Below, in pieces: positions 1 through 64,000 of a DNA stretch of 64,000 nt. The notes beneath the pieces were generated by a model, which was given only the letters and a program-made list of their open reading frames with translations, was not told the origin of the DNA and searched no databases. A program made the position numbers and the translations under genes. How positions within the stretch are numbered: the first letter of the stretch is position 1; each line of letters begins with the position of its first letter. Source of the stretch: Brevundimonas sp. MYb52 (GTDB lineage Bacteria > Pseudomonadota > Alphaproteobacteria > Caulobacterales > Caulobacteraceae). The DNA lies in NCBI RefSeq assembly GCF_002979535.1, contig NZ_PCPB01000001.1, positions 496,001 through 560,000 of the forward strand. The letters run 5' to 3'.

Positions 1-1
1 C

Positions 2-499
2 GTCGGGGCCAAGGAGGTCCGCACGGGCCCCAATCCGATCTGGGTCGAGCTGGAAACCACCCGCATCAATGCTCAGGCCGAGCGCGACTCCCTGGCCGCC
101 CGCCTTACCGTGTTGGACCGCCAGGTCGTGGACCTGCGGGCGCGTCAGGCCCGTCTGACCGAGCTGGAATCGCGCAACGCCACCCTGTCCGGCAATCGCG
201 AGGTCCTGTCGGCCTCGATCCGTGAGTTCCAACTGCGTGAGACCCAGAGCCGCGCCGACAATGAACTGGTCAAGGCAGGCGCAGACAATGTCACGGTGAT
301 CGAACGCGCCCAGCCGCCGTCTCGGGGCAAGAGCATGAAGGCCGTGCTGTTCATCGCCGCCTTCCTGTTCGCGGGGTTCACGGCGCTGTGCGTCGGTCTG
401 GTGCGGGTCTTCCTGCGCAAGGGTTTCTCGATGCCGTCGACCGCCAGTCGCACTCTGCAACTGCCGGTATTGGCCGTCGCGCCGATGAAGCGCGCCTGA
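2..499 (+). CDS. hfsA: Holdfast polysaccharide chain-length protein, 3' part (HfsA-like)
   Basis: This is the C-terminal part of a Wzz/PCP-type inner-membrane protein; the reading frame is open from base 2, so the start lies outside the window. It shows a charged coiled-coil stretch, then a proline-containing motif (ERAQPPSRGKSMK), then one hydrophobic membrane segment (about VLFIAAFLFAGFTALCVGL) and a short basic cytoplasmic tail. That layout is the usual C-terminus of polysaccharide co-polymerases that set chain length during Wzx/Wzy export. The next gene encodes a P-loop partner and the facing operon is hfsEFGH, so HfsA is the natural assignment. The family call is secure; the hfsA name rests on context. 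Confidence 0.8.
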   Translation, partial: VGAKEVRTGPNPIWVELETTRINAQAERDSLAARLTVLDRQVVDLRARQARLTELESRNATLSGNREVLSASIREFQLRETQSRADNELVKAGADNVTVIERAQPPSRGKSMKAVLFIAAFLFAGFTALCVGLVRVFLRKGFSMPSTASRTLQLPVLAVAPMKRA

Positions 500-553
500 T
501 CGCCTAACGGTCATGCTAGGCTGACGGCTTGGAATGAGCGCGTAACCGATTCG

Positions 554-1255
554 ATGGTCGATCTGACGACGGAAATGGCGGGATTGTGGGCGGCGCTGGG
601 GCCAGCGTCGGCTCATCGCGGCCGCGTGATCCAGTTCGTGTCGGCGACCAGCGGCGAGGGGACCTCGACCGTGGCGCGTGAGTTTGCCCGGCTAGCGGCG
701 GTGCGCGCCAGAAAGCCCGTCTGGCTGATTGACGGCGACCTGGCCCAGCAAGGGCAACTGGACGCCATCGCGGCTGAGCCCGAGCGGTTCGGGCGGCTGG
801 CGGCGCCGGTGAAGGCCTCACCCGACGGCTCGGCCTTCTATGCTGTGACGCCGCCCATGCGCGGCCGAGACGGCCTGCCGGTGCCGCCCGCGCGTCTGAT
901 GACTGCGCGCGCCTGTCTGGGCGGACGGTTGTTCGTGACGCGCTTCCATATGGAACTGACCCGCGCGGGCCAACGGGTCGAGCCTCTGGGCGAGGCGCGG
1001 TATTGGGCGGGGCTGCGCCGTCATGCCGACACTGTGGTCATCGACACGCCCGCAGCCGATCGCAGCGATATGGCGATCACCCTGGCGCCCTTTATCGACG
1101 CCACCATACTGGTGGTCGCGGCCGAGACCACGGCGGCTGGCGAACCAGTGGCGCTGCGTGACGAGATCGACGCCGTGGGCGGGCAGATCGCCGGTGTGGT
1201 GATGAACCGCTCGACCTGGTCGCCGCCCGCGATCTTGAAGCGTCTGGCGGGTTAG
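554..1255 (+). CDS. hfsB: P-loop partner of chain-length protein (HfsB-like, CpsD/CapB family)
   Basis: A 233-residue soluble P-loop protein of the CpsD/BY-kinase family, expected to act at the inner membrane with HfsA. The N-terminal loop reads SATSGEGTST (residues 30-39), with Thr37 where bacterial tyrosine kinases have the Walker A lysine. A Walker B-like VVIDTPAA follows near residue 160. No tyrosine-rich C-terminal tail is present. The protein may therefore bind nucleotide weakly or serve as a scaffold; this is inference. The ATG at 554 lies 54 bases after hfsA. The last four bases overlap the end of the convergent glycosyltransferase gene. Confidence 0.75.
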   Translation: MVDLTTEMAGLWAALGPASAHRGRVIQFVSATSGEGTSTVAREFARLAAVRARKPVWLIDGDLAQQGQLDAIAAEPERFGRLAAPVKASPDGSAFYAVTPPMRGRDGLPVPPARLMTARACLGGRLFVTRFHMELTRAGQRVEPLGEARYWAGLRRHADTVVIDTPAADRSDMAITLAPFIDATILVVAAETTAAGEPVALRDEIDAVGGQIAGVVMNRSTWSPPAILKRLAG

Positions 1256-2202
1256 GCCGGCTGTCGATTCAGGCGATCAAGTTCGCGCGCGCCGTAAAAA
1301 TGCGGCTCGAAGCCCTTCATCCAGAAAAGTTTTCCTAGGCCACGTGCGCTGCGATCCAGCATGTCCGCGCGGCGCGGGCTGGCGATCAGCGTCAGGCCTG
1401 CGGCGGCGAATAGCCAGACACCGGCCTGGGCGGCGCCGATGACCATCCAGCGGGCCACCCTAGGCCAGTCGCGGGCGGCGGCGGCGGTCTGGCTCGGGCC
1501 CTGACCATAGGCGAAGGCCCGCGTCAGGGCGTAGCGCAAGGTGGCGCGGTGGGGCGGTGCGAACTCATCGACCCAGGCGTCTGCGGCCCAACCGAAGCGA
1601 CCGCCACGCCCCGCCAGGGCGGCGAACAAGGCGTCGTCCTCGCCGCCTGACTGGTCAGCCGCGAGATTGAAGGGGGCGGCGCCGGGCAGGGCGGTGGCCC
1701 GCACCAGCAAGGAGTTGCCGCAGCCGTACGGGATGTCGATGAGCCGGCTGTCGGGGGGGCCTTCGCGACCGAAGAAGCGTTCCAGATAGGGCGTGGTCCA
1801 GCCGGTTTCATCAGGCACACGACCGCGAATGGGGCCGAAGACGGCGTCGGCGCCGGTCGCTTCCTGGGCGGAGAGCAAGGCGGCGAGCCAGCCGGTCGAG
1901 GCGGCCTCGTCGTCGTCAAGGAAGGCGATCAGGGGCGCGGTCGTGGCCGCCAGGCCTTCATTGCGGGCCGTGGCGACGCCGGGACGTGGGGCGTGACGCC
2001 AGACGACCGGAAGCGAGGCTTCGGCGGCGAGGCGGGTCGTCAACTCGCGGGAACTGGCCTCGGGGTCGTTGTCGACGACGATGATCTCGCGCAGGCGATC
2101 CACGACGCCGACCTGGGCCAAGACTGAGCGCATAGCGCGCTCCAGGCTGTCGGGGCGGCGCAAGGTGGGGATGATGACGGTGACGTCGGCTTGCGCGCTC
2201 AT
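1252..2202 (-). CDS. Family 2 glycosyltransferase in the hfs operon (HfsL-like)
   Basis: A 316-residue GT-A fold glycosyltransferase. It begins with the usual VTVIIPTLRRPDSL strand, has a VVDNDPEASS loop and the metal-binding FLDDDEAA motif near residue 100. A later GGEDDALFAAL segment fits the catalytic-base region. The C-terminal third holds a hydrophobic stretch (about ARWMVIGAAQAGVWLFAAAGL) that may sit at the membrane. It is the last gene of the minus-strand hfs operon, and its ATG overlaps the stop of hfsH by four bases. Caulobacter holdfast synthesis needs GT2 enzymes HfsG, HfsJ and HfsL; by position this could be HfsL, but HfsJ is not excluded, so no symbol is given. Confidence 0.75.
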   Translation of the reverse strand: MSAQADVTVIIPTLRRPDSLERAMRSVLAQVGVVDRLREIIVVDNDPEASSRELTTRLAAEASLPVVWRHAPRPGVATARNEGLAATTAPLIAFLDDDEAASTGWLAALLSAQEATGADAVFGPIRGRVPDETGWTTPYLERFFGREGPPDSRLIDIPYGCGNSLLVRATALPGAAPFNLAADQSGGEDDALFAALAGRGGRFGWAADAWVDEFAPPHRATLRYALTRAFAYGQGPSQTAAAARDWPRVARWMVIGAAQAGVWLFAAAGLTLIASPRRADMLDRSARGLGKLFWMKGFEPHFYGARELDRLNRQPA

Positions 2203-2942
2203 GCGGCCAGAACCTCGCCGACAGTGCGAATGTCGCAGCCAGCCATGCGAGCGTAGTCGATCAGCCGATCAAGCGCATCAGGCGTGCAGCCCCAGGGCGA
2301 CGGGGTTTCGCGCACATCGTGGGTGTAGAGGATCAGCCAGGCCTGCTCGGCCACGGCGCGGTCGATCCAGGCGCGGGCCAGCGCCTCGCCGTCGGGGCCT
2401 TCGATGCCGACGCCGGGCAGTTGATTGCGGTCGCCGCCATCATGGACCAGAGCCTTGTGCACGCCGCGCAGCGAGGCATAGCGGGCGCCCAACTGCTTCT
2501 TGGCGCGGGGCGAAACCTCACCATAGGGGTAGGCGAAATGAAGCGGGGCGGCTCCGAGGCCTCGCAGGGCGAGGTCGTTGGCGTCCAGATCCGCTTCCAG
2601 ATCAGCCGGCGCGGTGCGGTGGCAATCGACGTGGTCGAGCGTGTGACCGGCGACCTCATGCCCCTGATGGATCAGGGTGCTGATTTCGGCGGCGTTGGCG
2701 AAACGCCCCATGTGGCCGGCCTGTCCGAACAGGCCGGCGCATACGTAGAATGTGCCGCGCGCGCCGTGCTTCTCCAGCGCCTGAGCCCCCGCATGGGCGG
2801 CGCTGGCGGGAATATCGTCGAAGGTGAAGCTGACGATGGGGCGCTTCAGCTCGAGCCGCGCCGGACGCCGATGAGTCAGACGCGCGAACCGGCGACGCAG
2901 CTTGCCCCTCAGGCTGACATCCGGGGTGTAGGGTTGGATCAT
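2199..2942 (-). CDS. hfsH: Polysaccharide deacetylase (HfsH-like)
   Basis: A 247-residue NodB-domain deacetylase, expected to remove N-acetyl groups from the holdfast sugar, which governs adhesion in Caulobacter. Visible motifs are SFTFDDIPAS with the catalytic and metal aspartates, HEVAGHTLDHVDC with the two metal-binding histidines, and YPYGEVSPRAKK for the substrate groove. There is no signal peptide, which fits a cytoplasmic enzyme acting before export. ATGA overlaps join it to hfsG upstream and to the glycosyltransferase downstream. The fold is clear; the hfsH name follows from order and neighbours. Confidence 0.82.
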   Translation of the reverse strand: MIQPYTPDVSLRGKLRRRFARLTHRRPARLELKRPIVSFTFDDIPASAAHAGAQALEKHGARGTFYVCAGLFGQAGHMGRFANAAEISTLIHQGHEVAGHTLDHVDCHRTAPADLEADLDANDLALRGLGAAPLHFAYPYGEVSPRAKKQLGARYASLRGVHKALVHDGGDRNQLPGVGIEGPDGEALARAWIDRAVAEQAWLILYTHDVRETPSPWGCTPDALDRLIDYARMAGCDIRTVGEVLAA

Positions 2943-3871
2943 ATCGCCTCCGCATAGAGGGCGACGCGGTAGAGCCGCAGGCTGAAGGCGCGAAGGCCGA
3001 CCGGCAGGATGGAGGTGCGCGCCGCCTGCCGGAACAGGGGGCGGATCGTCTTCAATCCCGGCACGGCCTGAAGCCGCCGCGCGACGCGATAACTGGGATA
3101 GGCGGCGACGAAATCGGGGTGCTTGGCTACAACGCGGGCGAAATTAGGCGCTGACTGCTCGTATTTGGCGGCCAGGGTTTCCACGGTGTCCAGGCCCATA
3201 TGTGTGGCGGGGTTGTCGATATGCTCGACCTGGAACCGGCGCGAGACGCGCATGGCCCATTCGACGTCTTCCCAGCCCCAGCCGCTGAAGCCAGGGTCGA
3301 AAGCCTCGGCCTCGAAGACGTCGCGGCGGACCAGAAGGTTCGAGGTGAAGACGTATTTCTCGGGCTGCAGGGCGCGCTGGTCGGCGGCGATGCAGTCAGA
3401 TCGGGCCGCCATGCTGCGATGAACCGCGAAGCGGGCGTCGTCGGGGGCTTGCAGCAAGGAAAACCCGCCGAAGGCTACGGCCGTTTCGCCCGCGCGGGCC
3501 AGGTCGGCCCAGGTTTGCACGAACCGATCGTGGTCCGGGCGCATGTCGCTGTCGAGGAACAGCAGGCTGGAGCCTCGCGCCGCGGTCGCCAACCGGTTAC
3601 GCCCGATGGAGCGGCCCTCGTTGCGGGACAGGGAGATCAGGCGGATCGGCAGGGCGCTGGCGTTGATCCGGGCGATCAGCCGGGCGGTCAAGGCTGCGTC
3701 GCCGGTGCCGTCGTCCAGCAGGATCGCCTCGGCGGCGCCGTTCAACCCATCGGCTTCACGTTCGAGGAGGGCGATCAGGGCGTCGGGATCATCGCGCAGG
3801 AAGGGGATAAGCACCGACAGGGCCGGGCGGGCGGCGCTCCACGCCGGGTTGTCGTGAATGGCGGCGGTCAT
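2939..3871 (-). CDS. hfsG: Holdfast glycosyltransferase, GT2 family (HfsG-like)
   Basis: A 310-residue GT2 enzyme that should add a sugar to the lipid-linked holdfast repeat unit on the cytoplasmic face. Features include LSVLIPFLRDDPDALIALL at the N-terminus, a LLDDGTGD loop, the SLSRNEGRSIGRNRL helix typical of GT2, the LFLDSDMRPD metal site near residue 120, and FSGWGWEDVEWAMR near residue 215 carrying the acidic catalytic pair. The start overlaps the flippase stop by four bases (ATGA), so translation is probably coupled. It matches HfsG in operon position between hfsF and hfsH. Confidence 0.8.
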   Translation of the reverse strand: MTAAIHDNPAWSAARPALSVLIPFLRDDPDALIALLEREADGLNGAAEAILLDDGTGDAALTARLIARINASALPIRLISLSRNEGRSIGRNRLATAARGSSLLFLDSDMRPDHDRFVQTWADLARAGETAVAFGGFSLLQAPDDARFAVHRSMAARSDCIAADQRALQPEKYVFTSNLLVRRDVFEAEAFDPGFSGWGWEDVEWAMRVSRRFQVEHIDNPATHMGLDTVETLAAKYEQSAPNFARVVAKHPDFVAAYPSYRVARRLQAVPGLKTIRPLFRQAARTSILPVGLRAFSLRLYRVALYAEAI

Positions 3872-5319
3872 GCGGCGGCCTTTCGTGCCTGGATGGCGCG
3901 GAACAGCCGCTGAGCCAGTTCGCGCACGCCGCCCGCGTTCAGAGCGAAGGCGCAGACGCCATAGACGGTCGCGCCGACCGAAGCGTCCAGCATCAGCTCA
4001 GGGAAGCCGCCGATGGGCGGCAGGAACCAGACGGCCAGCGCCATGACCCCGCAGCACAGAGCGCACTGACCCAGGGTGCTCCAGGGTGTCGGCAGGGGCA
4101 GGATGCGACGCCCCATGGCCCAGGATGCGACCAGGCCGATGGCGAAGCTGGCGGCGGTCGCCCAGGCGGCGCCCAGAACGCCAAAGGACGGGATCAGGAT
4201 GATGTTGAGCAGGACGTTCGAGATCGCCGGCACGCTCATGGCCGCCAGCAGCCAACCCGTGCGGCGCCCCAGGGTGAAGGCCTGATGGAAGTAATAGACC
4301 GTCATGCCGGCTAGCAATGACGACAGGGCGATCCATGGCGTGACTAGGGTAGCGGCGTCCCGTAGGTCTTCGCCGATCATGAACTCCGACAGAGGGCGGG
4401 CGACCAGAGCCACGCCGACAGCCGCCGGCAGACCGATCAGGATCAGGGTCGAGGCCTGTTCGCGCGCTGCGGCCTGAAGTTGCTCGCGTCCGCCGCGCTC
4501 GAGCGCCATAACCAGGGCGGGTGTGCCGGCAGTTCCCAGCCAGATGAACAGGACATCGAGGGTTCGATTGGCGATGCTGTAGCCTGCGTGATAGGCGCCG
4601 ACCGCCGCCTCATCCATGAACATAGCCAGCAGGAAACGGTCCGTTGAGGCCAGCACCAGGGCGAGACCCAGGGAGGCGGCGATAGGGTAGCCATAGACGG
4701 CGTAGCTCTTCAGCCGTTCGCGATCCACGACGCCGCTGCGCGCCTCGCGCAGTTCGCCGGGCAGGATGAAGGGCAGGGCGAACAGGGGAGCGATCAGCAG
4801 CCCTGCCAGCGGCGAAGACGCGCCCCCGCCCGAGAGGGCGAAGGCGGCGCCGACGCCGAAGCCGGCCAAGGTATTCCAGATGTCGAGGCTGGCGGCCTTG
4901 CGCACCTCGCCCGCCGCCCGATAGCGCTCCTGCGCCAGCTTGGTCAGGCAACGAACTGGTATCCCAAGCAGAGCCACGCCTATGGGCAGCCGGAAGCTGT
5001 CTGGCATGGGCCACAACCAGACCACCAGTCCCGCCAGCGGCAGGAACAGGGCGGTCATGATGAAGGCGGTGCGATAGAGGCTGGCGAAGTGACTGGCCAT
5101 GTCGGCGCCGTCGCGCTGGGCGGCCCAGAAGCGCGCCATGGCGGCTTCCAGCCAACTAAAGGTCGCCACATGCGCCAGGGTCATGACCGAGAAGGCCAGG
5201 GCGTAGCGGCCGAAGTCCTCGGCGCTGAGCAGGCGCGTATAGACGATGACCGCCAGGAAGCCGACGACGCCCTGAATGATGTTGGCGGGCAGATAGCCCA
5301 GCACCCCACGCCAGAACAT
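3868..5319 (-). CDS. hfsF: Polysaccharide flippase, MOP superfamily (HfsF-like)
   Basis: A 483-residue polytopic membrane protein of the Wzx/MATE-like class with about twelve to fourteen hydrophobic helices spread along its length. It opens with WRGVLGYLPANIIQGVVGFL and a conserved-looking YTRLLSAEDFGRYAL segment, as in O-antigen and exopolysaccharide flippases. It would move the lipid-linked holdfast repeat unit to the periplasm. The start codon shares one base with the end of hfsE, and the stop overlaps hfsG. The short basic C-terminus ends at residue 483, normal for the family. Confidence 0.82.
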   Translation of the reverse strand: MFWRGVLGYLPANIIQGVVGFLAVIVYTRLLSAEDFGRYALAFSVMTLAHVATFSWLEAAMARFWAAQRDGADMASHFASLYRTAFIMTALFLPLAGLVVWLWPMPDSFRLPIGVALLGIPVRCLTKLAQERYRAAGEVRKAASLDIWNTLAGFGVGAAFALSGGGASSPLAGLLIAPLFALPFILPGELREARSGVVDRERLKSYAVYGYPIAASLGLALVLASTDRFLLAMFMDEAAVGAYHAGYSIANRTLDVLFIWLGTAGTPALVMALERGGREQLQAAAREQASTLILIGLPAAVGVALVARPLSEFMIGEDLRDAATLVTPWIALSSLLAGMTVYYFHQAFTLGRRTGWLLAAMSVPAISNVLLNIILIPSFGVLGAAWATAASFAIGLVASWAMGRRILPLPTPWSTLGQCALCCGVMALAVWFLPPIGGFPELMLDASVGATVYGVCAFALNAGGVRELAQRLFRAIQARKAAA

Positions 5320-6875
5320 CAGCGCACCGACATCCGGTCGCCGAGTAGGACGGGGATGGTCACAGCGATGATCCAGAGGTCCAGCCAGAAGGACTGGTGC
5401 TCGATATAGTCGATGTCCAGTTGGACGCGGCGACGCACCTCAGGCGCGGTATGCATGGGGCCGCGAGACCCCTTGATCGCCGCCCAGCCGGTCATGCCGG
5501 GCTTGATCCGGTGACGGTGGGCGTAATCAGCGACCAGTCGCGCCGACTCGATCTCGCCGGTCTTCATGCCGATGGCGTGCGGGCGAGGGCCGACCAGCGA
5601 CATTTCGCCTCGCAGCACGTTCAGAAGCTGCGGCAGTTCGTCCAGGCTGGTCGCGCGCAGGAAGCGGCCGATCCGGGTGATGCGGTCGTCGTCCGCCGTC
5701 ACCTGGCGGCTGGCCGTGGCGTCGGCGTCGGCGTGACGCATGGTGCGGAACTTCCACACCACGATTTCTTCCTGATTGAAGCCGTGACGACGTTGCCGGA
5801 ACATGGCGGGGCCGGGGCTGTCGAAGCGCACAAGCAAGCCGATGAGGAGCAGCAGGGGCGACAGCAGAATCAGACCGACAGACGCTAGAACCATGTCCTG
5901 GAGGCGTTTGTTGAAAGCGCGACGTTCAGGATCGACCGGGCCTTCCAGGGGGGCCATCGGGGATTGCGCCAGCTTCTCCAGCGCGGCGTTGCGCTGCTCG
6001 GCGGTCTTGGGATCGACCAGCAGGGTCAGGCGGATGGGCAAGGCGTTCAGGCGGGCGGTCAGGTCGCGCACGCGCGCCTCGGCCTTGGGGTCGATCGCCA
6101 GGACGATCTGGTCGATATAGGGGGTCAGCCGATGGTTCAGCAGGGCGTTGGCCTCACCCAGCACCGGCACGCCCTCGACCGCATCGGGCGAGCGCGCCAG
6201 GCGATCATCGAAGACGCCGAGGACATTGAGATCACGGCGCTGCAGCGCCTCCCGGATCAGGCGCTCGGCATGACGGGTGGCGCCGACGACGGCGATGTTG
6301 GGAGTCAGCGCGCCTTTGCGCCGCCAATCGGCGACCAGCAGGCTCCATACGGCGTGCAGGGCCAGCATCAGGCTCAGCAGGCCCAGGCTCCAGCGGCCAT
6401 ACTCGGCCCAGGGAGCCAGTTCGCCATGCAGGACCAAGCCTGTCGCGAAGGTCGCGGCGACCCCGCAAGCGACAACAGCGGCGACCGACGCCAGATGCGA
6501 CAAGATGCCGTGGCTCTTGTCGAACCGGTATAGGCCCAGGGATCGGAGCAGGCCAAGCACAGCTACGGCGCCGAGCACCAACGGCGCAGCGTCCGCCAGT
6601 CGGGCCGACAGGAGCGCACCACCGGACACATGGGCGACGCCGACAGCTGTGGCGGCGAACAGGCCAACGATGTCCAGCCCACGGAAATAGAAGACGCGCA
6701 GGCGGGTCGCGTTGCGCTGACGGGTGTTCAGCCAGACGTCCGGCCGGAACGGACCGCGCCGCGCCCGGCCGGGCGCGGCGTGCGAATCACGCGCCACAGC
6801 GGCCGAATCGCGCGTCTGGCGCGTTCTGGCGCTGGGCGCGTCCGCTGCGGGAAGGAGGGTGTCGGCCGGCGGCAT
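5319..6875 (-). CDS. hfsE: Polyprenyl glycosylphosphotransferase initiating holdfast synthesis (HfsE-like)
   Basis: A 518-residue PHPT enzyme that transfers the first sugar phosphate to undecaprenyl phosphate. The first 60 residues are polar and low in complexity, followed by about four to five membrane helices (residues 65-190). A Rossmann-like middle part starts at [15 protein letters not shown]. The C-terminal catalytic domain carries [47 protein letters not shown] and GPRPHA, all hallmarks of the family. It is the first gene of the five-gene operon. The start may lie further in, since the extreme N-terminus is unusual, but no better start is obvious. Confidence 0.85.
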
Positions 6876-7011
6876 GAGACGAACGTTGTGATCCTACACG
6901 AAGATTAGGGGCTATTTCCTTGCACGGCGGGTGTCTATCCCCCGTTAACGTGATTGATTGCGCTTAGCTTGTTGCGCGCCATCAAATGACGGGCTATCCA
7001 CGCCGCCTGCC

Positions 7012-7103
7012 GGAGACGTGGCCGAGTGGCTGAAGGCAACGGTTTGCTAAATCGTCGTACCCTGTAAGGGGTACCGAGGGTTCGAATCCCTCCGTCTCCG
7101 CCA
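7012..7103 (+). tRNA. tRNA-Ser (anticodon GCT)
   Basis: A complete class II tRNA with a 7-bp acceptor stem (GGAGACG pairing with CGTCTCC), discriminator G and encoded CCA. The anticodon stem ACGGT/ATCGT holds the loop TTGCTAA, giving anticodon GCT, which reads AGC and AGT. A long variable arm (ACCCTGTAAGGGGT) and a GGTTCGAATCC T arm confirm serine identity. It stands alone between hfsE and a small lipoprotein gene. Confidence 0.97.
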
Positions 7104-7124
7104 GAAACCCCGCCTCGGGGTTTC
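7104..7124 (+). terminator. Hairpin just after tRNA-Ser
   Basis: A perfect 8-bp stem, GAAACCCC pairing with GGGGTTTC around a five-base loop, begins one base after the tRNA CCA. There is no clear T-run after it, so it could end the transcript or mark the tRNA 3' processing region. Confidence 0.55.
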
Positions 7125-7247
7125 AGCAACCCCTTCAAGCAAACTCGGAATATCGGACTTCTTGCGGCGGCTCGGTTTAAGGCTGCGAAAGCGTCCGTGA
7201 CGGTTCGTCCGACGATGTTAGGGTCAGGCGCCGTTGGAGGAGGTCTG

Positions 7248-7463
7248 ATGCCCTGTCGCGCCCTGAAGATCCTGACTGTCCTTGCTGCCTGCGCCATGGT
7301 TTCGGGCTGTTATTCCTGCTCGCTCAATGGCGGATGGGAGGGACAGTTGAATCCGTTCTGCGTCGAGGCGGGCTCTCTGGTTGAGCCGACTGCACTGCCG
7401 GACAGCGTGGGAGGCGCGTCAGGTGAGATGGGCCGGGTTCGGGCGCGTCGAGCTGCGGTCTGA
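7248..7463 (+). CDS. Small predicted lipoprotein of unknown function
   Basis: A 71-residue protein. The chosen ATG at 7248 follows a strong GGAGGAGG ribosome site and gives a short signal peptide (MPCRALKILTVLAACAMVSG) ending at a lipobox VSGC. The first residues of the mature part are CYSCSLNGGWEG. An upstream in-frame start would place charged and glycine-rich residues before the signal and is not favoured. The rest is short and polar and I do not recognise a domain. It most likely sits in the envelope as a lipid-anchored protein. Confidence 0.55.
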   Translation: MPCRALKILTVLAACAMVSGCYSCSLNGGWEGQLNPFCVEAGSLVEPTALPDSVGGASGEMGRVRARRAAV

Positions 7464-7474
7464 AGCCGGACGTA

Positions 7475-7687
7475 TCAAACTTTGGATTTTGGTCGGCTTG
7501 CCGGCCGTGCGTCGACTGGGGCGGCTGAGGTGTCCTGAGGCTGGGCCAGGTCTCTAGCCGAGACCCCGTTCTGACGCAGGATGCGGCGGGCGATGTCCGG
7601 CGCGCCGATCAGGGGCATGGGCTGGCCGAAGGTCTCGCGCCACAGGCGGTTCAGGTGGGCGTCGTCAGGGGACAACTGGGGTTTCAT
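7475..7687 (-). CDS. Small hypothetical protein
   Basis: A 70-residue protein with no membrane segment. The N-terminal half looks folded (LNRLWRETFGQPMPLIGAPDIARRILRQNG) and the C-terminal 25 residues are rich in alanine, proline and basic residues, so probably disordered. A GAGG-like ribosome site precedes the ATG. It converges with the lipoprotein gene, leaving eleven bases between stops. I do not recognise the family. Confidence 0.5.
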   Translation of the reverse strand: MKPQLSPDDAHLNRLWRETFGQPMPLIGAPDIARRILRQNGVSARDLAQPQDTSAAPVDARPASRPKSKV

Positions 7688-7811
7688 GGCGGCCTCGCGT
7701 CGGAGTTGCGCGGCATCCTAGACAGGGTGGAGGGCTCGCCGTCGTAAATGCCTGTAAAATCGCCAATCGTGGGTCGTTCTGTCGCGCCTTGTGGTTATTT
7801 TTTGGCTGAAT

Positions 7812-7831
7812 ATTTCGAAAATGTCCGAAAT
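7812..7831. promoter_or_regulatory. Inverted repeat upstream of amtB
   Basis: ATTTCG and CGAAAT flank an eight-base spacer in the AT-rich region 143 bases before amtB. A dyad of this shape could be an operator. No regulator is assigned. Confidence 0.35.
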
Positions 7832-7939
7832 TTTCCCTGTCTCGTTTCTGCTTGGCGTCGAAAAGTGGTGACTTACGGGTTAAAAATTCTCTGGGTGCTG
7901 CATTTTTGCCCTTGTCGATTTTGCGGATGCGATAAACAG

Positions 7940-7953
7940 TTCGCAACTGCGAA
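7940..7953. promoter_or_regulatory. Perfect palindrome just upstream of amtB
   Basis: TTCGCAACTGCGAA is a 6-2-6 inverted repeat ending 20 bases before the amtB ATG, so it falls in the leader or core promoter. It could bind a repressor or form a small RNA hairpin. The same two half-site sequences do not occur at the other dyad in this region. Confidence 0.4.
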
Positions 7954-7973
7954 ACGCATGAGGGGATACGCGC

Positions 7974-9371
7974 ATGACGCAGTTCAAGAACAGCTTACCG
8001 GGGCTTCTCGCCCTGCTTTGTCTAACCGGCGGATTGTTCGCCGTCGGAGCGGCGCTTGCGGCGCCGGACGCCGCGACCGTCGCCAACATCGCTAGTGCTG
8101 CTGCAACAGCGTCGGAGCCTGCTCCGGCGCTGTTTTCACATCAGGTTCCGCTGGAGCTGGATGCGGCGGGCACGGCCTGGCTGGGGACCTCCACCGCCCT
8201 GGTCCTGCTGATGACCCTGCCGGGTCTGGCGCTCTTCTACGGTGGCATGGTGCGCCGCAAAAATGTGATCGCCACCATCACCCAGTCGGTCGCCGCCTTT
8301 GCGGTGGTGTCGCTGACCTGGTTCATCGCCGGCTACACCATCGCCTTCGGGACCAACGGCGATGCAGGGATCAACCAGTATATCGGCAGCCTGGACGCCC
8401 TGTTCCTGAACGGGGTGACGGTGGACACGGCGCACAGCCTGCTGCCGGGCATCCCGGAGTTCCTCTGGGTGTCGTTCCAACTGACCTTCGCCATTATCAC
8501 CCCGGCGCTGATCACCGGGGCGTTCGCCGAGCGGCTGAAATACTCCGGGATGCTGCTGTTCACGGCCCTGTGGTCGCTGGTGGTCTATGCGCCGATCGCC
8601 CACTGGGTCTGGGGCGGGGGCTTCCTGGGCGCGCAAGGCGTTCTGGACTTCGCCGGCGGCGCCGTGGTTCACGTCAACTCGGGCGTGGCGGGCCTGGTCT
8701 GCGCCCTGTTCCTCGGGCCGAGGAAGGGTTACGGCGTCGAGCCTATCACGGCGCACAATCCGGTTCTGACCATGATCGGCGCCTCGCTTCTGCTGGTCGG
8801 CTGGATCGGCTTCAACGCCGGTTCGGCGGGCGCGGCCAACGGCCTGATGGGCGCGGCCCTGATCAACACCCTGCTGGCGGCGGCTGCGGCCTCGCTGGCC
8901 TGGAAGTTCGTCGAGGTCGTCTACAAGAAGAAGTGGTCGCTGATTGGCGTCCTGTCGGGCGTGGTCGCGGGCCTGGTCGCCATCACCCCGGCGGCGGGCT
9001 TTGTCGATCCCAAGGGCGCGGTCATCATCGGCCTGATCGCCGGTCCGGCCTGCTATGTCTCTTCGGTCTGGCTGAAGAAGCTGCTCAAGTACGACGACAG
9101 CCTGGACGCCTTCGGCCTGCACGGCGCGGGCGGTCTGGTCGGCGCCCTGTTGACCGGCGTCTTCGCCTCGACGGCGATCAACAGCCTGTCGGAAGGGGCC
9201 AATATCGGGGCTCAGGCCCTGGGTCTGGTCTGGACCATCCTGTGGAGCGCGGTCGGCACCCTGATCATCCTGCTGATCTGCAAATACACCACGGGCCTGC
9301 GCGTCACGGACGAACAGGAAACGGAAGGCCTGGACGCTCACCTGCACGGCGAAGTGTTGGACGGCGTCTAG
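7974..9371 (+). CDS. amtB: Ammonium transporter AmtB
   Basis: A 465-residue ammonium channel of the inner membrane. An N-terminal signal-like segment (GLLALLCLTGGLFAVGAALA) is followed by a short periplasmic stretch and about eleven helices. Amt hallmarks include TAWLGTSTALVLLMTLPGLA, LFYGGMVRRKN, the AHWVWGGGFL segment, DFAGGAVVHVNSGVAGL with the pore histidine region, and DAFGLHGAGGLVGALLTGVF with the second pore histidine. The ATG at 7974 follows GAGGGGAT. The usual PII partner gene glnK does not precede it: the next gene upstream is an unrelated small reading frame on the other strand. Confidence 0.93.
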   Translation: MTQFKNSLPGLLALLCLTGGLFAVGAALAAPDAATVANIASAAATASEPAPALFSHQVPLELDAAGTAWLGTSTALVLLMTLPGLALFYGGMVRRKNVIATITQSVAAFAVVSLTWFIAGYTIAFGTNGDAGINQYIGSLDALFLNGVTVDTAHSLLPGIPEFLWVSFQLTFAIITPALITGAFAERLKYSGMLLFTALWSLVVYAPIAHWVWGGGFLGAQGVLDFAGGAVVHVNSGVAGLVCALFLGPRKGYGVEPITAHNPVLTMIGASLLLVGWIGFNAGSAGAANGLMGAALINTLLAAAAASLAWKFVEVVYKKKWSLIGVLSGVVAGLVAITPAAGFVDPKGAVIIGLIAGPACYVSSVWLKKLLKYDDSLDAFGLHGAGGLVGALLTGVFASTAINSLSEGANIGAQALGLVWTILWSAVGTLIILLICKYTTGLRVTDEQETEGLDAHLHGEVLDGV

Positions 9372-9511
9372 GCGCGGGGCGGGACGCGGCGCCTCCCCGC
9401 CGCGTCCCATTCCCAAAGAACCTGCCAAGGGAACCAATGCCCGGCCGCGCTCCACCAGCGGTCGGATGAGTAGGCGTGACCGGAATCAATCAAACTTTGA
9501 GGGGATATGTC

Positions 9512-10189
9512 ATGAGACTTGCACTTGCTTGCGCGTCGTTGCTGGCGCTGACCGTTGGAGCGGGCGCCGCCCAGGCGCAGTCCGCGCCAGAGGTGGCCTT
9601 CAACATCGGCGTGGTCAGCGATTACGTTTTCCGTGGAGCCAGCCAGACAGACGAGGACCCGGCGCTCCAAGGCGGGATCGACGCCACCTTCGGCGGCTTC
9701 TACGCCGGAACCTGGGCGTCCATGGTGGACTTTGGCGATGATACGGACGCCGAGGTCGATCTGTACGGCGGCTATCGCACCGAGGCGGCGGGCTATGCGC
9801 TGGACTTCGGCGTCGTCGGCTATTTCTACGTCAATGAGCCGAGTGCGGCGGACTACACCTATGTCGAGTTCAAGGCGGCGGCGTCGCGGGCCATCGGACC
9901 GGCGACGGTCGGCGCCGCAGTCTATTATTCGCCCGACTTCTTCGGCGTGGACGACGAGGCGACCTATCTGGAGGCGAACGCCGCCTATGCTCTGGCGGAC
10001 AAGTGGACGGTGTCCGGCGCGGTCGGCCATCAGTGGCTGAATGTCACCGATGACTACACGACCTGGAACGTCGGCCTGGCCTACGCCCTGACCGACAATC
10101 TGGCGGTGGACGTGCGGTATCATGACACGGACGTGGACGGACCGCTGACCGACGACCGTTTCGTAGTGGGGCTGAAGGCCAGCTTCTAG
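9512..10189 (+). CDS. TorF-family putative outer-membrane porin
   Basis: A 225-residue outer-membrane beta-barrel protein. The start at 9512 is chosen because it follows TGAGGGGAT and yields a clean signal peptide (MRLALACASLLALTVGAGAA, then QAQ). The mature part opens with VAFNIGVVSDYVFRGASQT, the signature of the TorF (TIGR02001/Gcw_chp) family, and continues in alternating beta strands to a terminal phenylalanine (GLKASF). It stands 140 bases after amtB and might belong to the same nitrogen-linked unit; that is inference. Confidence 0.8.
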   Translation: MRLALACASLLALTVGAGAAQAQSAPEVAFNIGVVSDYVFRGASQTDEDPALQGGIDATFGGFYAGTWASMVDFGDDTDAEVDLYGGYRTEAAGYALDFGVVGYFYVNEPSAADYTYVEFKAAASRAIGPATVGAAVYYSPDFFGVDDEATYLEANAAYALADKWTVSGAVGHQWLNVTDDYTTWNVGLAYALTDNLAVDVRYHDTDVDGPLTDDRFVVGLKASF

Positions 10190-10307
10190 GCAACAGGCGG
10201 GGCGGCGATACGGCGCGACCGGTCGCCGCTTTCCCTAGCGTGATCTTGGCGCCGCCTTCGCAGCGGGCTACGCCTGCGCCTCAATCTTGCTCTTGGGAGA
10301 GACGCAC

Positions 10308-10610
10308 ATGGACCTGACCACCGTCACTGAACACATCCGCGGCGCCGTCGGCGACAACTCGGGCCTCGGCAAGACCGTCAAGCTGGACCTTGGCGACGTC
10401 GGCAAGATCTTCATCGACGGCGCATCGGTGCCGAACTCGGTGTCGAACGACGACAAGCCCGCCGATGCCACTGTCTCGATGAAGTGGGACGACTTCATCG
10501 CTCTGTCGGAAGGCAAGCTGGACCCGATGATGGCCTTCATGCAGGGCAAGCTGAAGATCGCCGGCGACATGATGATCGCCCAGAAGCTGGCGCCGCTGCT
10601 GAAGCGCTGA
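10308..10610 (+). CDS. SCP2 sterol-binding domain protein
   Basis: A 100-residue single-domain protein of the SCP2 fold, a hydrophobic tunnel that binds fatty acyl or sterol-like lipids. It shows VKLDLGDVGKIFIDGASVPN, a DATVSMKWDDFIALSEGKLD stretch and the typical C-terminal MMAFMQGKLKIAGDMMIAQK helix. The ATG at 10308 lies behind GGGAGAGACGCAC, a better site than the upstream in-frame start. The next gene is an acyl-CoA dehydrogenase, which suits a lipid-carrier role. Confidence 0.85.
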   Translation: MDLTTVTEHIRGAVGDNSGLGKTVKLDLGDVGKIFIDGASVPNSVSNDDKPADATVSMKWDDFIALSEGKLDPMMAFMQGKLKIAGDMMIAQKLAPLLKR

Positions 10611-10635
10611 TGCGTTTCTGAGCAACCAGAACAAG

Positions 10636-10668
10636 AACGGCGCGGCTCCCTCGGGGCCGCGCCGTTTT
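10636..10668 (+). terminator. Rho-independent terminator after the SCP2 gene
   Basis: An 11-bp perfect GC-rich stem (AACGGCGCGGC with GCCGCGCCGTT) closes a nine-base loop and runs into TTTT. It separates the SCP2 gene from the acyl-CoA dehydrogenase gene. Confidence 0.85.
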
Positions 10669-10715
10669 GCTATCGGCGCTCGCAGAAGCGCGGTGAAGAG
10701 TTTGAGGACACGATC

Positions 10716-11924
10716 ATGGATTTCGCCCCCTCCGAACGCGGCCTGATGTGGCGCGAACGCCTGTCGGACTTCATCGATGAGCATGTCGTCCCCGCCGAAG
10801 CGGAATACCGCGCCCAGGTCCACGCCAATCCCAAGGTCCAGGCCCCGGTGATGGAGGCGCTGAAGGCCAGGGCGAAGGAGACGGGGCTTTGGAACATGTT
10901 CCTGCCGGGCGAGCACGGCGCTGGGCTGACGAATCTTGAATACGCGCCCCTGGCCGAGCTGATGGGCCGGCGGCTTTGGTCGGCCGAGGTGTTCAACTGC
11001 AACGCCCCCGACACCGGCAATATGGAAGTCCTGCACATGTACGGCGACGCCATGCAGCAGGAACGCTGGCTGAAGCCGCTGATGGCGGGCGAGATCCGCT
11101 CGGCCTTCCTGATGACCGAGCCGGAGGTGGCGTCGTCCGATGCGACCAATATCCAGACCAGCATCGTCCGCGACGGCGACCACTATGTGATCAACGGCCG
11201 AAAGTGGTGGTCGACCAACATGGCCCACCCCAACGTCGCCGTGACCATCGTCATGGGCAAGACCGACACCCAGGCGGCCACGCACCAGCAGCAGAGCCAG
11301 ATCATTGTGCCGACCGACACGCCGGGCTTCCGCGTCGAGCGGATGTTGTCGGTGTTCGGCTATGACGAGGCGCCGATCGGTCACGCCGAGGTGGTGTTGG
11401 AGAATGTGCGCGTGCCGGTCGAAAACCTGATCGCGGGGGAGGGCCGAGGGTTCGAGATCGCGCAAGGGCGGCTTGGGCCAGGCCGCATCCACCACTGTAT
11501 GCGCGTGATCGGGGCGGCGGAGCGAGCCCTGGAACTGATGGTCGAGCGCCTGTTGAGCCGCACCGCCTTCCGCAAAAGCCTGGCCGAGCATTCGGTGTGG
11601 GAGCAACGGGTGGCCGAGGCCCGCACCAATATCGAGATGTGCCGCTTGCTGGTGTTGAAGGCCGCCTGGATGATGGACGAGGTGGGGGCCAAGAGCGCCA
11701 AGTCCGAAATCGCTCAGATCAAGACGGCGGCGCCCAAGATGGCGTTGCAGGTCATCGACGACGCCATCCAGGCCTTTGGCGGGGCGGGCGTTTCCGGCGA
11801 CACCCCCCTGGCCGAACTCTACGCCACGGTCCGGACGCTTCGGATCGCAGACGGTCCAGACGAGGTGCACAACCGCGCCATCGCGCGGCTGGAATACGCT
11901 AAGCACGGCGGGCTGCGCCGCTAG
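10716..11924 (+). CDS. Acyl-CoA dehydrogenase family protein
   Basis: A 402-residue flavoprotein of the acyl-CoA dehydrogenase fold, oxidising acyl-CoA thioesters in the cytoplasm. The N-terminal helical part spans residues 1-130. The middle beta domain carries [18 protein letters not shown] and [11 protein letters not shown], the FAD-contact motifs. The C-terminal helical domain has [19 protein letters not shown] and ends in [20 protein letters not shown] and [17 protein letters not shown], the family signature. The substrate cannot be told from sequence; this long-chain-like subgroup is often annotated FadE. An own terminator follows. Confidence 0.9.
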
Positions 11925-11926
11925 AT

Positions 11927-11963
11927 AAAAACGGGGCCGTGGCGATCGCCAAGGCCCCGTTTT
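11927..11963 (+). terminator. Bidirectional-looking terminator after the acyl-CoA dehydrogenase gene
   Basis: AAAACGGGGCC pairs with GGCCCCGTTTT around a 14-base loop, with A-runs on one side and T-runs on the other. It could stop transcripts from either strand, including the small stress gene ending at 11992. Confidence 0.88.
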
Positions 11964-11991
11964 CATGCCGCCTCGAGCCGGTCTTCAGCCG

Positions 11992-12228
11992 CTATTGGCG
12001 CTTGTCGGGCCGGAACAGCTGATGGCGATGGTGTGAGCCGATGCCGCCTTCCGTTACGTCGCTGATGAAGAAATTCTCGCTGTGGCGATGGGGCGGCTCT
12101 GCGCCGAAGTGCTGACTGATCCAGTGGGCGAAACCGGTCTTCTTGACCTGTGGCGGGTCTGCCTGGGCAGGCGACAGCGCTTCTTGGTCGGACGGATTTC
12201 GGACTTCGTTTTCGATGGGGTTCATCAT
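11992..12228 (-). CDS. Small histidine-rich protein under an EcfG-type promoter
   Basis: A 78-residue polar protein with no membrane segment. The N-terminal 30 residues are acidic and probably disordered. The C-terminal half is rich in aromatic residues and histidine (HWISQHFGAEPPHRHSENFF, then GGIGSHHRHQLF). A GGGAG ribosome site stands eight bases before the ATG, and ATGATG gives two adjacent starts. It lies downstream of the sigma gene on the same strand but has its own GGAAC-N16-GGTT promoter. It lacks the helical pattern of NepR anti-sigma factors. Metal binding by the histidines is possible but unproven. I do not know the family. Confidence 0.65.
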   Translation of the reverse strand: MMNPIENEVRNPSDQEALSPAQADPPQVKKTGFAHWISQHFGAEPPHRHSENFFISDVTEGGIGSHHRHQLFRPDKRQ

Positions 12229-12257
12229 GGTCGACTCTCCCGGTTTCTGAGAGATGG

Positions 12258-12282
12258 AACCGAGAAAACGAGGGGTCGTTCC
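12258..12282 (-). promoter_or_regulatory. EcfG-type promoter of the histidine-rich gene
   Basis: On the minus strand GGAAC (12282-12278) is followed by 16 bases and GGTT (12261-12258). The predicted start of transcription lies about 20-25 bases before the ATG at 12228, leaving room for its GGGAG ribosome site. Confidence 0.7.
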
Positions 12283-12312
12283 TCCTGCCTAGCTGTCCCT
12301 GAGGATTACATT

Positions 12313-12894
12313 TTAGTCAGCTTCGACAGGGGGTTCCATCTCCAGCAATAGGGCCAGACGATGGCGCGCGCGGTTGACGCGGCTCTTGATGGTTCCGACG
12401 GCGCAGCCCGATATATCGGCTGCTTCCTGATAGGACAGACCGGCCGCGCCGACCATGACGATGGCCTCGCGGTGTTCGGGCGGCAGGGCGTTCAGCGCGG
12501 CCTGGAGCGAGGTCAGTTCGGCGGTCCATTCCTGGCTGGCCTCGGCAGTCAGGCTGGCGGCGTAGCGGCCTTCTTCGTCGGGCACTTCGCGGCGGCGTTT
12601 GGCGGCGCCGGTGTACCAGCTGTTCCTCAGGATGGTGAAAAGCCAAGCGCGCAGATTACTGCCCGGCTCGAACCGCGCCCGGTGCGCCCAGGCCTTTGTC
12701 AGAGTCTCTTGCACCAGGTCGTCGGCGTCGGCGGCGTTCCGCGACAGGGTGAAGGCGAAGGCGCGCAACGAGGGCAGGAGGTCGGTGATCGCATGACGCC
12801 AGTCGACCGGATCGACGATGCCGACGGCGCGGCGGGAAGCGGCATAGCTCGGGCCATTGTCCTGCGGCCCGTCAGGCACGCGAACATGGGGCAT
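12313..12894 (-). CDS. EcfG-type (group 15) extracytoplasmic function sigma factor
   Basis: A 193-residue ECF sigma factor. Region 2 includes LLPSLRAFAFTLSRNAADAD, DLVQETLTKAWAHRARF and NLRAWLFTILRNSWYTGAAK, the EcfG pattern. Region 4 has LNALPPEHREAIVMVGAAGL and YQEAADISGCAVGTIKSR for -35 recognition. The frame is open up to 12999, but a perfect EcfG promoter lies inside that extension, so I use the ATG at 12894. Neither nepR nor phyR is adjacent, unlike the core general stress locus, so it may be a secondary paralogue (SigU-like) or the main EcfG placed apart. Confidence 0.88.
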   Translation of the reverse strand: MPHVRVPDGPQDNGPSYAASRRAVGIVDPVDWRHAITDLLPSLRAFAFTLSRNAADADDLVQETLTKAWAHRARFEPGSNLRAWLFTILRNSWYTGAAKRRREVPDEEGRYAASLTAEASQEWTAELTSLQAALNALPPEHREAIVMVGAAGLSYQEAADISGCAVGTIKSRVNRARHRLALLLEMEPPVEAD

Positions 12895-12951
12895 GCAACG
12901 GGAATCCTGAAGCCGGGCGGCGCGATCCGATAGTGGAGGGCGCGTGGCGGA

Positions 12952-12976
12952 AACGCGGGCTCTGCGCGACCGTTCC
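12952..12976 (-). promoter_or_regulatory. EcfG-type promoter of the sigma factor gene (autoregulation)
   Basis: GGAAC (12976-12972), 16 bases, then CGTT (12955-12952) on the minus strand: an exact consensus match. Transcription should begin near 12945, about 50 bases before the ATG at 12894, implying positive autoregulation. Confidence 0.75.
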
Positions 12977-13037
12977 GCGCAGCGACGCCCCTTGAACACA
13001 CGGAACCGCGTGCGTCAGGCGGCATTCAAAAGAGCGG

Positions 13038-15212
13038 ATGGATCAGCCTTCAGCGAGCATTGAGCGAATGAGCCAACCCCTTCGGGCATCCCCTGCCATT
13101 GAACAGGACGCTGCGGTCTATCGGCGGGTGAGGGCGCAGATGCGGCGTCTCGCCGCGGGCCTGACGGCGGAAGACCTAGGGGCCCAGTCCATGCCTGAAG
13201 CCAGTCCGGGCAAGTGGCATCTGGGCCATGTCAGTTGGTTCTTCGAGACGATGATCCTGGCCCGCCAACCAAACTATGTCGCCGTCGACGAGAAGCTTAG
13301 CCAACTGTTCAACTCCTACTACGAGGCCTTGGGCAAGCGGGTCGATCGGGCCGAACGAGGGCTGATGACGCGGCCGCCGCTGGATCAGGTCATGGACTAT
13401 CGCGACGAGATCGACCGCCGGATGGAGGCGCGGCTGGCCGAGGGTCTGAGCGCGCAGGAACGCTACCTGTTCGAGTTGGGGCTCAACCATGAGCAGCAGC
13501 ATCAGGAATTGTTCCTGATGGATATGCTGAACCTGATGTCACGGTCGCCGCTGGACTCCGCAGCCTACGCGGTCGAACCGCGCCGGGGCGTCACCGAGGC
13601 CAGCAGCGGCGGCTGGGTTTCGTTTGAGGGCGGGCTGACGGAGATCGGCGCAGACGGCCACAGCTTCGCCTTCGACAACGAGGGGCCGGCGCACAGGGTC
13701 TGGCTGGAGCCCTTTTCGCTGGCGGCGGACCTGGTCACCAACAAGGACTGGATCGCCTTTATCGATGACGACGGCTATCGGCGGGCCGAGTTCTGGCTGG
13801 CGGACGGTTGGGCGCGGGTGAGGGCGGAAGGCTGGACGGCGCCCCTCTACTGGCGCGAGGAGGCGGCCGGGTGGAGCGCCATGTCCCTGTGCGGGCGCCG
13901 CCCCGTCGATCCGGCGGCGCCGGTGCGTCATGTCAGCTTCTATGAGGCCGACGCCTTTGCCCGATGGTCGGGGCGGCGGTTGCCGACCGAGGCGGAATGG
14001 GAACAGGCGGTGCGGCGTGATCCGGCGGCCTTCTCCAACCTGGCGGGCGAGGTCTGGCAATGGACGGCCAGCGCCTATGCCCCCTATCCGGGGTTCCGTC
14101 CGACCGAGGGGACCGCGGCGGAATACAACGGCAAGTTCATGGCCAATCAGATGGTCCTGCGCGGCGGGGCCTTCGCTACGCCCGAGGGGCATGCGCGGCC
14201 CAGCTATCGCAACTTCTACTATCCCCATCAGCGCTGGATGTTCGCCGGGGTCCGCTTGGCGACGGACGGAGCGCAGGTCGAGGATGAGGGCGCCCATGAC
14301 GCCTTTCGCCAGGACATGATCAACGGCCTGTCGCGCCGGGTGAAAGCCCTGCCGCCCAAGTGGTTCTATGACGCCGAGGGGTCGCGCCTGTTCGAAGAGA
14401 TCACGCGTCTTGCGGAATACTATCCTACCCGGCAGGAAGCGGCGTTGTTGCGTTGGGTCGCGCCGGAATGGGCCGGGCGGTTCGGGCCGGACGCGGTGCT
14501 GGTGGAGTTGGGCTCGGGCGCCAGCGAGAAAACGCGCATCGTGTTGGACGCCGCGCCTGATCTGGCGGCCTACGTCCCTATCGACATCAGCCCGACCGCC
14601 CTGAACGAAGCCGCCGAGCGCATTCGGGCCGACTATCCGGGTTTGAGGGTTCTACCGATGGTCGGGGACTTCGAGCACTTGTCGCCGCCGCCCGTCGAGG
14701 CGGGGCCGGGGCGTCGGATCGGCTTCTTCCCTGGATCGACGATCGGCAATCTGACGCCCGAGGCGGCGGTCGCCTTGCTGCGGTCGGCGCGCGAGGTGTT
14801 GGGCGATGGGAGCCTGTTCATCCTCGGTGTCGATCTGGTGAAGTCGCCCGAGGTTCTTGTCGCGGCCTATGATGACGCCCAAGGCGTGACGGCCGCCTTC
14901 AATCGCAACCTTTTGATCCGCGCCAATCGCGAACTGGGCATGGACTTCGAGCCTGAGGCCTTTGCTCATGTCGCGGTGTGGAGCGCCGAGCATTCGCGCA
15001 TGGAGATGCACCTGAAGGCGACACGGCCCATGACGGTGCATCTGGGCAAGCTGGCCTTCCGTCTCGCCGAGGGCGAGACCATCCACACCGAAAGCTCGCG
15101 CAAGTTCGACCGGAGGTCGGTGACGGCGCTGGCGCATGGGGCCGGTTGGGGGCTGGAGGTGTTCGAGGTGGGGCCTGATCCGGCGGTCGGTCTGGCTCTG
15201 CTGGTAGCCTGA
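13038..15212 (+). CDS. EgtB-EgtD fusion: ergothioneine biosynthesis
   Basis: A 724-residue two-enzyme chain. Residues 1-160 form the DinB-like part of EgtB, with WHLGH (His61/His64) and HEQQHQE (His151, His155) supplying the iron-binding histidines. Residues 190-415 form the FGE-sulfatase-like domain (GGWVSFEGGLTEIG, RLPTEAEWEQAV, EYNGKFMANQMVLRGG). From about residue 421 comes EgtD, the histidine N-alpha trimethylase, with PKWFYDAEGSRLFEEITRL, LVELGSGASEKT, FFPGSTIGNLTPE and YDDAQGVTAAFNRNLLI. The linker is short and no domain is missing. C-terminal motifs exclude an OvoA methyltransferase. Ergothioneine is a cytoplasmic antioxidant, suiting the neighbouring sigma gene. Confidence 0.92.
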   Translation: MDQPSASIERMSQPLRASPAIEQDAAVYRRVRAQMRRLAAGLTAEDLGAQSMPEASPGKWHLGHVSWFFETMILARQPNYVAVDEKLSQLFNSYYEALGKRVDRAERGLMTRPPLDQVMDYRDEIDRRMEARLAEGLSAQERYLFELGLNHEQQHQELFLMDMLNLMSRSPLDSAAYAVEPRRGVTEASSGGWVSFEGGLTEIGADGHSFAFDNEGPAHRVWLEPFSLAADLVTNKDWIAFIDDDGYRRAEFWLADGWARVRAEGWTAPLYWREEAAGWSAMSLCGRRPVDPAAPVRHVSFYEADAFARWSGRRLPTEAEWEQAVRRDPAAFSNLAGEVWQWTASAYAPYPGFRPTEGTAAEYNGKFMANQMVLRGGAFATPEGHARPSYRNFYYPHQRWMFAGVRLATDGAQVEDEGAHDAFRQDMINGLSRRVKALPPKWFYDAEGSRLFEEITRLAEYYPTRQEAALLRWVAPEWAGRFGPDAVLVELGSGASEKTRIVLDAAPDLAAYVPIDISPTALNEAAERIRADYPGLRVLPMVGDFEHLSPPPVEAGPGRRIGFFPGSTIGNLTPEAAVALLRSAREVLGDGSLFILGVDLVKSPEVLVAAYDDAQGVTAAFNRNLLIRANRELGMDFEPEAFAHVAVWSAEHSRMEMHLKATRPMTVHLGKLAFRLAEGETIHTESSRKFDRRSVTALAHGAGWGLEVFEVGPDPAVGLALLVA

Positions 15213-15230
15213 GCCTTTCAATGCACGGCA

Positions 15231-15264
15231 AAAAGGCGGCGCAGCCATGACTGCGCCGCCTTGA
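15231..15264. terminator. Bidirectional terminator between egtBD and the KGG gene
   Basis: AAGGCGGCGCAG pairs with CTGCGCCGCCTT over twelve bases around a six-base loop, flanked by an A-run on the egtBD side. It lies between two convergent genes and can serve both. Confidence 0.85.
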
Positions 15265-15280
15265 TGTCAGACGGAAGGGC

Positions 15281-15511
15281 TCAACCCTTGGGCGGGGTGT
15301 CGCTGTCGGTCTTGTTGCGCGAGCCGTGCGAGGCTTCGCCGCCCTTGCGGCCTGCCTGGGCCGCCAGGCTGCGATCCTGCGAGAAGCTGCGCTTTTCGCT
15401 GGGGACGCTGGCGCCGCCCTTGCGGGCGATTTCGCGCTGGCGTTCGGGGTCCATCGAGGCGAATCCTCGTTTGGAAACACCCGACCCGCGGGTGGGCTGA
15501 CCTTCGGCCAT
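15281..15511 (-). CDS. KGG-repeat stress protein
   Basis: A 76-residue hydrophilic protein with two KGG modules: RGFASMDPERQREIARKGG and then SLAAQAGRKGGEASHG. This is the stress-induced con-10/KGG family, associated with general stress and desiccation. The start at 15511 follows AAAGGA and is the first that gives the usual length; the longer frame upstream runs through the promoter. It is transcribed away from a DUF883-like gene, and both have their own EcfG-type promoters. Confidence 0.85.
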   Translation of the reverse strand: MAEGQPTRGSGVSKRGFASMDPERQREIARKGGASVPSEKRSFSQDRSLAAQAGRKGGEASHGSRNKTDSDTPPKG

Positions 15512-15552
15512 TTCGGCTGTTCCTTTCAAAGACGGTGGCGCTTGCCGGAAAG

Positions 15553-15577
15553 AACCCGGCGCCGTCGATGCGGTTCC
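15553..15577 (-). promoter_or_regulatory. EcfG-type promoter of the KGG gene
   Basis: GGAAC (15577-15573), 16 bases, GGTT (15556-15553) on the minus strand, about 42 bases before the ATG at 15511. Confidence 0.7.
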
Positions 15578-15672
15578 GAACAAGAACGATTTCATTGTTC
15601 TGTCGGCGGCCGGTTTGGCGCGACTACGGAGGGGGAGAGGCGAGCGAGCAACCAGCGAGGCGTGTTCGATCA

Positions 15673-15697
15673 GGAACCTGCGGGGCGCCGACGGGTT
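15673..15697 (+). promoter_or_regulatory. EcfG-type promoter of the DUF883-like gene
   Basis: GGAAC (15673-15677), 16 bases, GGTT (15694-15697), about 35 bases before the ATG at 15732. It is divergent from, and spaced about 100 bases from, the KGG promoter. Confidence 0.7.
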
Positions 15698-15731
15698 GAA
15701 AAACGACCCCTCAACCCCCCGGAGATTGCTC

Positions 15732-16007
15732 ATGGCAGAACCTCGCACATCCGCCTTGCCCGAGGAGATCATCAACGGCGCCTCGACCGAGGGCCTGAGA
15801 CTGGAGCAGGCGGCGGACTCCATCATCGCCAGGGGCGTCCAGCCGCGACCGATTCATGAGGCGGTTCGTGAAGACGCTGCAGAGGCGCGCGCTTGGGCTG
15901 ACCGGCGCGTCAAACGGGCGCGCGACGCCATTCGCGACGAACCGATGCGAGCGTCGTTCTATGCGCTTGGGGTCGGGGTGATCATCGGTCTGTTGGCCGC
16001 GCGCTAG
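15732..16007 (+). CDS. Small membrane-anchored stress protein, DUF883/YqjD-like
   Basis: A 91-residue protein with a charged, helical N-terminal two thirds and a single C-terminal membrane anchor (ASFYALGVGVIIGLLAAR). This matches ElaB/YqjD-type proteins, which attach to the inner membrane through the C-terminus and are induced in stationary phase. The start at 15732 follows CGGAGA and lies after the promoter at 15673; an upstream in-frame start would precede it. Family membership is by layout, so moderately sure. Confidence 0.7.
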   Translation: MAEPRTSALPEEIINGASTEGLRLEQAADSIIARGVQPRPIHEAVREDAAEARAWADRRVKRARDAIRDEPMRASFYALGVGVIIGLLAAR

Positions 16008-16008
16008 A

Positions 16009-16710
16009 TCAGGAAGGGCCTGAAGCCGGACGCGCGATGGGCGCGCGCGACATCGCCTGATCCGACACATAGGGGTTGGATCGCCGCTCGGCGCCGAAAG
16101 TCGAATGCGGGCCGTGCCCCGGCACGAAGGTCACGTCGTCGCCCAGCGGCCACAGCTTCTGCGTGATGGCGTGCAGCAGGGCGCCGTGGTCGCTGCGCGG
16201 GAAGTCGGTGCGGCCGATTGAGCCCTGGAACAGGACGTCGCCGACCTGGGCGAAGCGGGCCTCGCGGTTGAAGAAGATGACATGGCCAGGCGTATGGCCG
16301 GGGCAGTGGAAGACCTCCCAGGTCGTCTCGCCCAGCGTGAGCGTCTCGCCGTCAGCCAGGAAGCGCGTCGGGGTGAAGGTGCGGGCGTCGGGCAGGCCGT
16401 ACTTCTGACCCTGGGTGGGAATCAGATCGATCCAGAACTGGTCCTCGGCGTGGGGGCCGATGATGTCCACGCCGCTCTTTTCTTGCATGTCTGCGGCGCC
16501 GCCCGCGTGGTCGAGGTGCCCGTGGGTGATCCAGATGGCGTCCAGCGTCAGGCCGCGCCGCGCGATCTCGCCCAGAATCGCATCGCTCGAGCCGCCCGGA
16601 TCAATCACGGCGGCCTTGTTTGTCCGGGTGCACCAGACGGTGGTGCAGTTCTGTTGCAGCGGCGTGACGGGCGTGATGAAGACGCCGATGGGGGAGGCGG
16701 GCTGGCTCAT
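16009..16710 (-). CDS. MBL-fold hydrolase, glyoxalase II-like
   Basis: A 233-residue metallo-beta-lactamase-fold hydrolase. The metal site motif [10 protein letters not shown] is near residue 63, with further ligands in [14 protein letters not shown] and [12 protein letters not shown]. Length and motif order match YcbL-like type II glyoxalases, which hydrolyse S-lactoylglutathione or related thioesters in the cytoplasm. The gene stops one base after the DUF883-like gene and is transcribed toward it. The exact substrate is not determined. Confidence 0.85.
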
Positions 16711-16881
16711 GGTCCTTCAGATAGCGAGGGGATGGCGGCAAAGGAACCCGCGCGCGTTGACCTTTCGGCCCCTTCTCGACATAAGGGCGGGCTTCGAGGC
16801 GCCGCTCCAAAAGGGCGGCCCTATTGCTTTATCCACCGCGCGCGCCGTTCGGCGTCGCCACAGAGCGTCAGAATCCCGACC

Positions 16882-18225
16882 ATGCAAGTCGTCGAAAAGT
16901 CGAACGAAGGCCTCAGCCGCGTGCTCGCGGTGACCATCCCGGTAGCCGAGCTGAACGAAAAGCTGGAAGCGCGCATCAAGGAAGTTGCGCCCCAGATGAA
17001 GCTCAAGGGCTTCCGTCCGGGCAAGGTGCCGGCCGCGCACGTCAAGAAGACCTTCGGCCGTGACTTCATGGGCGAAATCATCAACGCCTCGCTGAACGAA
17101 ACCAGCCAGAAGGCCCTGGATGAAGCCAAGCTGCGTCCGGCCGCTCCGGCCGAGATGAAGCTGATCTCGGACATGGACAAGGTCATCGCCGGTCAGGAAG
17201 ACCTGGCCTACGAAATGTCGCTGGAAGTCATGCCCGACTTCACCCCGGTCGACCCCAAGACCCTGAAGCTGGAGCGCCCGACCTACACCGCTTCGGACGA
17301 GGACCTGGACGAAGCCCTGAAGGAACTGGCCTCGCAGGCCAAGTCCTACGAGGACAAGACCGGCAAGTCGGTCAAGGCCGCTGAAGGCGACCAACTGACC
17401 ATCGACTTCGTCGGCAAGCTGGACGGTGAAGTGTTCGAAGGCGGTTCGGCCGAAGACGCTGACCTGGTGATCGGTTCCAACCGCTTCATCCCGGGCTTCG
17501 AAGAGCAGCTCAAGGGCGCCAAGGTCGGCGAAGAGAAGACCATCGAGGTCACCTTCCCGGAAGAATACCAGGCCAAGAACCTGGCCGGCAAAGCCGCCAC
17601 GTTCGACGTCAAGGTCAAGGCCATCAAGGCTGAAGCCGAAGCCAAGATCGATGACGAGTTCGCCACCCGCATCGGCCTGGAGTCGCTGGACAAGCTGAAA
17701 GAGCTGCTGAAGGCCAACCTGGACCAGCAGTACGCCGGCGCCGCGCGCTTCAAGCTGAAGCGCGCCCTGCTGGACCAACTGGACGAAGCCCACGACTTCG
17801 CCCTGCCGCCGAAGATGGTGGAAGCCGAGTTCGAAGGCATCTGGGCCCAGGTGTCGGCTGACAAGGACGCCGGCCGCCTGCCGGAAGAGGACGCCAAGAA
17901 GTCGGAAGACGAACTGAAGGCCGAGTACAAGAAGATCGCCGAGCGCCGCGTGCGCCTGGGTCTGGTGCTCGCCGAAATCGGCCGCGCCAACAACGTTGGC
18001 GTGACGGACCAGGAACTGTCGGGCGCCATCATGGCCGAAGCTCGCAACTACCCGGGTCAGGAAAAGATGGTTCTGGACTTCTACCGCCAGAACCCGAACG
18101 CCGCCGCCCAGCTGCGCGCGCCCATCTATGAAGAGAAGGTCGTCGACCTGATCGTCGGCGTCGCCGACGTCACTGACACGCCGATCTCGAAGGAAGAGCT
18201 GCTGAAGGAAGAAGACGAGGGCTAA
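16882..18225 (+). CDS. tig: Trigger factor
   Basis: A 447-residue ribosome-associated chaperone with peptidyl-prolyl isomerase activity. The N-terminal ribosome-binding part has [20 protein letters not shown] and the [17 protein letters not shown] loop. The FKBP-like domain (about residues 160-245) contains [20 protein letters not shown] and [19 protein letters not shown]. The long C-terminal helical cradle follows. The ATG at 16882 gives the standard N-terminus; the open frame upstream overlaps the antisense hydrolase and is ignored. It starts the tig, clpP, clpX, lon block. Confidence 0.96.
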
Positions 18226-18253
18226 CCCTCTCTTCTGACCTTAGAAGCGATTG

Positions 18254-18285
18254 AGGGGCGGTCCCATGCGGACCGCCCCTTTTTG
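18254..18285 (+). terminator. Terminator after tig
   Basis: AGGGGCGGTCC pairs with GGACCGCCCCT around CATGC and runs into TTTTT. A strong stop before the extra gene that follows. Confidence 0.92.
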
Positions 18286-18346
18286 CATTTTTGCAGCACT
18301 CCCCTAATGTACCGGTGGTTTTTGTCGATGCATGTGGAGCGCGAGG

Positions 18347-19264
18347 ATGTCGGCTTGGGCGGTCGCGCTGATGGCTGGGGCCCTTGTTGGGGCGGGGCCC
18401 CAAGAGGTTCCAGGCGTCAGCGGTGTCGAGGATGCGCCGGTTCAGATCGAAGACGTGGAAGTCTCCAGGCGTCGTCTGCGTGACGAGGTCGAGCATTTCG
18501 TTGAGAATGTGGCGGCGCCGCCACCTGGCCGTGGGCTAGCGCGCTGGCATTATGCTCTGTGCATCGGGACTGTGAACATCGAACAGCGGGTTGCTCAGCC
18601 TCTGATCGACCATGTTGCAGGCGTAGCAGCCTCTTACGGTCTGAGAGTCGGAGCGCCGGGGTGTCAGCCGAACGTGGTTATCATTTTTACGGATAATGGG
18701 TCAGGCTTGGCTTCAACTCTCGTGGAGGCTGAGCCGCAGGTATTCCGAAGCGGTTGGAGCTCGCAGTTGGATCGAGGCGCGCGAGCGCTACAGCTATTTC
18801 AAAGCGCGGACGTACCTGTGCGCTGGTGGCATGTTAGCATGCCCGTTGTCGGCGCGACGGGGCAGCGTGCCATTCGTATGCCAGGGGATGTCGATCCGAT
18901 ATTTGTGCCGGGCGAAGGTTTGGTCAACAAGGGGCGACCCATTGCCGATCACATGAATAAAGTGATCATCATAGTTGACTTGGCCAAGACAGAAGACTTT
19001 CTTCTATCTGAACTGAGCGACTATCTTGCGCTGGTGGCATTGGCCCAAATCGATGCGGCGGGCGACACCAGTCGGCATGAAACGGTGCTGAATCTCTTTA
19101 GCCGCCCTGGATCAGTTCATGGGCTGTCGGATTGGGATCGAGCCTATCTGGCATCGCTCTATGGGGCCTATTCCGAACGCATCAACTCGCATGACCACGC
19201 ATCGAGTATGACGAGGGAAATCCGGCGCGCTGACCAGAAGGCGGAGGGTGGGGTGAAAAATTAA
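18347..19264 (+). CDS. Secreted protein of unknown function between tig and clpP
   Basis: A 305-residue protein with a short signal peptide (MSAWAVALMAGALVGAGPQ). I place the start at 18347, behind GGAGCGCGAGG; an ATG at 18332 is also possible. The mature part has alternating strands and helices with recognisable segments such as RWHYALCIGTVNIEQRVAQP, GAPGCQPNVVIIFTDNG and VPVRWWHVSMPV. The C-terminal part (SDYLALVALAQIDAAGD) is helical. Proteins of this look occur in Caulobacterales and Sphingomonadales as unnamed secreted proteins; I cannot give a function. Base composition looks less GC-rich than tig or clpP. It follows a strong tig terminator. Confidence 0.7.
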   Translation: MSAWAVALMAGALVGAGPQEVPGVSGVEDAPVQIEDVEVSRRRLRDEVEHFVENVAAPPPGRGLARWHYALCIGTVNIEQRVAQPLIDHVAGVAASYGLRVGAPGCQPNVVIIFTDNGSGLASTLVEAEPQVFRSGWSSQLDRGARALQLFQSADVPVRWWHVSMPVVGATGQRAIRMPGDVDPIFVPGEGLVNKGRPIADHMNKVIIIVDLAKTEDFLLSELSDYLALVALAQIDAAGDTSRHETVLNLFSRPGSVHGLSDWDRAYLASLYGAYSERINSHDHASSMTREIRRADQKAEGGVKN

Positions 19265-19377
19265 GGTCATGCTGAATCCAAGGTGACGCCTTGCGCAGTG
19301 CCCTCTGCAACGCGATATCGTAGGGGACAGGCGTGCGCTCTGTGAGTCGCTGCCCTCAAGCATTCGAGAAGGCCTTT

Positions 19378-20019
19378 ATGCGCGATCCGATCGACTACAT
19401 CTCCAACAACCTGGTGCCGATGGTGGTGGAACAATCCAGCCGCGGCGAACGGTCGTTCGACATCTTTTCGCGCCTGCTGCGTGAGCGGATCATCTTCCTG
19501 ACCGGCCCGTTCGAGGATGGCATGGCCTCGCTGATCTGCGCCCAGCTGCTGTTCTTGGAATCGGAAAACCCGAAGAAGGAAATCAGCATGTACATCAACA
19601 GCCCCGGCGGTCAGGTGACCTCGGCGCTCGCGATCTACGACACCATGCAATACATCAAGTCGCCGGTCTCGACCGTGGTCATGGGCATGGCCGCCTCGGC
19701 CGGTTCGCTGATCCTGACCGCCGGTGAAGCGGGCCAGCGCATCGCCCTGCCCAACGCGCGCGTCATGGTGCACCAGCCCTCGGGCGGCTTCCGCGGCACG
19801 GCTTCGGACATCGAGCGCCACGCCGAGGACATCATCGCCACCAAGCGCCGTCTGAACGAAATCTACGTCCAGCACACCGGCCGGACCTATGAGGAAGTCG
19901 AGCGGACCCTGGACCGCGACCACTTCATGACCGCCGAAGAAGCCAAGGCATGGGGCATCGTGGACCACGTCTATGACAAGCGCACCCAGGCCGACGACGA
20001 TGGCGTGAAAGCGCCCTGA
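19378..20019 (+). CDS. clpP: ATP-dependent Clp protease proteolytic subunit
   Basis: A 213-residue serine protease subunit that forms the ClpXP chamber. The catalytic serine lies in [11 protein letters not shown], the histidine in [10 protein letters not shown], and the aspartate in the following [16 protein letters not shown] region. The opening [18 protein letters not shown] resembles Caulobacter ClpP. The ATG at 19378 has GAGAAGG five bases upstream; a GTG at 19333 would give an atypical extension. In Caulobacter ClpXP is essential for cell-cycle proteolysis. Confidence 0.95.
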
Positions 20020-20045
20020 GCCTGACCTTCAGTTCCTGAACTGAA

Positions 20046-20082
20046 CGAGGCGGGGCCCGGCGACGGGCTCCGCCTCGAATCG
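20046..20082 (+). terminator. Terminator after clpP
   Basis: CGAGGCGGGGCCC pairs with GGGCTCCGCCTCG (one G-T pair) around six bases, then AATCGTTTT. Confidence 0.8.
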
Positions 20083-20109
20083 TTTTGCGGCCCGTGCTAT
20101 CAGGCGGCC

Positions 20110-20430
20110 ATGCAATACACGCGCGATTCCAAAGGCACCGTCGAAGTCGACGGGGACATCTATGAGTGGGAGATCCGCCGCCAGCCTCAGCCCAAGTCGG
20201 GCGGGGTGTGGGAGGGGATGGCCGTCACCCTGTGTCTGGTCGACTTCAAGCGCGAGGCCATCATCCAGTTCCCGCCGCCGCTGCGCCCCAATGGCCGGCC
20301 GGACGTCGAAAAGCAGCGGGTCAACGTCGATGCGGTGCGCAACGCGGTAGTCTCGGCGATGGAGGCGGGCTGGAACCCGACCTCACGCGGTCGGGCCATG
20401 GTGTTTGACGTGGACGCCGACGGCCACTGA
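20110..20430 (+). CDS. Conserved small protein of unknown function
   Basis: A 106-residue soluble protein that looks like one compact alpha/beta domain: IYEWEIRRQPQPKSG, then GMAVTLCLVDFKREAIIQFP, then VDAVRNAVVSAMEAGWNPTS and RGRAMVFDVDADGH. The WNP-SRGR ending is a recurring feature of a small alphaproteobacterial family without a named function. No signal or membrane segment. It lies between clpP and clpX and converges with the phosphatase gene. Confidence 0.7.
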   Translation: MQYTRDSKGTVEVDGDIYEWEIRRQPQPKSGGVWEGMAVTLCLVDFKREAIIQFPPPLRPNGRPDVEKQRVNVDAVRNAVVSAMEAGWNPTSRGRAMVFDVDADGH

Positions 20431-20456
20431 CCGCCCGCTGCGCGTTCGGGCGTCTC

Positions 20457-21104
20457 TCAGGGGCGGCCGGTGAAGACGCGGAAGCCTTTTTCCGCGGCGA
20501 TGGCGATCATTTCGTTGTCGCCCGAGGTGTCGCCATAGGCGGCGGCCAGGGTCATGTCGTCGCCATAGGCCTCGCGCAGGCGTCGCACTTTTTCCATGCC
20601 TCGGCAGTTCTCGCCAGCGAAGGCGCCGGTGACGCGGTCCTGAGCGTCGAACACCAGTTGGGTTCCGAGCAGGCCCTCGGCCCCCAGGCGGCGGGCGAAG
20701 GGAGCGACGGTCGTCTCCGGCGAGGCGGTGACGATGACGCGGTGCGCGCCCTTGTCGCCCCAGGCCTTCCAGCAGGCGAGGGCGTCCGGGCGCATGAACT
20801 GATCCCAGACCTGATCGGCGTAATGTTCCGCCTCGGCCTCCAGCGTGGCGCGCTCCACGCCCAGCAGGAATTCACGCACCGAGGCGGCCTTGATCCGGCC
20901 CCGGTCGCGGTCGCCGACATAGGCTGCGAGCGCGGGGGCCATCTTGGCCAGACCGATGGCCCAGCCCGCCGCGCCCGCCCGCCAGCGCAGGAAGGCGGTG
21001 AAGCTGTCGCGAATCGTCAGGGTGCCGTCGAAATCGAAAGCGACGATAGGACGGTCCCCGGCGGGGGACTGGCGAAACGATTGTGCGGCGCCCATGTCAG
21101 ACAT
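20457..21104 (-). CDS. HAD-IB family phosphatase
   Basis: A 215-residue haloacid-dehalogenase hydrolase of subfamily IB, the SerB-like class. The nucleophile motif is VAFDFDGTLTIRDSF, motif II is VIVTASPETT, and motif III/IV is AAAYGDTSGDNEMI. A helical cap lies between residues 40 and 110. Related proteins dephosphorylate phosphoserine or lysophosphatidic-type lipids; the substrate cannot be named. It is the only minus-strand gene between tig and hup. Confidence 0.85.
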   Translation of the reverse strand: MSDMGAAQSFRQSPAGDRPIVAFDFDGTLTIRDSFTAFLRWRAGAAGWAIGLAKMAPALAAYVGDRDRGRIKAASVREFLLGVERATLEAEAEHYADQVWDQFMRPDALACWKAWGDKGAHRVIVTASPETTVAPFARRLGAEGLLGTQLVFDAQDRVTGAFAGENCRGMEKVRRLREAYGDDMTLAAAYGDTSGDNEMIAIAAEKGFRVFTGRP

Positions 21105-21297
21105 TAGCCGTGATCCCCATAGAAACTGTCCTGTCCGTCCCTGTTCGCGCTTTGTCGTGTCGCAACAGGGTTGTGGCGGAACGTGTGATGGGTGATTGTC
21201 TTTTTTTGAAGACCTTCGTGCATAGATTCACGGATCAATGACGAGGTAAGCGCCTTTCGTCCCATGTCGGGCCGGATCGCGGGAGTGAGAAGGGTCT

Positions 21298-22566
21298 ATG
21301 ACCAAAGCCGCCGGCACAGACGCCAAAAGCACGCTCTATTGCTCGTTCTGCGGCAAGAGCCAGCACGAAGTCCGCAAGCTGATTGCGGGACCGACCGTGT
21401 TCATCTGCGATGAATGCGTCGAACTGTGCATGGATATCATCCGCGAAGAGCACAAGATCGCCTTCAAGACGACCAAGGACGGCGTTCCGACTCCGAAGGA
21501 GATTCGCGACGTCCTGGACGACTATGTGATCGGCCAGAGCCACGCCAAGAAGGTGCTGAGCGTCGCCGTCCACAACCACTACAAGCGCCTGAACCACGCG
21601 ACGAAGAACAACGACGTCGAGCTGGCCAAGTCGAACATCATGCTGATCGGGCCGACCGGCTCGGGCAAGACGCTGCTGGCCCAGACGCTGGCGCGCATCA
21701 TCGACGTGCCCTTCACCATGGCCGACGCCACGACCCTGACCGAAGCCGGTTATGTGGGCGAGGATGTCGAGAACATCATCCTGAAGCTGCTTCAGGCGTC
21801 GGACTACAACGTCGAGCGGGCTCAGCGCGGCATCGTCTACATCGACGAAATCGACAAGATCTCGCGCAAGTCGGACAACCCGTCGATCACCCGCGACGTG
21901 TCGGGTGAAGGCGTGCAGCAGGCCCTGCTGAAGATCATGGAAGGCACGGTCGCCTCCGTGCCTCCGCAAGGCGGCCGCAAGCATCCGCAGCAGGAGTTCC
22001 TGCAGGTCGACACCGCCAACATCCTGTTCATCGTCGGCGGCGCCTTCGCCGGCCTTGAAAAGGTGATCTCGGCCCGTGGGGCAGGGGCCTCGATCGGCTT
22101 CGGCGCCAAGGTCAAGGAAATCGACGAGCGCCGCACGGGCGACATCCTCAAGGGCGTCGAGCCGGACGATCTGATGCGCTTCGGCCTGATCCCCGAGTTC
22201 ATCGGCCGTCTGCCGGTTCTGGCGACGCTGGAAGACCTGGACGAGGCGGCGCTGGTCACCATCCTGACCGAGCCCAAGAACGCCCTGGTCAAGCAGTACA
22301 AGCGCCTGTTCGAGATGGAGAACGTGACGCTGACCTTCACCGACGACGCCCTGTCGGCGGTGGCCAAGAAGGCGATCACCCGTAAGACCGGCGCCCGCGG
22401 CCTGCGTTCCATTCTGGAAGGCATCCTGCTGGAGACCATGTTCGAACTGCCGACCTTCGAAGGCGTCGAGGAAGTGGTGGTCAACGCCGAGGTGATCGAG
22501 GGTCGCGCCCAGCCGCTGCTGATCTACTCGGAAGCTTCCAAGAAGAAGGCCGACGGCGCCGCCTGA
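21298..22566 (+). CDS. clpX: ATP-dependent Clp protease ATPase subunit ClpX
   Basis: A 422-residue AAA+ unfoldase. The N-terminal zinc-binding domain shows [15 protein letters not shown] and [10 protein letters not shown] with four cysteines. Walker A is [10 protein letters not shown] (about residues 118-127) and Walker [16 protein letters not shown]. The pore-loop and sensor segments follow, with [12 protein letters not shown] and [18 protein letters not shown] near the C-terminus. It delivers substrates to ClpP. It is not directly next to clpP here: about 1.3 kb with two genes lies between. Confidence 0.97.
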
Positions 22567-22588
22567 GGCTAACGCCAGGTATAAACGC

Positions 22589-22620
22589 AGGGGGCGGTCC
22601 GGCGACGGGCCGCCCCTTTC
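22589..22620 (+). terminator. Terminator after clpX
   Basis: AGGGGGCGGTCC and GGGCCGCCCCTTTC form a GC-rich hairpin closing over GGCGAC, followed by a short T stretch. The rest of the 357-base clpX-lon gap holds no gene and one candidate heat-shock promoter. Confidence 0.75.
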
Positions 22621-22779
22621 GCTTCGTCCCCTGATGAAACGGCGCCACAGGGGGCGACGGCGATAAATAGCCGTCACAGCGCCACGAAAGCACGATCCGA
22701 CCTGCCTGGTTTCCAGGGCTGGATGGCCTGTCCAGCGTCACCACGGTTTCACGCTTCTGTGGGCCTTGTGTCCGCTACG

Positions 22780-22808
22780 CTTGAACACGGCGTTCGCAGC
22801 GCCACATA
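22780..22808 (+). promoter_or_regulatory. Candidate sigma-32 promoter of lon
   Basis: CTTGAA (22780-22785), 16 bases, CCACATA (22802-22808). The -35 element is an exact heat-shock match and the -10 is close to CCCCATNT. It lies about 115 bases before the lon ATG, and lon is a classical heat-shock gene. Confidence 0.5.
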
Positions 22809-22922
22809 CTCATACGAAAGCCGCCACTAACGGCGGGCTGAGTCGAGATGTTGAGGCATTCGCGCCGAGACGGATCGGCTTAGTGGGCCGGAGATCCACG
22901 AAGGCCCTGGAAAGTACGCATC

Positions 22923-25322
<2,400 letters not shown>

Positions 25323-25349
25323 GGCGGACGACAATCCAGACGATCAGCG

Positions 25350-25383
25350 CGCGGTCCGGGGAAACCCGGGCCGCGTTGCTTTT
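25350..25383 (+). terminator. Terminator after lon
   Basis: CGCGGTCCGGG pairs with CCCGGGCCGCG (one G-T pair) over a GAAA tetraloop, followed by TTGCTTTT. Confidence 0.85.
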
Positions 25384-25443
25384 GACGTTCGCGTCAGGAA
25401 GGCGCTAAGTGCGCCCCGGGGAAAATGCTGGGGAGCAGAACCA

Positions 25444-25719
25444 ATGAACAAGACCGAGTTGATCGGCGTTATGGCCGAGGCTGCGGGCATCAGCCGTGAT
25501 CAGGCCAAGCTGGCGCTGGAAGCCTTTACCGACAATGTGACCGCATCGCTGACGAATGGACGTGACGTGCGGCTGGTCGGCTTCGGCAGCTTTATCGCTG
25601 TCGAGCGCAAGGCCGGAACCGCCCGCAACCCCCAGACCGGCGAGGCTATCGCCCGCCCGGCCTCACGCACCGCCCGCTTCCGGGTTGGGGAAGGATTGAA
25701 AAGCGCCTTGAACGGCTGA
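25444..25719 (+). CDS. hup: HU family DNA-binding protein
   Basis: A 91-residue histone-like protein. It begins NKTELIGVMAEAAGISRDQA, contains VRLVGFGSFIAVERKAGTAR and the DNA-intercalating arm RNPQTGEAIARPASRTARF, and ends in a short helix. All are the HU/IHF signature; the homodimer-type HU is most likely because the gene follows lon, the usual place for HU in proteobacteria. The ATG has GGGGAGCAGAACC upstream. Confidence 0.95.
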   Translation: MNKTELIGVMAEAAGISRDQAKLALEAFTDNVTASLTNGRDVRLVGFGSFIAVERKAGTARNPQTGEAIARPASRTARFRVGEGLKSALNG

Positions 25720-25760
25720 GCGGACACAGGCATTAAGCGCGCCTGACGCACACGTCATGA

Positions 25761-25837
25761 GGGCGGCTAGCTCAGCTGGTCAGAGCATCTCGTTTACACC
25801 GAGAGGGTCGGCGGTTCGAACCCGTCGCCGCCTACCA
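25761..25837 (+). tRNA. tRNA-Val (anticodon TAC)
   Basis: A complete tRNA: acceptor stem GGGCGGC with GCCGCCT, D arm TAGCTCAGCTGGTCAGAGCA, anticodon stem CTCGT/ACGAG-like with loop TTTACAC giving TAC, T arm GGCGGTTCGAACCCGTC and encoded CCA. It ends the conserved tig-hup block and marks the left edge of the accessory island. Confidence 0.97.
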
Positions 25838-26070
25838 TTATTTCTCATAAAATACAGTGAGTTGCTGGAAATCTAGCGACGCCAAATGCTCCGAGTTCGG
25901 AACAAATTGGGTCAAGGGGGGCAATAGGGGGGCAGTTTCTGCGGATTTCGCTGAAACGTCCTGAAATGGTTCTGGCCCCTTGAGGCCTGTTTGGGACCCC
26001 AAGCGATCAGCGCTTGATGATTTTTTCGCATGAAGGGTTGTTGTGGCGTCGACTAGACGCCCGAGCCTGA
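25838..26070. other. AT-richer non-coding junction after tRNA-Val
   Basis: Right after the tRNA CCA the sequence becomes visibly poorer in GC (TTATTTCTCATAAAATACAG and so on). It holds two GGGGGGCA copies (25916-25923 and 25927-25934). No credible gene starts here; a minus-strand frame of 78 codons lacks coding character. Such a junction is typical of tRNA sites used by integrative elements, but I see no integrase gene and no second copy of the tRNA end, so an old or decayed insertion is the most that can be inferred. Confidence 0.4.
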
Positions 26071-26283
26071 TCAATCGGCTCTGTCGAACCCAGTCGTGGC
26101 GATTGCTGCCGGGATCGAGGCCACGGTTTCATCGCCGTGGATCACATGCACCATGACAGCGCTGGCGTGCCGCGCCATCAGTCGCGTGGCTTCGCTTGTG
26201 GCGGCCTGGGCGCATTCGGCTTCCAGGATCTCGAGGTGCGAGGGGGTCGGGCCACCAGTTTCGATCAAGCAGAAGTAGACCAT
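26071..26283 (-). CDS. Small hypothetical protein
   Basis: A 70-residue soluble protein with mixed strand and helix pattern (MVYFCLIETGGPTPSHLEIL, then AATSEATRLMARHASAVMVH, then VIHGDETVASIPAA). The ribosome site is weak (GAGAGAT). A plus-strand frame of similar length overlaps; the minus reading has the more protein-like composition. It is the first island gene after tRNA-Val. Function unknown. Confidence 0.45.
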   Translation of the reverse strand: MVYFCLIETGGPTPSHLEILEAECAQAATSEATRLMARHASAVMVHVIHGDETVASIPAAIATTGFDRAD

Positions 26284-26410
26284 GGCAAATCTCTCAGACC
26301 AAACGGCGGGAGTTTGCGGCGTGCGCTACCGATCTCTTCCAGTCGCAGGCGCCTGGATGATCCCAGCCTGCAATACACCAAGGCTACACTGAAGAACGTC
26401 TGCGCGTCCT

Positions 26411-26420
26411 AACCTATGTT
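26411..26420 (+). promoter_or_regulatory. AACCYATGT motif, copy 1
   Basis: AACCTATGTT, the dyad-like motif that also occurs upstream of two Crp/Fnr genes and a 40-residue gene. Here it reads toward the small plus-strand gene at 26547, about 130 bases away. Confidence 0.4.
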
Positions 26421-26546
26421 GGTATCATTATTTCCCTTCCGTGTTTCAGTCCGCGGTCGGGAATTTCCGAATAAGTTTTTTACGCTCGGCGGTAGGACAC
26501 TCTGCGCCAACCCCTTTGCGCTTTTCGCAATGCTCCAGGAGTGTCG

Positions 26547-26654
26547 ATGAAGCGTCTCGGAAGCAAATTTCTGATCCTGATGATTTGCGGCACCGCCATC
26601 TTCACTCTCGTGAGCCTTGGCGTCCTCGCCCAAGGTATTGTTGCGTTGGAGTGA
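26547..26654 (+). CDS. 35-residue single-span membrane protein
   Basis: A very short reading frame with a good ribosome site: AGGAG five bases before the ATG. The product has a basic start (MKRLGSKF), one hydrophobic span (LILMICGTAIFTLVSLGVLA) and a tiny polar end (QGIVALE). This is the layout of small regulatory or stress membrane peptides. It lies in a region with no other credible gene. I do not recognise a family; confidence rests on the ribosome site and the clean membrane segment. Confidence 0.5.
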   Translation: MKRLGSKFLILMICGTAIFTLVSLGVLAQGIVALE

Positions 26655-26754
26655 GAGCCGCGCATACCTGCCCTCGCGTCCTGCTCGCGCGCGCCAGGTG
26701 CACAAGAGTATCCATCCGGTCATTTCGGAACGTCAGGATGACGATCGACGCTTA

Positions 26755-26806
26755 TCCCTTATGACGGACCGCCATCCTGCTCCCTTATGACGGACCGCCA
26801 TCCTGC
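26755..26806. repeat. Perfect 26-bp tandem repeat
   Basis: Two head-to-tail copies (26755-26780 and 26781-26806), each starting TCCCTTATGACGG and ending CCGCCATCCTGC. They lie between two small membrane-protein genes, about 80 bases before the second. Confidence 0.95.
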
Positions 26807-26884
26807 ATATCAGGCTTGCAAGTCCACTCACTCGCAACCGGGGGAGGGTGCTCACCAGCCCCGCTCTCGACCAGGAGATGACCG

Positions 26885-27031
26885 ATGAACTTTGTTCTCT
26901 TCGGTCTTGGTGTTGTGTTCACCGCTATCGCCGTCGTCGCCATAAGACGGAGCAGGCGCAAATCAGTCACGCACAATCGCGATGAAGGAGACGACGACGG
27001 GGCGCCTGCGTCCACGGGGGACGACACCTAA
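26885..27031 (+). CDS. 48-residue single-span membrane protein with acidic tail
   Basis: The ATG follows CCAGGAGATGACCG, a good ribosome site. The protein has one N-terminal membrane span (FVLFGLGVVFTAIAVVAI), a basic stop-transfer stretch (RRSRRKSVTHNR) and an acidic tail (DEGDDDGAPASTGDDT). Topology with the tail in the cytoplasm is likely. Unknown family. It precedes an EcfG-type promoter and a stress gene on the same strand. Confidence 0.5.
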   Translation: MNFVLFGLGVVFTAIAVVAIRRSRRKSVTHNRDEGDDDGAPASTGDDT

Positions 27032-27107
27032 GGTAAGGACCTCGCGATCATATCTGTGCCTTGGACAATTGCCGGGGTCGGGGCCGCTATGCCGCCTTAT
27101 GTGCTCA

Positions 27108-27132
27108 GGAACCTGTTTCCGGCCGATCGGTT
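27108..27132 (+). promoter_or_regulatory. EcfG-type promoter of the PNPOx-fold stress gene
   Basis: GGAAC (27108-27112), 16 bases, GGTT (27129-27132), 25 bases before the ATG at 27158. Confidence 0.72.
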
Positions 27133-27157
27133 GATCGCTGACACAAGGAGACGTTTC

Positions 27158-27658
27158 ATGAGTGATCATCTGACTCCAGCTGAGGCGGAGACGGCGTTTT
27201 GGAAAAGCCTCAAGCAGTCCAACACGGGCATGCTGGGGATCGACCGTCCAGGATATCATCACCAGCCGATGACTGGATTTGGCGAGCCCGAAACCGGGAC
27301 GATCTGGTTCTTCACGCGCAACGACACGGACTTCGCTCGAGACGTCGCCGCCGGCGGTCAGATGGGAATGTTCTGTTACCAGGCCAAGGACGAAAAGCTT
27401 CAGGCCTGTATCCACGGGAGGCTGGCGATCGATCTGGATCGCGAGCGCATCGACCGCTTCTGGAACCCCGTCGTTGCGGCCTGGTATCCCGATGGAAAGG
27501 CCGATCCGCATCTGACTCTCATACGCTTTGATGGCGATGACGGTCGGGTCTGGGTTTCGGACACGGGCGTGCTCGGCTTCGGCTACCAGATCCTCAAGGC
27601 AAACCTGACCAAAAGCACGCCTGACGCTGGCGGGGTCGCGGACGTTAATCTGAGCTGA
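27158..27658 (+). CDS. Pyridoxamine 5'-phosphate oxidase-fold general stress protein
   Basis: A 166-residue flavin-reductase-like split-barrel protein, close in layout to general stress protein 26. It has an N-terminal helix (ETAFWKSLKQSNTGMLGI), the strand segment GTIWFFTRNDTDFARDV, and ACIHGRLAIDLDRERIDRFW with WNPVVAAWYPDGKADP, the part typical of this stress subfamily. The start at 27158 follows AAGGAGACGTTTC and lies after the EcfG-type promoter; longer upstream starts would overlap it. A cytoplasmic flavin- or F420-dependent redox role is likely from the fold. Confidence 0.85.
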   Translation: MSDHLTPAEAETAFWKSLKQSNTGMLGIDRPGYHHQPMTGFGEPETGTIWFFTRNDTDFARDVAAGGQMGMFCYQAKDEKLQACIHGRLAIDLDRERIDRFWNPVVAAWYPDGKADPHLTLIRFDGDDGRVWVSDTGVLGFGYQILKANLTKSTPDAGGVADVNLS

Positions 27659-27807
27659 CGAACCGTGGCAGGCCCTGCGCGAGCGTCAAATCGTCGGGTT
27701 TTCAGTCCAACCGCCGCCACGCGCGCGGCCTTGGCGAGGGCGGGACAGACATATGCGGCGAGAGGACTGAGCCTGGCGGACAGGACGGCCGTGACGGCCC
27801 TGCTGCA

Positions 27808-28653
27808 TTAGGCGTCCGCCTCTGGATCGGCGAGCTCTCCCTGGGCCTGCAATCGGTAGCCCGCGTTCCCGGTTCGAGCGTTATGGCCTGAAGGGGGGAG
27901 ATAGAGGCTCGGGGCGACCCCCACCTGGCGCTTGAACATGGTCGAGAAGTTGCCGGCTCCCTCGTAGCCGAGGTCGAGCGCGATGGTTGTGACGGCTTCG
28001 CCGGCCGCGAGCCGGGGCAAGGCGACGGCCAGACAGGCCCTCTGCCTCCATTCTCCAAAACTCAGTCCCGTCTCCTGTCGGAACAGACGCGTGAAGCGGC
28101 GTCGATTCATGGCGAGGCGGTCGGCGAAACCGTCGATGGTGGCGTTTGCATGGGGCCTGTTCAGAAAGGCCTGACAGAGCTCGGCCAGGGCGGCGTGAGA
28201 CGGGAAGGGGACGGCGAAGCCCGCCGGAGGCGCCTTGTCGATCTCGGTCAACAGCAGGCTCATGACGAGACCGTCGCGCCCCGCGAGGTCGTATTCGGCG
28301 GGTATGTCGAAGGCTTCCAGAAGAAGCTGGCGCAGCAGCGGCGAGACGGCGACGACCTCGCACGTCCTGGATCTGGCCGCGCATTCGCCGGCCTCGATCA
28401 GGACGCTGCGGGTCTGCACAGAACCGACCATCTTCACGGCGTGGGGCGTCTCGCCAGGTATCCATACGCCGCGTTCCGGAGGCGCCACCCAGGCGCCATG
28501 CGGGGTGCTGACCACCATGACGCCGCTGGCGGCGTAGAGAAACTGGGCCCGGCGATGGCGGTGCTCGCCCAGCTCGAAGGCGGGCGGGTAGCGGCGGCCC
28601 AGAGCCACGACGGCTCTGGGGACTTCGTCCATGTCATCGCGTTGGAGCACCAT
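27808..28653 (-). CDS. AraC family transcriptional regulator
   Basis: A 281-residue regulator with an N-terminal cupin sensor (FELGEHRHRRAQFLYAASG, then WVAPPERGVWIPGETPHAV) and a C-terminal double helix-turn-helix (TIDGFADRLAMNRRRFTRLF, then AVTTIALDLGYEGAGNFSTM followed by FKRQVGVAPSLY). This is the AraC/cupin class that often sits divergent to the transporter it controls. It is transcribed away from the Fsr-like exporter gene across 125 bases. The inducer is unknown. An alternative start lies seven codons in. Confidence 0.88.
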   Translation of the reverse strand: MVLQRDDMDEVPRAVVALGRRYPPAFELGEHRHRRAQFLYAASGVMVVSTPHGAWVAPPERGVWIPGETPHAVKMVGSVQTRSVLIEAGECAARSRTCEVVAVSPLLRQLLLEAFDIPAEYDLAGRDGLVMSLLLTEIDKAPPAGFAVPFPSHAALAELCQAFLNRPHANATIDGFADRLAMNRRRFTRLFRQETGLSFGEWRQRACLAVALPRLAAGEAVTTIALDLGYEGAGNFSTMFKRQVGVAPSLYLPPSGHNARTGNAGYRLQAQGELADPEADA

Positions 28654-28778
28654 GGATGGATTGTCCCAGACTCAGAACTGAATGTCTCGTCTATCGAAGT
28701 GGGATGTAGGTCAACTTGCTATAGCGCTCCGTGAAGGGGCGGACGCGGGGCGTCGGTCCGATTGTATCGAGCGCGCTG

Positions 28779-30014
28779 ATGACCATTCCGACAGACCTGA
28801 CAGACGCGCAACCGGTCCCCAATATGGCGACCTCGCCACGTTTTCTGATCGGGATCGTCGGCGCCGTGGCCTTCGCCCATCTCCTCAACGACCTCATTCA
28901 GGCGGTCCTGCCGGCCATCTATCCGATGCTGAAGACCAAGTTCGCCCTGAGCTTCACCCAGATCGGCCTTGTCGCCCTGGTCTACCAGTTCACGGCGTCG
29001 CTGCTTCAGCCCTGGATCGGCTTCTATACGGACAAGCATCCCAAGCCCTATCTGCTGCCCTGCGGAATGTTCGCCACCCTGATCGGGATCGGCCTGCTGG
29101 CGACCGCCGGCAGCTTCGCCATGCTCCTTGTCGCCTCGGCGGTGATCGGGGTGGGGTCCGCCACCTTCCACCCGGAAGCCTCGCGTGTGGCCCGTCTCGC
29201 CTCAGGCGGACGGTTCGGCACGGCGCAATCGACCTTCCAGGTCGGCGGGAACACCGGGTCAGCCATCGGGCCTCTGGTGGCCTCGCTGATCATCCTGCCC
29301 CTGGGCCTTACCGCTGTGGGATGGCTGGCGGTCGCTGCAGTGACAGCGATCTGGGTCCTCTTTGGCGTCACGCGCTGGCGTATTCGCAATCCTCACGCCA
29401 TGGTCGCGGCCAGGACCCTGAGCGAAGGCCCCCAACTGAGCCGGGGCAGGATCATCGGCGCCCTGGCGGTTATCGCCGTGCTGATGTTCGCCAAATTCAT
29501 CTACATCGGCGCCTTCACCAACTACTTCACCTTCTACCTCATCGAGCGGTTCGCCCTCTCGGTTCAGGATTCGCAGTTCCACCTGTTCGCCTTCCTGGCG
29601 GCCGTGGCGGCGGGAACCTTCGCCGGCGGCCCGATCGGCGACCGGATCGGTCGCAAGGCCGTGATCTGGCTGTCCTTCCTCGGCGCTGCGCCCTTCGCCC
29701 TGTTGCTGCCCTACGTCGACCTGGGGTGGACGACCGTCCTCTCGATCGCCATCGGTTTCATCATGTCCTCAGCCTTCGCGGCCCTGGTCGTCTATGCGCA
29801 GGAGCTCGTCCCGGGCCGTGTCGGCCTGGTGTCAGGCCTGATGTTCGGTCTCATGTTCGGCATCGGCGGCATCGGCGCGGCAGGCCTCGGCCTGCTCGCG
29901 GACGCCAACGGCATCGTCTGGGTCTACAAGCTTTGCGCCGTACTGCCGCTTCTGGGCCTGATCACCGCCCTGCTTCCTGACATGAAGAAGTCGGGGGCGA
30001 CGGGTCGGAGCTAG
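28779..30014 (+). CDS. MFS exporter, fosmidomycin-resistance (Fsr) type
   Basis: A 411-residue major facilitator protein with twelve predicted helices. Key stretches: FAHLLNDLIQAVLPAIYPML, LQPWIGFYTDKHPKPYLLP, VGSATFHPEASRVARLASGG and GGPIGDRIGRKAVIWLSFLG. The HPEASR motif in helix four is characteristic of the Fsr subfamily. It should export small toxic compounds using the proton gradient. I chose the ATG at 28779 over a GTG at 28731 because the extra residues look unrelated. Control by the divergent AraC gene is probable. Confidence 0.87.
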   Translation: MTIPTDLTDAQPVPNMATSPRFLIGIVGAVAFAHLLNDLIQAVLPAIYPMLKTKFALSFTQIGLVALVYQFTASLLQPWIGFYTDKHPKPYLLPCGMFATLIGIGLLATAGSFAMLLVASAVIGVGSATFHPEASRVARLASGGRFGTAQSTFQVGGNTGSAIGPLVASLIILPLGLTAVGWLAVAAVTAIWVLFGVTRWRIRNPHAMVAARTLSEGPQLSRGRIIGALAVIAVLMFAKFIYIGAFTNYFTFYLIERFALSVQDSQFHLFAFLAAVAAGTFAGGPIGDRIGRKAVIWLSFLGAAPFALLLPYVDLGWTTVLSIAIGFIMSSAFAALVVYAQELVPGRVGLVSGLMFGLMFGIGGIGAAGLGLLADANGIVWVYKLCAVLPLLGLITALLPDMKKSGATGRS

Positions 30015-30215
30015 GGGCGCGAGCACGGGCGTCCCTACTTGAGGAGGCGCTGTGTCGTCTTCCAGACATAGGGACCTGAGGGAGGAGAAGGACGTTGGAT
30101 CCTTGCACTCTCCCTGGGAGGAGTCTGCAGGCGGTCGGCTTCGTGATTGCCCCCCTTTGGCGTAACCGGCCGCCTTCCTCCCGAAGCTCCCGCGATGCGG
30201 CGGATGAGTGCGGGG

Positions 30216-30431
30216 TCAGGAAACCGAGGCCGCCACTCGACAGATTTCTATCCCGGAGCGGCTGACCACGACCTCGAGTGCGAAGGCTCCGCCCTCGCGA
30301 ATGGGCTGCTCCCGCATCATCTCCGACAAGAACATGATGGCCTCACGGCGCGCGTCCGCGTCTGTCGCGGATACGCCCTGGAGCACCATGGCGGGCTCCG
30401 GCCCGCGAAGCGTGTAGTCATAGGTCGCCAT
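30216..30431 (-). CDS. Small protein resembling DUF6894
   Basis: A 71-residue soluble protein. After a short strand (MATYDYTLRGPEP) comes a helix rich in ADARREAIMFLSEMM and a final strand pair (FALEVVVSRSGIEICRV). This order is that of the DUF6894 family, common in rhizobial and caulobacterial stress islands, function unknown. No clear ribosome site precedes the ATG, and it is the only minus-strand gene in this stretch, so its reality is moderately supported. Confidence 0.45.
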   Translation of the reverse strand: MATYDYTLRGPEPAMVLQGVSATDADARREAIMFLSEMMREQPIREGGAFALEVVVSRSGIEICRVAASVS

Positions 30432-30667
30432 CGAAAGGTTCTACGCGCGGCGAGCCAAACCGTTCGTGGATGGCGGCTACCCGACACAAGGTCGAGAAGG
30501 CGTTGGAGCGTCGAGCGGCTTAAGGCTTCCGTCGGGTTCGAGTGTCGTCTTCCCGACACAGGCTTCCATGGCGGCGGGGCGGGAGTGAAAGGGCGGACGG
30601 CCCTGGGAGAGGAAACCGGATCGCCAGCGAGGCGCTTGAAGGATCACACATTCAGGAGATCACCAGC

Positions 30668-31246
30668 ATGCATCGCGCCATGACCCTCGTCGCCTTGACC
30701 GTCCTGGTCGCCGCCTGCAGCCCGCAGGGCGGAGAGAAAGCGGTCGACAAGGCCCAGGACGCCGTGTCCGCCCCTGTCGGACAGACGTCCGCCGCCACCA
30801 TGGGGGCCAACCTCGTGAGCGCCTATGCGCCGTCCGCGGCCATGGGCGACATGTATGAAATCCAGGCGGCGGACATAGCGCTCGAGCGCGCGAAGCGCGC
30901 TGACGTCAAGGCCCTGGCCAAAATGATCAAGACCGATCACACAGCCGCCAGCACGGCCTTGAAGACGGCGGTCGCGACGGCGGCGCCTGACATCGCTATC
31001 CCGACAGATCTGGACCAGCGCCGCAAGGGTCTTCTCGACAATCTTCGCTCCGCCGGCGTGAACGATTTCGACAAGGTCTACATCGATCAGCAGGTGGCGG
31101 CCCATGAGGAAGCCGTGACCCTGCATCGGGGCTTCGCGGACAATAGCGATGCGCCGGCCCTGGCGGCGCACGCCCGCACGGTCCTTGCCAAGATCGAGGC
31201 CCACCTTCAGAGGGCGAGGGAGATCCAGACGGCCATCTCGGGATAG
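30668..31246 (+). CDS. DUF4142 ferritin-like lipoprotein
   Basis: A 192-residue envelope protein. A short signal peptide ends at lipobox LVAAC (residue 17 region), so the mature protein is lipid-anchored. A low-complexity linker is followed by a helical DUF4142 domain: YEIQAADIALERAKRADVKA, LAKMIKTDHTAASTALKTAV, and YIDQQVAAHEEAVTLHRGFA near the end. The family is ferritin-like in fold and frequent in stress regions of alphaproteobacteria. CAGGAGATCACCAGC before the ATG is a good ribosome site. The next gene starts four bases after the stop. Confidence 0.85.
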   Translation: MHRAMTLVALTVLVAACSPQGGEKAVDKAQDAVSAPVGQTSAATMGANLVSAYAPSAAMGDMYEIQAADIALERAKRADVKALAKMIKTDHTAASTALKTAVATAAPDIAIPTDLDQRRKGLLDNLRSAGVNDFDKVYIDQQVAAHEEAVTLHRGFADNSDAPALAAHARTVLAKIEAHLQRAREIQTAISG

Positions 31247-31250
31247 GCCA

Positions 31251-31706
31251 GTGGCCCCGCGGCTGAAGGTCTTTGAGTGGTCTGACGGTTTCCATCGCTT
31301 CACGGTGGCGGCCTCATCCCGACCCAAGGCGCTGGCCGCATGGGGCATCCAGCAGGACATCTTCGCTTCAGAACTGGCGCGCGAGGCGGTGGAGAACGAG
31401 GACGAGGCGGCGGCGCGCGCCCGCCCGGGGACGGTGATCGAGCGGGGCCTTGCTGTGGACTTGGGCCGCATCGGTTCGCGTCAGGCCCGCAGGCCGACGC
31501 CCGCGGGGCCGTCGCCGGCGCAAATACGGCGGATCGAAGCCCTGGCGGACGCGCTGCAGGACCTTGAGACATCCCATGCGCGGACCTGCGCCCGGTTTGA
31601 CGAGGAAGGGCGCAGGATCGAGGCCGAGCGGGAGGCGGCGGAGCAGGGTTTCAGGAAGAAGAAGGCGGAACTCGTCCGGAAACTGGAGGCCGCCAGAAAA
31701 GCCTGA
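31251..31706 (+). CDS. Hypothetical coiled-coil protein (often labelled TolA-like)
   Basis: A 151-residue hydrophilic protein beginning at GTG 31251, four bases after the DUF4142 gene. The N-terminal domain (PRLKVFEWSDGFHRFTVAAS, SRPKALAAWGIQQDIFASEL, PGTVIERGL) is compact. The C-terminal third (ARFDEEGRRIEAEREAAEQG and KKKAELVRKLEA) is a charged coiled coil. Similar proteins in Sphingomonadales are labelled cell-envelope biogenesis protein TolA because of the coil, but there is no TolA transmembrane or C-terminal domain here. Function unknown. Probably co-transcribed with its upstream neighbour. Confidence 0.7.
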   Translation: MAPRLKVFEWSDGFHRFTVAASSRPKALAAWGIQQDIFASELAREAVENEDEAAARARPGTVIERGLAVDLGRIGSRQARRPTPAGPSPAQIRRIEALADALQDLETSHARTCARFDEEGRRIEAEREAAEQGFRKKKAELVRKLEAARKA

Positions 31707-31773
31707 TGAGAAGTCCGCCGGACCCGTGCTCACACCGGCGAGGCGAAGGTTGGTCCGGCACCGGGAAAGAGGC

Positions 31774-31986
31774 ATGCCCTATCTGGTCAGCTATGTTTGC
31801 AGAAACCATGACATGGCGACGTGCGTGTCAGACGAGGCGGTCGCCTTGCGACTGGCTGCCGCCTTCGAGGCTCAAGGCCTGGCAGGGGTAGCGATCCGGG
31901 ACGGGCGGAGCGGTGAGGTCTACTCAATCCAGGCCTTCAGATTGTCCCGGCTTCCGGGCCGCTCGGGCATGGCTTCCCTTCGCTGA
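31774..31986 (+). CDS. Small hypothetical protein
   Basis: A 70-residue soluble protein starting at 31774 behind GGGAAAGAGGC. It reads as a single small alpha/beta unit (MPYLVSYVCRNHDMATCVSD, ALRLAAAFEAQGLAGVAIRD, GEVYSIQAFRLSRLPG). Two cysteines lie near the N-terminus. No membrane or signal segment. Same strand as its neighbours and probably part of the same transcript. Confidence 0.5.
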   Translation: MPYLVSYVCRNHDMATCVSDEAVALRLAAAFEAQGLAGVAIRDGRSGEVYSIQAFRLSRLPGRSGMASLR

Positions 31987-32139
31987 TCCGTCCCTTGCGA
32001 CCGCTTGTCGGGTCCAGCTTGGGGGCGGCGACTAGGCGGGCTTTGACGTCAGACGAGATCCCGGGCCGAGCGCCGCCTCGGCGGCAGGGCTGGTGCAACG
32101 CCCCATCCGCCTCGTCGTTGTTCCTCCAGGGAGAAAGAC

Positions 32140-32379
32140 ATGAAGCAACTCACCGCGATGACCATCCTGGCCGTGCCGCTTGTCGCCCTCGGCGCCTGCG
32201 GAAGCCGCGACGCGGAGCGTGCGGCCCCTGAAGCCTCCTCGCTGGAGGCGGACGCGACGAGCGGCGTGGTGGGCGCAAATCCCGGTTCCACCCCGTCCAC
32301 GGGGGTCGCCGACACCCCGGCTCGACAAGTCGACCAGGCCGGGCAGGAGGGGGCGGCTGCACCGCCGCCGCAAAGATAG
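32140..32379 (+). CDS. Small predicted lipoprotein
   Basis: A 79-residue protein with a signal peptide (MKQLTAMTILAVPLVALGAC) ending in the lipobox ALGAC. The mature part is acidic, rich in Ala, Ser, Pro and Gly and probably unstructured, ending in PPPQR. The ribosome site AGGGAGAAAGAC precedes the ATG. It is one of several short lipoproteins in the island and lies directly before the catalase gene. Confidence 0.65.
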   Translation: MKQLTAMTILAVPLVALGACGSRDAERAAPEASSLEADATSGVVGANPGSTPSTGVADTPARQVDQAGQEGAAAPPPQR

Positions 32380-32460
32380 ACGGACGCTCGTCCGCCTCCG
32401 CGCGCCCGCTTTTGCGGGCTTTCAACCCTGTCGCCCGACAACCTGACTGAAGGAAACCCC

Positions 32461-34545
32461 ATGTCCAAGTCGCCCGCTGCAGACGTCCGCCCCGGTGCGG
32501 GCGGCGAACTCCACCAGACCGCCTCAACGCCGGAGGGCCGCCTTACGACAAACCACGGCGCGCCGGTCAGCGACGACCAGAACTCGCTCAAACTTGGGCC
32601 CCGAGGTTCGACCCTGCTCGAGGATTTTGTGCTGCGCGAGAAGATCCAGCACTTCGACCATGAGCGTATTCCGGAGCGGATCGTCCATGCACGCGGATCG
32701 GCCGCCCATGGCTTTTTTGAACTCACCGAGAGTCTGGAAGACTACACAACGGCTAAAATCCTCACCGAGGTCGGAAAAAAGATCGAGGTCTTCACGCGCT
32801 TCTCGACGGTCGCCGGCGGCGCCGGTTCGGTGGATACGCCGCGCGACGTCCGGGGCTTTGCCGTCAAATTCTATACGTCCGAGGGCAACTGGGATCTGGT
32901 CGGCAACAACATCCCCGTCTTCTTCATCCAGGACGCGATCAAATTCCCCGACCTGATCCATGCCGTGAAGATGGAGGCCGACCGCGGCTATCCTCAGGCG
33001 GCCAGCGCGCATGACACGTTCTGGGACTTCATCGGCCTGATGCCCGAGAGCACCCATATGGTGATGTGGGCCATGTCCGACCGGGCCATTCCGCGATCGC
33101 TGCGCATGATCGAGGGCTTCGGCGTCAACACCTTCCGGCTGATCAACGCCAAGGGGGAGGCGACCTTCGTCAAGTTCCACTGGCGTCCCAGGCTGGGGAC
33201 CCAGTCCACCTGCTGGGACGAGGCGGTCAAGATCGCCGGGGCCGACCCGGACTATCATCGGCGCGATCTGTTCGAGGCCATCGATCAGGGCGACTTCCCT
33301 GAATGGGAGTTCGCCGTCCAGCTGCTGAACCAGGCCGAGGCGGACGCCCTGCCGTTCGATATTCTCGATGCGACCAAGCTGATCCCGGAAGAGGATCATC
33401 CTCTGCGGGTCATCGGCCGCATGGTGCTGAACCGAAACCCCGACAACTTCTTCGCCGAGACCGAGCAGGCGGCCTTCCTGCCCACCAACATCGTGCCGGG
33501 CGTCGACTTCTCGGAGGACCCCCTGCTGCAGGGGCGGCTCTTCTCCTATCAGGACACCCAGCTGTCGCGGCTGGGGACCGTCAACTTCCATCAGATCCCG
33601 ATCAACCAGGCCAAGGGGTGTCCCTTCCAGAACTTCCAGCGCGACGGCCATATGCAGACCCAGGTCTTCAAGGGGCGCGCCAACTACGAGCCGAACAGTC
33701 TGTCCGAGGCGGGAGAGGAGGGCGGGCCGCGCGAGGACCCGAAAGGCGGCTTCCGCACCGCCGCCGTGCCGGTGGAAGGCGAGAAGGGCAGGCTGCGCGC
33801 CGAGAGTTTCGCCGACCACTACAGCCAGGCCCGGCTCTTCTTCCGCTCGCAGACGGAGATCGAACAGGCCCATCTGGCCAGCGCCCTCGTCTTTGAACTG
33901 TCGAAGGTGACTCTGGACCATGTCCGGGCGCGCGTCCTGGCCAATCTCCGCAATGTCGACGAGGGTCTGGCCAAGCGCGTGGCGGAGGCCATGAACCTGC
34001 CTCTGCCCAAGGCGTCCGCTCCGGCCGCGACCCCCATCGACCTTGAAGCCTCGCCGGCCCTCAGAATCGTCGGCAAGTATCCGGACAGCCTGAAGGGCCG
34101 CAAGGTCGCGATCCTGGTCGCCGACGGCTCTGACGGCGCGATCGTCGCGGGCGTCCGCAAGGCGGTGGAAGGCGACGGCGGCGCGATCTTCGTCGTCGCG
34201 CCGAAGATCGGCGGGGCGAAACTGGCGGACGGATCCCTTCTCCCCGCTGACGGCCAGTTGGCGGGCAGCCCGTCTGTCCTGTTCGACGCCGTGGCCGTCA
34301 TCCTGTCGGAAGACGGATGCGCCCAGCTTCTGAAGGAGGGCGCGGCGGCGGACTTCCTCAGGGACGCCTTCGGTCACCTCAAGGCCATTGGCCATACGCG
34401 CGAGGTCGGCCCTCTTCTGGATCGGGCCGGGATCAAGTCTGATGAGGGGGTCGTCGACCTGTCTGCGGCCAAGCCGGGGGACTTCCTGCCGCCGGCCCGC
34501 ACCCGGCAGTGGGCGCGGGAGCCAGCCGTTCGCACCCTGGCCTGA
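32461..34545 (+). CDS. katE: Large-subunit catalase HPII (KatE type)
   Basis: A 694-residue monofunctional haem catalase that dismutes hydrogen peroxide. The catalytic histidine segment is [16 protein letters not shown], followed by [20 protein letters not shown] and [20 protein letters not shown]. The proximal haem tyrosine lies in [20 protein letters not shown]. After about residue 540 a class-I amidotransferase-like domain begins ([20 protein letters not shown]), as in E. coli KatE. Length is within the large-catalase range. RBS AAGGAAACCCC. No EcfG consensus was found directly upstream, so its regulation is open. Confidence 0.95.
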
Positions 34546-34557
34546 TCCCTTTCCTGT

Positions 34558-35061
34558 TCAGGCGGAGGGCGGGTTTACCCCCTCCCGCTGGACAGACGGC
34601 GTTCGACGTTTGGGACCTTCGCGAAGAATGAGGGTGGTTGCGGCCAAGGTCAGGAGGTCTTCGGCCAGGCCGCTGCGTGTCTGGCCGAAACGGCGCATGG
34701 CGCGCTTGCGAAGCGCCAGGCCGGCATAGCCGCCCAGGATTGCGCCCGCGACGCCCAGGGCAGCGGCGGATGCGCGTGAACTGCGAGGCGCAAGGGCGGC
34801 GCCGGCGACCCCTCCGGCGAACAGCCTGGCCGCCAGCCCGGGAGGGACGGTCCTGTCCGGTGCAGACCGCATCTTGTCGCCGAGCATTTCTCCGATCGCC
34901 AGAGCGCTGGCGGCGATCGCAGCGGACCTTTTGCCGATAACTGCTGGAGCGCCATTGTCGCGGGCGAGGCTGCCGGAACGCGCCGCCAGCGCCACGGCGG
35001 CGAGCGGCGTCATGGAGCGCTGGCCGGCGACCAGTCCGATAAGCAGGGGGCGAAGGTTCAA
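34558..35061 (-). CDS. DUF4126-like membrane protein
   Basis: A 167-residue protein with several hydrophobic segments (LRPLLIGLVAGQRSMTPLAA, SSRASAAALGVAGAILGGYA, LAEDLLTLAATTLILREG). The GQRSMTPLAAVALAA start and the glycine-rich central helices match DUF4126-type inner membrane proteins. I place the start at a TTG (35061) seven bases behind AAGGAG; the ATG at 35100 overlaps the likely promoter transcript start and has no ribosome site. It is divergent from the 71-residue gene at 35205. Confidence 0.7.
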   Translation of the reverse strand: MNLRPLLIGLVAGQRSMTPLAAVALAARSGSLARDNGAPAVIGKRSAAIAASALAIGEMLGDKMRSAPDRTVPPGLAARLFAGGVAGAALAPRSSRASAAALGVAGAILGGYAGLALRKRAMRRFGQTRSGLAEDLLTLAATTLILREGPKRRTPSVQREGVNPPSA

Positions 35062-35089
35062 GGCGAGCTCCTTTTCGGTTTGGAGGGGC

Positions 35090-35114
35090 AGCGCCCGCAA
35101 CGCCTTTGGGTTCC
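35090..35114 (-). promoter_or_regulatory. Weaker EcfG-like promoter of the DUF4126-like gene
   Basis: GGAAC (35114-35110), 16 bases, then CGCT (35093-35090), one mismatch in the -10. Position relative to the TTG start is suitable. Confidence 0.4.
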
Positions 35115-35158
35115 AAAGGCCCTGGACCTGACTTTGCGGCCCTGCGTCATCCGCTCCG

Positions 35159-35183
35159 GGAACCGTAGCCGTCGGCTTTCGCT
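35159..35183 (+). promoter_or_regulatory. Weaker EcfG-like promoter of the 71-residue gene
   Basis: GGAAC (35159-35163), 16 bases, then CGCT (35180-35183), with the same -10 mismatch as the divergent partner. The ATG at 35205 lies 21 bases further. Confidence 0.4.
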
Positions 35184-35204
35184 CTCTCTTGCCACGGAGG
35201 AAAC

Positions 35205-35420
35205 ATGACCCAGATCCACGTTATCGAGCGCGCCTTTCAGATCGCCGACGAGAACCGCGCCTGCCTCAAGATTTCTGATCTTCAAGAAGCCCTGGCCCGC
35301 GAAGGCTATACGCTGAACGATTTCGCCCATCTCGACGGCTGGACCATTCGCGAGCAGTTGCGGGCTCGGATGAGGGCGCGTGCCGAGGCTCGCCCGGAGC
35401 TGCGAACCGCCCCCGCCTGA
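35205..35420 (+). CDS. Small helical protein of unknown function
   Basis: A 71-residue soluble protein, mainly helical (VIERAFQIADENRACLKISD, LQEALAREGYTLNDFAHLDG, WTIREQLRARMRARAEARPE). The pattern resembles a small DNA- or protein-binding helical unit but no motif is diagnostic. GGAGG stands seven bases before the ATG, so expression looks efficient. Divergent from the DUF4126-like gene, with a shared promoter region. Confidence 0.65.
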   Translation: MTQIHVIERAFQIADENRACLKISDLQEALAREGYTLNDFAHLDGWTIREQLRARMRARAEARPELRTAPA

Positions 35421-35544
35421 CGTCGTTTCGCTCGGGCGGCGAAGGCCGTGGGCGCCAATCCAGCCCTCGAGGCTGGAAGGTCTGGGGCCGTTGATCAAAC
35501 GGGGGCTGGAGCCAGGCCTTGCAAGATTAGAGTCTGGCTGGGCC

Positions 35545-36390
35545 CTAGCCTGCGCGCGCCAATGGAGCCGAGGCGACCACGCCCTCCGGCTCGGCGACGT
35601 CGCGAGACGGTGAACCGGGATGCGCAGGCGACCAGGAGGCCGCTTCCGTAGCGAGACCTGTGCTCCGCACCGCCGACCGGGGTGTCGCTGAGACCGGCGC
35701 GACAGCTTCGCCGCAACCGCAGGAGGCCTGACGCAGGCCGACGAGATCGAGCACCTGGACCTTGCCTCGCCCGAAGCGCACGAGGTTCTGGCCCTGAAGC
35801 CGGGCGGCGGCGGCGTTGACGCTGGTTCTCTGGACTCCAAGCATTCCCCCGAAATCAGCCTGGGTGAGAAAGAGCGGCGCGCCGTTTCCGCCGCAGTGGA
35901 GCCGAACCAGCCATTTGGCCAGCCTTTCGGGCACCAGGTGAGAGGCGTTGCACGCCGCCTCCGTCGCCAGGGCGTCAAGACGGGCGGTCGCATGACGCGC
36001 CACGAGACGGGTCAGCCATTCCCGGCCCATGGCCTCCAGGAGGGGAGCGGCGGCGGCGCGGCAGACGACGGTGTCGATCAGGGCTCGCGCCTCCGGGCGA
36101 CGGGCACCCGGTTCAAGAGCCTGATCCCAGCCGTGGACGGAACCGGCTGTCACCGCGGCCACGCAGATGCGGCCGCCGCCCGGGAAGAGGCCGACGACGC
36201 CCGAGAGGATGAAATAGAGCCCGCCGTCGTTCGGCAGGACCTCGCCGGCCGCCAGCGACGCCCTGTGACCACAGGCTTCTATCCGGGCCTGGGCGTCAGC
36301 AGGCAGGGCCTGGAATACCGGGTGATCCTGAACCTCAAGGCGAGAGCGAGGGGAAGAGGCCATGGCTGCTAGGCCGGTCGTGGTCTGCAT
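35545..36390 (-). CDS. Crp/Fnr family regulator, first of three
   Basis: A 281-residue regulator. The cyclic-nucleotide-binding-like beta roll covers residues 20-115 (FQALPADAQARIEACGHRAS, GGLYFILSGVVGLFPGGGRI). A long helix follows (LTRLVARHATARLDALATEA). The winged helix has LTQADFGGMLGVQRTSVNAA and LVRFGRGKVQVLDLVGLRQA. There is no N-terminal iron-sulphur cysteine cluster. A CGCG motif near residue 222 and a disordered 50-residue tail extend it beyond the usual 230 residues. An AACCCATGT motif lies 56 bases before its start. Confidence 0.85.
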   Translation of the reverse strand: MQTTTGLAAMASSPRSRLEVQDHPVFQALPADAQARIEACGHRASLAAGEVLPNDGGLYFILSGVVGLFPGGGRICVAAVTAGSVHGWDQALEPGARRPEARALIDTVVCRAAAAPLLEAMGREWLTRLVARHATARLDALATEAACNASHLVPERLAKWLVRLHCGGNGAPLFLTQADFGGMLGVQRTSVNAAAARLQGQNLVRFGRGKVQVLDLVGLRQASCGCGEAVAPVSATPRSAVRSTGLATEAASWSPAHPGSPSRDVAEPEGVVASAPLARAG

Positions 36391-36441
36391 GTCGCACTCC
36401 TAAGAGGGGGAGTGTGGCCCATGGCGGGGCGGTCGCCACTT

Positions 36442-36450
36442 ACATGGGTT
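36442..36450 (-). promoter_or_regulatory. AACCYATGT motif, copy 2
   Basis: On the minus strand AACCCATGT, 52-60 bases before the ATG of the first Crp/Fnr gene (36390) and in the same orientation as the other copies. Confidence 0.45.
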
Positions 36451-36511
36451 AGGAGACCGGGGGCCGGTGAACCGCGCCCGCGCGGCTGGACGACGTAGGG
36501 CCCGCAGCGGA

Positions 36512-36536
36512 GGAACCGGGAAAGGGCTGGATGGTT
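36512..36536 (+). promoter_or_regulatory. EcfG-type promoter overlapping the start of the second Crp/Fnr gene
   Basis: GGAAC (36512-36516), 16 bases, GGTT (36533-36536). The -10 covers the ATG at 36531, so transcripts from here would need a later start codon. Confidence 0.65.
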
Positions 36537-37301
36537 TTGCAAGCGTTGCCGCAGTGGGCGGTGCGGATTCTGGAGGTCATCCTGATCAGTCCCCTGATCG
36601 ACAAGCTGTCGCGTCGAGATTCCATCTCTGACGAGGAAAAGGCCGTTCTGGCGGATGTGGTCGCGCCGCCGGTCACCCTGAAGGCCGGCGACAACATCGT
36701 CGAACAATATGATCGCCCGTCGCGCAGCACGCTTCTGCTCGAAGGCTTCGCGGCGCGATATGTCGTGCTGATGAACGGCGCGCGCCAGATCACGGAACTC
36801 AATGTCCCGGGCGACTTCGTCGATCTCCATAGCCTTCTCATGAGCCCGATGGATCATGGCGTGGTCTGTCTGACGGACTGCAAGGTGGGCTATTGCCCCC
36901 ATGAGGCCCTGCGTTTCATTTCCCAGACCCAACCCCACCTGACGCGCCTTCTGTGGTTGGAGACCCTCATCGACGCCGCCGTGCATCGCCAATGGCTGGC
37001 GGGCTTGGGGCGGCGCACGGCTTTCGAGCGGTTCGCCCACTTCCTGTGCGAGGTCTATCTTCGCCTGGCCTCCGTGGAGCGGGCGGAAGGACATCGGATG
37101 GAACTGCCTCTCAGCCAGGCCATCCTCGCCGACGTGCTTGGCCTCTCGGCCGTCCACGTCAACCGATCCGTGGCCCAGCTCCGCGCCGACGGCCTTGTCG
37201 AATGGAGCGGACGCAATATCAGGATCCTGGACTGGGACCGTCTGGTGCGGGTGGCGGAGTTCGATCCGACCTATCTGCGCCTGGGGCGCGATCCGGTCTG
37301 A
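36531..37301 (+). CDS. Crp/Fnr family regulator, second of three
   Basis: Up to 256 residues. The sensor roll includes VTLKAGDNIVEQYDRPSRST, LLEGFAARYVVLMNGARQIT and LNVPGDFVDLHSLLM; the HTH is LSQAILADVLGLSAVHVNRS, with the wing at LVEWSGRNIRILDWDRL. This is the common alphaproteobacterial Crp/Fnr class without the Fnr cysteine cluster. The frame opens at ATG 36531, but that lies inside an EcfG-type promoter. A GTG at 36561, or a CTG at 36582 behind GGAGG giving an N-terminus LISPLIDKL, are better starts if that promoter is used. Coordinates keep the longest form. Confidence 0.85.
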   Translation: MVLQALPQWAVRILEVILISPLIDKLSRRDSISDEEKAVLADVVAPPVTLKAGDNIVEQYDRPSRSTLLLEGFAARYVVLMNGARQITELNVPGDFVDLHSLLMSPMDHGVVCLTDCKVGYCPHEALRFISQTQPHLTRLLWLETLIDAAVHRQWLAGLGRRTAFERFAHFLCEVYLRLASVERAEGHRMELPLSQAILADVLGLSAVHVNRSVAQLRADGLVEWSGRNIRILDWDRLVRVAEFDPTYLRLGRDPV

Positions 37302-37320
37302 GCCTGTCCGGGCCGCAGCC

Positions 37321-37443
37321 TCAGTGACGCCCGGAGCGCCGGGGCCAATGGGGATGGGGCAGGCGTCGGGACGTCCGCATGGCGGGTGTCCGGCCCAGCA
37401 AGAAGGCGACGAGACGCCGCCAGAGCTCTTCAGGTCGAGGCAT
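37321..37443 (-). CDS. 40-residue basic protein with a strong ribosome site
   Basis: A short frame with GAGGAGG six bases before ATG 37443, the strongest Shine-Dalgarno match in this part of the island. The product starts MPRPEELWRRLVAFLLGRTP, an amphipathic helix with a hydrophobic face, then a basic, proline- and histidine-rich tail ending RSGRH. It ends 20 bases from the convergent Crp/Fnr gene stop. An AACCCATGT motif lies about 55-64 bases upstream. Family unknown; could be a regulatory peptide. Confidence 0.55.
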   Translation of the reverse strand: MPRPEELWRRLVAFLLGRTPAMRTSRRLPHPHWPRRSGRH

Positions 37444-37497
37444 GACCAGCCTCCTCGGCAAGGGCGCATTCTGATCCTGCTCCGGGCAAGATCAAAC

Positions 37498-37507
37498 AAC
37501 ATGGGTT
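37498..37507 (-). promoter_or_regulatory. AACCYATGT motif, copy 3
   Basis: AACCCATGTT on the minus strand, about 59 bases before the 40-residue gene. It runs into GGGTTAACCC (37503-37512), a perfect 10-base palindrome. Confidence 0.45.
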
Positions 37508-37562
37508 AACCCGGCCTCTGGCGGACGCGAGGTTCTCTCGTCCGCCGCGGCGAAGCCCGCCG

Positions 37563-38306
37563 TCAGAGGCTTGGACCGCAGTCGGCGCTCAGGTTGGCGG
37601 CCTGGGCCAGGCTCGTGAGGTTCTGCAGGACCGCCCGCCCGGCTCTGTAATCGACCAAGGCGTTGCGCCTGAGCTGCTGCAGGGTTCGGTTCATATGCAC
37701 GGCGCTGAGGCCCAGGATGTCCGCAAGAATATCCTGGGTCAGCGGCAGATGGAGCACCCCCGCCACGACGGGACCCAGACGCGCCTGGCGTTCGTGGAGC
37801 TCCAGCAGGAGATGGGCTGTGCGTTCGTAAGCGTTGAGCCGACCCAATCTTATGACCTGGCGCGCCATGCGCAGGCGTTCGGCCGTGCGGTAATGCCTCC
37901 AGGCTTCCAGCAGCGGCGGACTCTGCGTCCGCAGCTCGGACATGCCGGTCCAGAAGGCGGTGCCGTCGATCGTGACGACGTCCGTCAGGGCCCAGACCAG
38001 CATGTCGGTGTCGACCGCGCCGGATGCGACGATCATCTCGCCGGGCAGATTGAGGCCCACGATCTGGCGACGTCCGTCCTCCAGCATGGCGCCGCGTGCG
38101 GCCCAGCCCTTGAAGACCAGTCTGGCTTCATTGCGCTCCGGAGCCAGGATGACCGGGCTTCCCGCCGCATGGGTCTGCAGCACCCCGGTGAAGCAGTCCC
38201 GGATATAGGCGATGTCGTCGGCGCCAAGCGGCCCGAAACTGGACAGCATCCGCTCAAGCGACGCGGTGTGCCGGGTTTCGTGATGGGTTTCCGACTGATT
38301 CTTCAT
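37563..38306 (-). CDS. Crp/Fnr family regulator, third of three
   Basis: A 247-residue regulator of the same overall build as the second. The sensor part includes LERMLSSFGPLGADDIAYIR and RLVFKGWAARGAMLEDGRRQ, then VGLNLPGEMIVASG. The HTH is LTQDILADILGLSAVHMNRT, nearly the same recognition helix as the second regulator (LGLSAVHVNRS), so the two may bind related DNA sites. The Fnr cluster cysteines are absent. An AACCTATGT motif lies about 46 bases before the ATG. Its ribosome site is weak (TCTAAGGCC). Confidence 0.87.
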   Translation of the reverse strand: MKNQSETHHETRHTASLERMLSSFGPLGADDIAYIRDCFTGVLQTHAAGSPVILAPERNEARLVFKGWAARGAMLEDGRRQIVGLNLPGEMIVASGAVDTDMLVWALTDVVTIDGTAFWTGMSELRTQSPPLLEAWRHYRTAERLRMARQVIRLGRLNAYERTAHLLLELHERQARLGPVVAGVLHLPLTQDILADILGLSAVHMNRTLQQLRRNALVDYRAGRAVLQNLTSLAQAANLSADCGPSL

Positions 38307-38347
38307 GGCCTTAGACCAACAGCATGGCTTCGGCGTTTTTGTTCTTC

Positions 38348-38356
38348 ACATAGGTT
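38348..38356 (-). promoter_or_regulatory. AACCYATGT motif, copy 4
   Basis: AACCTATGT on the minus strand, 42-50 bases before the third Crp/Fnr gene. The 260 bases from 38307 to 38568 hold this motif and otherwise no gene or clear structure. Confidence 0.45.
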
Positions 38357-38568
38357 GGTTTCGCGCGACTTGGCGCGCGGTTCTGAAGGCCCCGGACCCG
38401 ATAGCCGGGCCCTCCTGTCTCAAGCGCATGTCGGCTCTTCGCGCCTCCGCGGTGAGACGGCGGGCAGGAAGACGGACGCCGCGACGTCTCCAGGGAGGGC
38501 CGCGGATTCCTGGCCGCCGTGTCCCCGAGGCGATCGGGAGGCGGCGCCGTCGGCGGCCAGGCTCTCCT

Positions 38569-38742
38569 TCAGGTGATCTTCTTGGCGGCTGCGAAGCCCA
38601 GGAAGAGGAAGATCACGAAGACGATCAATGCGAGGATGGCCAGGAATTTGGCGATCCCCGCTGCGGCGCCGGCGATCCCGCCGAACCCGAGAAGGCCAGC
38701 GACGATGGCGATGACCGCAAAGATAAGGGCCCATTTCAGCAT
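38569..38742 (-). CDS. DUF1328 small membrane protein (YtjA-like)
   Basis: A 57-residue protein with two hydrophobic helices ([20 protein letters not shown] and [19 protein letters not shown]) and the characteristic short basic end (AAAKKIT). DUF1328 proteins are small inner-membrane proteins induced by stress, with no known activity. The start at 38742 follows AAGGAG and gives the family length. A promoter with GGAAC-N17-CGTT spacing lies upstream. Confidence 0.88.
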
Positions 38743-38773
38743 ACGAATTCTCCTTAAGCGCCGGAGCCAGCCC

Positions 38774-38799
38774 AACGTCGCCCCGTCTCGCAGGGTTCC
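38774..38799 (-). promoter_or_regulatory. EcfG-type promoter of the DUF1328 gene
   Basis: GGAAC (38799-38795), 17 bases, CGTT (38777-38774): exact elements with a spacer one base longer than most copies here. About 30 bases before the ATG. Confidence 0.6.
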
Positions 38800-38806
38800 A
38801 GAGTTT

Positions 38807-38832
38807 GGCCCGGGGGCCGCGGGCCCCGGGCC
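38807..38832. other. GC-rich perfect hairpin
   Basis: GGCCCGGGG pairs with CCCCGGGCC around eight bases. It lies in the 380-base gap between the DUF1328 gene and the next plus-strand gene, without a T-run. It may insulate the divergent transcripts. Another GGAAC-N16-TGTT match at 38921-38945 is too far from a start to call. Confidence 0.4.
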
Positions 38833-39073
38833 TTGATCCCGACAATCCGGATTTCATGGCTCGAAGCGATCGATATCGGGAAAGCCCTGGGTCGGGTTCC
38901 CGACCCAGATGACCCGCGGTGGAACCGGCGCCAGGGCGGGCTGTTGGCCTCGATGAGGTCTCCCGGGGGGGAGGCCTGCTTGACGGCCCGGTTTGTCGTT
39001 CGCCCGCTGCGCGACAGATCGGGTCGCTTCAATCCGGCGAGGCTGCAGGTCCATCTGCTCGCGGGGGCGGCGA

Positions 39074-39098
39074 GGAACAGCCAGGCTGAGGCGGCGTT
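39074..39098 (+). promoter_or_regulatory. EcfG-type promoter of the TIGR02587/02588 operon
   Basis: GGAAC (39074-39078), 16 bases, CGTT (39095-39098): exact consensus. Transcription should start near 39105, which rules out the GTG at 39105 and supports the ATG at 39126. Confidence 0.75.
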
Positions 39099-39125
39099 GC
39101 CATAGTGAGCCGATTGAGAGGTCAC

Positions 39126-39422
39126 ATGATCCCCGAAGAAAGCCGTCGCCACGCCAAGGCCGCACAAGCCGTCCGGGAGGGGCGCCCTGTCGCTGCTCGT
39201 TATGTCCGGGGCGGAAGGCGCGGATCCCGGGTGCTCGCCATACTGGTCGCTTCCACGGCCGCCGTCGCCGTCCTGCTGCTCGCGATCTGGGCCGCAGCCA
39301 ATGGCGTCTTCATCAATCAGAATCCGACAGACGCCCAGCAAGCGGCTGACGCCCGAGCCTTCGACGAGGCAGGTCCGCCCGCGCCGGATGTTGCGACGGC
39401 TGCAGCGGCTGTCTCCGACTAG
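39126..39422 (+). CDS. Small single-span membrane protein, first gene of operon
   Basis: A 98-residue protein with a basic N-terminus (MIPEESRRHAKAAQAVREGR), one membrane span (VLAILVASTAAVAVLLLAIW) and an alanine-rich acidic C-terminus. GAGAGGTCAC precedes the ATG. It ends three bases before the TIGR02587 gene, so the two are certainly co-transcribed. Unknown family; its constant partner suggests a role in the same membrane complex. Confidence 0.65.
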   Translation: MIPEESRRHAKAAQAVREGRPVAARYVRGGRRGSRVLAILVASTAAVAVLLLAIWAAANGVFINQNPTDAQQAADARAFDEAGPPAPDVATAAAAVSD

Positions 39423-39425
39423 ACC

Positions 39426-40244
39426 ATGAGCGCCGTCGCCGCCCGCAAATCCCAGGAGGCGGACTATGTTCGCGACCTGGGCCGCGCTTTCGGCGGCGCG
39501 CTGTTGTTCAGCTTGCCGCTTCTCATGACGATGGAGATGTGGGCCCTGGGGCACGCCGCGACGCCCGAACGACGCCTGGCCTTTACCCTGGCGGCCTTGC
39601 CCGTGCTTTTCGGACTGGCCCACTATGCAGGTTTCTCCGCGCGTCGCGGGGCCTTGAACAATCTCCTCGATACCCTGACGGCGCTCGCGGTGGGCTTTGT
39701 CACGGCGGGCGGGCTCCTGGCCCTCTTCAATGTTCTGGACTGGAGCTCGCCGGCCTCAGCAGCCGGTCAGGTCTCGCTGCAAGCTGTACCGGCCGCGCTT
39801 GGTGCGCTCGTGGCCCGACGTCAGCTATCGAACGGAGGGGGAGAGGGTGACGAGGATCAGGCCTCCTATCCGGGCGAGCTTTTTCTCATGCTGGCCGGCG
39901 CCCTCTACTTCGCCATGAATGTGGCGCCGACGGAAGAAATGCGGCTGATCGCCTATCGCGCTACGCCCCTGGGTGCGCTTGGCGTCCTGCTCCTGTCCGT
40001 AGTTCTTCTGCATCTCATCGTTTTCGAGGCCGGCTTCGCCGGCCAGGAGGACAAGGAGTCGCCGCTGCGCGCCTTCATTGATTTCACTCTGCCAGGTTAC
40101 GCCCTCTGCCTCGTCGCCAGTTTCGCCATGCTGTGGACCTTCGGCGGCCTCGACGGCCATGGGCTCCAGTCGCTGGTCGCCAATGTCGTCATTCTCGCCT
40201 TTCCCGCCGCCATAGGCGCGGCGGCGGCGCGGCTTCTGGTCTAG
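39426..40244 (+). CDS. TIGR02587 family membrane protein
   Basis: A 272-residue inner-membrane protein with about seven helices. Characteristic segments are EADYVRDLGRAFGGALLFSL, PLLMTMEMWALGHAATPER, AALGALVARRQLS, ELFLMLAGALYFAMNVAPTE and EEMRLIA. The combination matches the TIGR02587 family, known from alphaproteobacteria and usually found beside a TIGR02588 gene, as here. No biochemical function is established for the family. The ATG follows within five bases of the previous stop. The EcfG promoter at 39074 would drive it. Confidence 0.85.
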   Translation: MSAVAARKSQEADYVRDLGRAFGGALLFSLPLLMTMEMWALGHAATPERRLAFTLAALPVLFGLAHYAGFSARRGALNNLLDTLTALAVGFVTAGGLLALFNVLDWSSPASAAGQVSLQAVPAALGALVARRQLSNGGGEGDEDQASYPGELFLMLAGALYFAMNVAPTEEMRLIAYRATPLGALGVLLLSVVLLHLIVFEAGFAGQEDKESPLRAFIDFTLPGYALCLVASFAMLWTFGGLDGHGLQSLVANVVILAFPAAIGAAAARLLV

Positions 40245-40246
40245 CC

Positions 40247-40630
40247 ATGTCCAGCCGCAGGCCATCTTCAAGCGCTTCGCAACCCTCGCGTCTTCAAGGC
40301 CTGTGCGCCCTGATCGGCCTGGCGGTGATCCTCGCCGCCATCGGGATTCTCGCGCGGGCCGTCGTGGTCGAGGCGAGGCCGCCTGACCTCATTGTCCAGG
40401 CAGAGTCGGTTCGAAGAGGCGCGGGCGGCTGGGTCCTGGAGGTGACCGTGGTGAACCGGGGCGACCTGACCGCTGCCGCCGTGGAGGTTGAAGGCGTGAG
40501 CGGGAGCGAAACAGCCAACGCCACGCTCGACTATGTGCCCGGTCATGGGAGCAAGGGTGCGGCCCTGGTCTTCACCGGGGACGAGCGCCCGCGTGCGGCC
40601 TTGCGCGTCCTCGGCTGGTCGAGCCCGTGA
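40247..40630 (+). CDS. TIGR02588 family protein
   Basis: A 127-residue membrane-anchored protein: a cytoplasmic polar start (SSRRPSSSASQPSRLQG), one span (LCALIGLAVILAAIGILARA) and a periplasmic beta-rich domain (PPDLIVQAESVRRGAGGWVL, VTVVNRGDLTAAAVEVEGV, LRVLGWSSP). This is the TIGR02588 pattern. It begins two bases after TIGR02587 stops. Function unknown; a joint envelope role with TIGR02587 is inferred from constant pairing. Confidence 0.83.
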   Translation: MSSRRPSSSASQPSRLQGLCALIGLAVILAAIGILARAVVVEARPPDLIVQAESVRRGAGGWVLEVTVVNRGDLTAAAVEVEGVSGSETANATLDYVPGHGSKGAALVFTGDERPRAALRVLGWSSP

Positions 40631-40829
40631 GGGCGAGCGCCGCCTTATCGCCTCGCTGAGGCGCGGCTGCCCTCCCGTCTCCCTTGTGTCGGGTAGAGGT
40701 CTCATCCCGCTCCAGGCCAGGCGTGGCGGCGATAGCGAGCGGTCAGGGCCATGAGGGGGGCGAAAGAGGGGGAACCCTCTTCCGGACGGGGGGCTTGTTT
40801 TTTCGCCATCACCAAAAAGGACAAGCCGA

Positions 40830-41177
40830 ATGACGAGAGCGATCATCGCCTTGGGCGCCACAGTATTCCTGCTGGCTGCCTGCGGAGACAACAAGGCGGA
40901 CGAGGGCCGTGTAGAAGGGCCGGTCGTGTCGGAATCCGAAGCCCCGCGCAATCCCGCCGTCGACACCGCGCCAGGCGGAGACGCGGCCCTGACGCCGGGC
41001 GCCAACTCCTTCACCGAAGCCCAGGCGCGCTCGGCGATCGAGAAGCAGGGCTATGCCGTGGTGGGGCCGATGAGCCAGGACGCCCAGGGCATCTGGAGCG
41101 CTACAGCGACGCGCAATGGCGCCGAGAGCAAGGTGTCGGTCGACTACAAGGGCGCGGTCAGCGCCTCCGCCAACTAA
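40830..41177 (+). CDS. Small lipoprotein with PepSY-like end
   Basis: A 115-residue protein. A signal peptide (MTRAIIALGATVFLLAAC) ends at lipobox LLAAC. After a polar linker, the C-terminal half (TEAQARSAIEKQGYAVVGPM, then GIWSATATRNGAESKVSVDY) looks like a single PepSY-type alpha/beta unit. GGACAAGCCGA before the ATG is a modest ribosome site. The 200 bases upstream hold no gene and no EcfG consensus. The next gene starts 26 bases after its stop. Confidence 0.72.
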   Translation: MTRAIIALGATVFLLAACGDNKADEGRVEGPVVSESEAPRNPAVDTAPGGDAALTPGANSFTEAQARSAIEKQGYAVVGPMSQDAQGIWSATATRNGAESKVSVDYKGAVSASAN

Positions 41178-41203
41178 GAAACAAGATAAAGAAGGAGCTT
41201 CAA

Positions 41204-41848
41204 ATGGCCGTAGTCACGCGACTTTTTGACAACCACAATGATGCGCTTGAGGCCGTGTCCGCCCTGGAGCGGGCCGGCGTCGAGTCCGACCGGATCAGCC
41301 TTATCTCCAATAATTCCGATAACTGGCATGACGGTCATGCCCATGCGGGAGACGGGCGCCGGTTCGGCGACATGAACGGCGACGGCGAGAATGACGTCGC
41401 CGAGGGAGCCGGGAAGGGCGCCGCGACCGGGGGCGTTCTGGGCGCCGGGGCGGGCGTGCTCGCGGGGCTGGGGATGCTGGCGATTCCTGGCCTGGGCCCC
41501 GTGGTCGCCGCCGGGTGGCTCGCTTCAACCGCCGTGGCTGCGGCGGCCGGCGCTGCGGTCGGCGGCGCCGCCGGCGGGTTGCTGGGCGCGTTGAAGGAGG
41601 CCGGTCATGACGAAGGCGAGGCCCAGGTCTACGCCGAAGGCGTCCGCCGCGGCGGGACCCTGGTGAGCGTCAGGACCGAGGAGTCTGATCGGGTCCGTAT
41701 CGAGACGCTTCTCAACGACCGGCGGGGGTTCGATTCCCTGTCGCGCGGCGCGGCCTACCGCGAGAACGGGTGGTCGGGGTTTGACGCGGCCGCTGAGCCC
41801 TGGAGCGCTGAGCAGATCGCCGAGGAAAGGGCGCGCTACAACCGATAG
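41204..41848 (+). CDS. General stress protein 17M-like glycine-zipper protein
   Basis: A 214-residue protein. The N-terminal part (MAVVTRLFDNHNDALEAVSA, LERAGVESDRISLISNN) has the general stress protein 17M/YflT fold. The middle is a glycine- and alanine-rich double zipper that can insert in membranes (AGAGVLAGLGMLAIPGLGPV, AAAAGAAVGGAAGGLLGALK). The C-terminal part again has the ferredoxin-like repeat end (YAEGVRRGGTLVSVRTEE). AAGGAG stands ten bases before ATG 41204. Function of the family is unknown; membrane stress adaptation is commonly proposed. Confidence 0.8.
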   Translation: MAVVTRLFDNHNDALEAVSALERAGVESDRISLISNNSDNWHDGHAHAGDGRRFGDMNGDGENDVAEGAGKGAATGGVLGAGAGVLAGLGMLAIPGLGPVVAAGWLASTAVAAAAGAAVGGAAGGLLGALKEAGHDEGEAQVYAEGVRRGGTLVSVRTEESDRVRIETLLNDRRGFDSLSRGAAYRENGWSGFDAAAEPWSAEQIAEERARYNR

Positions 41849-42010
41849 GGTTTGTGGAAAGCCCTGACCGATCGAACCTGGTGAGCGGTGATGCGCTGCT
41901 TCAGGATCGAGGCAGGCCCTCCGTCGCAAGACGGGGGGCCGGCTGCTGTAAACGCCCGGTCGCAATGCGCCTGCAAACGACCCTCGGACGTGGCTGACGG
42001 CCGCGCCCTT

Positions 42011-42035
42011 GGAACAGATCGCGACCCGCCTGGTT
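42011..42035 (+). promoter_or_regulatory. EcfG-type promoter before the TonB-like gene and kinase operon
   Basis: GGAAC (42011-42015), 16 bases, GGTT (42032-42035). The ATG at 42057 follows 21 bases later, behind GGAGG. Confidence 0.72.
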
Positions 42036-42056
42036 AAGGGAACGGAGGGTGTTGCA

Positions 42057-42362
42057 ATGATGATCCTGGCCTTGACCGCGGCCATCCTGTTGGATGCGTC
42101 GCCGAAGATCGACCGTCTCCCGAAGGATGAAAGACCCGTTGCGGCTGCGCAGCATGAGGCGCCGGCTCCGCTTCTGACTGTGGCGGTGACCCTGGAGTGC
42201 ACCGCGCGGGCTGCGGGGCGGGTGGAGGATTGCCGCGTCCTGGGCGAGACCCACCCGGGTCTCGGCTTCGGCGAGGCTGCCATCGCCCTGATGCGCGACG
42301 CCGAGGTTGAGCCGGGCCGCAAGGATTATCAGTTCGCCCGCACGATCCAGTTCACGCCCTGA
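42057..42362 (+). CDS. Small secreted protein with TonB-C-like domain
   Basis: A 101-residue protein with a short signal-like start (MMILALTAAILLDA) and a C-terminal domain resembling TonB C-terminal folds: TVAVTLECTARAAGRVEDCR, VLGETHPGLGFGEAAIALMR, AEVEPGRKDYQFARTIQF. Such solitary domains occur in periplasmic proteins of Caulobacterales. The start is placed after the EcfG-type promoter; ATGATG gives two adjacent starts behind GGAGG. The upstream in-frame ATG at 42009 precedes the promoter. Confidence 0.7.
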   Translation: MMILALTAAILLDASPKIDRLPKDERPVAAAQHEAPAPLLTVAVTLECTARAAGRVEDCRVLGETHPGLGFGEAAIALMRDAEVEPGRKDYQFARTIQFTP

Positions 42363-42509
42363 GGTGATTGTTTGCCGGCGTGCGCCGCTGGGGCGTGCGA
42401 CCGATGGCCTCGGCCCAGGCCGAGAAAAACCAGCACAGGTTATTGCGCTGACCGCTCCGCCCTCTAGGCAGGGAGGTTCCCCGTCGCTCCACCCGAGGTC
42501 AGACTGCTG

Positions 42510-45500
42510 ATGATGTTGTTCCGTCGCCCGCCCGCGGGATCGAAGACCGAAGCCTGGTCCGCAGCAGGACTGGCCCTGGTTCTGGCCTTCTTTCTGGCGA
42601 CAAGCGGCGTGGCCTGGTTCAACGTTCAGGTGCTGAGGGCGAACAATCAGCAGATCATTCACACCCATCAGGTGATCGTCGCCGTCGATGACCTCCTGTC
42701 GACCGTCCAGGACGCCGAGACGGGCCAGCGCGGCTATCTGCTGACGGGCAACCCCCTCTACCTTCAGCCCTACGACATGGCGGCGGCCGCCGTGGAACGC
42801 CGTCTGGAGGAAGTGGCGCGCCTGACCCGGGACAACCCTGTGCAGCAGGCCCACCTGGGCCAGGTCCGCAGACATGTCGAAGCCAAGATGACCGAGCTGG
42901 ACGCCACCATCCAGGCGCGCCGAAACGAGGGTCTGCAGGCCGCCGTGTCCAGGATGAATACGGATCGCGGCAAGGCGGAGATGGACGCCATCCGGAGCGA
43001 AGTGAATCTGATGAGGCAGGAGGAGCAGAAGCTTCGCCTCGCACGCCTTGAGGAGATGGACGCCGCCTATCGCACAGCCCTGGTCAGCGGCGTCCTGTCC
43101 GGGCTCCTCGGCGCGGCCCTGACCCTGGGCGTCTACGCCCTTATCCGGCGCAGCGCCCGTCAGAAGGCCCGCCAGGAGTGGATCCACAAGGGCCAGGTCG
43201 GGCTGGCGGACGCCATGATGGGCGATCAGTCCGTGGAACAGCTGGCGGACAGCATTCTGGCCTATCTGGCGCGCTACGCCGATGTTCAGGCCGCCGCCCT
43301 CTTCAAGGGCGAGGGCGGCCTGTTCCGGCGTGTCGCGGCGCTTGGCGTGCCCGCCGACGCGGCTATCCCCGAGCGTTTCGGCCCGCGCGAGGGCCTGTTG
43401 GGGCAGGTCGCCTCCGAAGGCCGCGCCCTGACGGTGCCCGAGGTCCCGGAGGGTTATCTGACGATCGGCTCGGCGCTGGGACGCGACAAGCCCCGGCACC
43501 TCGTCATCGCCCCGGGCCGCGCTGACGGCGAGATCAACGCTGTTCTGGAACTGGGCTTCCTTCGTCTTCCCGACGAGCGCCTCCTCGCGCTCCTCGAGGA
43601 AACCGCGCCGCTGATCGGCACGGGATTGAGATCAGCGCGCTACCGGGCCCGGTTGCAGGACATGCTGGAAGAGACCCAGCGGCAGTCCGAGGAACTTCAG
43701 GTCCAGAGCGAAGAGCTCCGGGTCTCCAATGAGGAGCTGGAGGAGCAGGGGCGGGCGCTCAAGGAATCCCAGGTGCGTCTGGAACAGCAGCAGGCTGAAC
43801 TGGAACAGACCAACAGCCAGCTCGAGGAGCAGGCTCAGGTGCTGGAAACCCAGCGCGATGATCTGGAGCGCGGATCCGCAGCCCTGGGGCTCAAGGCGCG
43901 GGAACTGGAGCAGGCCAGTCAGTACAAGTCCGACTTCCTCGCCAACATGTCCCATGAGCTGCGCACGCCGCTCAATTCCCTGCTGATCCTTTCGAAGCTC
44001 CTGGCCGACAACCCCGACGAGACCCTGTCGGAAGACCAGGTCAAATACGCGCGCACCATCCAGTCTTCGGGCAACGACCTGCTGACCCTGATCAATGACA
44101 TTCTCGACCTGTCGAAGATCGAGGCCGGCCATATCCAGGCCCGTCCGGAGGCGGTGTCCCTGCAGCGCCTCGGCGATGATATCCGCCAGATGTTCCAGCC
44201 GGTGGCCGACGATCGCGGCCTCGCCTTCGAGATCGACCTGGGATCGGGCGATGACGGGCTCGAGACGGATCGCCAAAGGCTTGAGCAGATCCTGAAGAAC
44301 CTCCTGTCGAACGCCTTCAAGTTCACCGAGAAGGGCAAGGTGATCCTCTCGGTCTCGGACGCCGGGCCGGACGAGGTGGCCTTCGCGGTCTCGGATACGG
44401 GCATCGGCATCGCCCCGGACCAGCAGGACAGCGTCTTCGAAGCCTTCCAGCAGGCGGACGGCACCATCAGCCGCCGCTACGGCGGAACCGGCCTGGGCCT
44501 GTCCATCTCGCGCGAACTGGCGCGCCTGCTCGGCGGACGTATTGGCCTGGAAAGTCGGGCCGGCGAAGGCAGCGTCTTCACCCTGATCCTTCCTCGGACC
44601 TATGACGCCTCGCGCGTGGCGCCCAGAGAAGCGCCTTCCGGCGTGGCTCCGATCCCGGCGGCCCGGGCTCCGACCCCTCGAGCGGCGGAGGCGGCGACGC
44701 TCGCCCGGACCCTGGACGATGACCGCGATCATCTGGCCGGGACACGTCGCCTGCTTCTGGTCGTTGAGGACGACGATCGCTTCGCCGCCATTGTCCGGGA
44801 CCTGTCGCGCGAGATGGGGTTCCAGTGCATTCTGGCCGGGACGGCCCAGGAGGCTCTCAAGCTGGCCAAGCGCTATCGGCCCAACGCCGTCGTGCTGGAC
44901 ATCGGCCTGCCGGACCAGTCCGGCCTCACCGTGCTCGACGTGCTCAAGCGCGACGACGACACCCGCCATATTCCCATCCATGTCGTCTCCGCCGACGATC
45001 ACAGCCAGACCGCCCTGTCGCTGGGCGCGGTGGGCTATGTGGTGAAGCCCGTGGGACGCGAGGCCCTGGCCGAGGTGCTGCGATCGCTCGAGGAGAAGCT
45101 GACGCGAACCGTGCGGCGCGTCCTCATCGTCGAGGACGACGTGGTTCAGCGCGAAGCGGTCAGCAAGCTGCTGGAGTCGGGTGATGTCGAGACGGTGGGC
45201 GTCGGCACGGCCGCGGAGTGCCTCGAGCAGCTCAAGAGCCAGACCTTCGACTGCATGGTCCTCGACCTGACCTTGCCGGACGCGTCCGGCTTCTCCCTGC
45301 TGGAGACCCTCAGCCGCGAGGGCGGGCAGGGCTATCCGCCGGTCATCGTCTACACAGGCCGCGATCTGTCGCCGGAGCACGAGCAGCAACTGCGTCGCTA
45401 TTCGAACTCCATCATCATCAAGGGCGCCAAGTCGCCTGAACGGCTGCTCGACGAGGTTTCCCTCTTCCTCCACCAGGTGGTCTCGGAGCTGCCGCCCGAG

Positions 45501-45932
45501 CAGCAGAAGATGATCCGCAAGGCCCGCCATCGCGACGCCGTGCTGGAAGGGCGTCGGATCCTCATCGTCGAGGACGATGTGCGCAACATCTACTCCCTGA
45601 CCAATGTCCTGGAGCCGCGCGGCGCCCGCATCGAGATCGCGCGCAACGGCAAGGAGGCGATCGAGCGCCTGGAGCAGTCCGCCGAAGATCCCGAGCAGGC
45701 GATCGATCTGGTCCTGATGGACGTCATGATGCCCGTCATGGACGGTCTGGCCGCCACGCGCGAACTGAGGAAGGACCCGCGCTGGCGCGACCTGCCCGTT
45801 CTGATGCTGACGGCCAAGGCCATGCCCGACGACCAGGAGCGCTGCATCGCTGCGGGGGCGAATGACTACATGGCCAAGCCTTTGGACGTGGACAAGCTGC
45901 TCTCGCTCGTGCGCGTCTGGATGCCCCGTTGA
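42510..45932 (+). CDS. Hybrid histidine kinase: CHASE3, GAF, coil, HisKA, HATPase, three REC
   Basis: A 1140-residue sensor kinase. Residues 10-35 and about 190-215 are membrane spans flanking a periplasmic CHASE3-type helical sensor (IIHTHQVIVAVDDLLSTVQD, TGQRGYLLTGNPLYL). A GAF domain follows (AAALFKGEGGLFRRVAALGV), then a long coiled coil rich in Glu and Gln. The kinase core has FLANMSHELRTPLNSLL with the phospho-histidine, an N box at LKNLLSNAFKFTEKGK and GTGLGLSISREL. Three receiver domains follow: VVLDIGLPDQSG, MVLDLTLPDASG and LVLMDVMMPVMDG carry the acceptor aspartates. It couples by overlap to CheR. Confidence 0.93.
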   Translation: MMLFRRPPAGSKTEAWSAAGLALVLAFFLATSGVAWFNVQVLRANNQQIIHTHQVIVAVDDLLSTVQDAETGQRGYLLTGNPLYLQPYDMAAAAVERRLEEVARLTRDNPVQQAHLGQVRRHVEAKMTELDATIQARRNEGLQAAVSRMNTDRGKAEMDAIRSEVNLMRQEEQKLRLARLEEMDAAYRTALVSGVLSGLLGAALTLGVYALIRRSARQKARQEWIHKGQVGLADAMMGDQSVEQLADSILAYLARYADVQAAALFKGEGGLFRRVAALGVPADAAIPERFGPREGLLGQVASEGRALTVPEVPEGYLTIGSALGRDKPRHLVIAPGRADGEINAVLELGFLRLPDERLLALLEETAPLIGTGLRSARYRARLQDMLEETQRQSEELQVQSEELRVSNEELEEQGRALKESQVRLEQQQAELEQTNSQLEEQAQVLETQRDDLERGSAALGLKARELEQASQYKSDFLANMSHELRTPLNSLLILSKLLADNPDETLSEDQVKYARTIQSSGNDLLTLINDILDLSKIEAGHIQARPEAVSLQRLGDDIRQMFQPVADDRGLAFEIDLGSGDDGLETDRQRLEQILKNLLSNAFKFTEKGKVILSVSDAGPDEVAFAVSDTGIGIAPDQQDSVFEAFQQADGTISRRYGGTGLGLSISRELARLLGGRIGLESRAGEGSVFTLILPRTYDASRVAPREAPSGVAPIPAARAPTPRAAEAATLARTLDDDRDHLAGTRRLLLVVEDDDRFAAIVRDLSREMGFQCILAGTAQEALKLAKRYRPNAVVLDIGLPDQSGLTVLDVLKRDDDTRHIPIHVVSADDHSQTALSLGAVGYVVKPVGREALAEVLRSLEEKLTRTVRRVLIVEDDVVQREAVSKLLESGDVETVGVGTAAECLEQLKSQTFDCMVLDLTLPDASGFSLLETLSREGGQGYPPVIVYTGRDLSPEHEQQLRRYSNSIIIKGAKSPERLLDEVSLFLHQVVSELPPEQQKMIRKARHRDAVLEGRRILIVEDDVRNIYSLTNVLEPRGARIEIARNGKEAIERLEQSAEDPEQAIDLVLMDVMMPVMDGLAATRELRKDPRWRDLPVLMLTAKAMPDDQERCIAAGANDYMAKPLDVDKLLSLVRVWMPR

Positions 45933-46765
45933 ACGCCGTCGCGCCCCATGCGGTGGAGGATATAGAGATCCAGCTGCTGCTGGAGGCCCTGTTCCAGCGC
46001 TACCACTACGACTTCCGTCACTATGCGCGGGCCTCGATCAAGCGCCGCCTGCTCCAGGCGCGCAGCCATTTCGGTCTGCCCAGCCTGACGGCCCTTCAGG
46101 AGCGGGTTCTGCATGATCCGGAGATGCTGCCGCGTCTGCTGGGTTTCCTGACGGTCCAGGTCAGCGAGATGTTCCGGGACCCGGCCTATTTCCGGGCCCT
46201 GCGCGAACAGGTGCTGCCGCACCTGCGGACCTATCCCTTCCTGAAGGTGTGGGTCGCGGGATGCAGCGCCGGCGAAGAGGTCTATTCGCTGGCCATCCTG
46301 TTCCGGGAGGAAGGCCTTTTCGAACGGACGATGTTCTACGCCACGGACATCAATCCCGATGCGCTGCGGGCGGCGGAGGCGGGGGTCTATTCTCTGGATC
46401 GCATCCGCAAGTTCACCGAAAACCACCAGAAGTCGGGCGGTCGAACCTCGCTGTCGGACTACTACACCGCCGACTACGGGCGAGCGGTCTTCGACAAGTC
46501 CCTGCGGGCCAATGTCGTCTTCTCGGACCACAGCCTGGCGTCGGATGCGGTTTTCGGCGAGATGCAACTGATCTCCTGCCGCAATGTGATGATCTATTTT
46601 GATCGCCCGCTACAGGACCGCGCCGTCGGCCTGTTCAAGGAGGCGCTGGCTCGCAACGGCTTCCTGGGCATCGGATCCAAGGAGAGCTTGCGCTTCTCGC
46701 GGCACGCCGGCGCCTTTGCCGACTTCGTGCCGGAAGAGAAGATCTATCGCAGGCGCGAGCCATGA
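45929..46765 (+). CDS. CheR-type methyltransferase
   Basis: A 278-residue S-adenosylmethionine-dependent methyltransferase of the CheR fold. The N-terminal helical part (IEIQLLLEALFQRYHYDFRH, YARASIKRRLLQARSHFG) precedes the SAM site VWVAGCSAGEEVYSLAILF, then YATDINPDALRAAEAGVYSL and LISCRNVMIYFDRPLQDRAV. The start is a TTG overlapping the kinase stop, and the end overlaps CheB. No chemoreceptor or CheA gene lies nearby, so its target is probably not a classical chemoreceptor. Confidence 0.92.
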   Translation: MNAVAPHAVEDIEIQLLLEALFQRYHYDFRHYARASIKRRLLQARSHFGLPSLTALQERVLHDPEMLPRLLGFLTVQVSEMFRDPAYFRALREQVLPHLRTYPFLKVWVAGCSAGEEVYSLAILFREEGLFERTMFYATDINPDALRAAEAGVYSLDRIRKFTENHQKSGGRTSLSDYYTADYGRAVFDKSLRANVVFSDHSLASDAVFGEMQLISCRNVMIYFDRPLQDRAVGLFKEALARNGFLGIGSKESLRFSRHAGAFADFVPEEKIYRRREP

Positions 46766-47337
46766 CGCCTCATCCCGCCCGCGCTGTCGTGATCGGCGCC
46801 TCGGCCGGAGGCGTGCAGGCGCTGCTCGCCCTCCTGCCGTCGCTTCCCGCCGACTTTAACCTGCCGATCCTGGTGGTCCTGCACGTGCCCGCCGACCGCA
46901 GCAATGTGCTGGCGCCCCTGTTTGCGTCCAAATGCGCGCTCACCGTGAAGGAGGCAGAGGACAAGGAGCCGGTGGAGCCAGGCGTGGTCTATTTCGCCCC
47001 TTCCGACTATCACCTCCTGGTCGAGGCGGACGGCGCTCTCGCCCTTTCGTCCGACGAGCTGGTCAACTACTCCCGCCCCTCCATTGACGTCCTCTTCGAA
47101 AGCGCCGCTGACGCCTACGGCGCCGGTCTGGTCGGCCTGGTCCTGACGGGGGCCAATGAGGATGGAGCGGAGGGACTGAAGGCGGTCGCCGCCGCCGGCG
47201 GTCTGGCCTTCGTCGAAGACCCGGCCTCCGCCCATGCCCGCCCCATGCCGGAGGCCGCCCTGCGCGCCTGTCCGGTCGCACAAGTGATGTCGCTCGCGCG
47301 CATTCTCGAAGTTCTGAAAGGTCTAGGCCAGGCATGA
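46762..47337 (+). CDS. CheB-type methylesterase domain protein
   Basis: A 191-residue protein with only the CheB catalytic domain and no receiver domain. Catalytic residues are the serine in VVIGASAGGVQAL, the histidine in VLHVPADRSNVLA and the aspartate in LTGANEDGAEGLKAV. Normally it would reverse CheR methylation. Without its own receiver, control may come from the neighbouring kinases. ATGA overlaps link it to both neighbours. Confidence 0.92.
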   Translation: MTPHPARAVVIGASAGGVQALLALLPSLPADFNLPILVVLHVPADRSNVLAPLFASKCALTVKEAEDKEPVEPGVVYFAPSDYHLLVEADGALALSSDELVNYSRPSIDVLFESAADAYGAGLVGLVLTGANEDGAEGLKAVAAAGGLAFVEDPASAHARPMPEAALRACPVAQVMSLARILEVLKGLGQA

Positions 47338-48473
47338 CGAGCCCTGACAACCCCATCCATCTCCTTCTCGTGGACGATCTCGAGGAGAACCTCCTGGCCC
47401 TTGAGGCCTTGCTGAAGCGCGACGGCGTGGCCTGTCTCAAGGCCCGGTCCGGCGACGAGGCGCTGGAGCTTCTGCTGGTGCATGACGTCGCCCTTGCCCT
47501 GGTCGATGTCCAGATGCCGGGGATGGATGGTTTCCAGCTCGCGGAGTTCATGCGCGGCAACGCCAATGCGCGTCACGTTCCGATTATCTTCGTCACCGCT
47601 GGCAGCGCCGATCAGCAGCGGCGCTTCAGGGGCTATGAGGCCGGAGCGGTGGACTTCATCCAGAAGCCCGTCGAGACGGACATCCTGAAGAGCAAGGCGA
47701 ACGTCTTCATCGAGCTCTACCGCCAGAGGCAGGAGATCCTGTCGCATCGGGACGAGCTCAAGGCCTATGCGGCGGCCCTCAGCGCCGCAGACCGGCGCAA
47801 GAACGACTTCATCGCCATGCTCGGACACGAGCTGCGCAATCCCGTCATGGCCTTCCGGGCGGGGCTCCAGCTGCTGGAGAGACAGAAGGATCCGGAAAAG
47901 AGCGCTCAGATCCACGCCCGGATGGAGGTCCAGGCCCACCATCTGTCGCGGCTGATCGAGGATCTGCTGGACGTCGCCCGCATCGACCAGGGCAAGATCT
48001 CGCTTCAGCGCGAGCGGGTGACCGTGCAGAGCATCATCGACTCGGCGGTCGACACCAGTCGACCCAAGATCGACGCCGGGCGCCACGACCTGACGGTGGA
48101 CGTCCCGGGCGCGCCGATCTGGCTCGACGGCGACTTCACCCGCCTGTCCCAGGTGGTGAGCAATCTGCTGACCAATGCGGCCAAATATACGCCGTCGGAG
48201 GGGCGGATCGAGGTGTCGGCCAACCGGGTGGAGGGCCGCGTGCGGATTGATGTCGCCGACAACGGCGTCGGCGTGCCTCAGGAGATGCAGGTCCGGGTCT
48301 TCGATCTCTTCACGCAGTCCAAAGGGCCGGACGACCGGTCGCGCGAGGGTCTGGGGATCGGCCTCGCCCTGGTGCGCCAGCTGGTCGAAATGCATGAGGG
48401 CGCCGTCGAACTGGAGAGCGCCGGGGCGGGGGCGGGGAGCCGGTTCACGGTCTGGTTCCCGGTTGTCGGCTAG
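47334..48473 (+). CDS. REC-HisKA-HATPase sensor kinase
   Basis: A 379-residue cytoplasmic kinase. An N-terminal receiver (LLLVDDLEENLLALEALLKR, with Asp in LVDVQMPGMDG and Lys in FIQKPVETD) is joined by a helix to HisKA (FIAMLGHELRNPVMAFRAGL) and HATPase (VVSNLLTNAAKYTPSEGRIE, GLGIGLALVRQLVEMHEG). It lacks membrane spans, so it should relay signals from the large hybrid kinase. Last gene of the four-gene module. Confidence 0.92.
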   Translation: MTSPDNPIHLLLVDDLEENLLALEALLKRDGVACLKARSGDEALELLLVHDVALALVDVQMPGMDGFQLAEFMRGNANARHVPIIFVTAGSADQQRRFRGYEAGAVDFIQKPVETDILKSKANVFIELYRQRQEILSHRDELKAYAAALSAADRRKNDFIAMLGHELRNPVMAFRAGLQLLERQKDPEKSAQIHARMEVQAHHLSRLIEDLLDVARIDQGKISLQRERVTVQSIIDSAVDTSRPKIDAGRHDLTVDVPGAPIWLDGDFTRLSQVVSNLLTNAAKYTPSEGRIEVSANRVEGRVRIDVADNGVGVPQEMQVRVFDLFTQSKGPDDRSREGLGIGLALVRQLVEMHEGAVELESAGAGAGSRFTVWFPVVG

Positions 48474-48501
48474 GCAGGCTGCGCCGGCTTTCGGACAGTC
48501 G

Positions 48502-48526
48502 GGAACCGGCTGATCGCCGAACGGTT
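48502..48526 (+). promoter_or_regulatory. EcfG-type promoter of the hemerythrin gene
   Basis: GGAAC (48502-48506), 16 bases, GGTT (48523-48526), about 60 bases before the ATG at 48588. Confidence 0.72.
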
Positions 48527-48587
48527 CGTACTGCGAATGTAGAGCTTGTCGGCCTCCGGGGGCGACGGCTCCAGTCAGGAGCAGGGC

Positions 48588-49250
48588 ATGCGGAAAATGG
48601 TCTTGGGGAGCGAGCGACGGGCGAAAGCCGGTGAGAAAGAACCGCGGGCGGAAAAGCGGTTGCGGCCTGTGGCCCCCCGGAAGGCCAAGGCTGACGCCGT
48701 CGCCAAGGCTCGGGCTGTAGCGCCTGACCTGGCCGCGCGGATCGGCAGCACCCCCGCCACCAAATTCAGGGGGGATCCCGACATCTTCGGTCGGCTGGTC
48801 GAGGACCATGATCGCCATCGCGCGCTCCTGGCCATGCTGGAGGAGACGAAGGGGAAGTCTCCCGACCGCGAGCGCCTCTTTGTGGAACTGGTTCATGAGC
48901 TGAAGGCGCACGCCGCGGCAGAAGAACAGGCGCTCTGGTCCAGCGTGCTGAGAAACCCGGACACCACGGACTTCGCCCGCCACGCCATCGCCGAACACAA
49001 GGAGATCGATGACCTTCTCGCGGATCTGGCCGCGCGGGACATGGCGTCTCCCGGATGGATCCGCCGTTTCGCCGCCCTGCGAGAAGAATACCTCCATCAC
49101 ATCCGCGAGGAGGAGCAGGAGCAGTTTGTCGCCGCGGAAGAGGTGTTGAGCCTTGCGGATCGCCGCTTCATGCGGACGGTCTTCAACAGGCGCAAGCAGG
49201 AAGAGAAGGCGGCCGCCGAGGTCGAGAAGAAGATCCGCCTCAAGGCCTGA
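48588..49250 (+). CDS. Hemerythrin HHE domain protein
   Basis: A 220-residue protein. The N-terminal 60 residues are basic and probably disordered. The HHE four-helix bundle carries the iron ligands: DIFGRLVEDHDRHRALLAML, FVELVHELKAHAAAEEQALW, ARHAIAEHKEIDDLLADLAA and EEYLHHIREEEQEQFVAAEE. It could bind oxygen, NO or peroxide. The C-terminus is a charged coil ending in KKIRLKA. AGGAG six bases before ATG 48588 defines the start; the TTG at 48546 lies too close to the promoter. Confidence 0.88.
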   Translation: MRKMVLGSERRAKAGEKEPRAEKRLRPVAPRKAKADAVAKARAVAPDLAARIGSTPATKFRGDPDIFGRLVEDHDRHRALLAMLEETKGKSPDRERLFVELVHELKAHAAAEEQALWSSVLRNPDTTDFARHAIAEHKEIDDLLADLAARDMASPGWIRRFAALREEYLHHIREEEQEQFVAAEEVLSLADRRFMRTVFNRRKQEEKAAAEVEKKIRLKA

Positions 49251-49373
49251 TATCGGTAATCCGGGGGGGGCGCCGCGGCGTGACATTGCAACAGGGACTG
49301 GCGTTCGGCCTCGTTGCGCCGACCTTCGGCGCCTCTATCTGGGGCCGGTTTCGCTATGATTTTGTAGCGGCGG

Positions 49374-50093
49374 TCAGCTAGCCAGGGACCTCTGATCGGG
49401 TTGCATCTTGTCAAAGGGGACCGCCGCAACGCGCCGCGCCAGGAGGTAGCCGGTGGGAGGAAGGCGAAAGAGGCCGGCGAAGGCTGGATCGCGCAGGTTG
49501 AGCCCACCGGCATAGGCGCCGAAGGCCGGCAGGATCAGGCGGCTCCCGTCCGACGCGAAGCAGGGGCGACGAACAGAGCCTGCGGCGCCCTTTACGCGTG
49601 CGCAGGGATGAAGGTGTCCCGCGACCTCGCCCTCCACGGGCCCGGGCGTGGGTTCGTGGCGAAGCGAAAGGTCCGCGACCGCAACCAGGTCCGCTGTTTC
49701 GCCGCCCAGGTCGCCTGCGCCTTCGGGATCGTGATTGCCGACGACCCAGATCAGCCTGACCCTTTCCGCCAGGGCCCTGAGGCGAGCGCGCTCTTCCTCG
49801 CCGATGCGCGTCGGCGCCCCGCGGTCATGGAGGGTGTCGCCGAGCAGGACGACGGTTCGGGGGGCGAGGGTCGCGACCTCGCGCTCCAGCCGGTTGAGGG
49901 TTTCGCGCGTGTCGTAGGGCGGAAGGAGCTGTCCGCGGGCGGCGTAGGCGGATCCCTTTTCGAGATGAAGGTCGGCGACCACCAGGGTGCGCTCTGTCGG
50001 CAACCAGAGGGCGCCGGACACGCGAAACACCACGTCGGTCCCGGCCAGCCGCGTGGCGAAAGCGCCGTCGTCCGCCAGGCTTGAGACGGTCAA
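49374..50093 (-). CDS. pdeM: Ligase-associated metallophosphoesterase PdeM
   Basis: A 239-residue calcineurin-like phosphoesterase. The metal motifs are TLVVADLHLEKGSAYAARGQ, VVLLGDTLHDRGAPTRIG, WVVGNHDPEGAGD and EVAGHLHPCARV. Length and neighbours match PdeM of the ligase-associated DNA damage set. Its start overlaps the stop of the Lhr-like helicase gene by four bases, so translation is coupled. It probably removes phosphate or phosphodiester groups at processed DNA ends; that is inference from the family. Confidence 0.9.
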   Translation of the reverse strand: MTVSSLADDGAFATRLAGTDVVFRVSGALWLPTERTLVVADLHLEKGSAYAARGQLLPPYDTRETLNRLEREVATLAPRTVVLLGDTLHDRGAPTRIGEEERARLRALAERVRLIWVVGNHDPEGAGDLGGETADLVAVADLSLRHEPTPGPVEGEVAGHLHPCARVKGAAGSVRRPCFASDGSRLILPAFGAYAGGLNLRDPAFAGLFRLPPTGYLLARRVAAVPFDKMQPDQRSLAS

Positions 50094-52552
50094 GACATGG
50101 CCTCGTCAATCAGGGCGGCGTCCTCCAGCATCATGTCGGCGGCGGTGGTCCCAGGCGCACGCTCCTTGCCGATCTCCATCAGCAGGGGCACGGCGAAGGG
50201 CGAAACATGCTGAAGCCGCTCAACCCCGATCCGGCCCGAGATGCGTGTGAGAAACTCCCCCAGGCGCGCCAGGTCGAGGAGCCCTCGCGCCGCATCCTCG
50301 CGCGCGCAGGACAGGAGCAGATGGTCCGGATCGTGTCGGCGCAAGGTGTCGTAGATCAGATCGGCGGAGAAGGTCACCTGCCGTCCGTTCTTCTCATGGC
50401 CGGGCATGCGGCGCTCGATCAGGCCGCTGATCAGCGCACATTCCTTGAAGGCGCGTCTCACCATGAAACTCTCGTCCAGCCAGGCTTCAAGATCGTCGCC
50501 CAGCATGTCCTGCTGGAACAGGGCGTCGAAATCGAGGCTGTCCATGGGCCGCAGAGACCAGACGCAAAGCGCGTAGTCGTTGGCGAGATAGCCGATCGGC
50601 CCGACCCCGGCCCGGTCCAGCCGGCGAGTGATCAGCATGGCCAGGGTGGCGTGGGCCAGTCGGCCCTCGAAAGGATAGCAGACCATGTAGTGCCGTTTGC
50701 CGCGTCTGAAGGTCTCGACCAGGAGATCCTCCTCGCCGGGGATGCTTGAATGCGATTGCTGGGCGAACAGCCATTCGCAGACGTCGGGCGGGAGCCGCGA
50801 CCATGAGGCCTGGTCGCTGATCATCCGCCGGACCCGCTTGGCCAGGAAGGTGGAAAGCGCAAATCGGGAGCCGCCCCAGCTGGGAACCTTGGGCTGTTTG
50901 TCGTTCGAGCGGGTGACGATCGCGTCCGTCGCCCTGACCCCTTCGAAGCGCCAAATCTCGCCGGCGAAGAGGAAGCTGTCGCCCGGGGTCAGTTGTTCGA
51001 AATACCACTCCTCGGCCTGGCCGATCTTGCGCCCGGCGCCGCGTCGGCCCGCAAGCCGGATGTTGAGGGTCTGGGCCGCAACGATGACGCCGACATTCAT
51101 CCGGTGCCGGCGCGCCGTCTCCTCATTGAGGACGCGCCAGCGGCCGTCGGGACCGCGTATGATCCTTCGGAAGCGATCATAGTTTCTGAGCGCATAGCCG
51201 CCTGTCGAGACGAAATCGACGACCTGCTCGAAGGCCTCCCAGGACAGGCCTGCATAGGGCGCGGCCCGGCGCACCTCGTCATAGAGGTCCACAAGGTCGA
51301 AGGGCTCCGAACAGGCGCAGCCCATGACGTGCTGCGCGAGGACGTCTCTCGCCCCGGTTCGGGGCAGATCTCCGTCGAGGGCGTTTTCGGCCACCGCCTC
51401 CGCCGCCGCCTGGCACTCCAGCATCTCGAACCGGCTGGCGGGCACCAGGATGGCGCGGGAGGCCTCGTCCAGCCTGTGGTTGGCGCGTCCGATCCTTTGC
51501 ACCAGCCGCGAGGCGCCCTTGGGAGCCGCAAGCTGGATGACCAGATCGACCGCGCCCCAGTCGATGCCCAGATCCAGGGTCGAGGTGCAGACTACCGCTC
51601 TCAGTTCGTGGCGCGACATCGCCGCCTCGACCTTGCGACGTTGCTCGGCTGAAAGGCTGCCGTGGTGAAGGGCGATCGGCAGGTTGTCGTCATTCAGCCG
51701 CCATAGCTCCTGGAAGGCGAACTCCGCCTGCCAGCGGGTGTTGACGAAGACCAGGGTGGTGCGCGCCGTCTTTATGGTCTCATAGACCTCGGCCATGGCG
51801 TGCTGGGCGGTGTGACCGGCCCAGGGGACCCGGTTCTGCGACAGCAGAACCTCGAGCCGGGGCGGCGCGCCGGCCTGGCCAAGGACGATGTCGTCGCCAC
51901 GGTCCGACAGCCAGCGTCTGACGCGGGCCGGGTCGTCGACGGTCGCCGACAGACCGACGCACCGGACGCCGGGCGCAAAAGTCCTCAGCCGCGCCAGCCC
52001 CAAGGACAGCAGGTCTCCTCGCTTGGATCCGTGGATGGCGTGGATTTCGTCGATGATCACGCATTCCAGATCCTGGAAATAGTCGCGGGCGCCCTTCCAG
52101 GCGCAGAACAGGGCCAGTTGTTCCGGCGTGGTCAGCAGAATGTCCGGGGGGGATGTCCTCTGGCGCTGGCGCCGGGCCTGGCCGGTGTCGCCCGTGCGCG
52201 ACTCCACGAGGATGGGCAGATCCATGTCCCGGACCGGCGTCAGCAGGTTTCGTTCGACATCGACCGCCAGGGCCTTGAGGGGGGAGATGTAGAGGGTGTG
52301 AAGGGTCTTGCGGCCCTTGCGCGGGCCGCGTTCGGCCAGTTGCAGCAGGCTGGGCAGGAAGCCGGCGAGGGTCTTGCCGCCGCCTGTCGGCGCCACAAGC
52401 AGGACATCGGCGCCGGCTTTCGCCTTGTCGATCATGTCCAGCTGATGGGGGCGCAAGCTCCAGCCGCGGTCCACGAACCAGTCGCGAAACGGCGCTGGAA
52501 GCTGGCGGGTCGGATCTTTTGCAGATGTCGTGATCCGATGAGGCTTGGCCAT
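50090..52552 (-). CDS. Lhr-like ligase-associated DEXH helicase
   Basis: An 820-residue DNA helicase. Walker A is VLLVAPTGGGKTLAGFLPSL, DExH box CVIIDEIHAIHGSKRGDLLS, motif III LSATVDDPARV, helicase C with VDLVIQLAAPKGASRLVQRI and GRANHRLDEA. A winged-helix and Lhr-specific C-terminal region follow to residue 820. It unwinds damaged or nicked DNA for the associated ligase. The start at 52552 is the natural one; the open frame upstream covers a promoter. Its transcript from that promoter would have almost no leader. Confidence 0.93.
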   Translation of the reverse strand: MAKPHRITTSAKDPTRQLPAPFRDWFVDRGWSLRPHQLDMIDKAKAGADVLLVAPTGGGKTLAGFLPSLLQLAERGPRKGRKTLHTLYISPLKALAVDVERNLLTPVRDMDLPILVESRTGDTGQARRQRQRTSPPDILLTTPEQLALFCAWKGARDYFQDLECVIIDEIHAIHGSKRGDLLSLGLARLRTFAPGVRCVGLSATVDDPARVRRWLSDRGDDIVLGQAGAPPRLEVLLSQNRVPWAGHTAQHAMAEVYETIKTARTTLVFVNTRWQAEFAFQELWRLNDDNLPIALHHGSLSAEQRRKVEAAMSRHELRAVVCTSTLDLGIDWGAVDLVIQLAAPKGASRLVQRIGRANHRLDEASRAILVPASRFEMLECQAAAEAVAENALDGDLPRTGARDVLAQHVMGCACSEPFDLVDLYDEVRRAAPYAGLSWEAFEQVVDFVSTGGYALRNYDRFRRIIRGPDGRWRVLNEETARRHRMNVGVIVAAQTLNIRLAGRRGAGRKIGQAEEWYFEQLTPGDSFLFAGEIWRFEGVRATDAIVTRSNDKQPKVPSWGGSRFALSTFLAKRVRRMISDQASWSRLPPDVCEWLFAQQSHSSIPGEEDLLVETFRRGKRHYMVCYPFEGRLAHATLAMLITRRLDRAGVGPIGYLANDYALCVWSLRPMDSLDFDALFQQDMLGDDLEAWLDESFMVRRAFKECALISGLIERRMPGHEKNGRQVTFSADLIYDTLRRHDPDHLLLSCAREDAARGLLDLARLGEFLTRISGRIGVERLQHVSPFAVPLLMEIGKERAPGTTAADMMLEDAALIDEAMS

Positions 52553-52561
52553 GGTTTGAGC

Positions 52562-52586
52562 AACCCTCCACAGGAGCGCGCGTTCC
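52562..52586 (-). promoter_or_regulatory. EcfG-type promoter of the Lhr-helicase and pdeM genes
   Basis: GGAAC (52586-52582), 16 bases, GGTT (52565-52562). Predicted transcription start is about 3-6 bases before the ATG at 52552. Confidence 0.6.
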
Positions 52587-52624
52587 CTGAAGCGGAGGCG
52601 CAGGCTGTGCGTGTCGGGGGTTGA

Positions 52625-53839
52625 ATGGCGAGGCTGACGCAGAAGCGCGACCTGAGAAGCGGGCGATCTCTCTGGGCCGACAGCCCTTTTACAGGGGCGC
52701 CGGTTCGCCCTCTCAAGCAGGCCGTTTCGGTTGATGTCGCCGTCGTCGGAGCCGGGATCAGCGGCGCCCTGATGGCGCACGAGCTGTCGCGCGACCACAC
52801 CCTGGCCGTCCTTGATCGCAGGGCGCCCATGATGGGATCAACCACCGCCTCGACCGCCCTGTTGCAATGGGAGATCGATCTTCCACTGGAGGCGCTCGCG
52901 AAGCGCATAGGCCGGCCGAAGGCGCAGCGGGCCTATCTGCGCTCGCGGCGCGCGGTCGATGACCTGAAACAGATCATCGTCCAGGAGGGTATCCGTTGCG
53001 GCTACCGGGATCGCGACGCCCTCTATCTTGCGGGCGACGCCTATGGCCGCAGAGCCCTCGAAAGCGAGGCCGCAGCGAGGGCCGACGCCGGCCTGGAGAG
53101 CCGCTTCCTTGGGGCGGGTCAGGTTCGTGATCGGTTCGGGATCGACCGAACCGGCGCCATTCTCAGCGGCGGATCGGCCAGCGCCGACCCCGCTCAACTG
53201 ACGGCGGGCCTTCTGCGGCGCGCCCAGTCTCGCGGCGCAAGCCTCTTCTCGCCGGTCGATGTGATCGAGGCCGTGTCGGACCCGGACGGGGTGACCTTGC
53301 TGACCAGCACCGGGTTCGCTGTACGGGCTTCAGCGGTGGTCTTCTGTTGCGGTTACGAACGCCCCAAGGGCGTGACGGCGCCGGACTCCAGGGTGGTCTC
53401 GACCTGGGCGCTTGCGTCAACGCCCGGCTTTGCCGGTCCAGCCTGGCTGCGAGACACCCTCGTCTGGGAAGGATCAGACCCCTATCTCTACATGCGCACG
53501 AGCAACGACGGGCGATTGATCGTCGGCGGCGAGGATGAGGATTCGCCCACCGCCCATGCCAGCCGGGCGCTTCTGGAGCGCAAGACGGCGCGCATCCTGG
53601 CCAAGCTGAAGCACCTGCTTCCCGAGGTCGCGCTCGAGGTCGACTACGCATGGGCCGGGGCCTTCGGCGAGAGCGCGACGGGCCTGCCCCATATCGCGCC
53701 TGTACCGGGAATGGCCCACGCCTGGAGCGTCATGGGCTTCGGGGGCAATGGCATCACCTCCTCGGTGATCGCCAGCCAGGTCGTGGCGGCCTGGGTGAGG
53801 GGCGAGACTGACCCGGACGCGGACCTCTATCGTCCCTGA
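52625..53839 (+). CDS. FAD-dependent oxidoreductase, DAO family
   Basis: A 404-residue flavoenzyme. The dinucleotide site is VDVAVVGAGISGALMAHELS near residues 36-55, followed by LDRRAPMMGSTTASTALLQW. The DAO-type substrate domain spans about 100-330, and a second FAD contact appears near the end in AHAWSVMGFGGNGITSSVIA. It should oxidise an amino acid or amine; specificity cannot be read. It starts 72 bases from the Lhr gene on the opposite strand and opens the insert that splits the ligase cluster. No EcfG match precedes it. Confidence 0.87.
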   Translation: MARLTQKRDLRSGRSLWADSPFTGAPVRPLKQAVSVDVAVVGAGISGALMAHELSRDHTLAVLDRRAPMMGSTTASTALLQWEIDLPLEALAKRIGRPKAQRAYLRSRRAVDDLKQIIVQEGIRCGYRDRDALYLAGDAYGRRALESEAAARADAGLESRFLGAGQVRDRFGIDRTGAILSGGSASADPAQLTAGLLRRAQSRGASLFSPVDVIEAVSDPDGVTLLTSTGFAVRASAVVFCCGYERPKGVTAPDSRVVSTWALASTPGFAGPAWLRDTLVWEGSDPYLYMRTSNDGRLIVGGEDEDSPTAHASRALLERKTARILAKLKHLLPEVALEVDYAWAGAFGESATGLPHIAPVPGMAHAWSVMGFGGNGITSSVIASQVVAAWVRGETDPDADLYRP

Positions 53840-53912
53840 CGAGGAGCCCGCGGGCGTCCACGGCGTTAGGCTGACTCACTGCGGCCGGACCGGTCGAGTT
53901 CGGAACTGACCT

Positions 53913-54179
53913 ATGATCTCCACGGCCGATGTGGTCGGCGTCGCCGCCGCCCTGTGCTCTGTCAGCAGTTTCGCGCCCCAGATGTATAAGATCTGGAAGG
54001 AGCGCGACGCCTCCAGCGTCTCGCTCAAGACCTACGCCCTGACCGTGAGCTGCTTCATTCTATGGGTATGCTACGGCCTGCTGACCGAGGCATGGCCCGT
54101 GACCCTCGCCAACGGCTGCGCCCTTGTCATGGCCAGCGGCGTCTTGCTGATGAAGTGGCGCTTTGAACGAAAAGGCTAG
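53913..54179 (+). CDS. SemiSWEET-type small transporter
   Basis: An 88-residue protein with three membrane helices (VVGVAAALCSVSSFAPQMYK, YALTVSCFILWVCYGLLTEA, VTLANGCALVMASGVLLMKW). The PQ motif in SSFAPQMYKIWKERDASSVS and the spacing are those of bacterial SemiSWEETs, which work as homodimers to move small sugars. Ribosome site is not obvious. It sits between the oxidoreductase and the DUF3008 gene on the same strand. Confidence 0.9.
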   Translation: MISTADVVGVAAALCSVSSFAPQMYKIWKERDASSVSLKTYALTVSCFILWVCYGLLTEAWPVTLANGCALVMASGVLLMKWRFERKG

Positions 54180-54305
54180 GGACGGCCAAACGCACCGGAT
54201 CGATCGAGGTCGCGAGGCGGCTCGCGGCCTTCTGTCCGGTACAGGACTCTTCGGTCCTTAGGCGGCCATGGCGCTATCGGGGTCTCGCGTCAGCGCAGTC
54301 CCAGA

Positions 54306-54330
54306 GGAACCCGGGTTTCGGGGGCGGGTT
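54306..54330 (+). promoter_or_regulatory. EcfG-type promoter of the DUF3008 gene
   Basis: GGAAC (54306-54310), 16 bases, GGTT (54327-54330), about 67 bases before the ATG at 54397. Confidence 0.7.
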
Positions 54331-54396
54331 GAAAGAAGGCGTCTGACCGGCCTTTCGCTCGATCCGGCGATGGTCCGATTTCAGGGAGATTTCGAC

Positions 54397-54588
54397 ATGC
54401 CCGCCAAATCCGCAGCCCAGCAGAAGGCGGCAGGGGCCGCCTTGGCCGCAAAACGGGGCGATGCGCCGAAGAGCAAGCTTCGGGGCGCCTCGAAGTCCAT
54501 GGAGGAAAGCATGACCCGCAAGGAGTTGGAGGAGATGGCTTCAACCCCGCGCAAGGGCAAGCCGGAGCACACGGGCAAGTCGGCGTGA
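54397..54588 (+). CDS. DUF3008 small stress protein
   Basis: A 63-residue basic protein: MPAKSAAQQKAAGAALAAKR, then SKLRGASKSMEESMTRKELE and a TPRKGKPEHTGKSA ending. These are the family features of DUF3008, a short soluble protein typical of alphaproteobacterial stress regulons. The start at 54397 follows AGGGAGATTTCGAC; longer frames upstream overlap the promoter. Function unknown. Confidence 0.85.
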   Translation: MPAKSAAQQKAAGAALAAKRGDAPKSKLRGASKSMEESMTRKELEEMASTPRKGKPEHTGKSA

Positions 54589-54631
54589 CGCCGGGTTCCC
54601 TTGTCTTCTTCGCACACCTGGGAGACGCCTG

Positions 54632-54829
54632 ATGACGCAGCGGGACAAACCGGCCGAACGCACCGGCCGCGAGGCCGAGAATGAAAATCTGCGCCCGCCG
54701 GACCGGGCCGGACAGCCTCCGCGGCCGGCGACCGAACCCAGGGGCTCCAAAGCCTCAGGCCTATCGACCGAAACCCGGACGGATCCGGGCTCGGGCGAGC
54801 CCAATCCCCGACACAAGGACAGCCGCTAG
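54632..54829 (+). CDS. Small disordered hydrophilic protein
   Basis: A 65-residue protein rich in Arg, Glu, Pro and Gly (MTQRDKPAERTGREAENENL, then GQPPRPATEPRGSKASGL). It lacks hydrophobic segments and is almost surely unstructured. GGGAGACGCCTG precedes the ATG, a fair ribosome site. It begins 43 bases after the DUF3008 gene and may share its transcript. Composition resembles hydrophilin-type stress proteins, but that is a guess. Confidence 0.5.
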   Translation: MTQRDKPAERTGREAENENLRPPDRAGQPPRPATEPRGSKASGLSTETRTDPGSGEPNPRHKDSR

Positions 54830-54835
54830 CCGAAG

Positions 54836-56458
54836 TCAGGGGGCGGGCGAGGGCGCATCGAGCATGGCTTCGAGGGTAGGCAGCTCGTCCGCCTCCCTGG
54901 CCGGCTTGTCCCAGCGGATGCGGCTGATGCGGGGAAATCTCATGGCCACGCCGGACTTGTGGCGTTTGGACCTTTGCAGGCCCTCGAAGGCGACCTCGAG
55001 CACCAGGCCGAACTCGCGCGTCGCCGTGACGGAGCGGACGGGGCCGAAACGCTCGACCGTGTTCTCACGCACGAACCTGTCGAGCTGTTTCAGCTCTTCG
55101 TCGGTGAAGCCGAAATAGGCCTTGCCGACGGGCGTGAGGACATGGACGCCGTCGGCGTCCTCGGTCCAGACGCCGAAGGTGTAGTCGGAGTAGAAGCTGG
55201 AGCGCTTGCCGTGACCGCGCTGGGCGTACATCAGGACGGCGTCGATCAGATGCGGATCGCGCTTCCACTTGAACCAGGGCCCTCTGGGGCGGCCGGCCTC
55301 GTAGAGGCTGTCGAGCCGTTTCAGCATCAGCCCCTCCGCCGACTGGGAATCGCCCGGCGGCGGTTCGGCGCGACGGGCCGCCAGGTCTTCCCAGGTCCGG
55401 AAGGGCACGAGGGGCGACAGGTCGATGCGGTCTGAGCCGATTTCGCCGACGAAGCCTTCCAGGCGCTTGCGGCGCTCGGCGAAGGGCAGGGCGCGCAGGT
55501 CTTCCCCGTCGGCGGCCAGAAGATCATAGGCGCGCACGCCCGCCGGGTGGCTGATCATCAGCCTGGCGTCGGCCGTCTTGCGGTTCAACCTTTGCTGCAG
55601 GTCCCCGAAAGGAGCGACCCGACCGTCGCGCAGCACCAGGAGCTCGCCGTCGATGACCCCCTCATAGGCCAGGGCGGCCACGACATCGGGAAAGGCTCCG
55701 GATACGTCCTCGCCGGTGCGGCTGTAGAGGCGTTTGACGCCCCCTTCGCTGACCGCCTGGACGCGGATGCCGTCCCACTTCCATTCCGCGGCGTATTCGC
55801 CGGGGTCCAGCCTGGGCAGGTCGACGGCTTCGTCGATCGGTTGCGCCAGCATGACCGGGCGAAAGCGGCCGTGCGCCATGGCCGAGGGGCGCCCGGTCCT
55901 GCCGTCCAGCCAGGCCATAAGGTCGGCATAGGGCGGGGTCTGGGCGTGCCAGACCTCCTGTATGTCGGCGACCTCGACCCCGCCGAAGTCCGCCGCCGCC
56001 TGCCAGGCCAGTCGCGCCGAGACGCCGACGCGCAAACCCCCGGTCACCAGCTTCAGCAGGGCCCAGCGCCCGTCGGCGTCCAGGGCGTCCAGCCAGGCTT
56101 CCAGCAGGCCCTGAACCTCGCCGCGTTTGGCGGCGTTCAGCGCGTCGATCACCTCGGACAGTTCCGGTTCGCGGTTGGCGCCGTGACGGGCCGGCCAGAT
56201 CAGGGCGACGGTCTCCGCCAGGTCGCCGACATAGTCATAGGACAGGCGGAAGAGTTCGGGGTCGACCCGCCCCTCGACGACCTGACGGATGACGGCCGGC
56301 TTGGCGGCGGTGAAGGAGAGGGCGCCGGTCAGGGCGGCCAGGGCCCAGCCCCTGTCGGGATCGGGGGCGTCGGCCAGGTGGTCGCGGATCAGCCGGAGCT
56401 TGGCGTTGCGCGAGGCCGTGAAGGACAGCCGGTCCAGCAGGGCGGCGAAGGCGCGCAT
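54836..56458 (-). CDS. ATP-dependent DNA ligase of the repair cluster
   Basis: A 540-residue ligase. The N-terminal DNA-binding helical part covers residues 1-200. The adenylation domain has the nucleophile lysine in AEWKWDGIRVQ (about residue 228), with RLYSRTGEDVSGAFPD and VIDGELLVLRDGRVAPFG, then MLKRLDSLYEAGRPRG and FKWKRDPHLID. The OB-fold domain finishes the chain. It seals nicks using ATP and differs from the essential NAD-dependent LigA. The start shares one base with the upstream exonuclease gene. Its downstream partners are displaced by the plus-strand insert. Confidence 0.93.
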   Translation of the reverse strand: MRAFAALLDRLSFTASRNAKLRLIRDHLADAPDPDRGWALAALTGALSFTAAKPAVIRQVVEGRVDPELFRLSYDYVGDLAETVALIWPARHGANREPELSEVIDALNAAKRGEVQGLLEAWLDALDADGRWALLKLVTGGLRVGVSARLAWQAAADFGGVEVADIQEVWHAQTPPYADLMAWLDGRTGRPSAMAHGRFRPVMLAQPIDEAVDLPRLDPGEYAAEWKWDGIRVQAVSEGGVKRLYSRTGEDVSGAFPDVVAALAYEGVIDGELLVLRDGRVAPFGDLQQRLNRKTADARLMISHPAGVRAYDLLAADGEDLRALPFAERRKRLEGFVGEIGSDRIDLSPLVPFRTWEDLAARRAEPPPGDSQSAEGLMLKRLDSLYEAGRPRGPWFKWKRDPHLIDAVLMYAQRGHGKRSSFYSDYTFGVWTEDADGVHVLTPVGKAYFGFTDEELKQLDRFVRENTVERFGPVRSVTATREFGLVLEVAFEGLQRSKRHKSGVAMRFPRISRIRWDKPAREADELPTLEAMLDAPSPAP

Positions 56459-57477
56459 CAGTCGTCGTCCTCGTCTTCATAGCCGACCAGATGCAGGGCG
56501 CGCGCCTTCAGCCCCTGCAGTTCAGCCCAGCGGCGCAGGGCGTCGTCGCGGCCGTGGGTGATCCAGATTTCCTGGGGCGACAGCTCGGTCAGGGTGGAGG
56601 TCAACTCGTCCCAGTCGGCGTGGTCGGAGAGGATCAGCGGCAGCTCGACGCCGCGCTGGCGCACCCGCGCCCGGACGCTCATCCAACCCGAGGCGAAGGC
56701 GGTGACCGGATCGGGGAAACGTCGGCTCCAGCGGTCGGCGACGGCGGAGGGCGGAGCGATGACGATGCGCCCGGTGAAGTCGGCTTTTGATCCCGTGGCC
56801 GGGGCCAGCGGTCCCAGATCGACGCCGAAATGCTCATAGAGCCGGTTCAGCCGTTCCAGAGCGCCGTGGACATAGATGGTCTCGTCATAGCCCGCCTCGC
56901 GCAGCAGCCGGATCACTCGCTGCGCCTTGCCTAGGGCATAGGCGCCGACCAGGTGGGCGCGCTCGGGGAACTGCTGGACCGAGCGCAGCAGCCGGCCGAT
57001 CTCCTGCGTGTCCGGCGGATGGCGAAAGACCGGCAGGCCGAACGTCGCCTCGGTGATGAAGACGTCGCTCGGCACGGGCTCGAAGGCGGCGCAGGTGGGA
57101 TCGCGCCGGCGCTTGTAGTCGCCCGAGGCGGTGATGGTCAGGCCGCCCTGGCGGACGGTGGCCTGGGCCGAGCCGAGAACATGTCCGGCCGGCGCCAGGG
57201 AGACCTCTACGCCGCCGACCTTGAGCCGCTCGCCATAGGAGAGGGCCTGGGTCCGCCCGGCGAAGTCCGCGCCATAGCGCTCGCCCATGATGGCCAGGGT
57301 CTCGACCGTGGCCAGGACGGCGCCATGTCCCGCGCGGGCGTGATCCGCGTGACCATGGGTGATGACGGCCCGGTCCACCGGGCGCGGCGGGTCGATGTAG
57401 AAGTCGCCTCCCGGACACCACAGGCCGGCGGGAGTGGGCTGGAGGACAGAGGCGAGACCTTGACTGGGCGAGGGCAT
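56458..57477 (-). CDS. Ligase-associated MBL-fold exonuclease
   Basis: A 339-residue metallo-beta-lactamase/beta-CASP nuclease. The metal motif is ITHGHADHARAGHGAV, followed by SLAPAGHVLGSAQATVRQ and ITASGDYKRRRDPTCAAF. The beta-CASP part includes LVGAYALGKAQRVIRLLREA, and the end has LILSDHADWDELTSTLTEL and IWITHGRDDAL. It trims DNA ends before ligation. The ATG at 57477 gives the family length; the frame opens further but lacks a ribosome site. First gene of the repair pair. Confidence 0.9.
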   Translation of the reverse strand: MPSPSQGLASVLQPTPAGLWCPGGDFYIDPPRPVDRAVITHGHADHARAGHGAVLATVETLAIMGERYGADFAGRTQALSYGERLKVGGVEVSLAPAGHVLGSAQATVRQGGLTITASGDYKRRRDPTCAAFEPVPSDVFITEATFGLPVFRHPPDTQEIGRLLRSVQQFPERAHLVGAYALGKAQRVIRLLREAGYDETIYVHGALERLNRLYEHFGVDLGPLAPATGSKADFTGRIVIAPPSAVADRWSRRFPDPVTAFASGWMSVRARVRQRGVELPLILSDHADWDELTSTLTELSPQEIWITHGRDDALRRWAELQGLKARALHLVGYEDEDDD

Positions 57478-57539
57478 GCGCTTTCGGGCGTCTCCTGGTG
57501 AAGGCCGTCGCCTCGGGGCGGCGCCGAGGACGGCAAGGG

Positions 57540-57564
57540 AGAACGCTGCGGGCTCGTCAGCGTT
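57540..57564 (+). promoter_or_regulatory. Weaker EcfG-like promoter upstream of the SDR gene
   Basis: AGAAC (57540-57544), 16 bases, CGTT (57561-57564): one mismatch in the -35. The SDR ATG lies 110 bases downstream. Confidence 0.35.
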
Positions 57565-57673
57565 GCGAGGGTCCGGTCGGCGGCCGGGTGGAACGTCGCG
57601 AGGGACGAGGACATTAGATCGGCGTCCCCTGCGCCGCCCCTGGCCGGGACAGGCGCCACAACGAGGAAGACCC

Positions 57674-58567
57674 ATGTCCGATCGCCTCGCCATGCAGGAT
57701 CCGCGCAACCAGTATCCCCGACCGCCCTTTCCCCGTCAGCCTCAGGCCGAACCCGGCCTTGCGGGCCGGATGAGCCCGCGGCCCGACCATGGCGAGGACA
57801 GCTATGTCGGGCATGGTCGTCTGAAAGGGCGCCGGGCCCTGATCACGGGCGGAGATTCCGGCATCGGCCGGGCGACCGCCATCGCTTTTGCGCGAGAAGG
57901 CGCTGACGTCGCCATCGGCTATCTGCCGTCGGAGGAGGCTGACGCCGCAGAGGTGGTCGCCCTGATCGAGAAGGCCGGGGTGAAGGCTCTGGCCCTGGCC
58001 GGCGACGTCAGGGATGAAGCGTGGAATACGACCATGACGGCCCGCGTGGTCGAGGCGTTCGGCGGCCTCGACATCCTGGTCGTCAACGCCGGCCACCAGC
58101 AGTTCCGCAAGGCGGTGTCGGAGGTCTCGACCGACGACTTCGACACGACGCTGAAGACCAACCTCTACGCGCTTCACTGGCTCTGCAAGGCCGCCGAACC
58201 CCATCTGCCGCCAGGGGCATCCATCATCACCACCGCCTCGATCCAGGCCTATGAGCCCTCGGACATCCTTCTGGACTACGCCACGACCAAGGCGGGGATC
58301 GTCGCCTACACCAAGGCCCTGGCCAAGCAGATGATCGAAAAGGGCGTGCGGGTGAACGCCGTCGCGCCGGGGCCCTTCTGGACCGTGCTTCAACCCAGCG
58401 GCGGTCAACCCCAGGACAAGGTCGAGCAGTTCGGGGGCCACAGCGCCTTCGGCCGGCCGGGGCAGCCGGTGGAGATCGCTCCGGTCTATGTCCTGCTGGC
58501 CTCCCAGGAAGCCAGCTTCGTCACCGGCGAGGTCTGGGGCGTGACCGGCGGGGCCGGGATCAGCTGA
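57674..58567 (+). CDS. SDR family oxidoreductase, stress-associated type
   Basis: A 297-residue short-chain dehydrogenase. The N-terminal 45 residues are polar and proline-rich (QDPRNQYPRPPFPRQPQAEP), typical of the YhxC/GS39-like stress SDRs. The NAD(P) site is ALITGGDSGIGRATAIAFAR, the catalytic centre has IITTASIQAYEP (Ser) and YATTKAGIVAYTKAL (Tyr-x-x-x-Lys), and the end has GVTGGAGIS. It would reduce or oxidise small carbonyl compounds. ATG at 57674 with AGGAAGACCC upstream. Confidence 0.9.
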   Translation: MSDRLAMQDPRNQYPRPPFPRQPQAEPGLAGRMSPRPDHGEDSYVGHGRLKGRRALITGGDSGIGRATAIAFAREGADVAIGYLPSEEADAAEVVALIEKAGVKALALAGDVRDEAWNTTMTARVVEAFGGLDILVVNAGHQQFRKAVSEVSTDDFDTTLKTNLYALHWLCKAAEPHLPPGASIITTASIQAYEPSDILLDYATTKAGIVAYTKALAKQMIEKGVRVNAVAPGPFWTVLQPSGGQPQDKVEQFGGHSAFGRPGQPVEIAPVYVLLASQEASFVTGEVWGVTGGAGIS

Positions 58568-58585
58568 TCAACAGCCCGCCTGGCT

Positions 58586-59356
58586 TCAGGCGGCCTGCCG
58601 CGCTTCATCCGGTCGAAGGGTCAGGACACGGACGCCGTCGCGGGTGACGGCGACGGTGTGTTCGAACTGGGCGGAAAGCTTGCCGTCGGTGGTGACGACG
58701 GTCCAGCCGTCGTCCAGGGTCTCCACGGTCCGGCGGCCCTGGTTGAGCATGGGCTCGATGGTGAAGACCATGCCTTCGCGCAGCTTCATGCCGCTTCCGG
58801 GCTTGCCGAAATGCAGGACCTGGGGCGCTTCGTGCATCTCACGGCCTATGCCGTGGCCGCAGTAGTCTCGCACGACGGAATAGCCGTTCTTCGTCGCGTG
58901 CCGTTCGATGGCGTGGCCGATGTCTCCGAGCGTGGCGCCGGGACGGACGGTGCGGATTCCCTTCCACATGGCCTCATAGGTGGTCTGGACCAGGCGGCGG
59001 GCGGGGCGGGCGACCTCGCCGAGGAGATAGGTCTTGCTGGAGTCGGCGATGAAGCCGTCCTTCTCCAGGGTGATATCCAGATTGACGATGTCGCCGTCGC
59101 ACAGGATCTCGTCGGCGGACGGCACGCCGTGGCAGACGACCTGGTTGCGTGAACTGTTGAGCACGAAGCCGTAGCCGTACTGGCCCTTGCTGGCGGGGCG
59201 GGCCTTCAGGTCATCGACGATGAAGGTCTCGACCAGACTATCGATCTGCAGGGTGCTCATGCCCGCCAGTTCCAGGCCGTCCAGATGGGTGAAGACCGAG
59301 GCGAGCAGCCGGCCCGCTTCGGCCATCAGTTCGATTTCGGCTGGGGTCTTGGTCAT
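58586..59356 (-). CDS. map: Type I methionine aminopeptidase
   Basis: A 256-residue metallopeptidase that removes the initial methionine. The metal ligands are the two aspartates in IVNLDITLEKDGFIADSSKT, the histidine in DYCGHGIGREMHEAP, and the glutamates in VFTIEPMLN and QFEHTVAV. The N-terminal LMAEAGRLLASVFTHL helix is normal for type I. Its start overlaps the ParD-like gene by four bases (ATGA), a pairing seen mainly in second, non-housekeeping map copies. It converges with the SDR gene. Confidence 0.94.
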   Translation of the reverse strand: MTKTPAEIELMAEAGRLLASVFTHLDGLELAGMSTLQIDSLVETFIVDDLKARPASKGQYGYGFVLNSSRNQVVCHGVPSADEILCDGDIVNLDITLEKDGFIADSSKTYLLGEVARPARRLVQTTYEAMWKGIRTVRPGATLGDIGHAIERHATKNGYSVVRDYCGHGIGREMHEAPQVLHFGKPGSGMKLREGMVFTIEPMLNQGRRTVETLDDGWTVVTTDGKLSAQFEHTVAVTRDGVRVLTLRPDEARQAA

Positions 59357-59589
59357 GCGGCGGCCGTTAGGCCAGAGGGCGTGAGGCCAGAGGCGGTCAT
59401 GTCGGCGCCGACGCCGGCGGCCTTCAACTCACGCGCGGCCAGTTCCTGAAAGGACAGGCCAGGGTTCAGCTCGCCCAGCATGCCGATCCTGATCCAGAAG
59501 GCGGCCTGGGCGTTGATGGAGCGACAGGAGGCCTTGCTGGCCCGGCGCAACTGCTCGTGCAGTTCGTCTTCGATATTGACGATGCCCAT
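59353..59589 (-). CDS. ParD-like family protein coupled to map
   Basis: A 78-residue protein. The N-terminal half resembles a ribbon-helix-helix DNA-binding unit (MGIVNIEDELHEQLRRASKA, then SCRSINAQAAFWIRIGMLGE), which is the ParD-like antitoxin family. The C-terminal half (ELNPGLSFQELAARELKA, then an alanine-rich end) could contact a partner. It overlaps map by four bases, and a symmetric AT-rich site lies 14 bases before its ATG. No ParE-type toxin gene is present; map takes the toxin position. Whether the pair is a toxin-antitoxin system is unknown. Confidence 0.82.
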   Translation of the reverse strand: MGIVNIEDELHEQLRRASKASCRSINAQAAFWIRIGMLGELNPGLSFQELAARELKAAGVGADMTASGLTPSGLTAAA

Positions 59590-59602
59590 GGGCGGGTCCT
59601 GA

Positions 59603-59630
59603 ATATATGTTTCGTATATGAAGCATATAT
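59603..59630. promoter_or_regulatory. AT-rich inverted repeat before the ParD-like gene
   Basis: ATATATG (59603-59609) and CATATAT (59624-59630) flank TTTCGTATATGAAG, which itself repeats TATATG. This is an island of AT in GC-rich DNA and fits a ribbon-helix-helix operator overlapping the promoter, hence autoregulation. Confidence 0.6.
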
Positions 59631-59687
59631 TTGTCTGTCTTGAAGGGCAACCGCGTGCGGTGATCCGCCGGCGGGGCCTCGGCCGCT

Positions 59688-60503
59688 TCAGACTTCGAAC
59701 ACGCGGTAGGGCTTGTCGCCGAGGGTGCGCAGGACGGGCAGGGCGACGTTGTAAACCGGCACGCCGCGCGCCGTGCGGCCTTCCGGGGCGCCGCGGTGGG
59801 CATGGCCGTGGACCACCAGCTTGACGTTGTCGTAGCGGTCGACCACCTCGCCCAGGCGCGACGAGCCGAGGAAGGGGTGGATTTCGGGCGGCTCGCCGAC
59901 CACGGTGTCCACCACAGGCGCATAGTGCAGCAGGACGACGCTGCGCTCGGTGCGCAGGGAGCGGATGGAGTTTTCGATCAGATTGGCGTCCTCGACCGCC
60001 TCTTGGACGAAGTGCTTGATCGAGGCCTCGCCGAAGGGGCTGAGCATGTAGCGGCCGAACCCGCCGACGAAGCCCTTGCCGCCCGCGAAACCAACCCCCT
60101 CGATTTCGTAGGACTCTCCGGTCAACATCCGGACGCCGGCCTCCGACATCAGGCGCGTCACCTCCTGGGGCTGACCGCATTCGTGCTCATGATTGCCCAG
60201 GACGCCGACCATGGGGATGCGGCAGGCGCGCAAGTCTTCCAGGAGGTTCTCGACCTCCGCCGTCTTGCCGAAATTGACCAGGTCCCCGCACAGGCACAGG
60301 ACGTCGGCCTCTTCATGGACGTGATCGAACAGGTCGCGGTAGGCGCGCTGGGAGGTTTCGCCGACGTGCAGGTCGCCGACGGCGGCGATGCGCAGCTTCT
60401 TGCCGGGACCGGCTTCCATGCCAGGCTGCGGCGTCTGGGCGTCCGATGTCTGGGCGTCCGGCGTCGGGGCGTCCGGCGTGGCGCGCTCAGTAGACGGGGT
60501 CAT
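59688..60503 (-). CDS. Metallophosphoesterase family protein
   Basis: A 271-residue calcineurin-like phosphoesterase. Motifs: RIAAVGDLHVGETSQRAYRD, LCLCGDLVNFGKTAEVEN, MVGVLGNHEHECGQPQEV, VLLHYAPVVDTV and LVVHGHAHRGAPEG. A 30-residue repetitive N-terminus (PDAPTPDAQTSDAQTPQPG) precedes the domain. The start at 60503 has GGAGG six bases upstream. It begins inside the end of the nucleotidyltransferase gene, so both are co-translated. Substrate unknown; nucleotides or nucleic acid ends are possible. Confidence 0.87.
   Translation of the reverse strand: MTPSTERATPDAPTPDAQTSDAQTPQPGMEAGPGKKLRIAAVGDLHVGETSQRAYRDLFDHVHEEADVLCLCGDLVNFGKTAEVENLLEDLRACRIPMVGVLGNHEHECGQPQEVTRLMSEAGVRMLTGESYEIEGVGFAGGKGFVGGFGRYMLSPFGEASIKHFVQEAVEDANLIENSIRSLRTERSVVLLHYAPVVDTVVGEPPEIHPFLGSSRLGEVVDRYDNVKLVVHGHAHRGAPEGRTARGVPVYNVALPVLRTLGDKPYRVFEV
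60433..60477. repeat. Three 15-bp tandem repeats in the phosphoesterase 5' end
   Basis: Three units of about GTCTGGGCGTCCGRY (60433-60447, 60448-60462, 60463-60477). They encode the repeated SDAQT/PDAPT-type residues at the protein's N-terminus, so copy number changes would keep the frame. Confidence 0.85.
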
Positions 60504-61266
60504 GGCGTTCCTCCAGGCCCTTGCCCACAACGTCGCCGAAGCCCCATTCGGTGATGTCGGCGATATAGTCGCGCGGGCTGAACAGGCGGCCGCGGCACAC
60601 CCTGACGCGCGGGGCCGGCAGGTCGACCTGGGCTTCCAGCCGCTGCAGAAGTTCGGTCATGAGCCAGGCCGGGACGCGCCCGCGCTCCGTGGGATAGGCG
60701 AAGCGGAAGTTGAGCAGGTGGGCCATCAGGACCTCCCAGTAGAGGTCCATCTGATCCAGCATGGACTTCCAGTCGATGGCGTCGGACTGCTTGAGAATGA
60801 CGTGGTTCACGTCCGCCCCGTCATAGCGATACCGATCCTGGATGAAGACCTTGGACAGGATCAGGGCGGTCGGCGGGGTGATGGTCACCTCGTGGCCGTA
60901 GACCGTGATCCGGTTCTCGCCAAACCAGCTGTCCGACACCGCGATGGTCCCGTTCGACATGGCGAAGATGACGTCGAAGAAGTGTTTGTCGTCCTTCCAC
61001 ACCTTGGCGATCCAGCGCTCGTCCTCGACATCCGTCCGGTAGCCGCGGGACTGGAAGTAGGCGAGAATGCGAGGGTAGTCGCCGGGCTTGCAGAAGACGT
61101 CCAGATCCTTGGTCGGTCGCCTGATGCCGGTATAGGCCGTGACCGCATAGGTGCCCGAAAGCAGGAAGGGCACGCCGGATTCCTTCAGCAACCTCAGGCT
61201 TTCCTCGTAGAAGGCCATCGCCTCGGGCGGCGGTTCAAAGGCGGGATCAGCGACCATGTCGGACAT
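60487..61266 (-). CDS. Nucleotidyltransferase family protein
   Basis: A 259-residue protein of the nucleotidyltransferase superfamily. The active site region is VPFLLSGTYAVTAYTGIRRP followed by TKDLDVFCKPGDYPRI, where the two aspartates bind metal. A later KHFFDVIFAMSNGTIAVSD carries the third acidic position. The C-terminal half is helical (WKSMLDQMDLYWEVLMAHLL). Start at 61266 is chosen because a promoter-like site lies at 61297-61322; longer starts would precede it. It overlaps the phosphoesterase gene by 17 bases. Could be an antibiotic-adenylyl-like or antitoxin-like enzyme; not determined. Confidence 0.78.
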   Translation of the reverse strand: MSDMVADPAFEPPPEAMAFYEESLRLLKESGVPFLLSGTYAVTAYTGIRRPTKDLDVFCKPGDYPRILAYFQSRGYRTDVEDERWIAKVWKDDKHFFDVIFAMSNGTIAVSDSWFGENRITVYGHEVTITPPTALILSKVFIQDRYRYDGADVNHVILKQSDAIDWKSMLDQMDLYWEVLMAHLLNFRFAYPTERGRVPAWLMTELLQRLEAQVDLPAPRVRVCRGRLFSPRDYIADITEWGFGDVVGKGLEERHDPVY

Positions 61267-61296
61267 GTGGGCGTGGGTTCCTGAACAGGGCAGGGG

Positions 61297-61322
61297 AACG
61301 GAGCCATGAAGGCTTGGGTTCC
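61297..61322 (-). promoter_or_regulatory. EcfG-type promoter of the nucleotidyltransferase pair
   Basis: GGAAC (61322-61318), 17 bases, CGTT (61300-61297), the same longer spacing as at the DUF1328 gene. About 30 bases before ATG 61266. Confidence 0.55.
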
Positions 61323-61532
61323 GCCGCGCCCCGCTGGGAACGGAGTTGAACAGGTCGATCCGGGCCCAGCGGCGAACGCGCTTCCCCCATCGCTGCAAAG
61401 GCGGCCTCAGCCTGGCGTAGCGTCGGTCGGGGCGGGGCCGACCGATCGAACTGAGGCTGCAAGGGTGGAAGACCTGTGAACCATCTCACGGCCAGGCAGT
61501 TAGCCTAAGCTAGGCATTAAGGAGAGGCTGGC

Positions 61533-61955
61533 ATGAGCATCCATGGACTATCGCGCGGATGGGTTCGACCGCTGCATCGCCTGCTGCTGGCGTTTCCGAT
61601 CAGCCTGTTCACCTTCGCCCTGTTCACGGACATCGCCTATCTGAAGACCGCTGAGGTCCAGTGGACGAACTTCTCGGCCTGGCTGATCACTGGCGCCCTG
61701 GTGTTCGGCGGCGTCGCCGGCGTCTTCTCCATCGTCGATTTCGCTCTTGGCGCCCGCCGCCATGGATCGCGCCGGCCCCTGATCCATCTGGTCGCACTCG
61801 CCCTGGCCTGGGTGCTGGGGCTGGTGAACGCCTTCAAGCACAGCCAGGACGCCTGGAGCTCGGTCGGCGCCTTTGGCCTGAGCCTGTCCATTCTTTGCAC
61901 TCTGCTCGTCCTCTTCGCCGGCTGGATCGCCTATTCCGCGCGGGAGACCCTCTGA
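61533..61955 (+). CDS. DUF2231 membrane protein
   Basis: A 140-residue inner-membrane protein with four helices: LHRLLLAFPISLFTFALFTD, AWLITGALVFGGVAGVFSIV, LIHLVALALAWVLGLVNAFK and FGLSLSILCTLLVLFAGWIA. The HRLLLAFPISLFTFALFTDI segment and overall layout are those of DUF2231. AAGGAGAGGCTGGC is a good ribosome site. The stop overlaps the sorbosone dehydrogenase start by one base. The family often travels with haem or PQQ enzymes, as here. Confidence 0.88.
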   Translation: MSIHGLSRGWVRPLHRLLLAFPISLFTFALFTDIAYLKTAEVQWTNFSAWLITGALVFGGVAGVFSIVDFALGARRHGSRRPLIHLVALALAWVLGLVNAFKHSQDAWSSVGAFGLSLSILCTLLVLFAGWIAYSARETL

Positions 61956-63262
61956 TGAAAAAGACCCTGCTCGCCGCCGGCGTCGCAACGATCGCCATGG
62001 CGCTCGCCCTGGCCGCCTGCGGAAACCCCAGCGATCCGAAGCTGAACCAGACCGGCGCCGCCCCAGACCTGCCCAGGATCAACGAGACCCTGGTCCCGGC
62101 GATGAAGATCAGCCCGCCCGCCGGCTGGAACGGCGAGACGCCGACCGTACCGCAGGGCTTCACCGTCAGCGCCTTCGCCACCGATCTGAAGATTCCGCGT
62201 CAGATGCTGATCCTGCCGAACGGAGACGTCCTGGTCGCCGAGGGGCGCGGCGGTCATGCGCCGCGCCTGCGTCCCAAGGACGTGATCGCCGGCTTCATCA
62301 AGAAGCAGGGCAACACCAAGATCAAAGGGGGCGACCGCATCACCCTGCTGCGTGATGCGGACAACGACGGCGTCCCCGAACTGCGCGCTGTCCTGGTCGA
62401 GAATCTGGATGCGCCCTATGGGCTGGCCTATGTGGACGGCTATCTCTATGTCGCCGAACAGGGCGCCCTGAGCCGTTTCGCCTTCCAGCCCGGGCAAACG
62501 GGTATCGCGACGCCGGCCGAGCGCGTGACGGCCCTGCCGTCCCGCATCAACCACCACTGGACCAAGTCCCTCGCCCTTAGTGCGGACGGGAGCAAGCTCT
62601 ATGTCGGCATAGGCTCCAACTCCAATATCGGGGAACGGGGGATGGCGGTGGAAGAGGAGCGGGCGGTAGTCTGGGAAATCGACCGCGCAACCGGAGCGCG
62701 TCGTACGATCGCCACCGGCATCCGCAATCCGACCGCCCTGGCGATCGAGCCCACGACCGGTCTCCTGTGGTCCGTGGTCAACGAGCGCGACGAACTGGGG
62801 CCGCAACTTGTGCCCGACTATCTGACACAGGTGCGCGACGGCGCCTTCTATGGCTGGCCCTACAGCTACTGGGGCCAGAATATCGATCCGCGTGTGAGGC
62901 CGCAGAACCCGGACATGGTCGCAACAGCCCTCAAGCCTGACTACGCCCTGGGATCTCATGTCGCCGCGCTCGGTCTGGATTTCGCGCGCGTCGGGGGCTT
63001 CGGGGGGGCGTTCGGCGACGGCGCCTTCATCGGCATGCACGGCAGTTGGAACCGGGAAGACCCCTCTGGCTACAAGGTCGCCTGGGTGGCCTACAACGGC
63101 GGCCGTCCGGTCGGTCGGCCCGTCGATTTCGTCACCGGCTTCCTCAAGGACGGCGAGGCGCGCGGCCGCCCTGTCGGCGTGGCCTTTGATCCGACCAAGA
63201 GGATCCTCCTGGTCGCGGACGATCTGTCCAACACGGTGTGGCGGATCGCCCCCTCGCGCTGA
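61955..63262 (+). CDS. PQQ-type sorbosone dehydrogenase family lipoprotein
   Basis: A 435-residue six-bladed beta-propeller. A signal peptide (MKKTLLAAGVATIAMALALA) ends at lipobox LALAAC, so it is membrane-anchored in the periplasm. The propeller shows repeated strands such as RQMLILPNGDVLVAEGRGGH, ITLLRDADNDGVPELRAVLV, SLALSADGSKLYVGIGSNSN and TGIRNPTALAIEPTTGLLWS. This is the L-sorbosone/glucose dehydrogenase family, which uses PQQ; the substrate is not known. It is coupled to the DUF2231 gene. Confidence 0.9.
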   Translation: MKKTLLAAGVATIAMALALAACGNPSDPKLNQTGAAPDLPRINETLVPAMKISPPAGWNGETPTVPQGFTVSAFATDLKIPRQMLILPNGDVLVAEGRGGHAPRLRPKDVIAGFIKKQGNTKIKGGDRITLLRDADNDGVPELRAVLVENLDAPYGLAYVDGYLYVAEQGALSRFAFQPGQTGIATPAERVTALPSRINHHWTKSLALSADGSKLYVGIGSNSNIGERGMAVEEERAVVWEIDRATGARRTIATGIRNPTALAIEPTTGLLWSVVNERDELGPQLVPDYLTQVRDGAFYGWPYSYWGQNIDPRVRPQNPDMVATALKPDYALGSHVAALGLDFARVGGFGGAFGDGAFIGMHGSWNREDPSGYKVAWVAYNGGRPVGRPVDFVTGFLKDGEARGRPVGVAFDPTKRILLVADDLSNTVWRIAPSR

Positions 63263-63320
63263 GAGCGAGAGGTTCGCCACATATGATTGAACTGTCGCGG
63301 TTCCGACCCGTTAGCGGCCT

Positions 63321-64000
63321 ATGACGCTCATGCCCTGGACGCCCTATTGCGGGCCCGCGCCCGATCCGAGCGAAGTGCTCGGGCGCTGGAACGGCGATCC
63401 GCTCGTCCTCGCGGGCCTCATTCTGCTCGCTGCGGTCGGGGCGTCGACCTTGCGCGGGCGATCGAGGTCCCCGGCTCTGCTGGGAGCGGCTGGCGTTCTG
63501 GCCATCGCCTTCATATCGCCCCTGTGCGCCCTGAGTTCAGCCCTATTCACGGCGCGCACCCTGCATCACCTCCTGCTCCTGTTCGCCGCGGCCCCCTTGC
63601 TGGTTCTGAGCCTTCCGCGCCTGAAGGCGCCGCGTCTGGCATTGGCGACGGCGGTTCAGGCCATGGTTTTCTGGGCCTGGCATGCGCCCGATCTCTATGC
63701 GGCGGCCCTGTCGAGCGACGCCGTCTACTGGCTCATGCAGGTGACGATCCTCGGCAGCGCGGTCTGGTTCTGGGCGGCCGTGCGGGCCTCTAACGTGCCC
63801 GCCGCTGTCGCGGGGCTATTGGCGGCCATGCTGCTGATGGGGCTGCTGGGGGCCCTGATCGTCTTTGCCGGAGAGCCGCTCTACGCGCCGCATTTCGCCT
63901 CGACCCTGGCCTGGGGCATGACGCCGCTGGAGGATCAGCAGGCGGCGGGCCTGATCATGTGGGCGCCGGCGGCTGCGGCCTATCTTCTGGTCGCCCTGTG
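63321..64000 (+). CDS. Cytochrome c oxidase assembly protein, caa3 CtaG type (cut by window end)
   Basis: The frame from ATG 63321 stays open to the last base, so the C-terminus is missing. About 226 residues with six to seven helices are visible. The family signature appears in TARTLHHLLLLFAAAPLLVL with its paired histidines, then AVQAMVFWAWHAPDLYAAAL and YWLMQVTILGSAVWFWAAV, and GMTPLEDQQAAGLIMW. It is the caa3-CtaG type, which helps copper insertion into oxidase subunit I, and is distinct from Cox11. Its start has no strong ribosome site but no competing start fits. Confidence 0.82.
   Translation, partial: MTLMPWTPYCGPAPDPSEVLGRWNGDPLVLAGLILLAAVGASTLRGRSRSPALLGAAGVLAIAFISPLCALSSALFTARTLHHLLLLFAAAPLLVLSLPRLKAPRLALATAVQAMVFWAWHAPDLYAAALSSDAVYWLMQVTILGSAVWFWAAVRASNVPAAVAGLLAAMLLMGLLGALIVFAGEPLYAPHFASTLAWGMTPLEDQQAAGLIMWAPAAAAYLLVAL

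Follow-up and report, generated by a model that had tools for sequence, protein, structure and literature searches.

What does the nine-base word AACCYATGT do in front of Crp/Fnr regulator genes and two microprotein genes of Brevundimonas sp. MYb52? The window (the whole 64-kb stretch of DNA analysed) holds four copies by exact match, as an earlier note on this DNA had claimed, at 26411–26419 (+), 36442–36450 (−), 37499–37507 (−) and 38348–38356 (−); the note placed the first, second and fourth correctly and the third one base off, at 37498. Two copies, 1 and 3, do extend to AACCYATGTT. About one chance occurrence per 64 kb had been anticipated; the computed expectation is lower, 0.20, and none of 100 dinucleotide shuffles of the window had at least four copies. 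The copies do point into the downstream genes, which are those of the Crp/Fnr proteins CR1 and CR3 and of the two microproteins, and three of them do lie shortly before a start codon: counted from the motif's initial A to that of the ATG, copy 2 is 60 bp from CR1, copy 4 is 50 bp from CR3 and, from the coordinates, copy 3 is 64 bp from the 40-aa microprotein ATG at 37443. Copy 1 is, again from the coordinates, 136 bp from the ATG at 26547, where a membrane-type microprotein of 35 aa starts.

The bare 9-mer is by itself not specific. It occurs 23 times in the 3.41-Mb genome, 19 of them outside the window, where a local codon score marks 11 of the 19 as clearly coding and others as probably so, and the next base is C in 16 of the 19, as in Gly/Glu-Thr-Tyr-Val codons. 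The suspicion that the motif is as frequent in coding DNA is thus half borne out for the 9-mer, most of whose outside copies are coding; the 13-mer YYAACCYATGTDR, however, has four copies in the genome, every one at the window's four motif places. A looser scan of the same genome gave 10 rows, of which four were the window copies and two were one place, and the sites elsewhere had no recognised Crp/Fnr gene nearby in ORF lists inspected by eye rather than by profile scoring. That a common word of coding origin merely clusters in the window by chance would agree with the abundance of the 9-mer in coding DNA, but we find this hardly credible given a promoter position conserved across species and the genus-wide and outside-genus statistics (below).

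At full length the element reads TTMAC-N4-GTKAA, a 14-bp dyad of FNR type; the dyad with N4 proposed earlier holds, at a wider extent than AAC-N4-GTT. The window's own copies are imperfect dyads. Copy 1, CTAACCTATGTTGG (26409–26422, +), lies upstream of the 35-aa microprotein gene (26547–26654, +; kept in L054) and is kept in B. bullata, L054. Copy 2, CTAACCCATGTAAG (36439–36452, −), lies in the divergent intergenic region between CR1 and CR2, is conserved ahead of CR1 orthologs and, in reverse orientation, stands 90 bp ahead of the CR2 ATG. Copy 3, TTAACCCATGTTGT (37496–37509, −), precedes the 40-aa microprotein gene (37321–37443, −; signature [FL]GRxPxMR), whose conserved counterparts follow the motif in L027, L055, L062 and L288, and copy 4, CCAACCTATGTGAA (38345–38358, −), precedes CR3. 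Two 5-bp halves around a 4-bp spacer are perfect in TTCACCTATGTGAA (L219), TTCACATATGTGAA (L315) and CTAACCTAGGTTAG (L292), the last two near CR2-like genes, and the element is asymmetric, AACC.ATGT being conserved better than a perfect dyad requires. The CR1 and CR3 copies read ATGTRA, which could be taken for a start-stop minimal ORF; this was rejected because the dyad half GTRA explains it, and copies 1 and 3 read ATGTTG. A structured RNA leader was also rejected, with no Rfam match within 25500–39500.

Which proteins might bind such a dyad? CR1 (35545–36390, −; helix QRTSVN), CR2 (36531–37301, +; helix LSAVHVNR) and CR3 (37563–38306, −; helix LSAVHMNR) all score above the curated cut-off for HTH_Crp_2, and for cNMP_binding CR2 is above it, CR1 below it and CR3 undetected. 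All three had been put forward as candidate binders; CR2 and CR3 carry the matching VHxNR helix, and CR1, which does not, is probably a target only. Position 180 is Ala in CR2 and CR3; at 181 the aligned CR2-like proteins have Val or Ile and CR3 has Val. Against the FnrL and FixK equivalogs CR2 scores 74 and 51 bits and CR3 62 and 40 bits, below the NCBIfam cut-off of 300. FNR proper, the oxygen sensor, has Glu in its recognition helix and a TTGAT half-site; the CR2 helix reads AVHVNR, and TTGAT dyads were found in 0 of 63 upstream regions of VHxNR-type genes outside Brevundimonas.

Conservation within the genus favours an operator of Crp/Fnr type. The motif core is unchanged before 12 of 12 CR3 orthologs examined (our own included), while the upstream flanks have diverged. 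Across 101 Brevundimonas genomes YYAACCYATGTDR has 75 copies versus 14 for a reversed-pattern control, and 50 of the 75 are no more than 5 kb from a Crp/Fnr gene on a list, versus 0.2 expected, the listed genes accounting for 0.26% of the DNA; the list was assembled by hand and includes CR2-like genes, so the finding that all 23 genomes with such near copies have CR2 is partly built in. A Crp/Fnr ORF starts 25–100 bp downstream of the site in 52 of 86 distinct contexts, and the site is upstream of 19/19 CR4, 26/41 CR1-type, 12/21 CR3-type and 1/54 CR2 genes, counts that include loci L133–L162 and L193–L208, picked because they hold the motif, as well as CR4 genes in the loci behind the Crp/Fnr list and matrix-only sites (L033, L036, L255, L258), which were not picked by motif. 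The 14-bp weight matrix was trained on Brevundimonas sites, and counts made with it within the genus therefore lean toward the motif. CR3-type genes scoring above 200 bits have the site in 11 of 11 cases, and the usual distance from site to ATG for Crp/Fnr genes is 44–67 bp, mostly 44–60. In 15 of 30 CR2 loci the site starts 4 bp past the CR2 stop, ahead of the next Crp/Fnr gene, and in 9 of the 30 no site (0–1 mismatch) adjoins CR2; nor was an upstream site found for distant VHxNR paralogs in the genus (e.g., L035, L036, L039, L040).

VHxNR-type Crp/Fnr proteins occur in several alphaproteobacterial genera. Outside Brevundimonas the matrix matches 13 of 63 upstream regions of such genes (69 before near-identical ones were removed) versus 4 of 655 other ORFs, and in the same 63 upstreams 2000 shuffled matrices gave a mean of 0.32 and a maximum of 4. 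A matrix-free palindrome count upstream of these genes showed no excess over shuffles, and a fixed-form motif common to the class was rejected: TWACCYATGTTA, present in 79 of 289 genomes, has a reversed control that, judged by eye and unsummed, is no rarer.

These distributions bear on whether the operator serves the proteins encoded just downstream of it, with CR1, CR4 and CR3 each regulating itself, instead of CR2. The site is nearly always before CR1-, CR3- and CR4-type genes and hardly ever before CR2, and autoregulation of CR3 in particular is likely because VHxNR genes outside the genus carry the site before themselves. As a general account it is nonetheless unlikely: CR1 and CR4 (RRAS) share one element although their helices are quite different from those of CR2/CR3, and three of four QRTS-type CR1 genes without a site are in genomes that have no CR2 ortholog, although the fourth (G069, L311) is in a genome that has one. 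We consider it probable that AACCYATGT is the conserved part of a predicted operator for VHxNR-type Crp/Fnr proteins, placed before Crp/Fnr and microprotein genes in class II geometry for activation by CR2. The earlier idea of a shared Crp/Fnr operator gains support from core conservation, the nearly exclusive placement before Crp/Fnr genes in the genus and the VHxNR matches in other genera.

The predicted class II assignment comes from promoter spacing; FNR-type Crp/Fnr operators are centred near −41.5 or −61.5 relative to the transcription start. With 59 sites reduced to 28 representatives, the match to TATAAT peaks at motif position 35, and at the predicted hexamer it is 1.79 versus 1.03 (sd 0.17) at random offsets. 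This −10-like hexamer, ~34 bp from the motif, lies at the distance that activation from −41.5 would call for. Its putative counterparts in the window are TTCAGT for copy 1 (26445–26450, +; kept in B. bullata), CACACT for copy 2 (36411–36416, −; motif positions 35–40), CAGAAT for copy 3 (37468–37473, −) and CTGTTG for copy 4 (38317–38322, −), where a GTGCTGTTG-like stretch is kept in orthologs.

Could the motif itself be a promoter or another regulator's box? ECF −35 boxes typically contain AAC, and the RpoH −10 is similar to C-CAT-T, so AACC or CCYATGT might be read as one of these, and EcfG-type sites are nearby; a sigma-factor box is very improbable all the same, given perfect dyads, unconserved upstream flanks, a −10-like hexamer ~34 bp off and no conserved downstream partner at ECF spacing. 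The RpoH −10 and ECF −35 were rejected for want of a conserved partner box, and the scan of the window for EcfG promoters (GGAAC-N16-18-CGTT) found none at the four copies. The box of CtrA, the Caulobacterales cell-cycle regulator, is TTAA-N7-TTAA, and some copies are TTAAC-N4-GTTAA-like; we give this reading next to no weight, as the spacing would be 6 instead of 7, the right half (GTAAG, GTGAA) or the left half (CTAAC, CCAAC) of most copies has no TTAA, and placement is largely limited to Crp/Fnr genes, unlike a large regulon.

How does the predicted operator compare with known ones? The closest solved relative of CR2 is FixK2 (4i2o, E 4.8e-14), of the same family with an alignable HTH; it keeps Glu where CR2 has Val, and its box is of TTGA type. 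The PrfA box of Listeria, TTAACAnnTGTTAA, also from the Crp/Fnr family, has nearly the same 14 bases, but the Brevundimonas left half is TTAACC and PrfA controls a Gram-positive virulence regulon. In the published Crp/Fnr recognition code, a residue other than Glu at position 181 is linked to TTAAC-type half-sites; the boxes given there are TTAACnnnnGTTAA for NssR (A180, Q181) of Campylobacter jejuni, GTAACnnnnGTTAC for HcpR2 (P181) and ctTTGcgnnnncgCAAag for NnrR of Alphaproteobacteria (PMC1274295). The NssR box resembles the Brevundimonas element in 14-bp architecture and half-site, and NssR, like CR2 and CR3, has Ala at 180 and non-Glu at 181 (PMC1274295). It belongs to another phylum and targets a globin gene in nitrosative stress, whereas the predicted Brevundimonas targets are Crp/Fnr genes and microproteins; the two are compared by box and residues 180/181, not as established orthologs. 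The NnrR box is likewise a Crp/Fnr dyad with N4, with half-site TTGCG instead of TTMAC (PMC1274295). In Dinoroseobacter shibae, the Fnr/Dnr boxes of a Crp/Fnr cascade read TTAAC-N4-GTCAA. They share the TTAAC half-site and the N4 spacer, their position 39.5–41.5 bp upstream of the start agrees with the one predicted in Brevundimonas, and one of their targets, dnrE, is a Crp/Fnr gene (PMC5398030); their other half is GTCAA and their regulators serve low-oxygen metabolism and denitrification. The comparison is one of boxes.

Sites, placement, conservation and spacing were computed, and from them we infer binding, the binding paralog and activation over repression. The 14-bp operator would be bound by VHxNR-type proteins, CR2 and probably CR3 too, and its predicted targets in Brevundimonas are CR1, CR3, elsewhere the fourth type CR4, and the two microprotein genes. 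The −10-like hexamer would set the operator centre at ~−41.5, a class II activator position, from which it would follow that CR2 turns on further Crp/Fnr regulators as a second tier, and the placement of the motif mainly before other regulator genes suggests a regulator-controls-regulators cascade. Open-access literature searched yielded no operator for VHxNR-type Crp/Fnr proteins, and the exact string AACCTATGT gave, among the matches listed, unrelated papers only. We suggest, tentatively and with somewhat more doubt than belief, that the alphaproteobacterial LSxVHxNR subfamily as a whole has its own operator, TTMAC-N4-GTKAA, and that the strict CR2 regulon may be almost entirely helix-altered Crp/Fnr regulators plus the two microproteins, a regulators-only cascade with some near-leaderless targets (operator 45–46 bp before the ATG). 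Val or Ile at 181 is a new data point that fits the published recognition code, and a predicted 14-bp site with its binder, targets and promoter geometry makes an obscure regulator class testable at the bench; if the prediction is true, the two conserved microproteins would be co-regulated partners.

The four exact copies of AACCYATGT that an earlier note had claimed for the window are present, at 26411 (+), 36442 (-), 37499 (-) and 38348 (-) (copies 1 to 4, respectively), where 0.20 are expected, and no shuffle reached four. The bare 9-mer occurs 23 times genome-wide versus 0 times for the reversed control. Nineteen of these copies fall outside the window; local codon scores mark 11 of them as clearly coding and others as probably so, and the base that follows is C in 16 of these 19 and in 0 of the 4 window copies. 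As a bare 9-mer AACCYATGT is non-specific across the genome; the longer YYAACCYATGTDR has four occurrences in the 3.41-Mb genome, which are the four window places.

Copies 2 and 4 lie upstream of the Crp/Fnr genes CR1 (35545-36390, -) and CR3 (37563-38306, -), respectively; CR2 (36531-37301, +) is the third such gene in the window. All three match HTH_Crp_2, the cNMP-binding score is above the cut-off for CR2 and below it for CR1, CR3 has no cNMP-binding match, and none of them reaches the FnrL or FixK equivalog scores. Copy 3 is upstream of a 40-aa microprotein gene (37321-37443, -; no Pfam match when tested with a slightly longer start) with a [FL]GRxPxMR stretch that is found again 3' of the motif in four comparison loci (L027, L055, L062 and L288); the microprotein is conserved, at 40–80 aa, across the window and these loci. 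Copy 1 is upstream of a 35-aa membrane-type microprotein, a close relative of which follows the same motif in Brevundimonas bullata. The region around the copies (26000-48500) is a stress-like cluster with catalase, DUF4142, DUF1328 and YflT-like genes and a CHASE3/GAF hybrid kinase with three receivers. An EcfG-type promoter-like GGAACC-N16-CGTT (38774-38799, -) stands 32 bp upstream of the DUF1328 gene (38569-38742), and another EcfG-type promoter-like site (12952-12976, -) is upstream of an ECF sigma factor gene (12313-12894, -) that matches PhyR_sigma2 and is probably EcfG itself, autoregulated.

AACCTATGT is kept about 44–50 bp upstream of the ATG in 12 of 12 CR3 orthologs examined (≥50% identity, own gene included; start codon uncertain in 2), and the upstream flanks of the distant orthologs are dissimilar to one another despite its retention. 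There are 75 copies of YYAACCYATGTDR in 101 genus genomes versus 14 of the reversed pattern, and 31 of YTAACCYATGTNR versus 6 in 61 genomes. Fifty of the 75 lie ≤5 kb from listed Crp/Fnr genes, where about 0.2 would be expected since those genes cover 0.26% of the sequence. A Crp/Fnr ORF starts just 3' of the motif in 52 of 86 distinct contexts, at distances that cluster at 45–46 bp (CR4, a fourth type found elsewhere in the genus), 49–50 bp (CR3) and 45–60 bp (CR1). Among the remaining 34, several are microprotein sites, three are the same site reversed, 45–46 bp upstream of a VHVNR gene (L278-L280), and many others are CCAACC words with no visible conservation.

Scored with a matrix of the 14-mer, the site is upstream of 19/19 CR4 genes, 26/41 CR1-type genes, 12/21 CR3-type genes (11/11 above 200 bits) and 1/54 CR2-type genes. 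The one CR2-type gene with the site, a CR2 ortholog (L050/L315) in a genome, G003, with no CR1-type match, has it as a perfect dyad, TTCACATATGTGAA, placed 96 bp upstream of its own start. CR1-like genes without the QRTS helix are mostly without the site. Four QRTS-type genes also lack it: those of G052, G005 and G024, from which a CR2 ortholog is absent, and a second copy in G069, where one is present; the site's link to CR2 is thus strong but not absolute. Thirty CR2 loci were searched: in 15 the site starts 4 bp past the CR2 stop codon, directed at the next Crp/Fnr gene, in one more it lies 15 bp past the stop, in nine it is not nearby, and one could not be parsed. In B. bullata, L062 (G001:C2:465855-466509 and 470375-470856) holds apparently broken extra CR1- and CR3-type gene copies, which suggests recent cluster turnover.

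Variants such as TTCACCTATGTGAA, CTAACCTAGGTTAG and TTAACGCATGTTAT reveal a 14-bp FNR-type dyad, TTMAC-N4-GTKAA. Outside Brevundimonas, matrix matches are concentrated 20–100 bp upstream of Crp/Fnr genes with the VHxNR recognition helix of CR2 and CR3, with none just past the start. Of 63 non-redundant VHxNR upstreams, 13 score ≥10 bits. Column-shuffled matrices (n = 2000) give a mean of 0.32 such upstreams and a maximum of 4, the reversed matrix gives none, and among other ORFs in the same loci the count is 4/655. A matrix-free palindrome count on the non-Brevundimonas upstreams was not above shuffles and a fixed pattern showed no class-wide enrichment, so neither supports a wider claim; outside the genus the predicted operator evidently tolerates more variation than the word found in Brevundimonas.

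At the positions where FixK2 carries Leu and Glu, the aligned CR2 residues are Ala and Val; we read these positions from the alignment as 180 and 181 of CRP in the numbering of PMC1274295. In that paper the half-site base is tied to position 181: the site of HcpR2 (Pro181) is GTAACnnnnGTTAC and that of NssR (Ala180, Gln181) is TTAACnnnnGTTAA. By this code CR2 and CR3 fit a TTAAC-type site, an argument that is independent of the genome statistics; the CR1 and CR4 helices differ from theirs.

Target genes of Dinoroseobacter shibae have a TTAAC-N4-GTCAA box 39.5–41.5 bp upstream of their start (PMC5398030), and if this geometry is valid here a -10 hexamer would be expected to begin at motif position 35. 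Among the positions scanned in 28 representative sites, the mean TATAAT match peaks at position 35 (1.79 vs 1.03, sd 0.17, for random offsets). Most likely, CR2 would activate the genes behind the dyad, and CR3 perhaps reinforces itself; repression is a less likely alternative. Judged from sequence, the dyad is a real, conserved, predicted operator of a known kind, for a Crp/Fnr class that is apparently uncharacterised; a search of open-access literature for a published operator of this class yielded none. The unusual trait of this predicted operator is that its targets would be mostly other Crp/Fnr genes.
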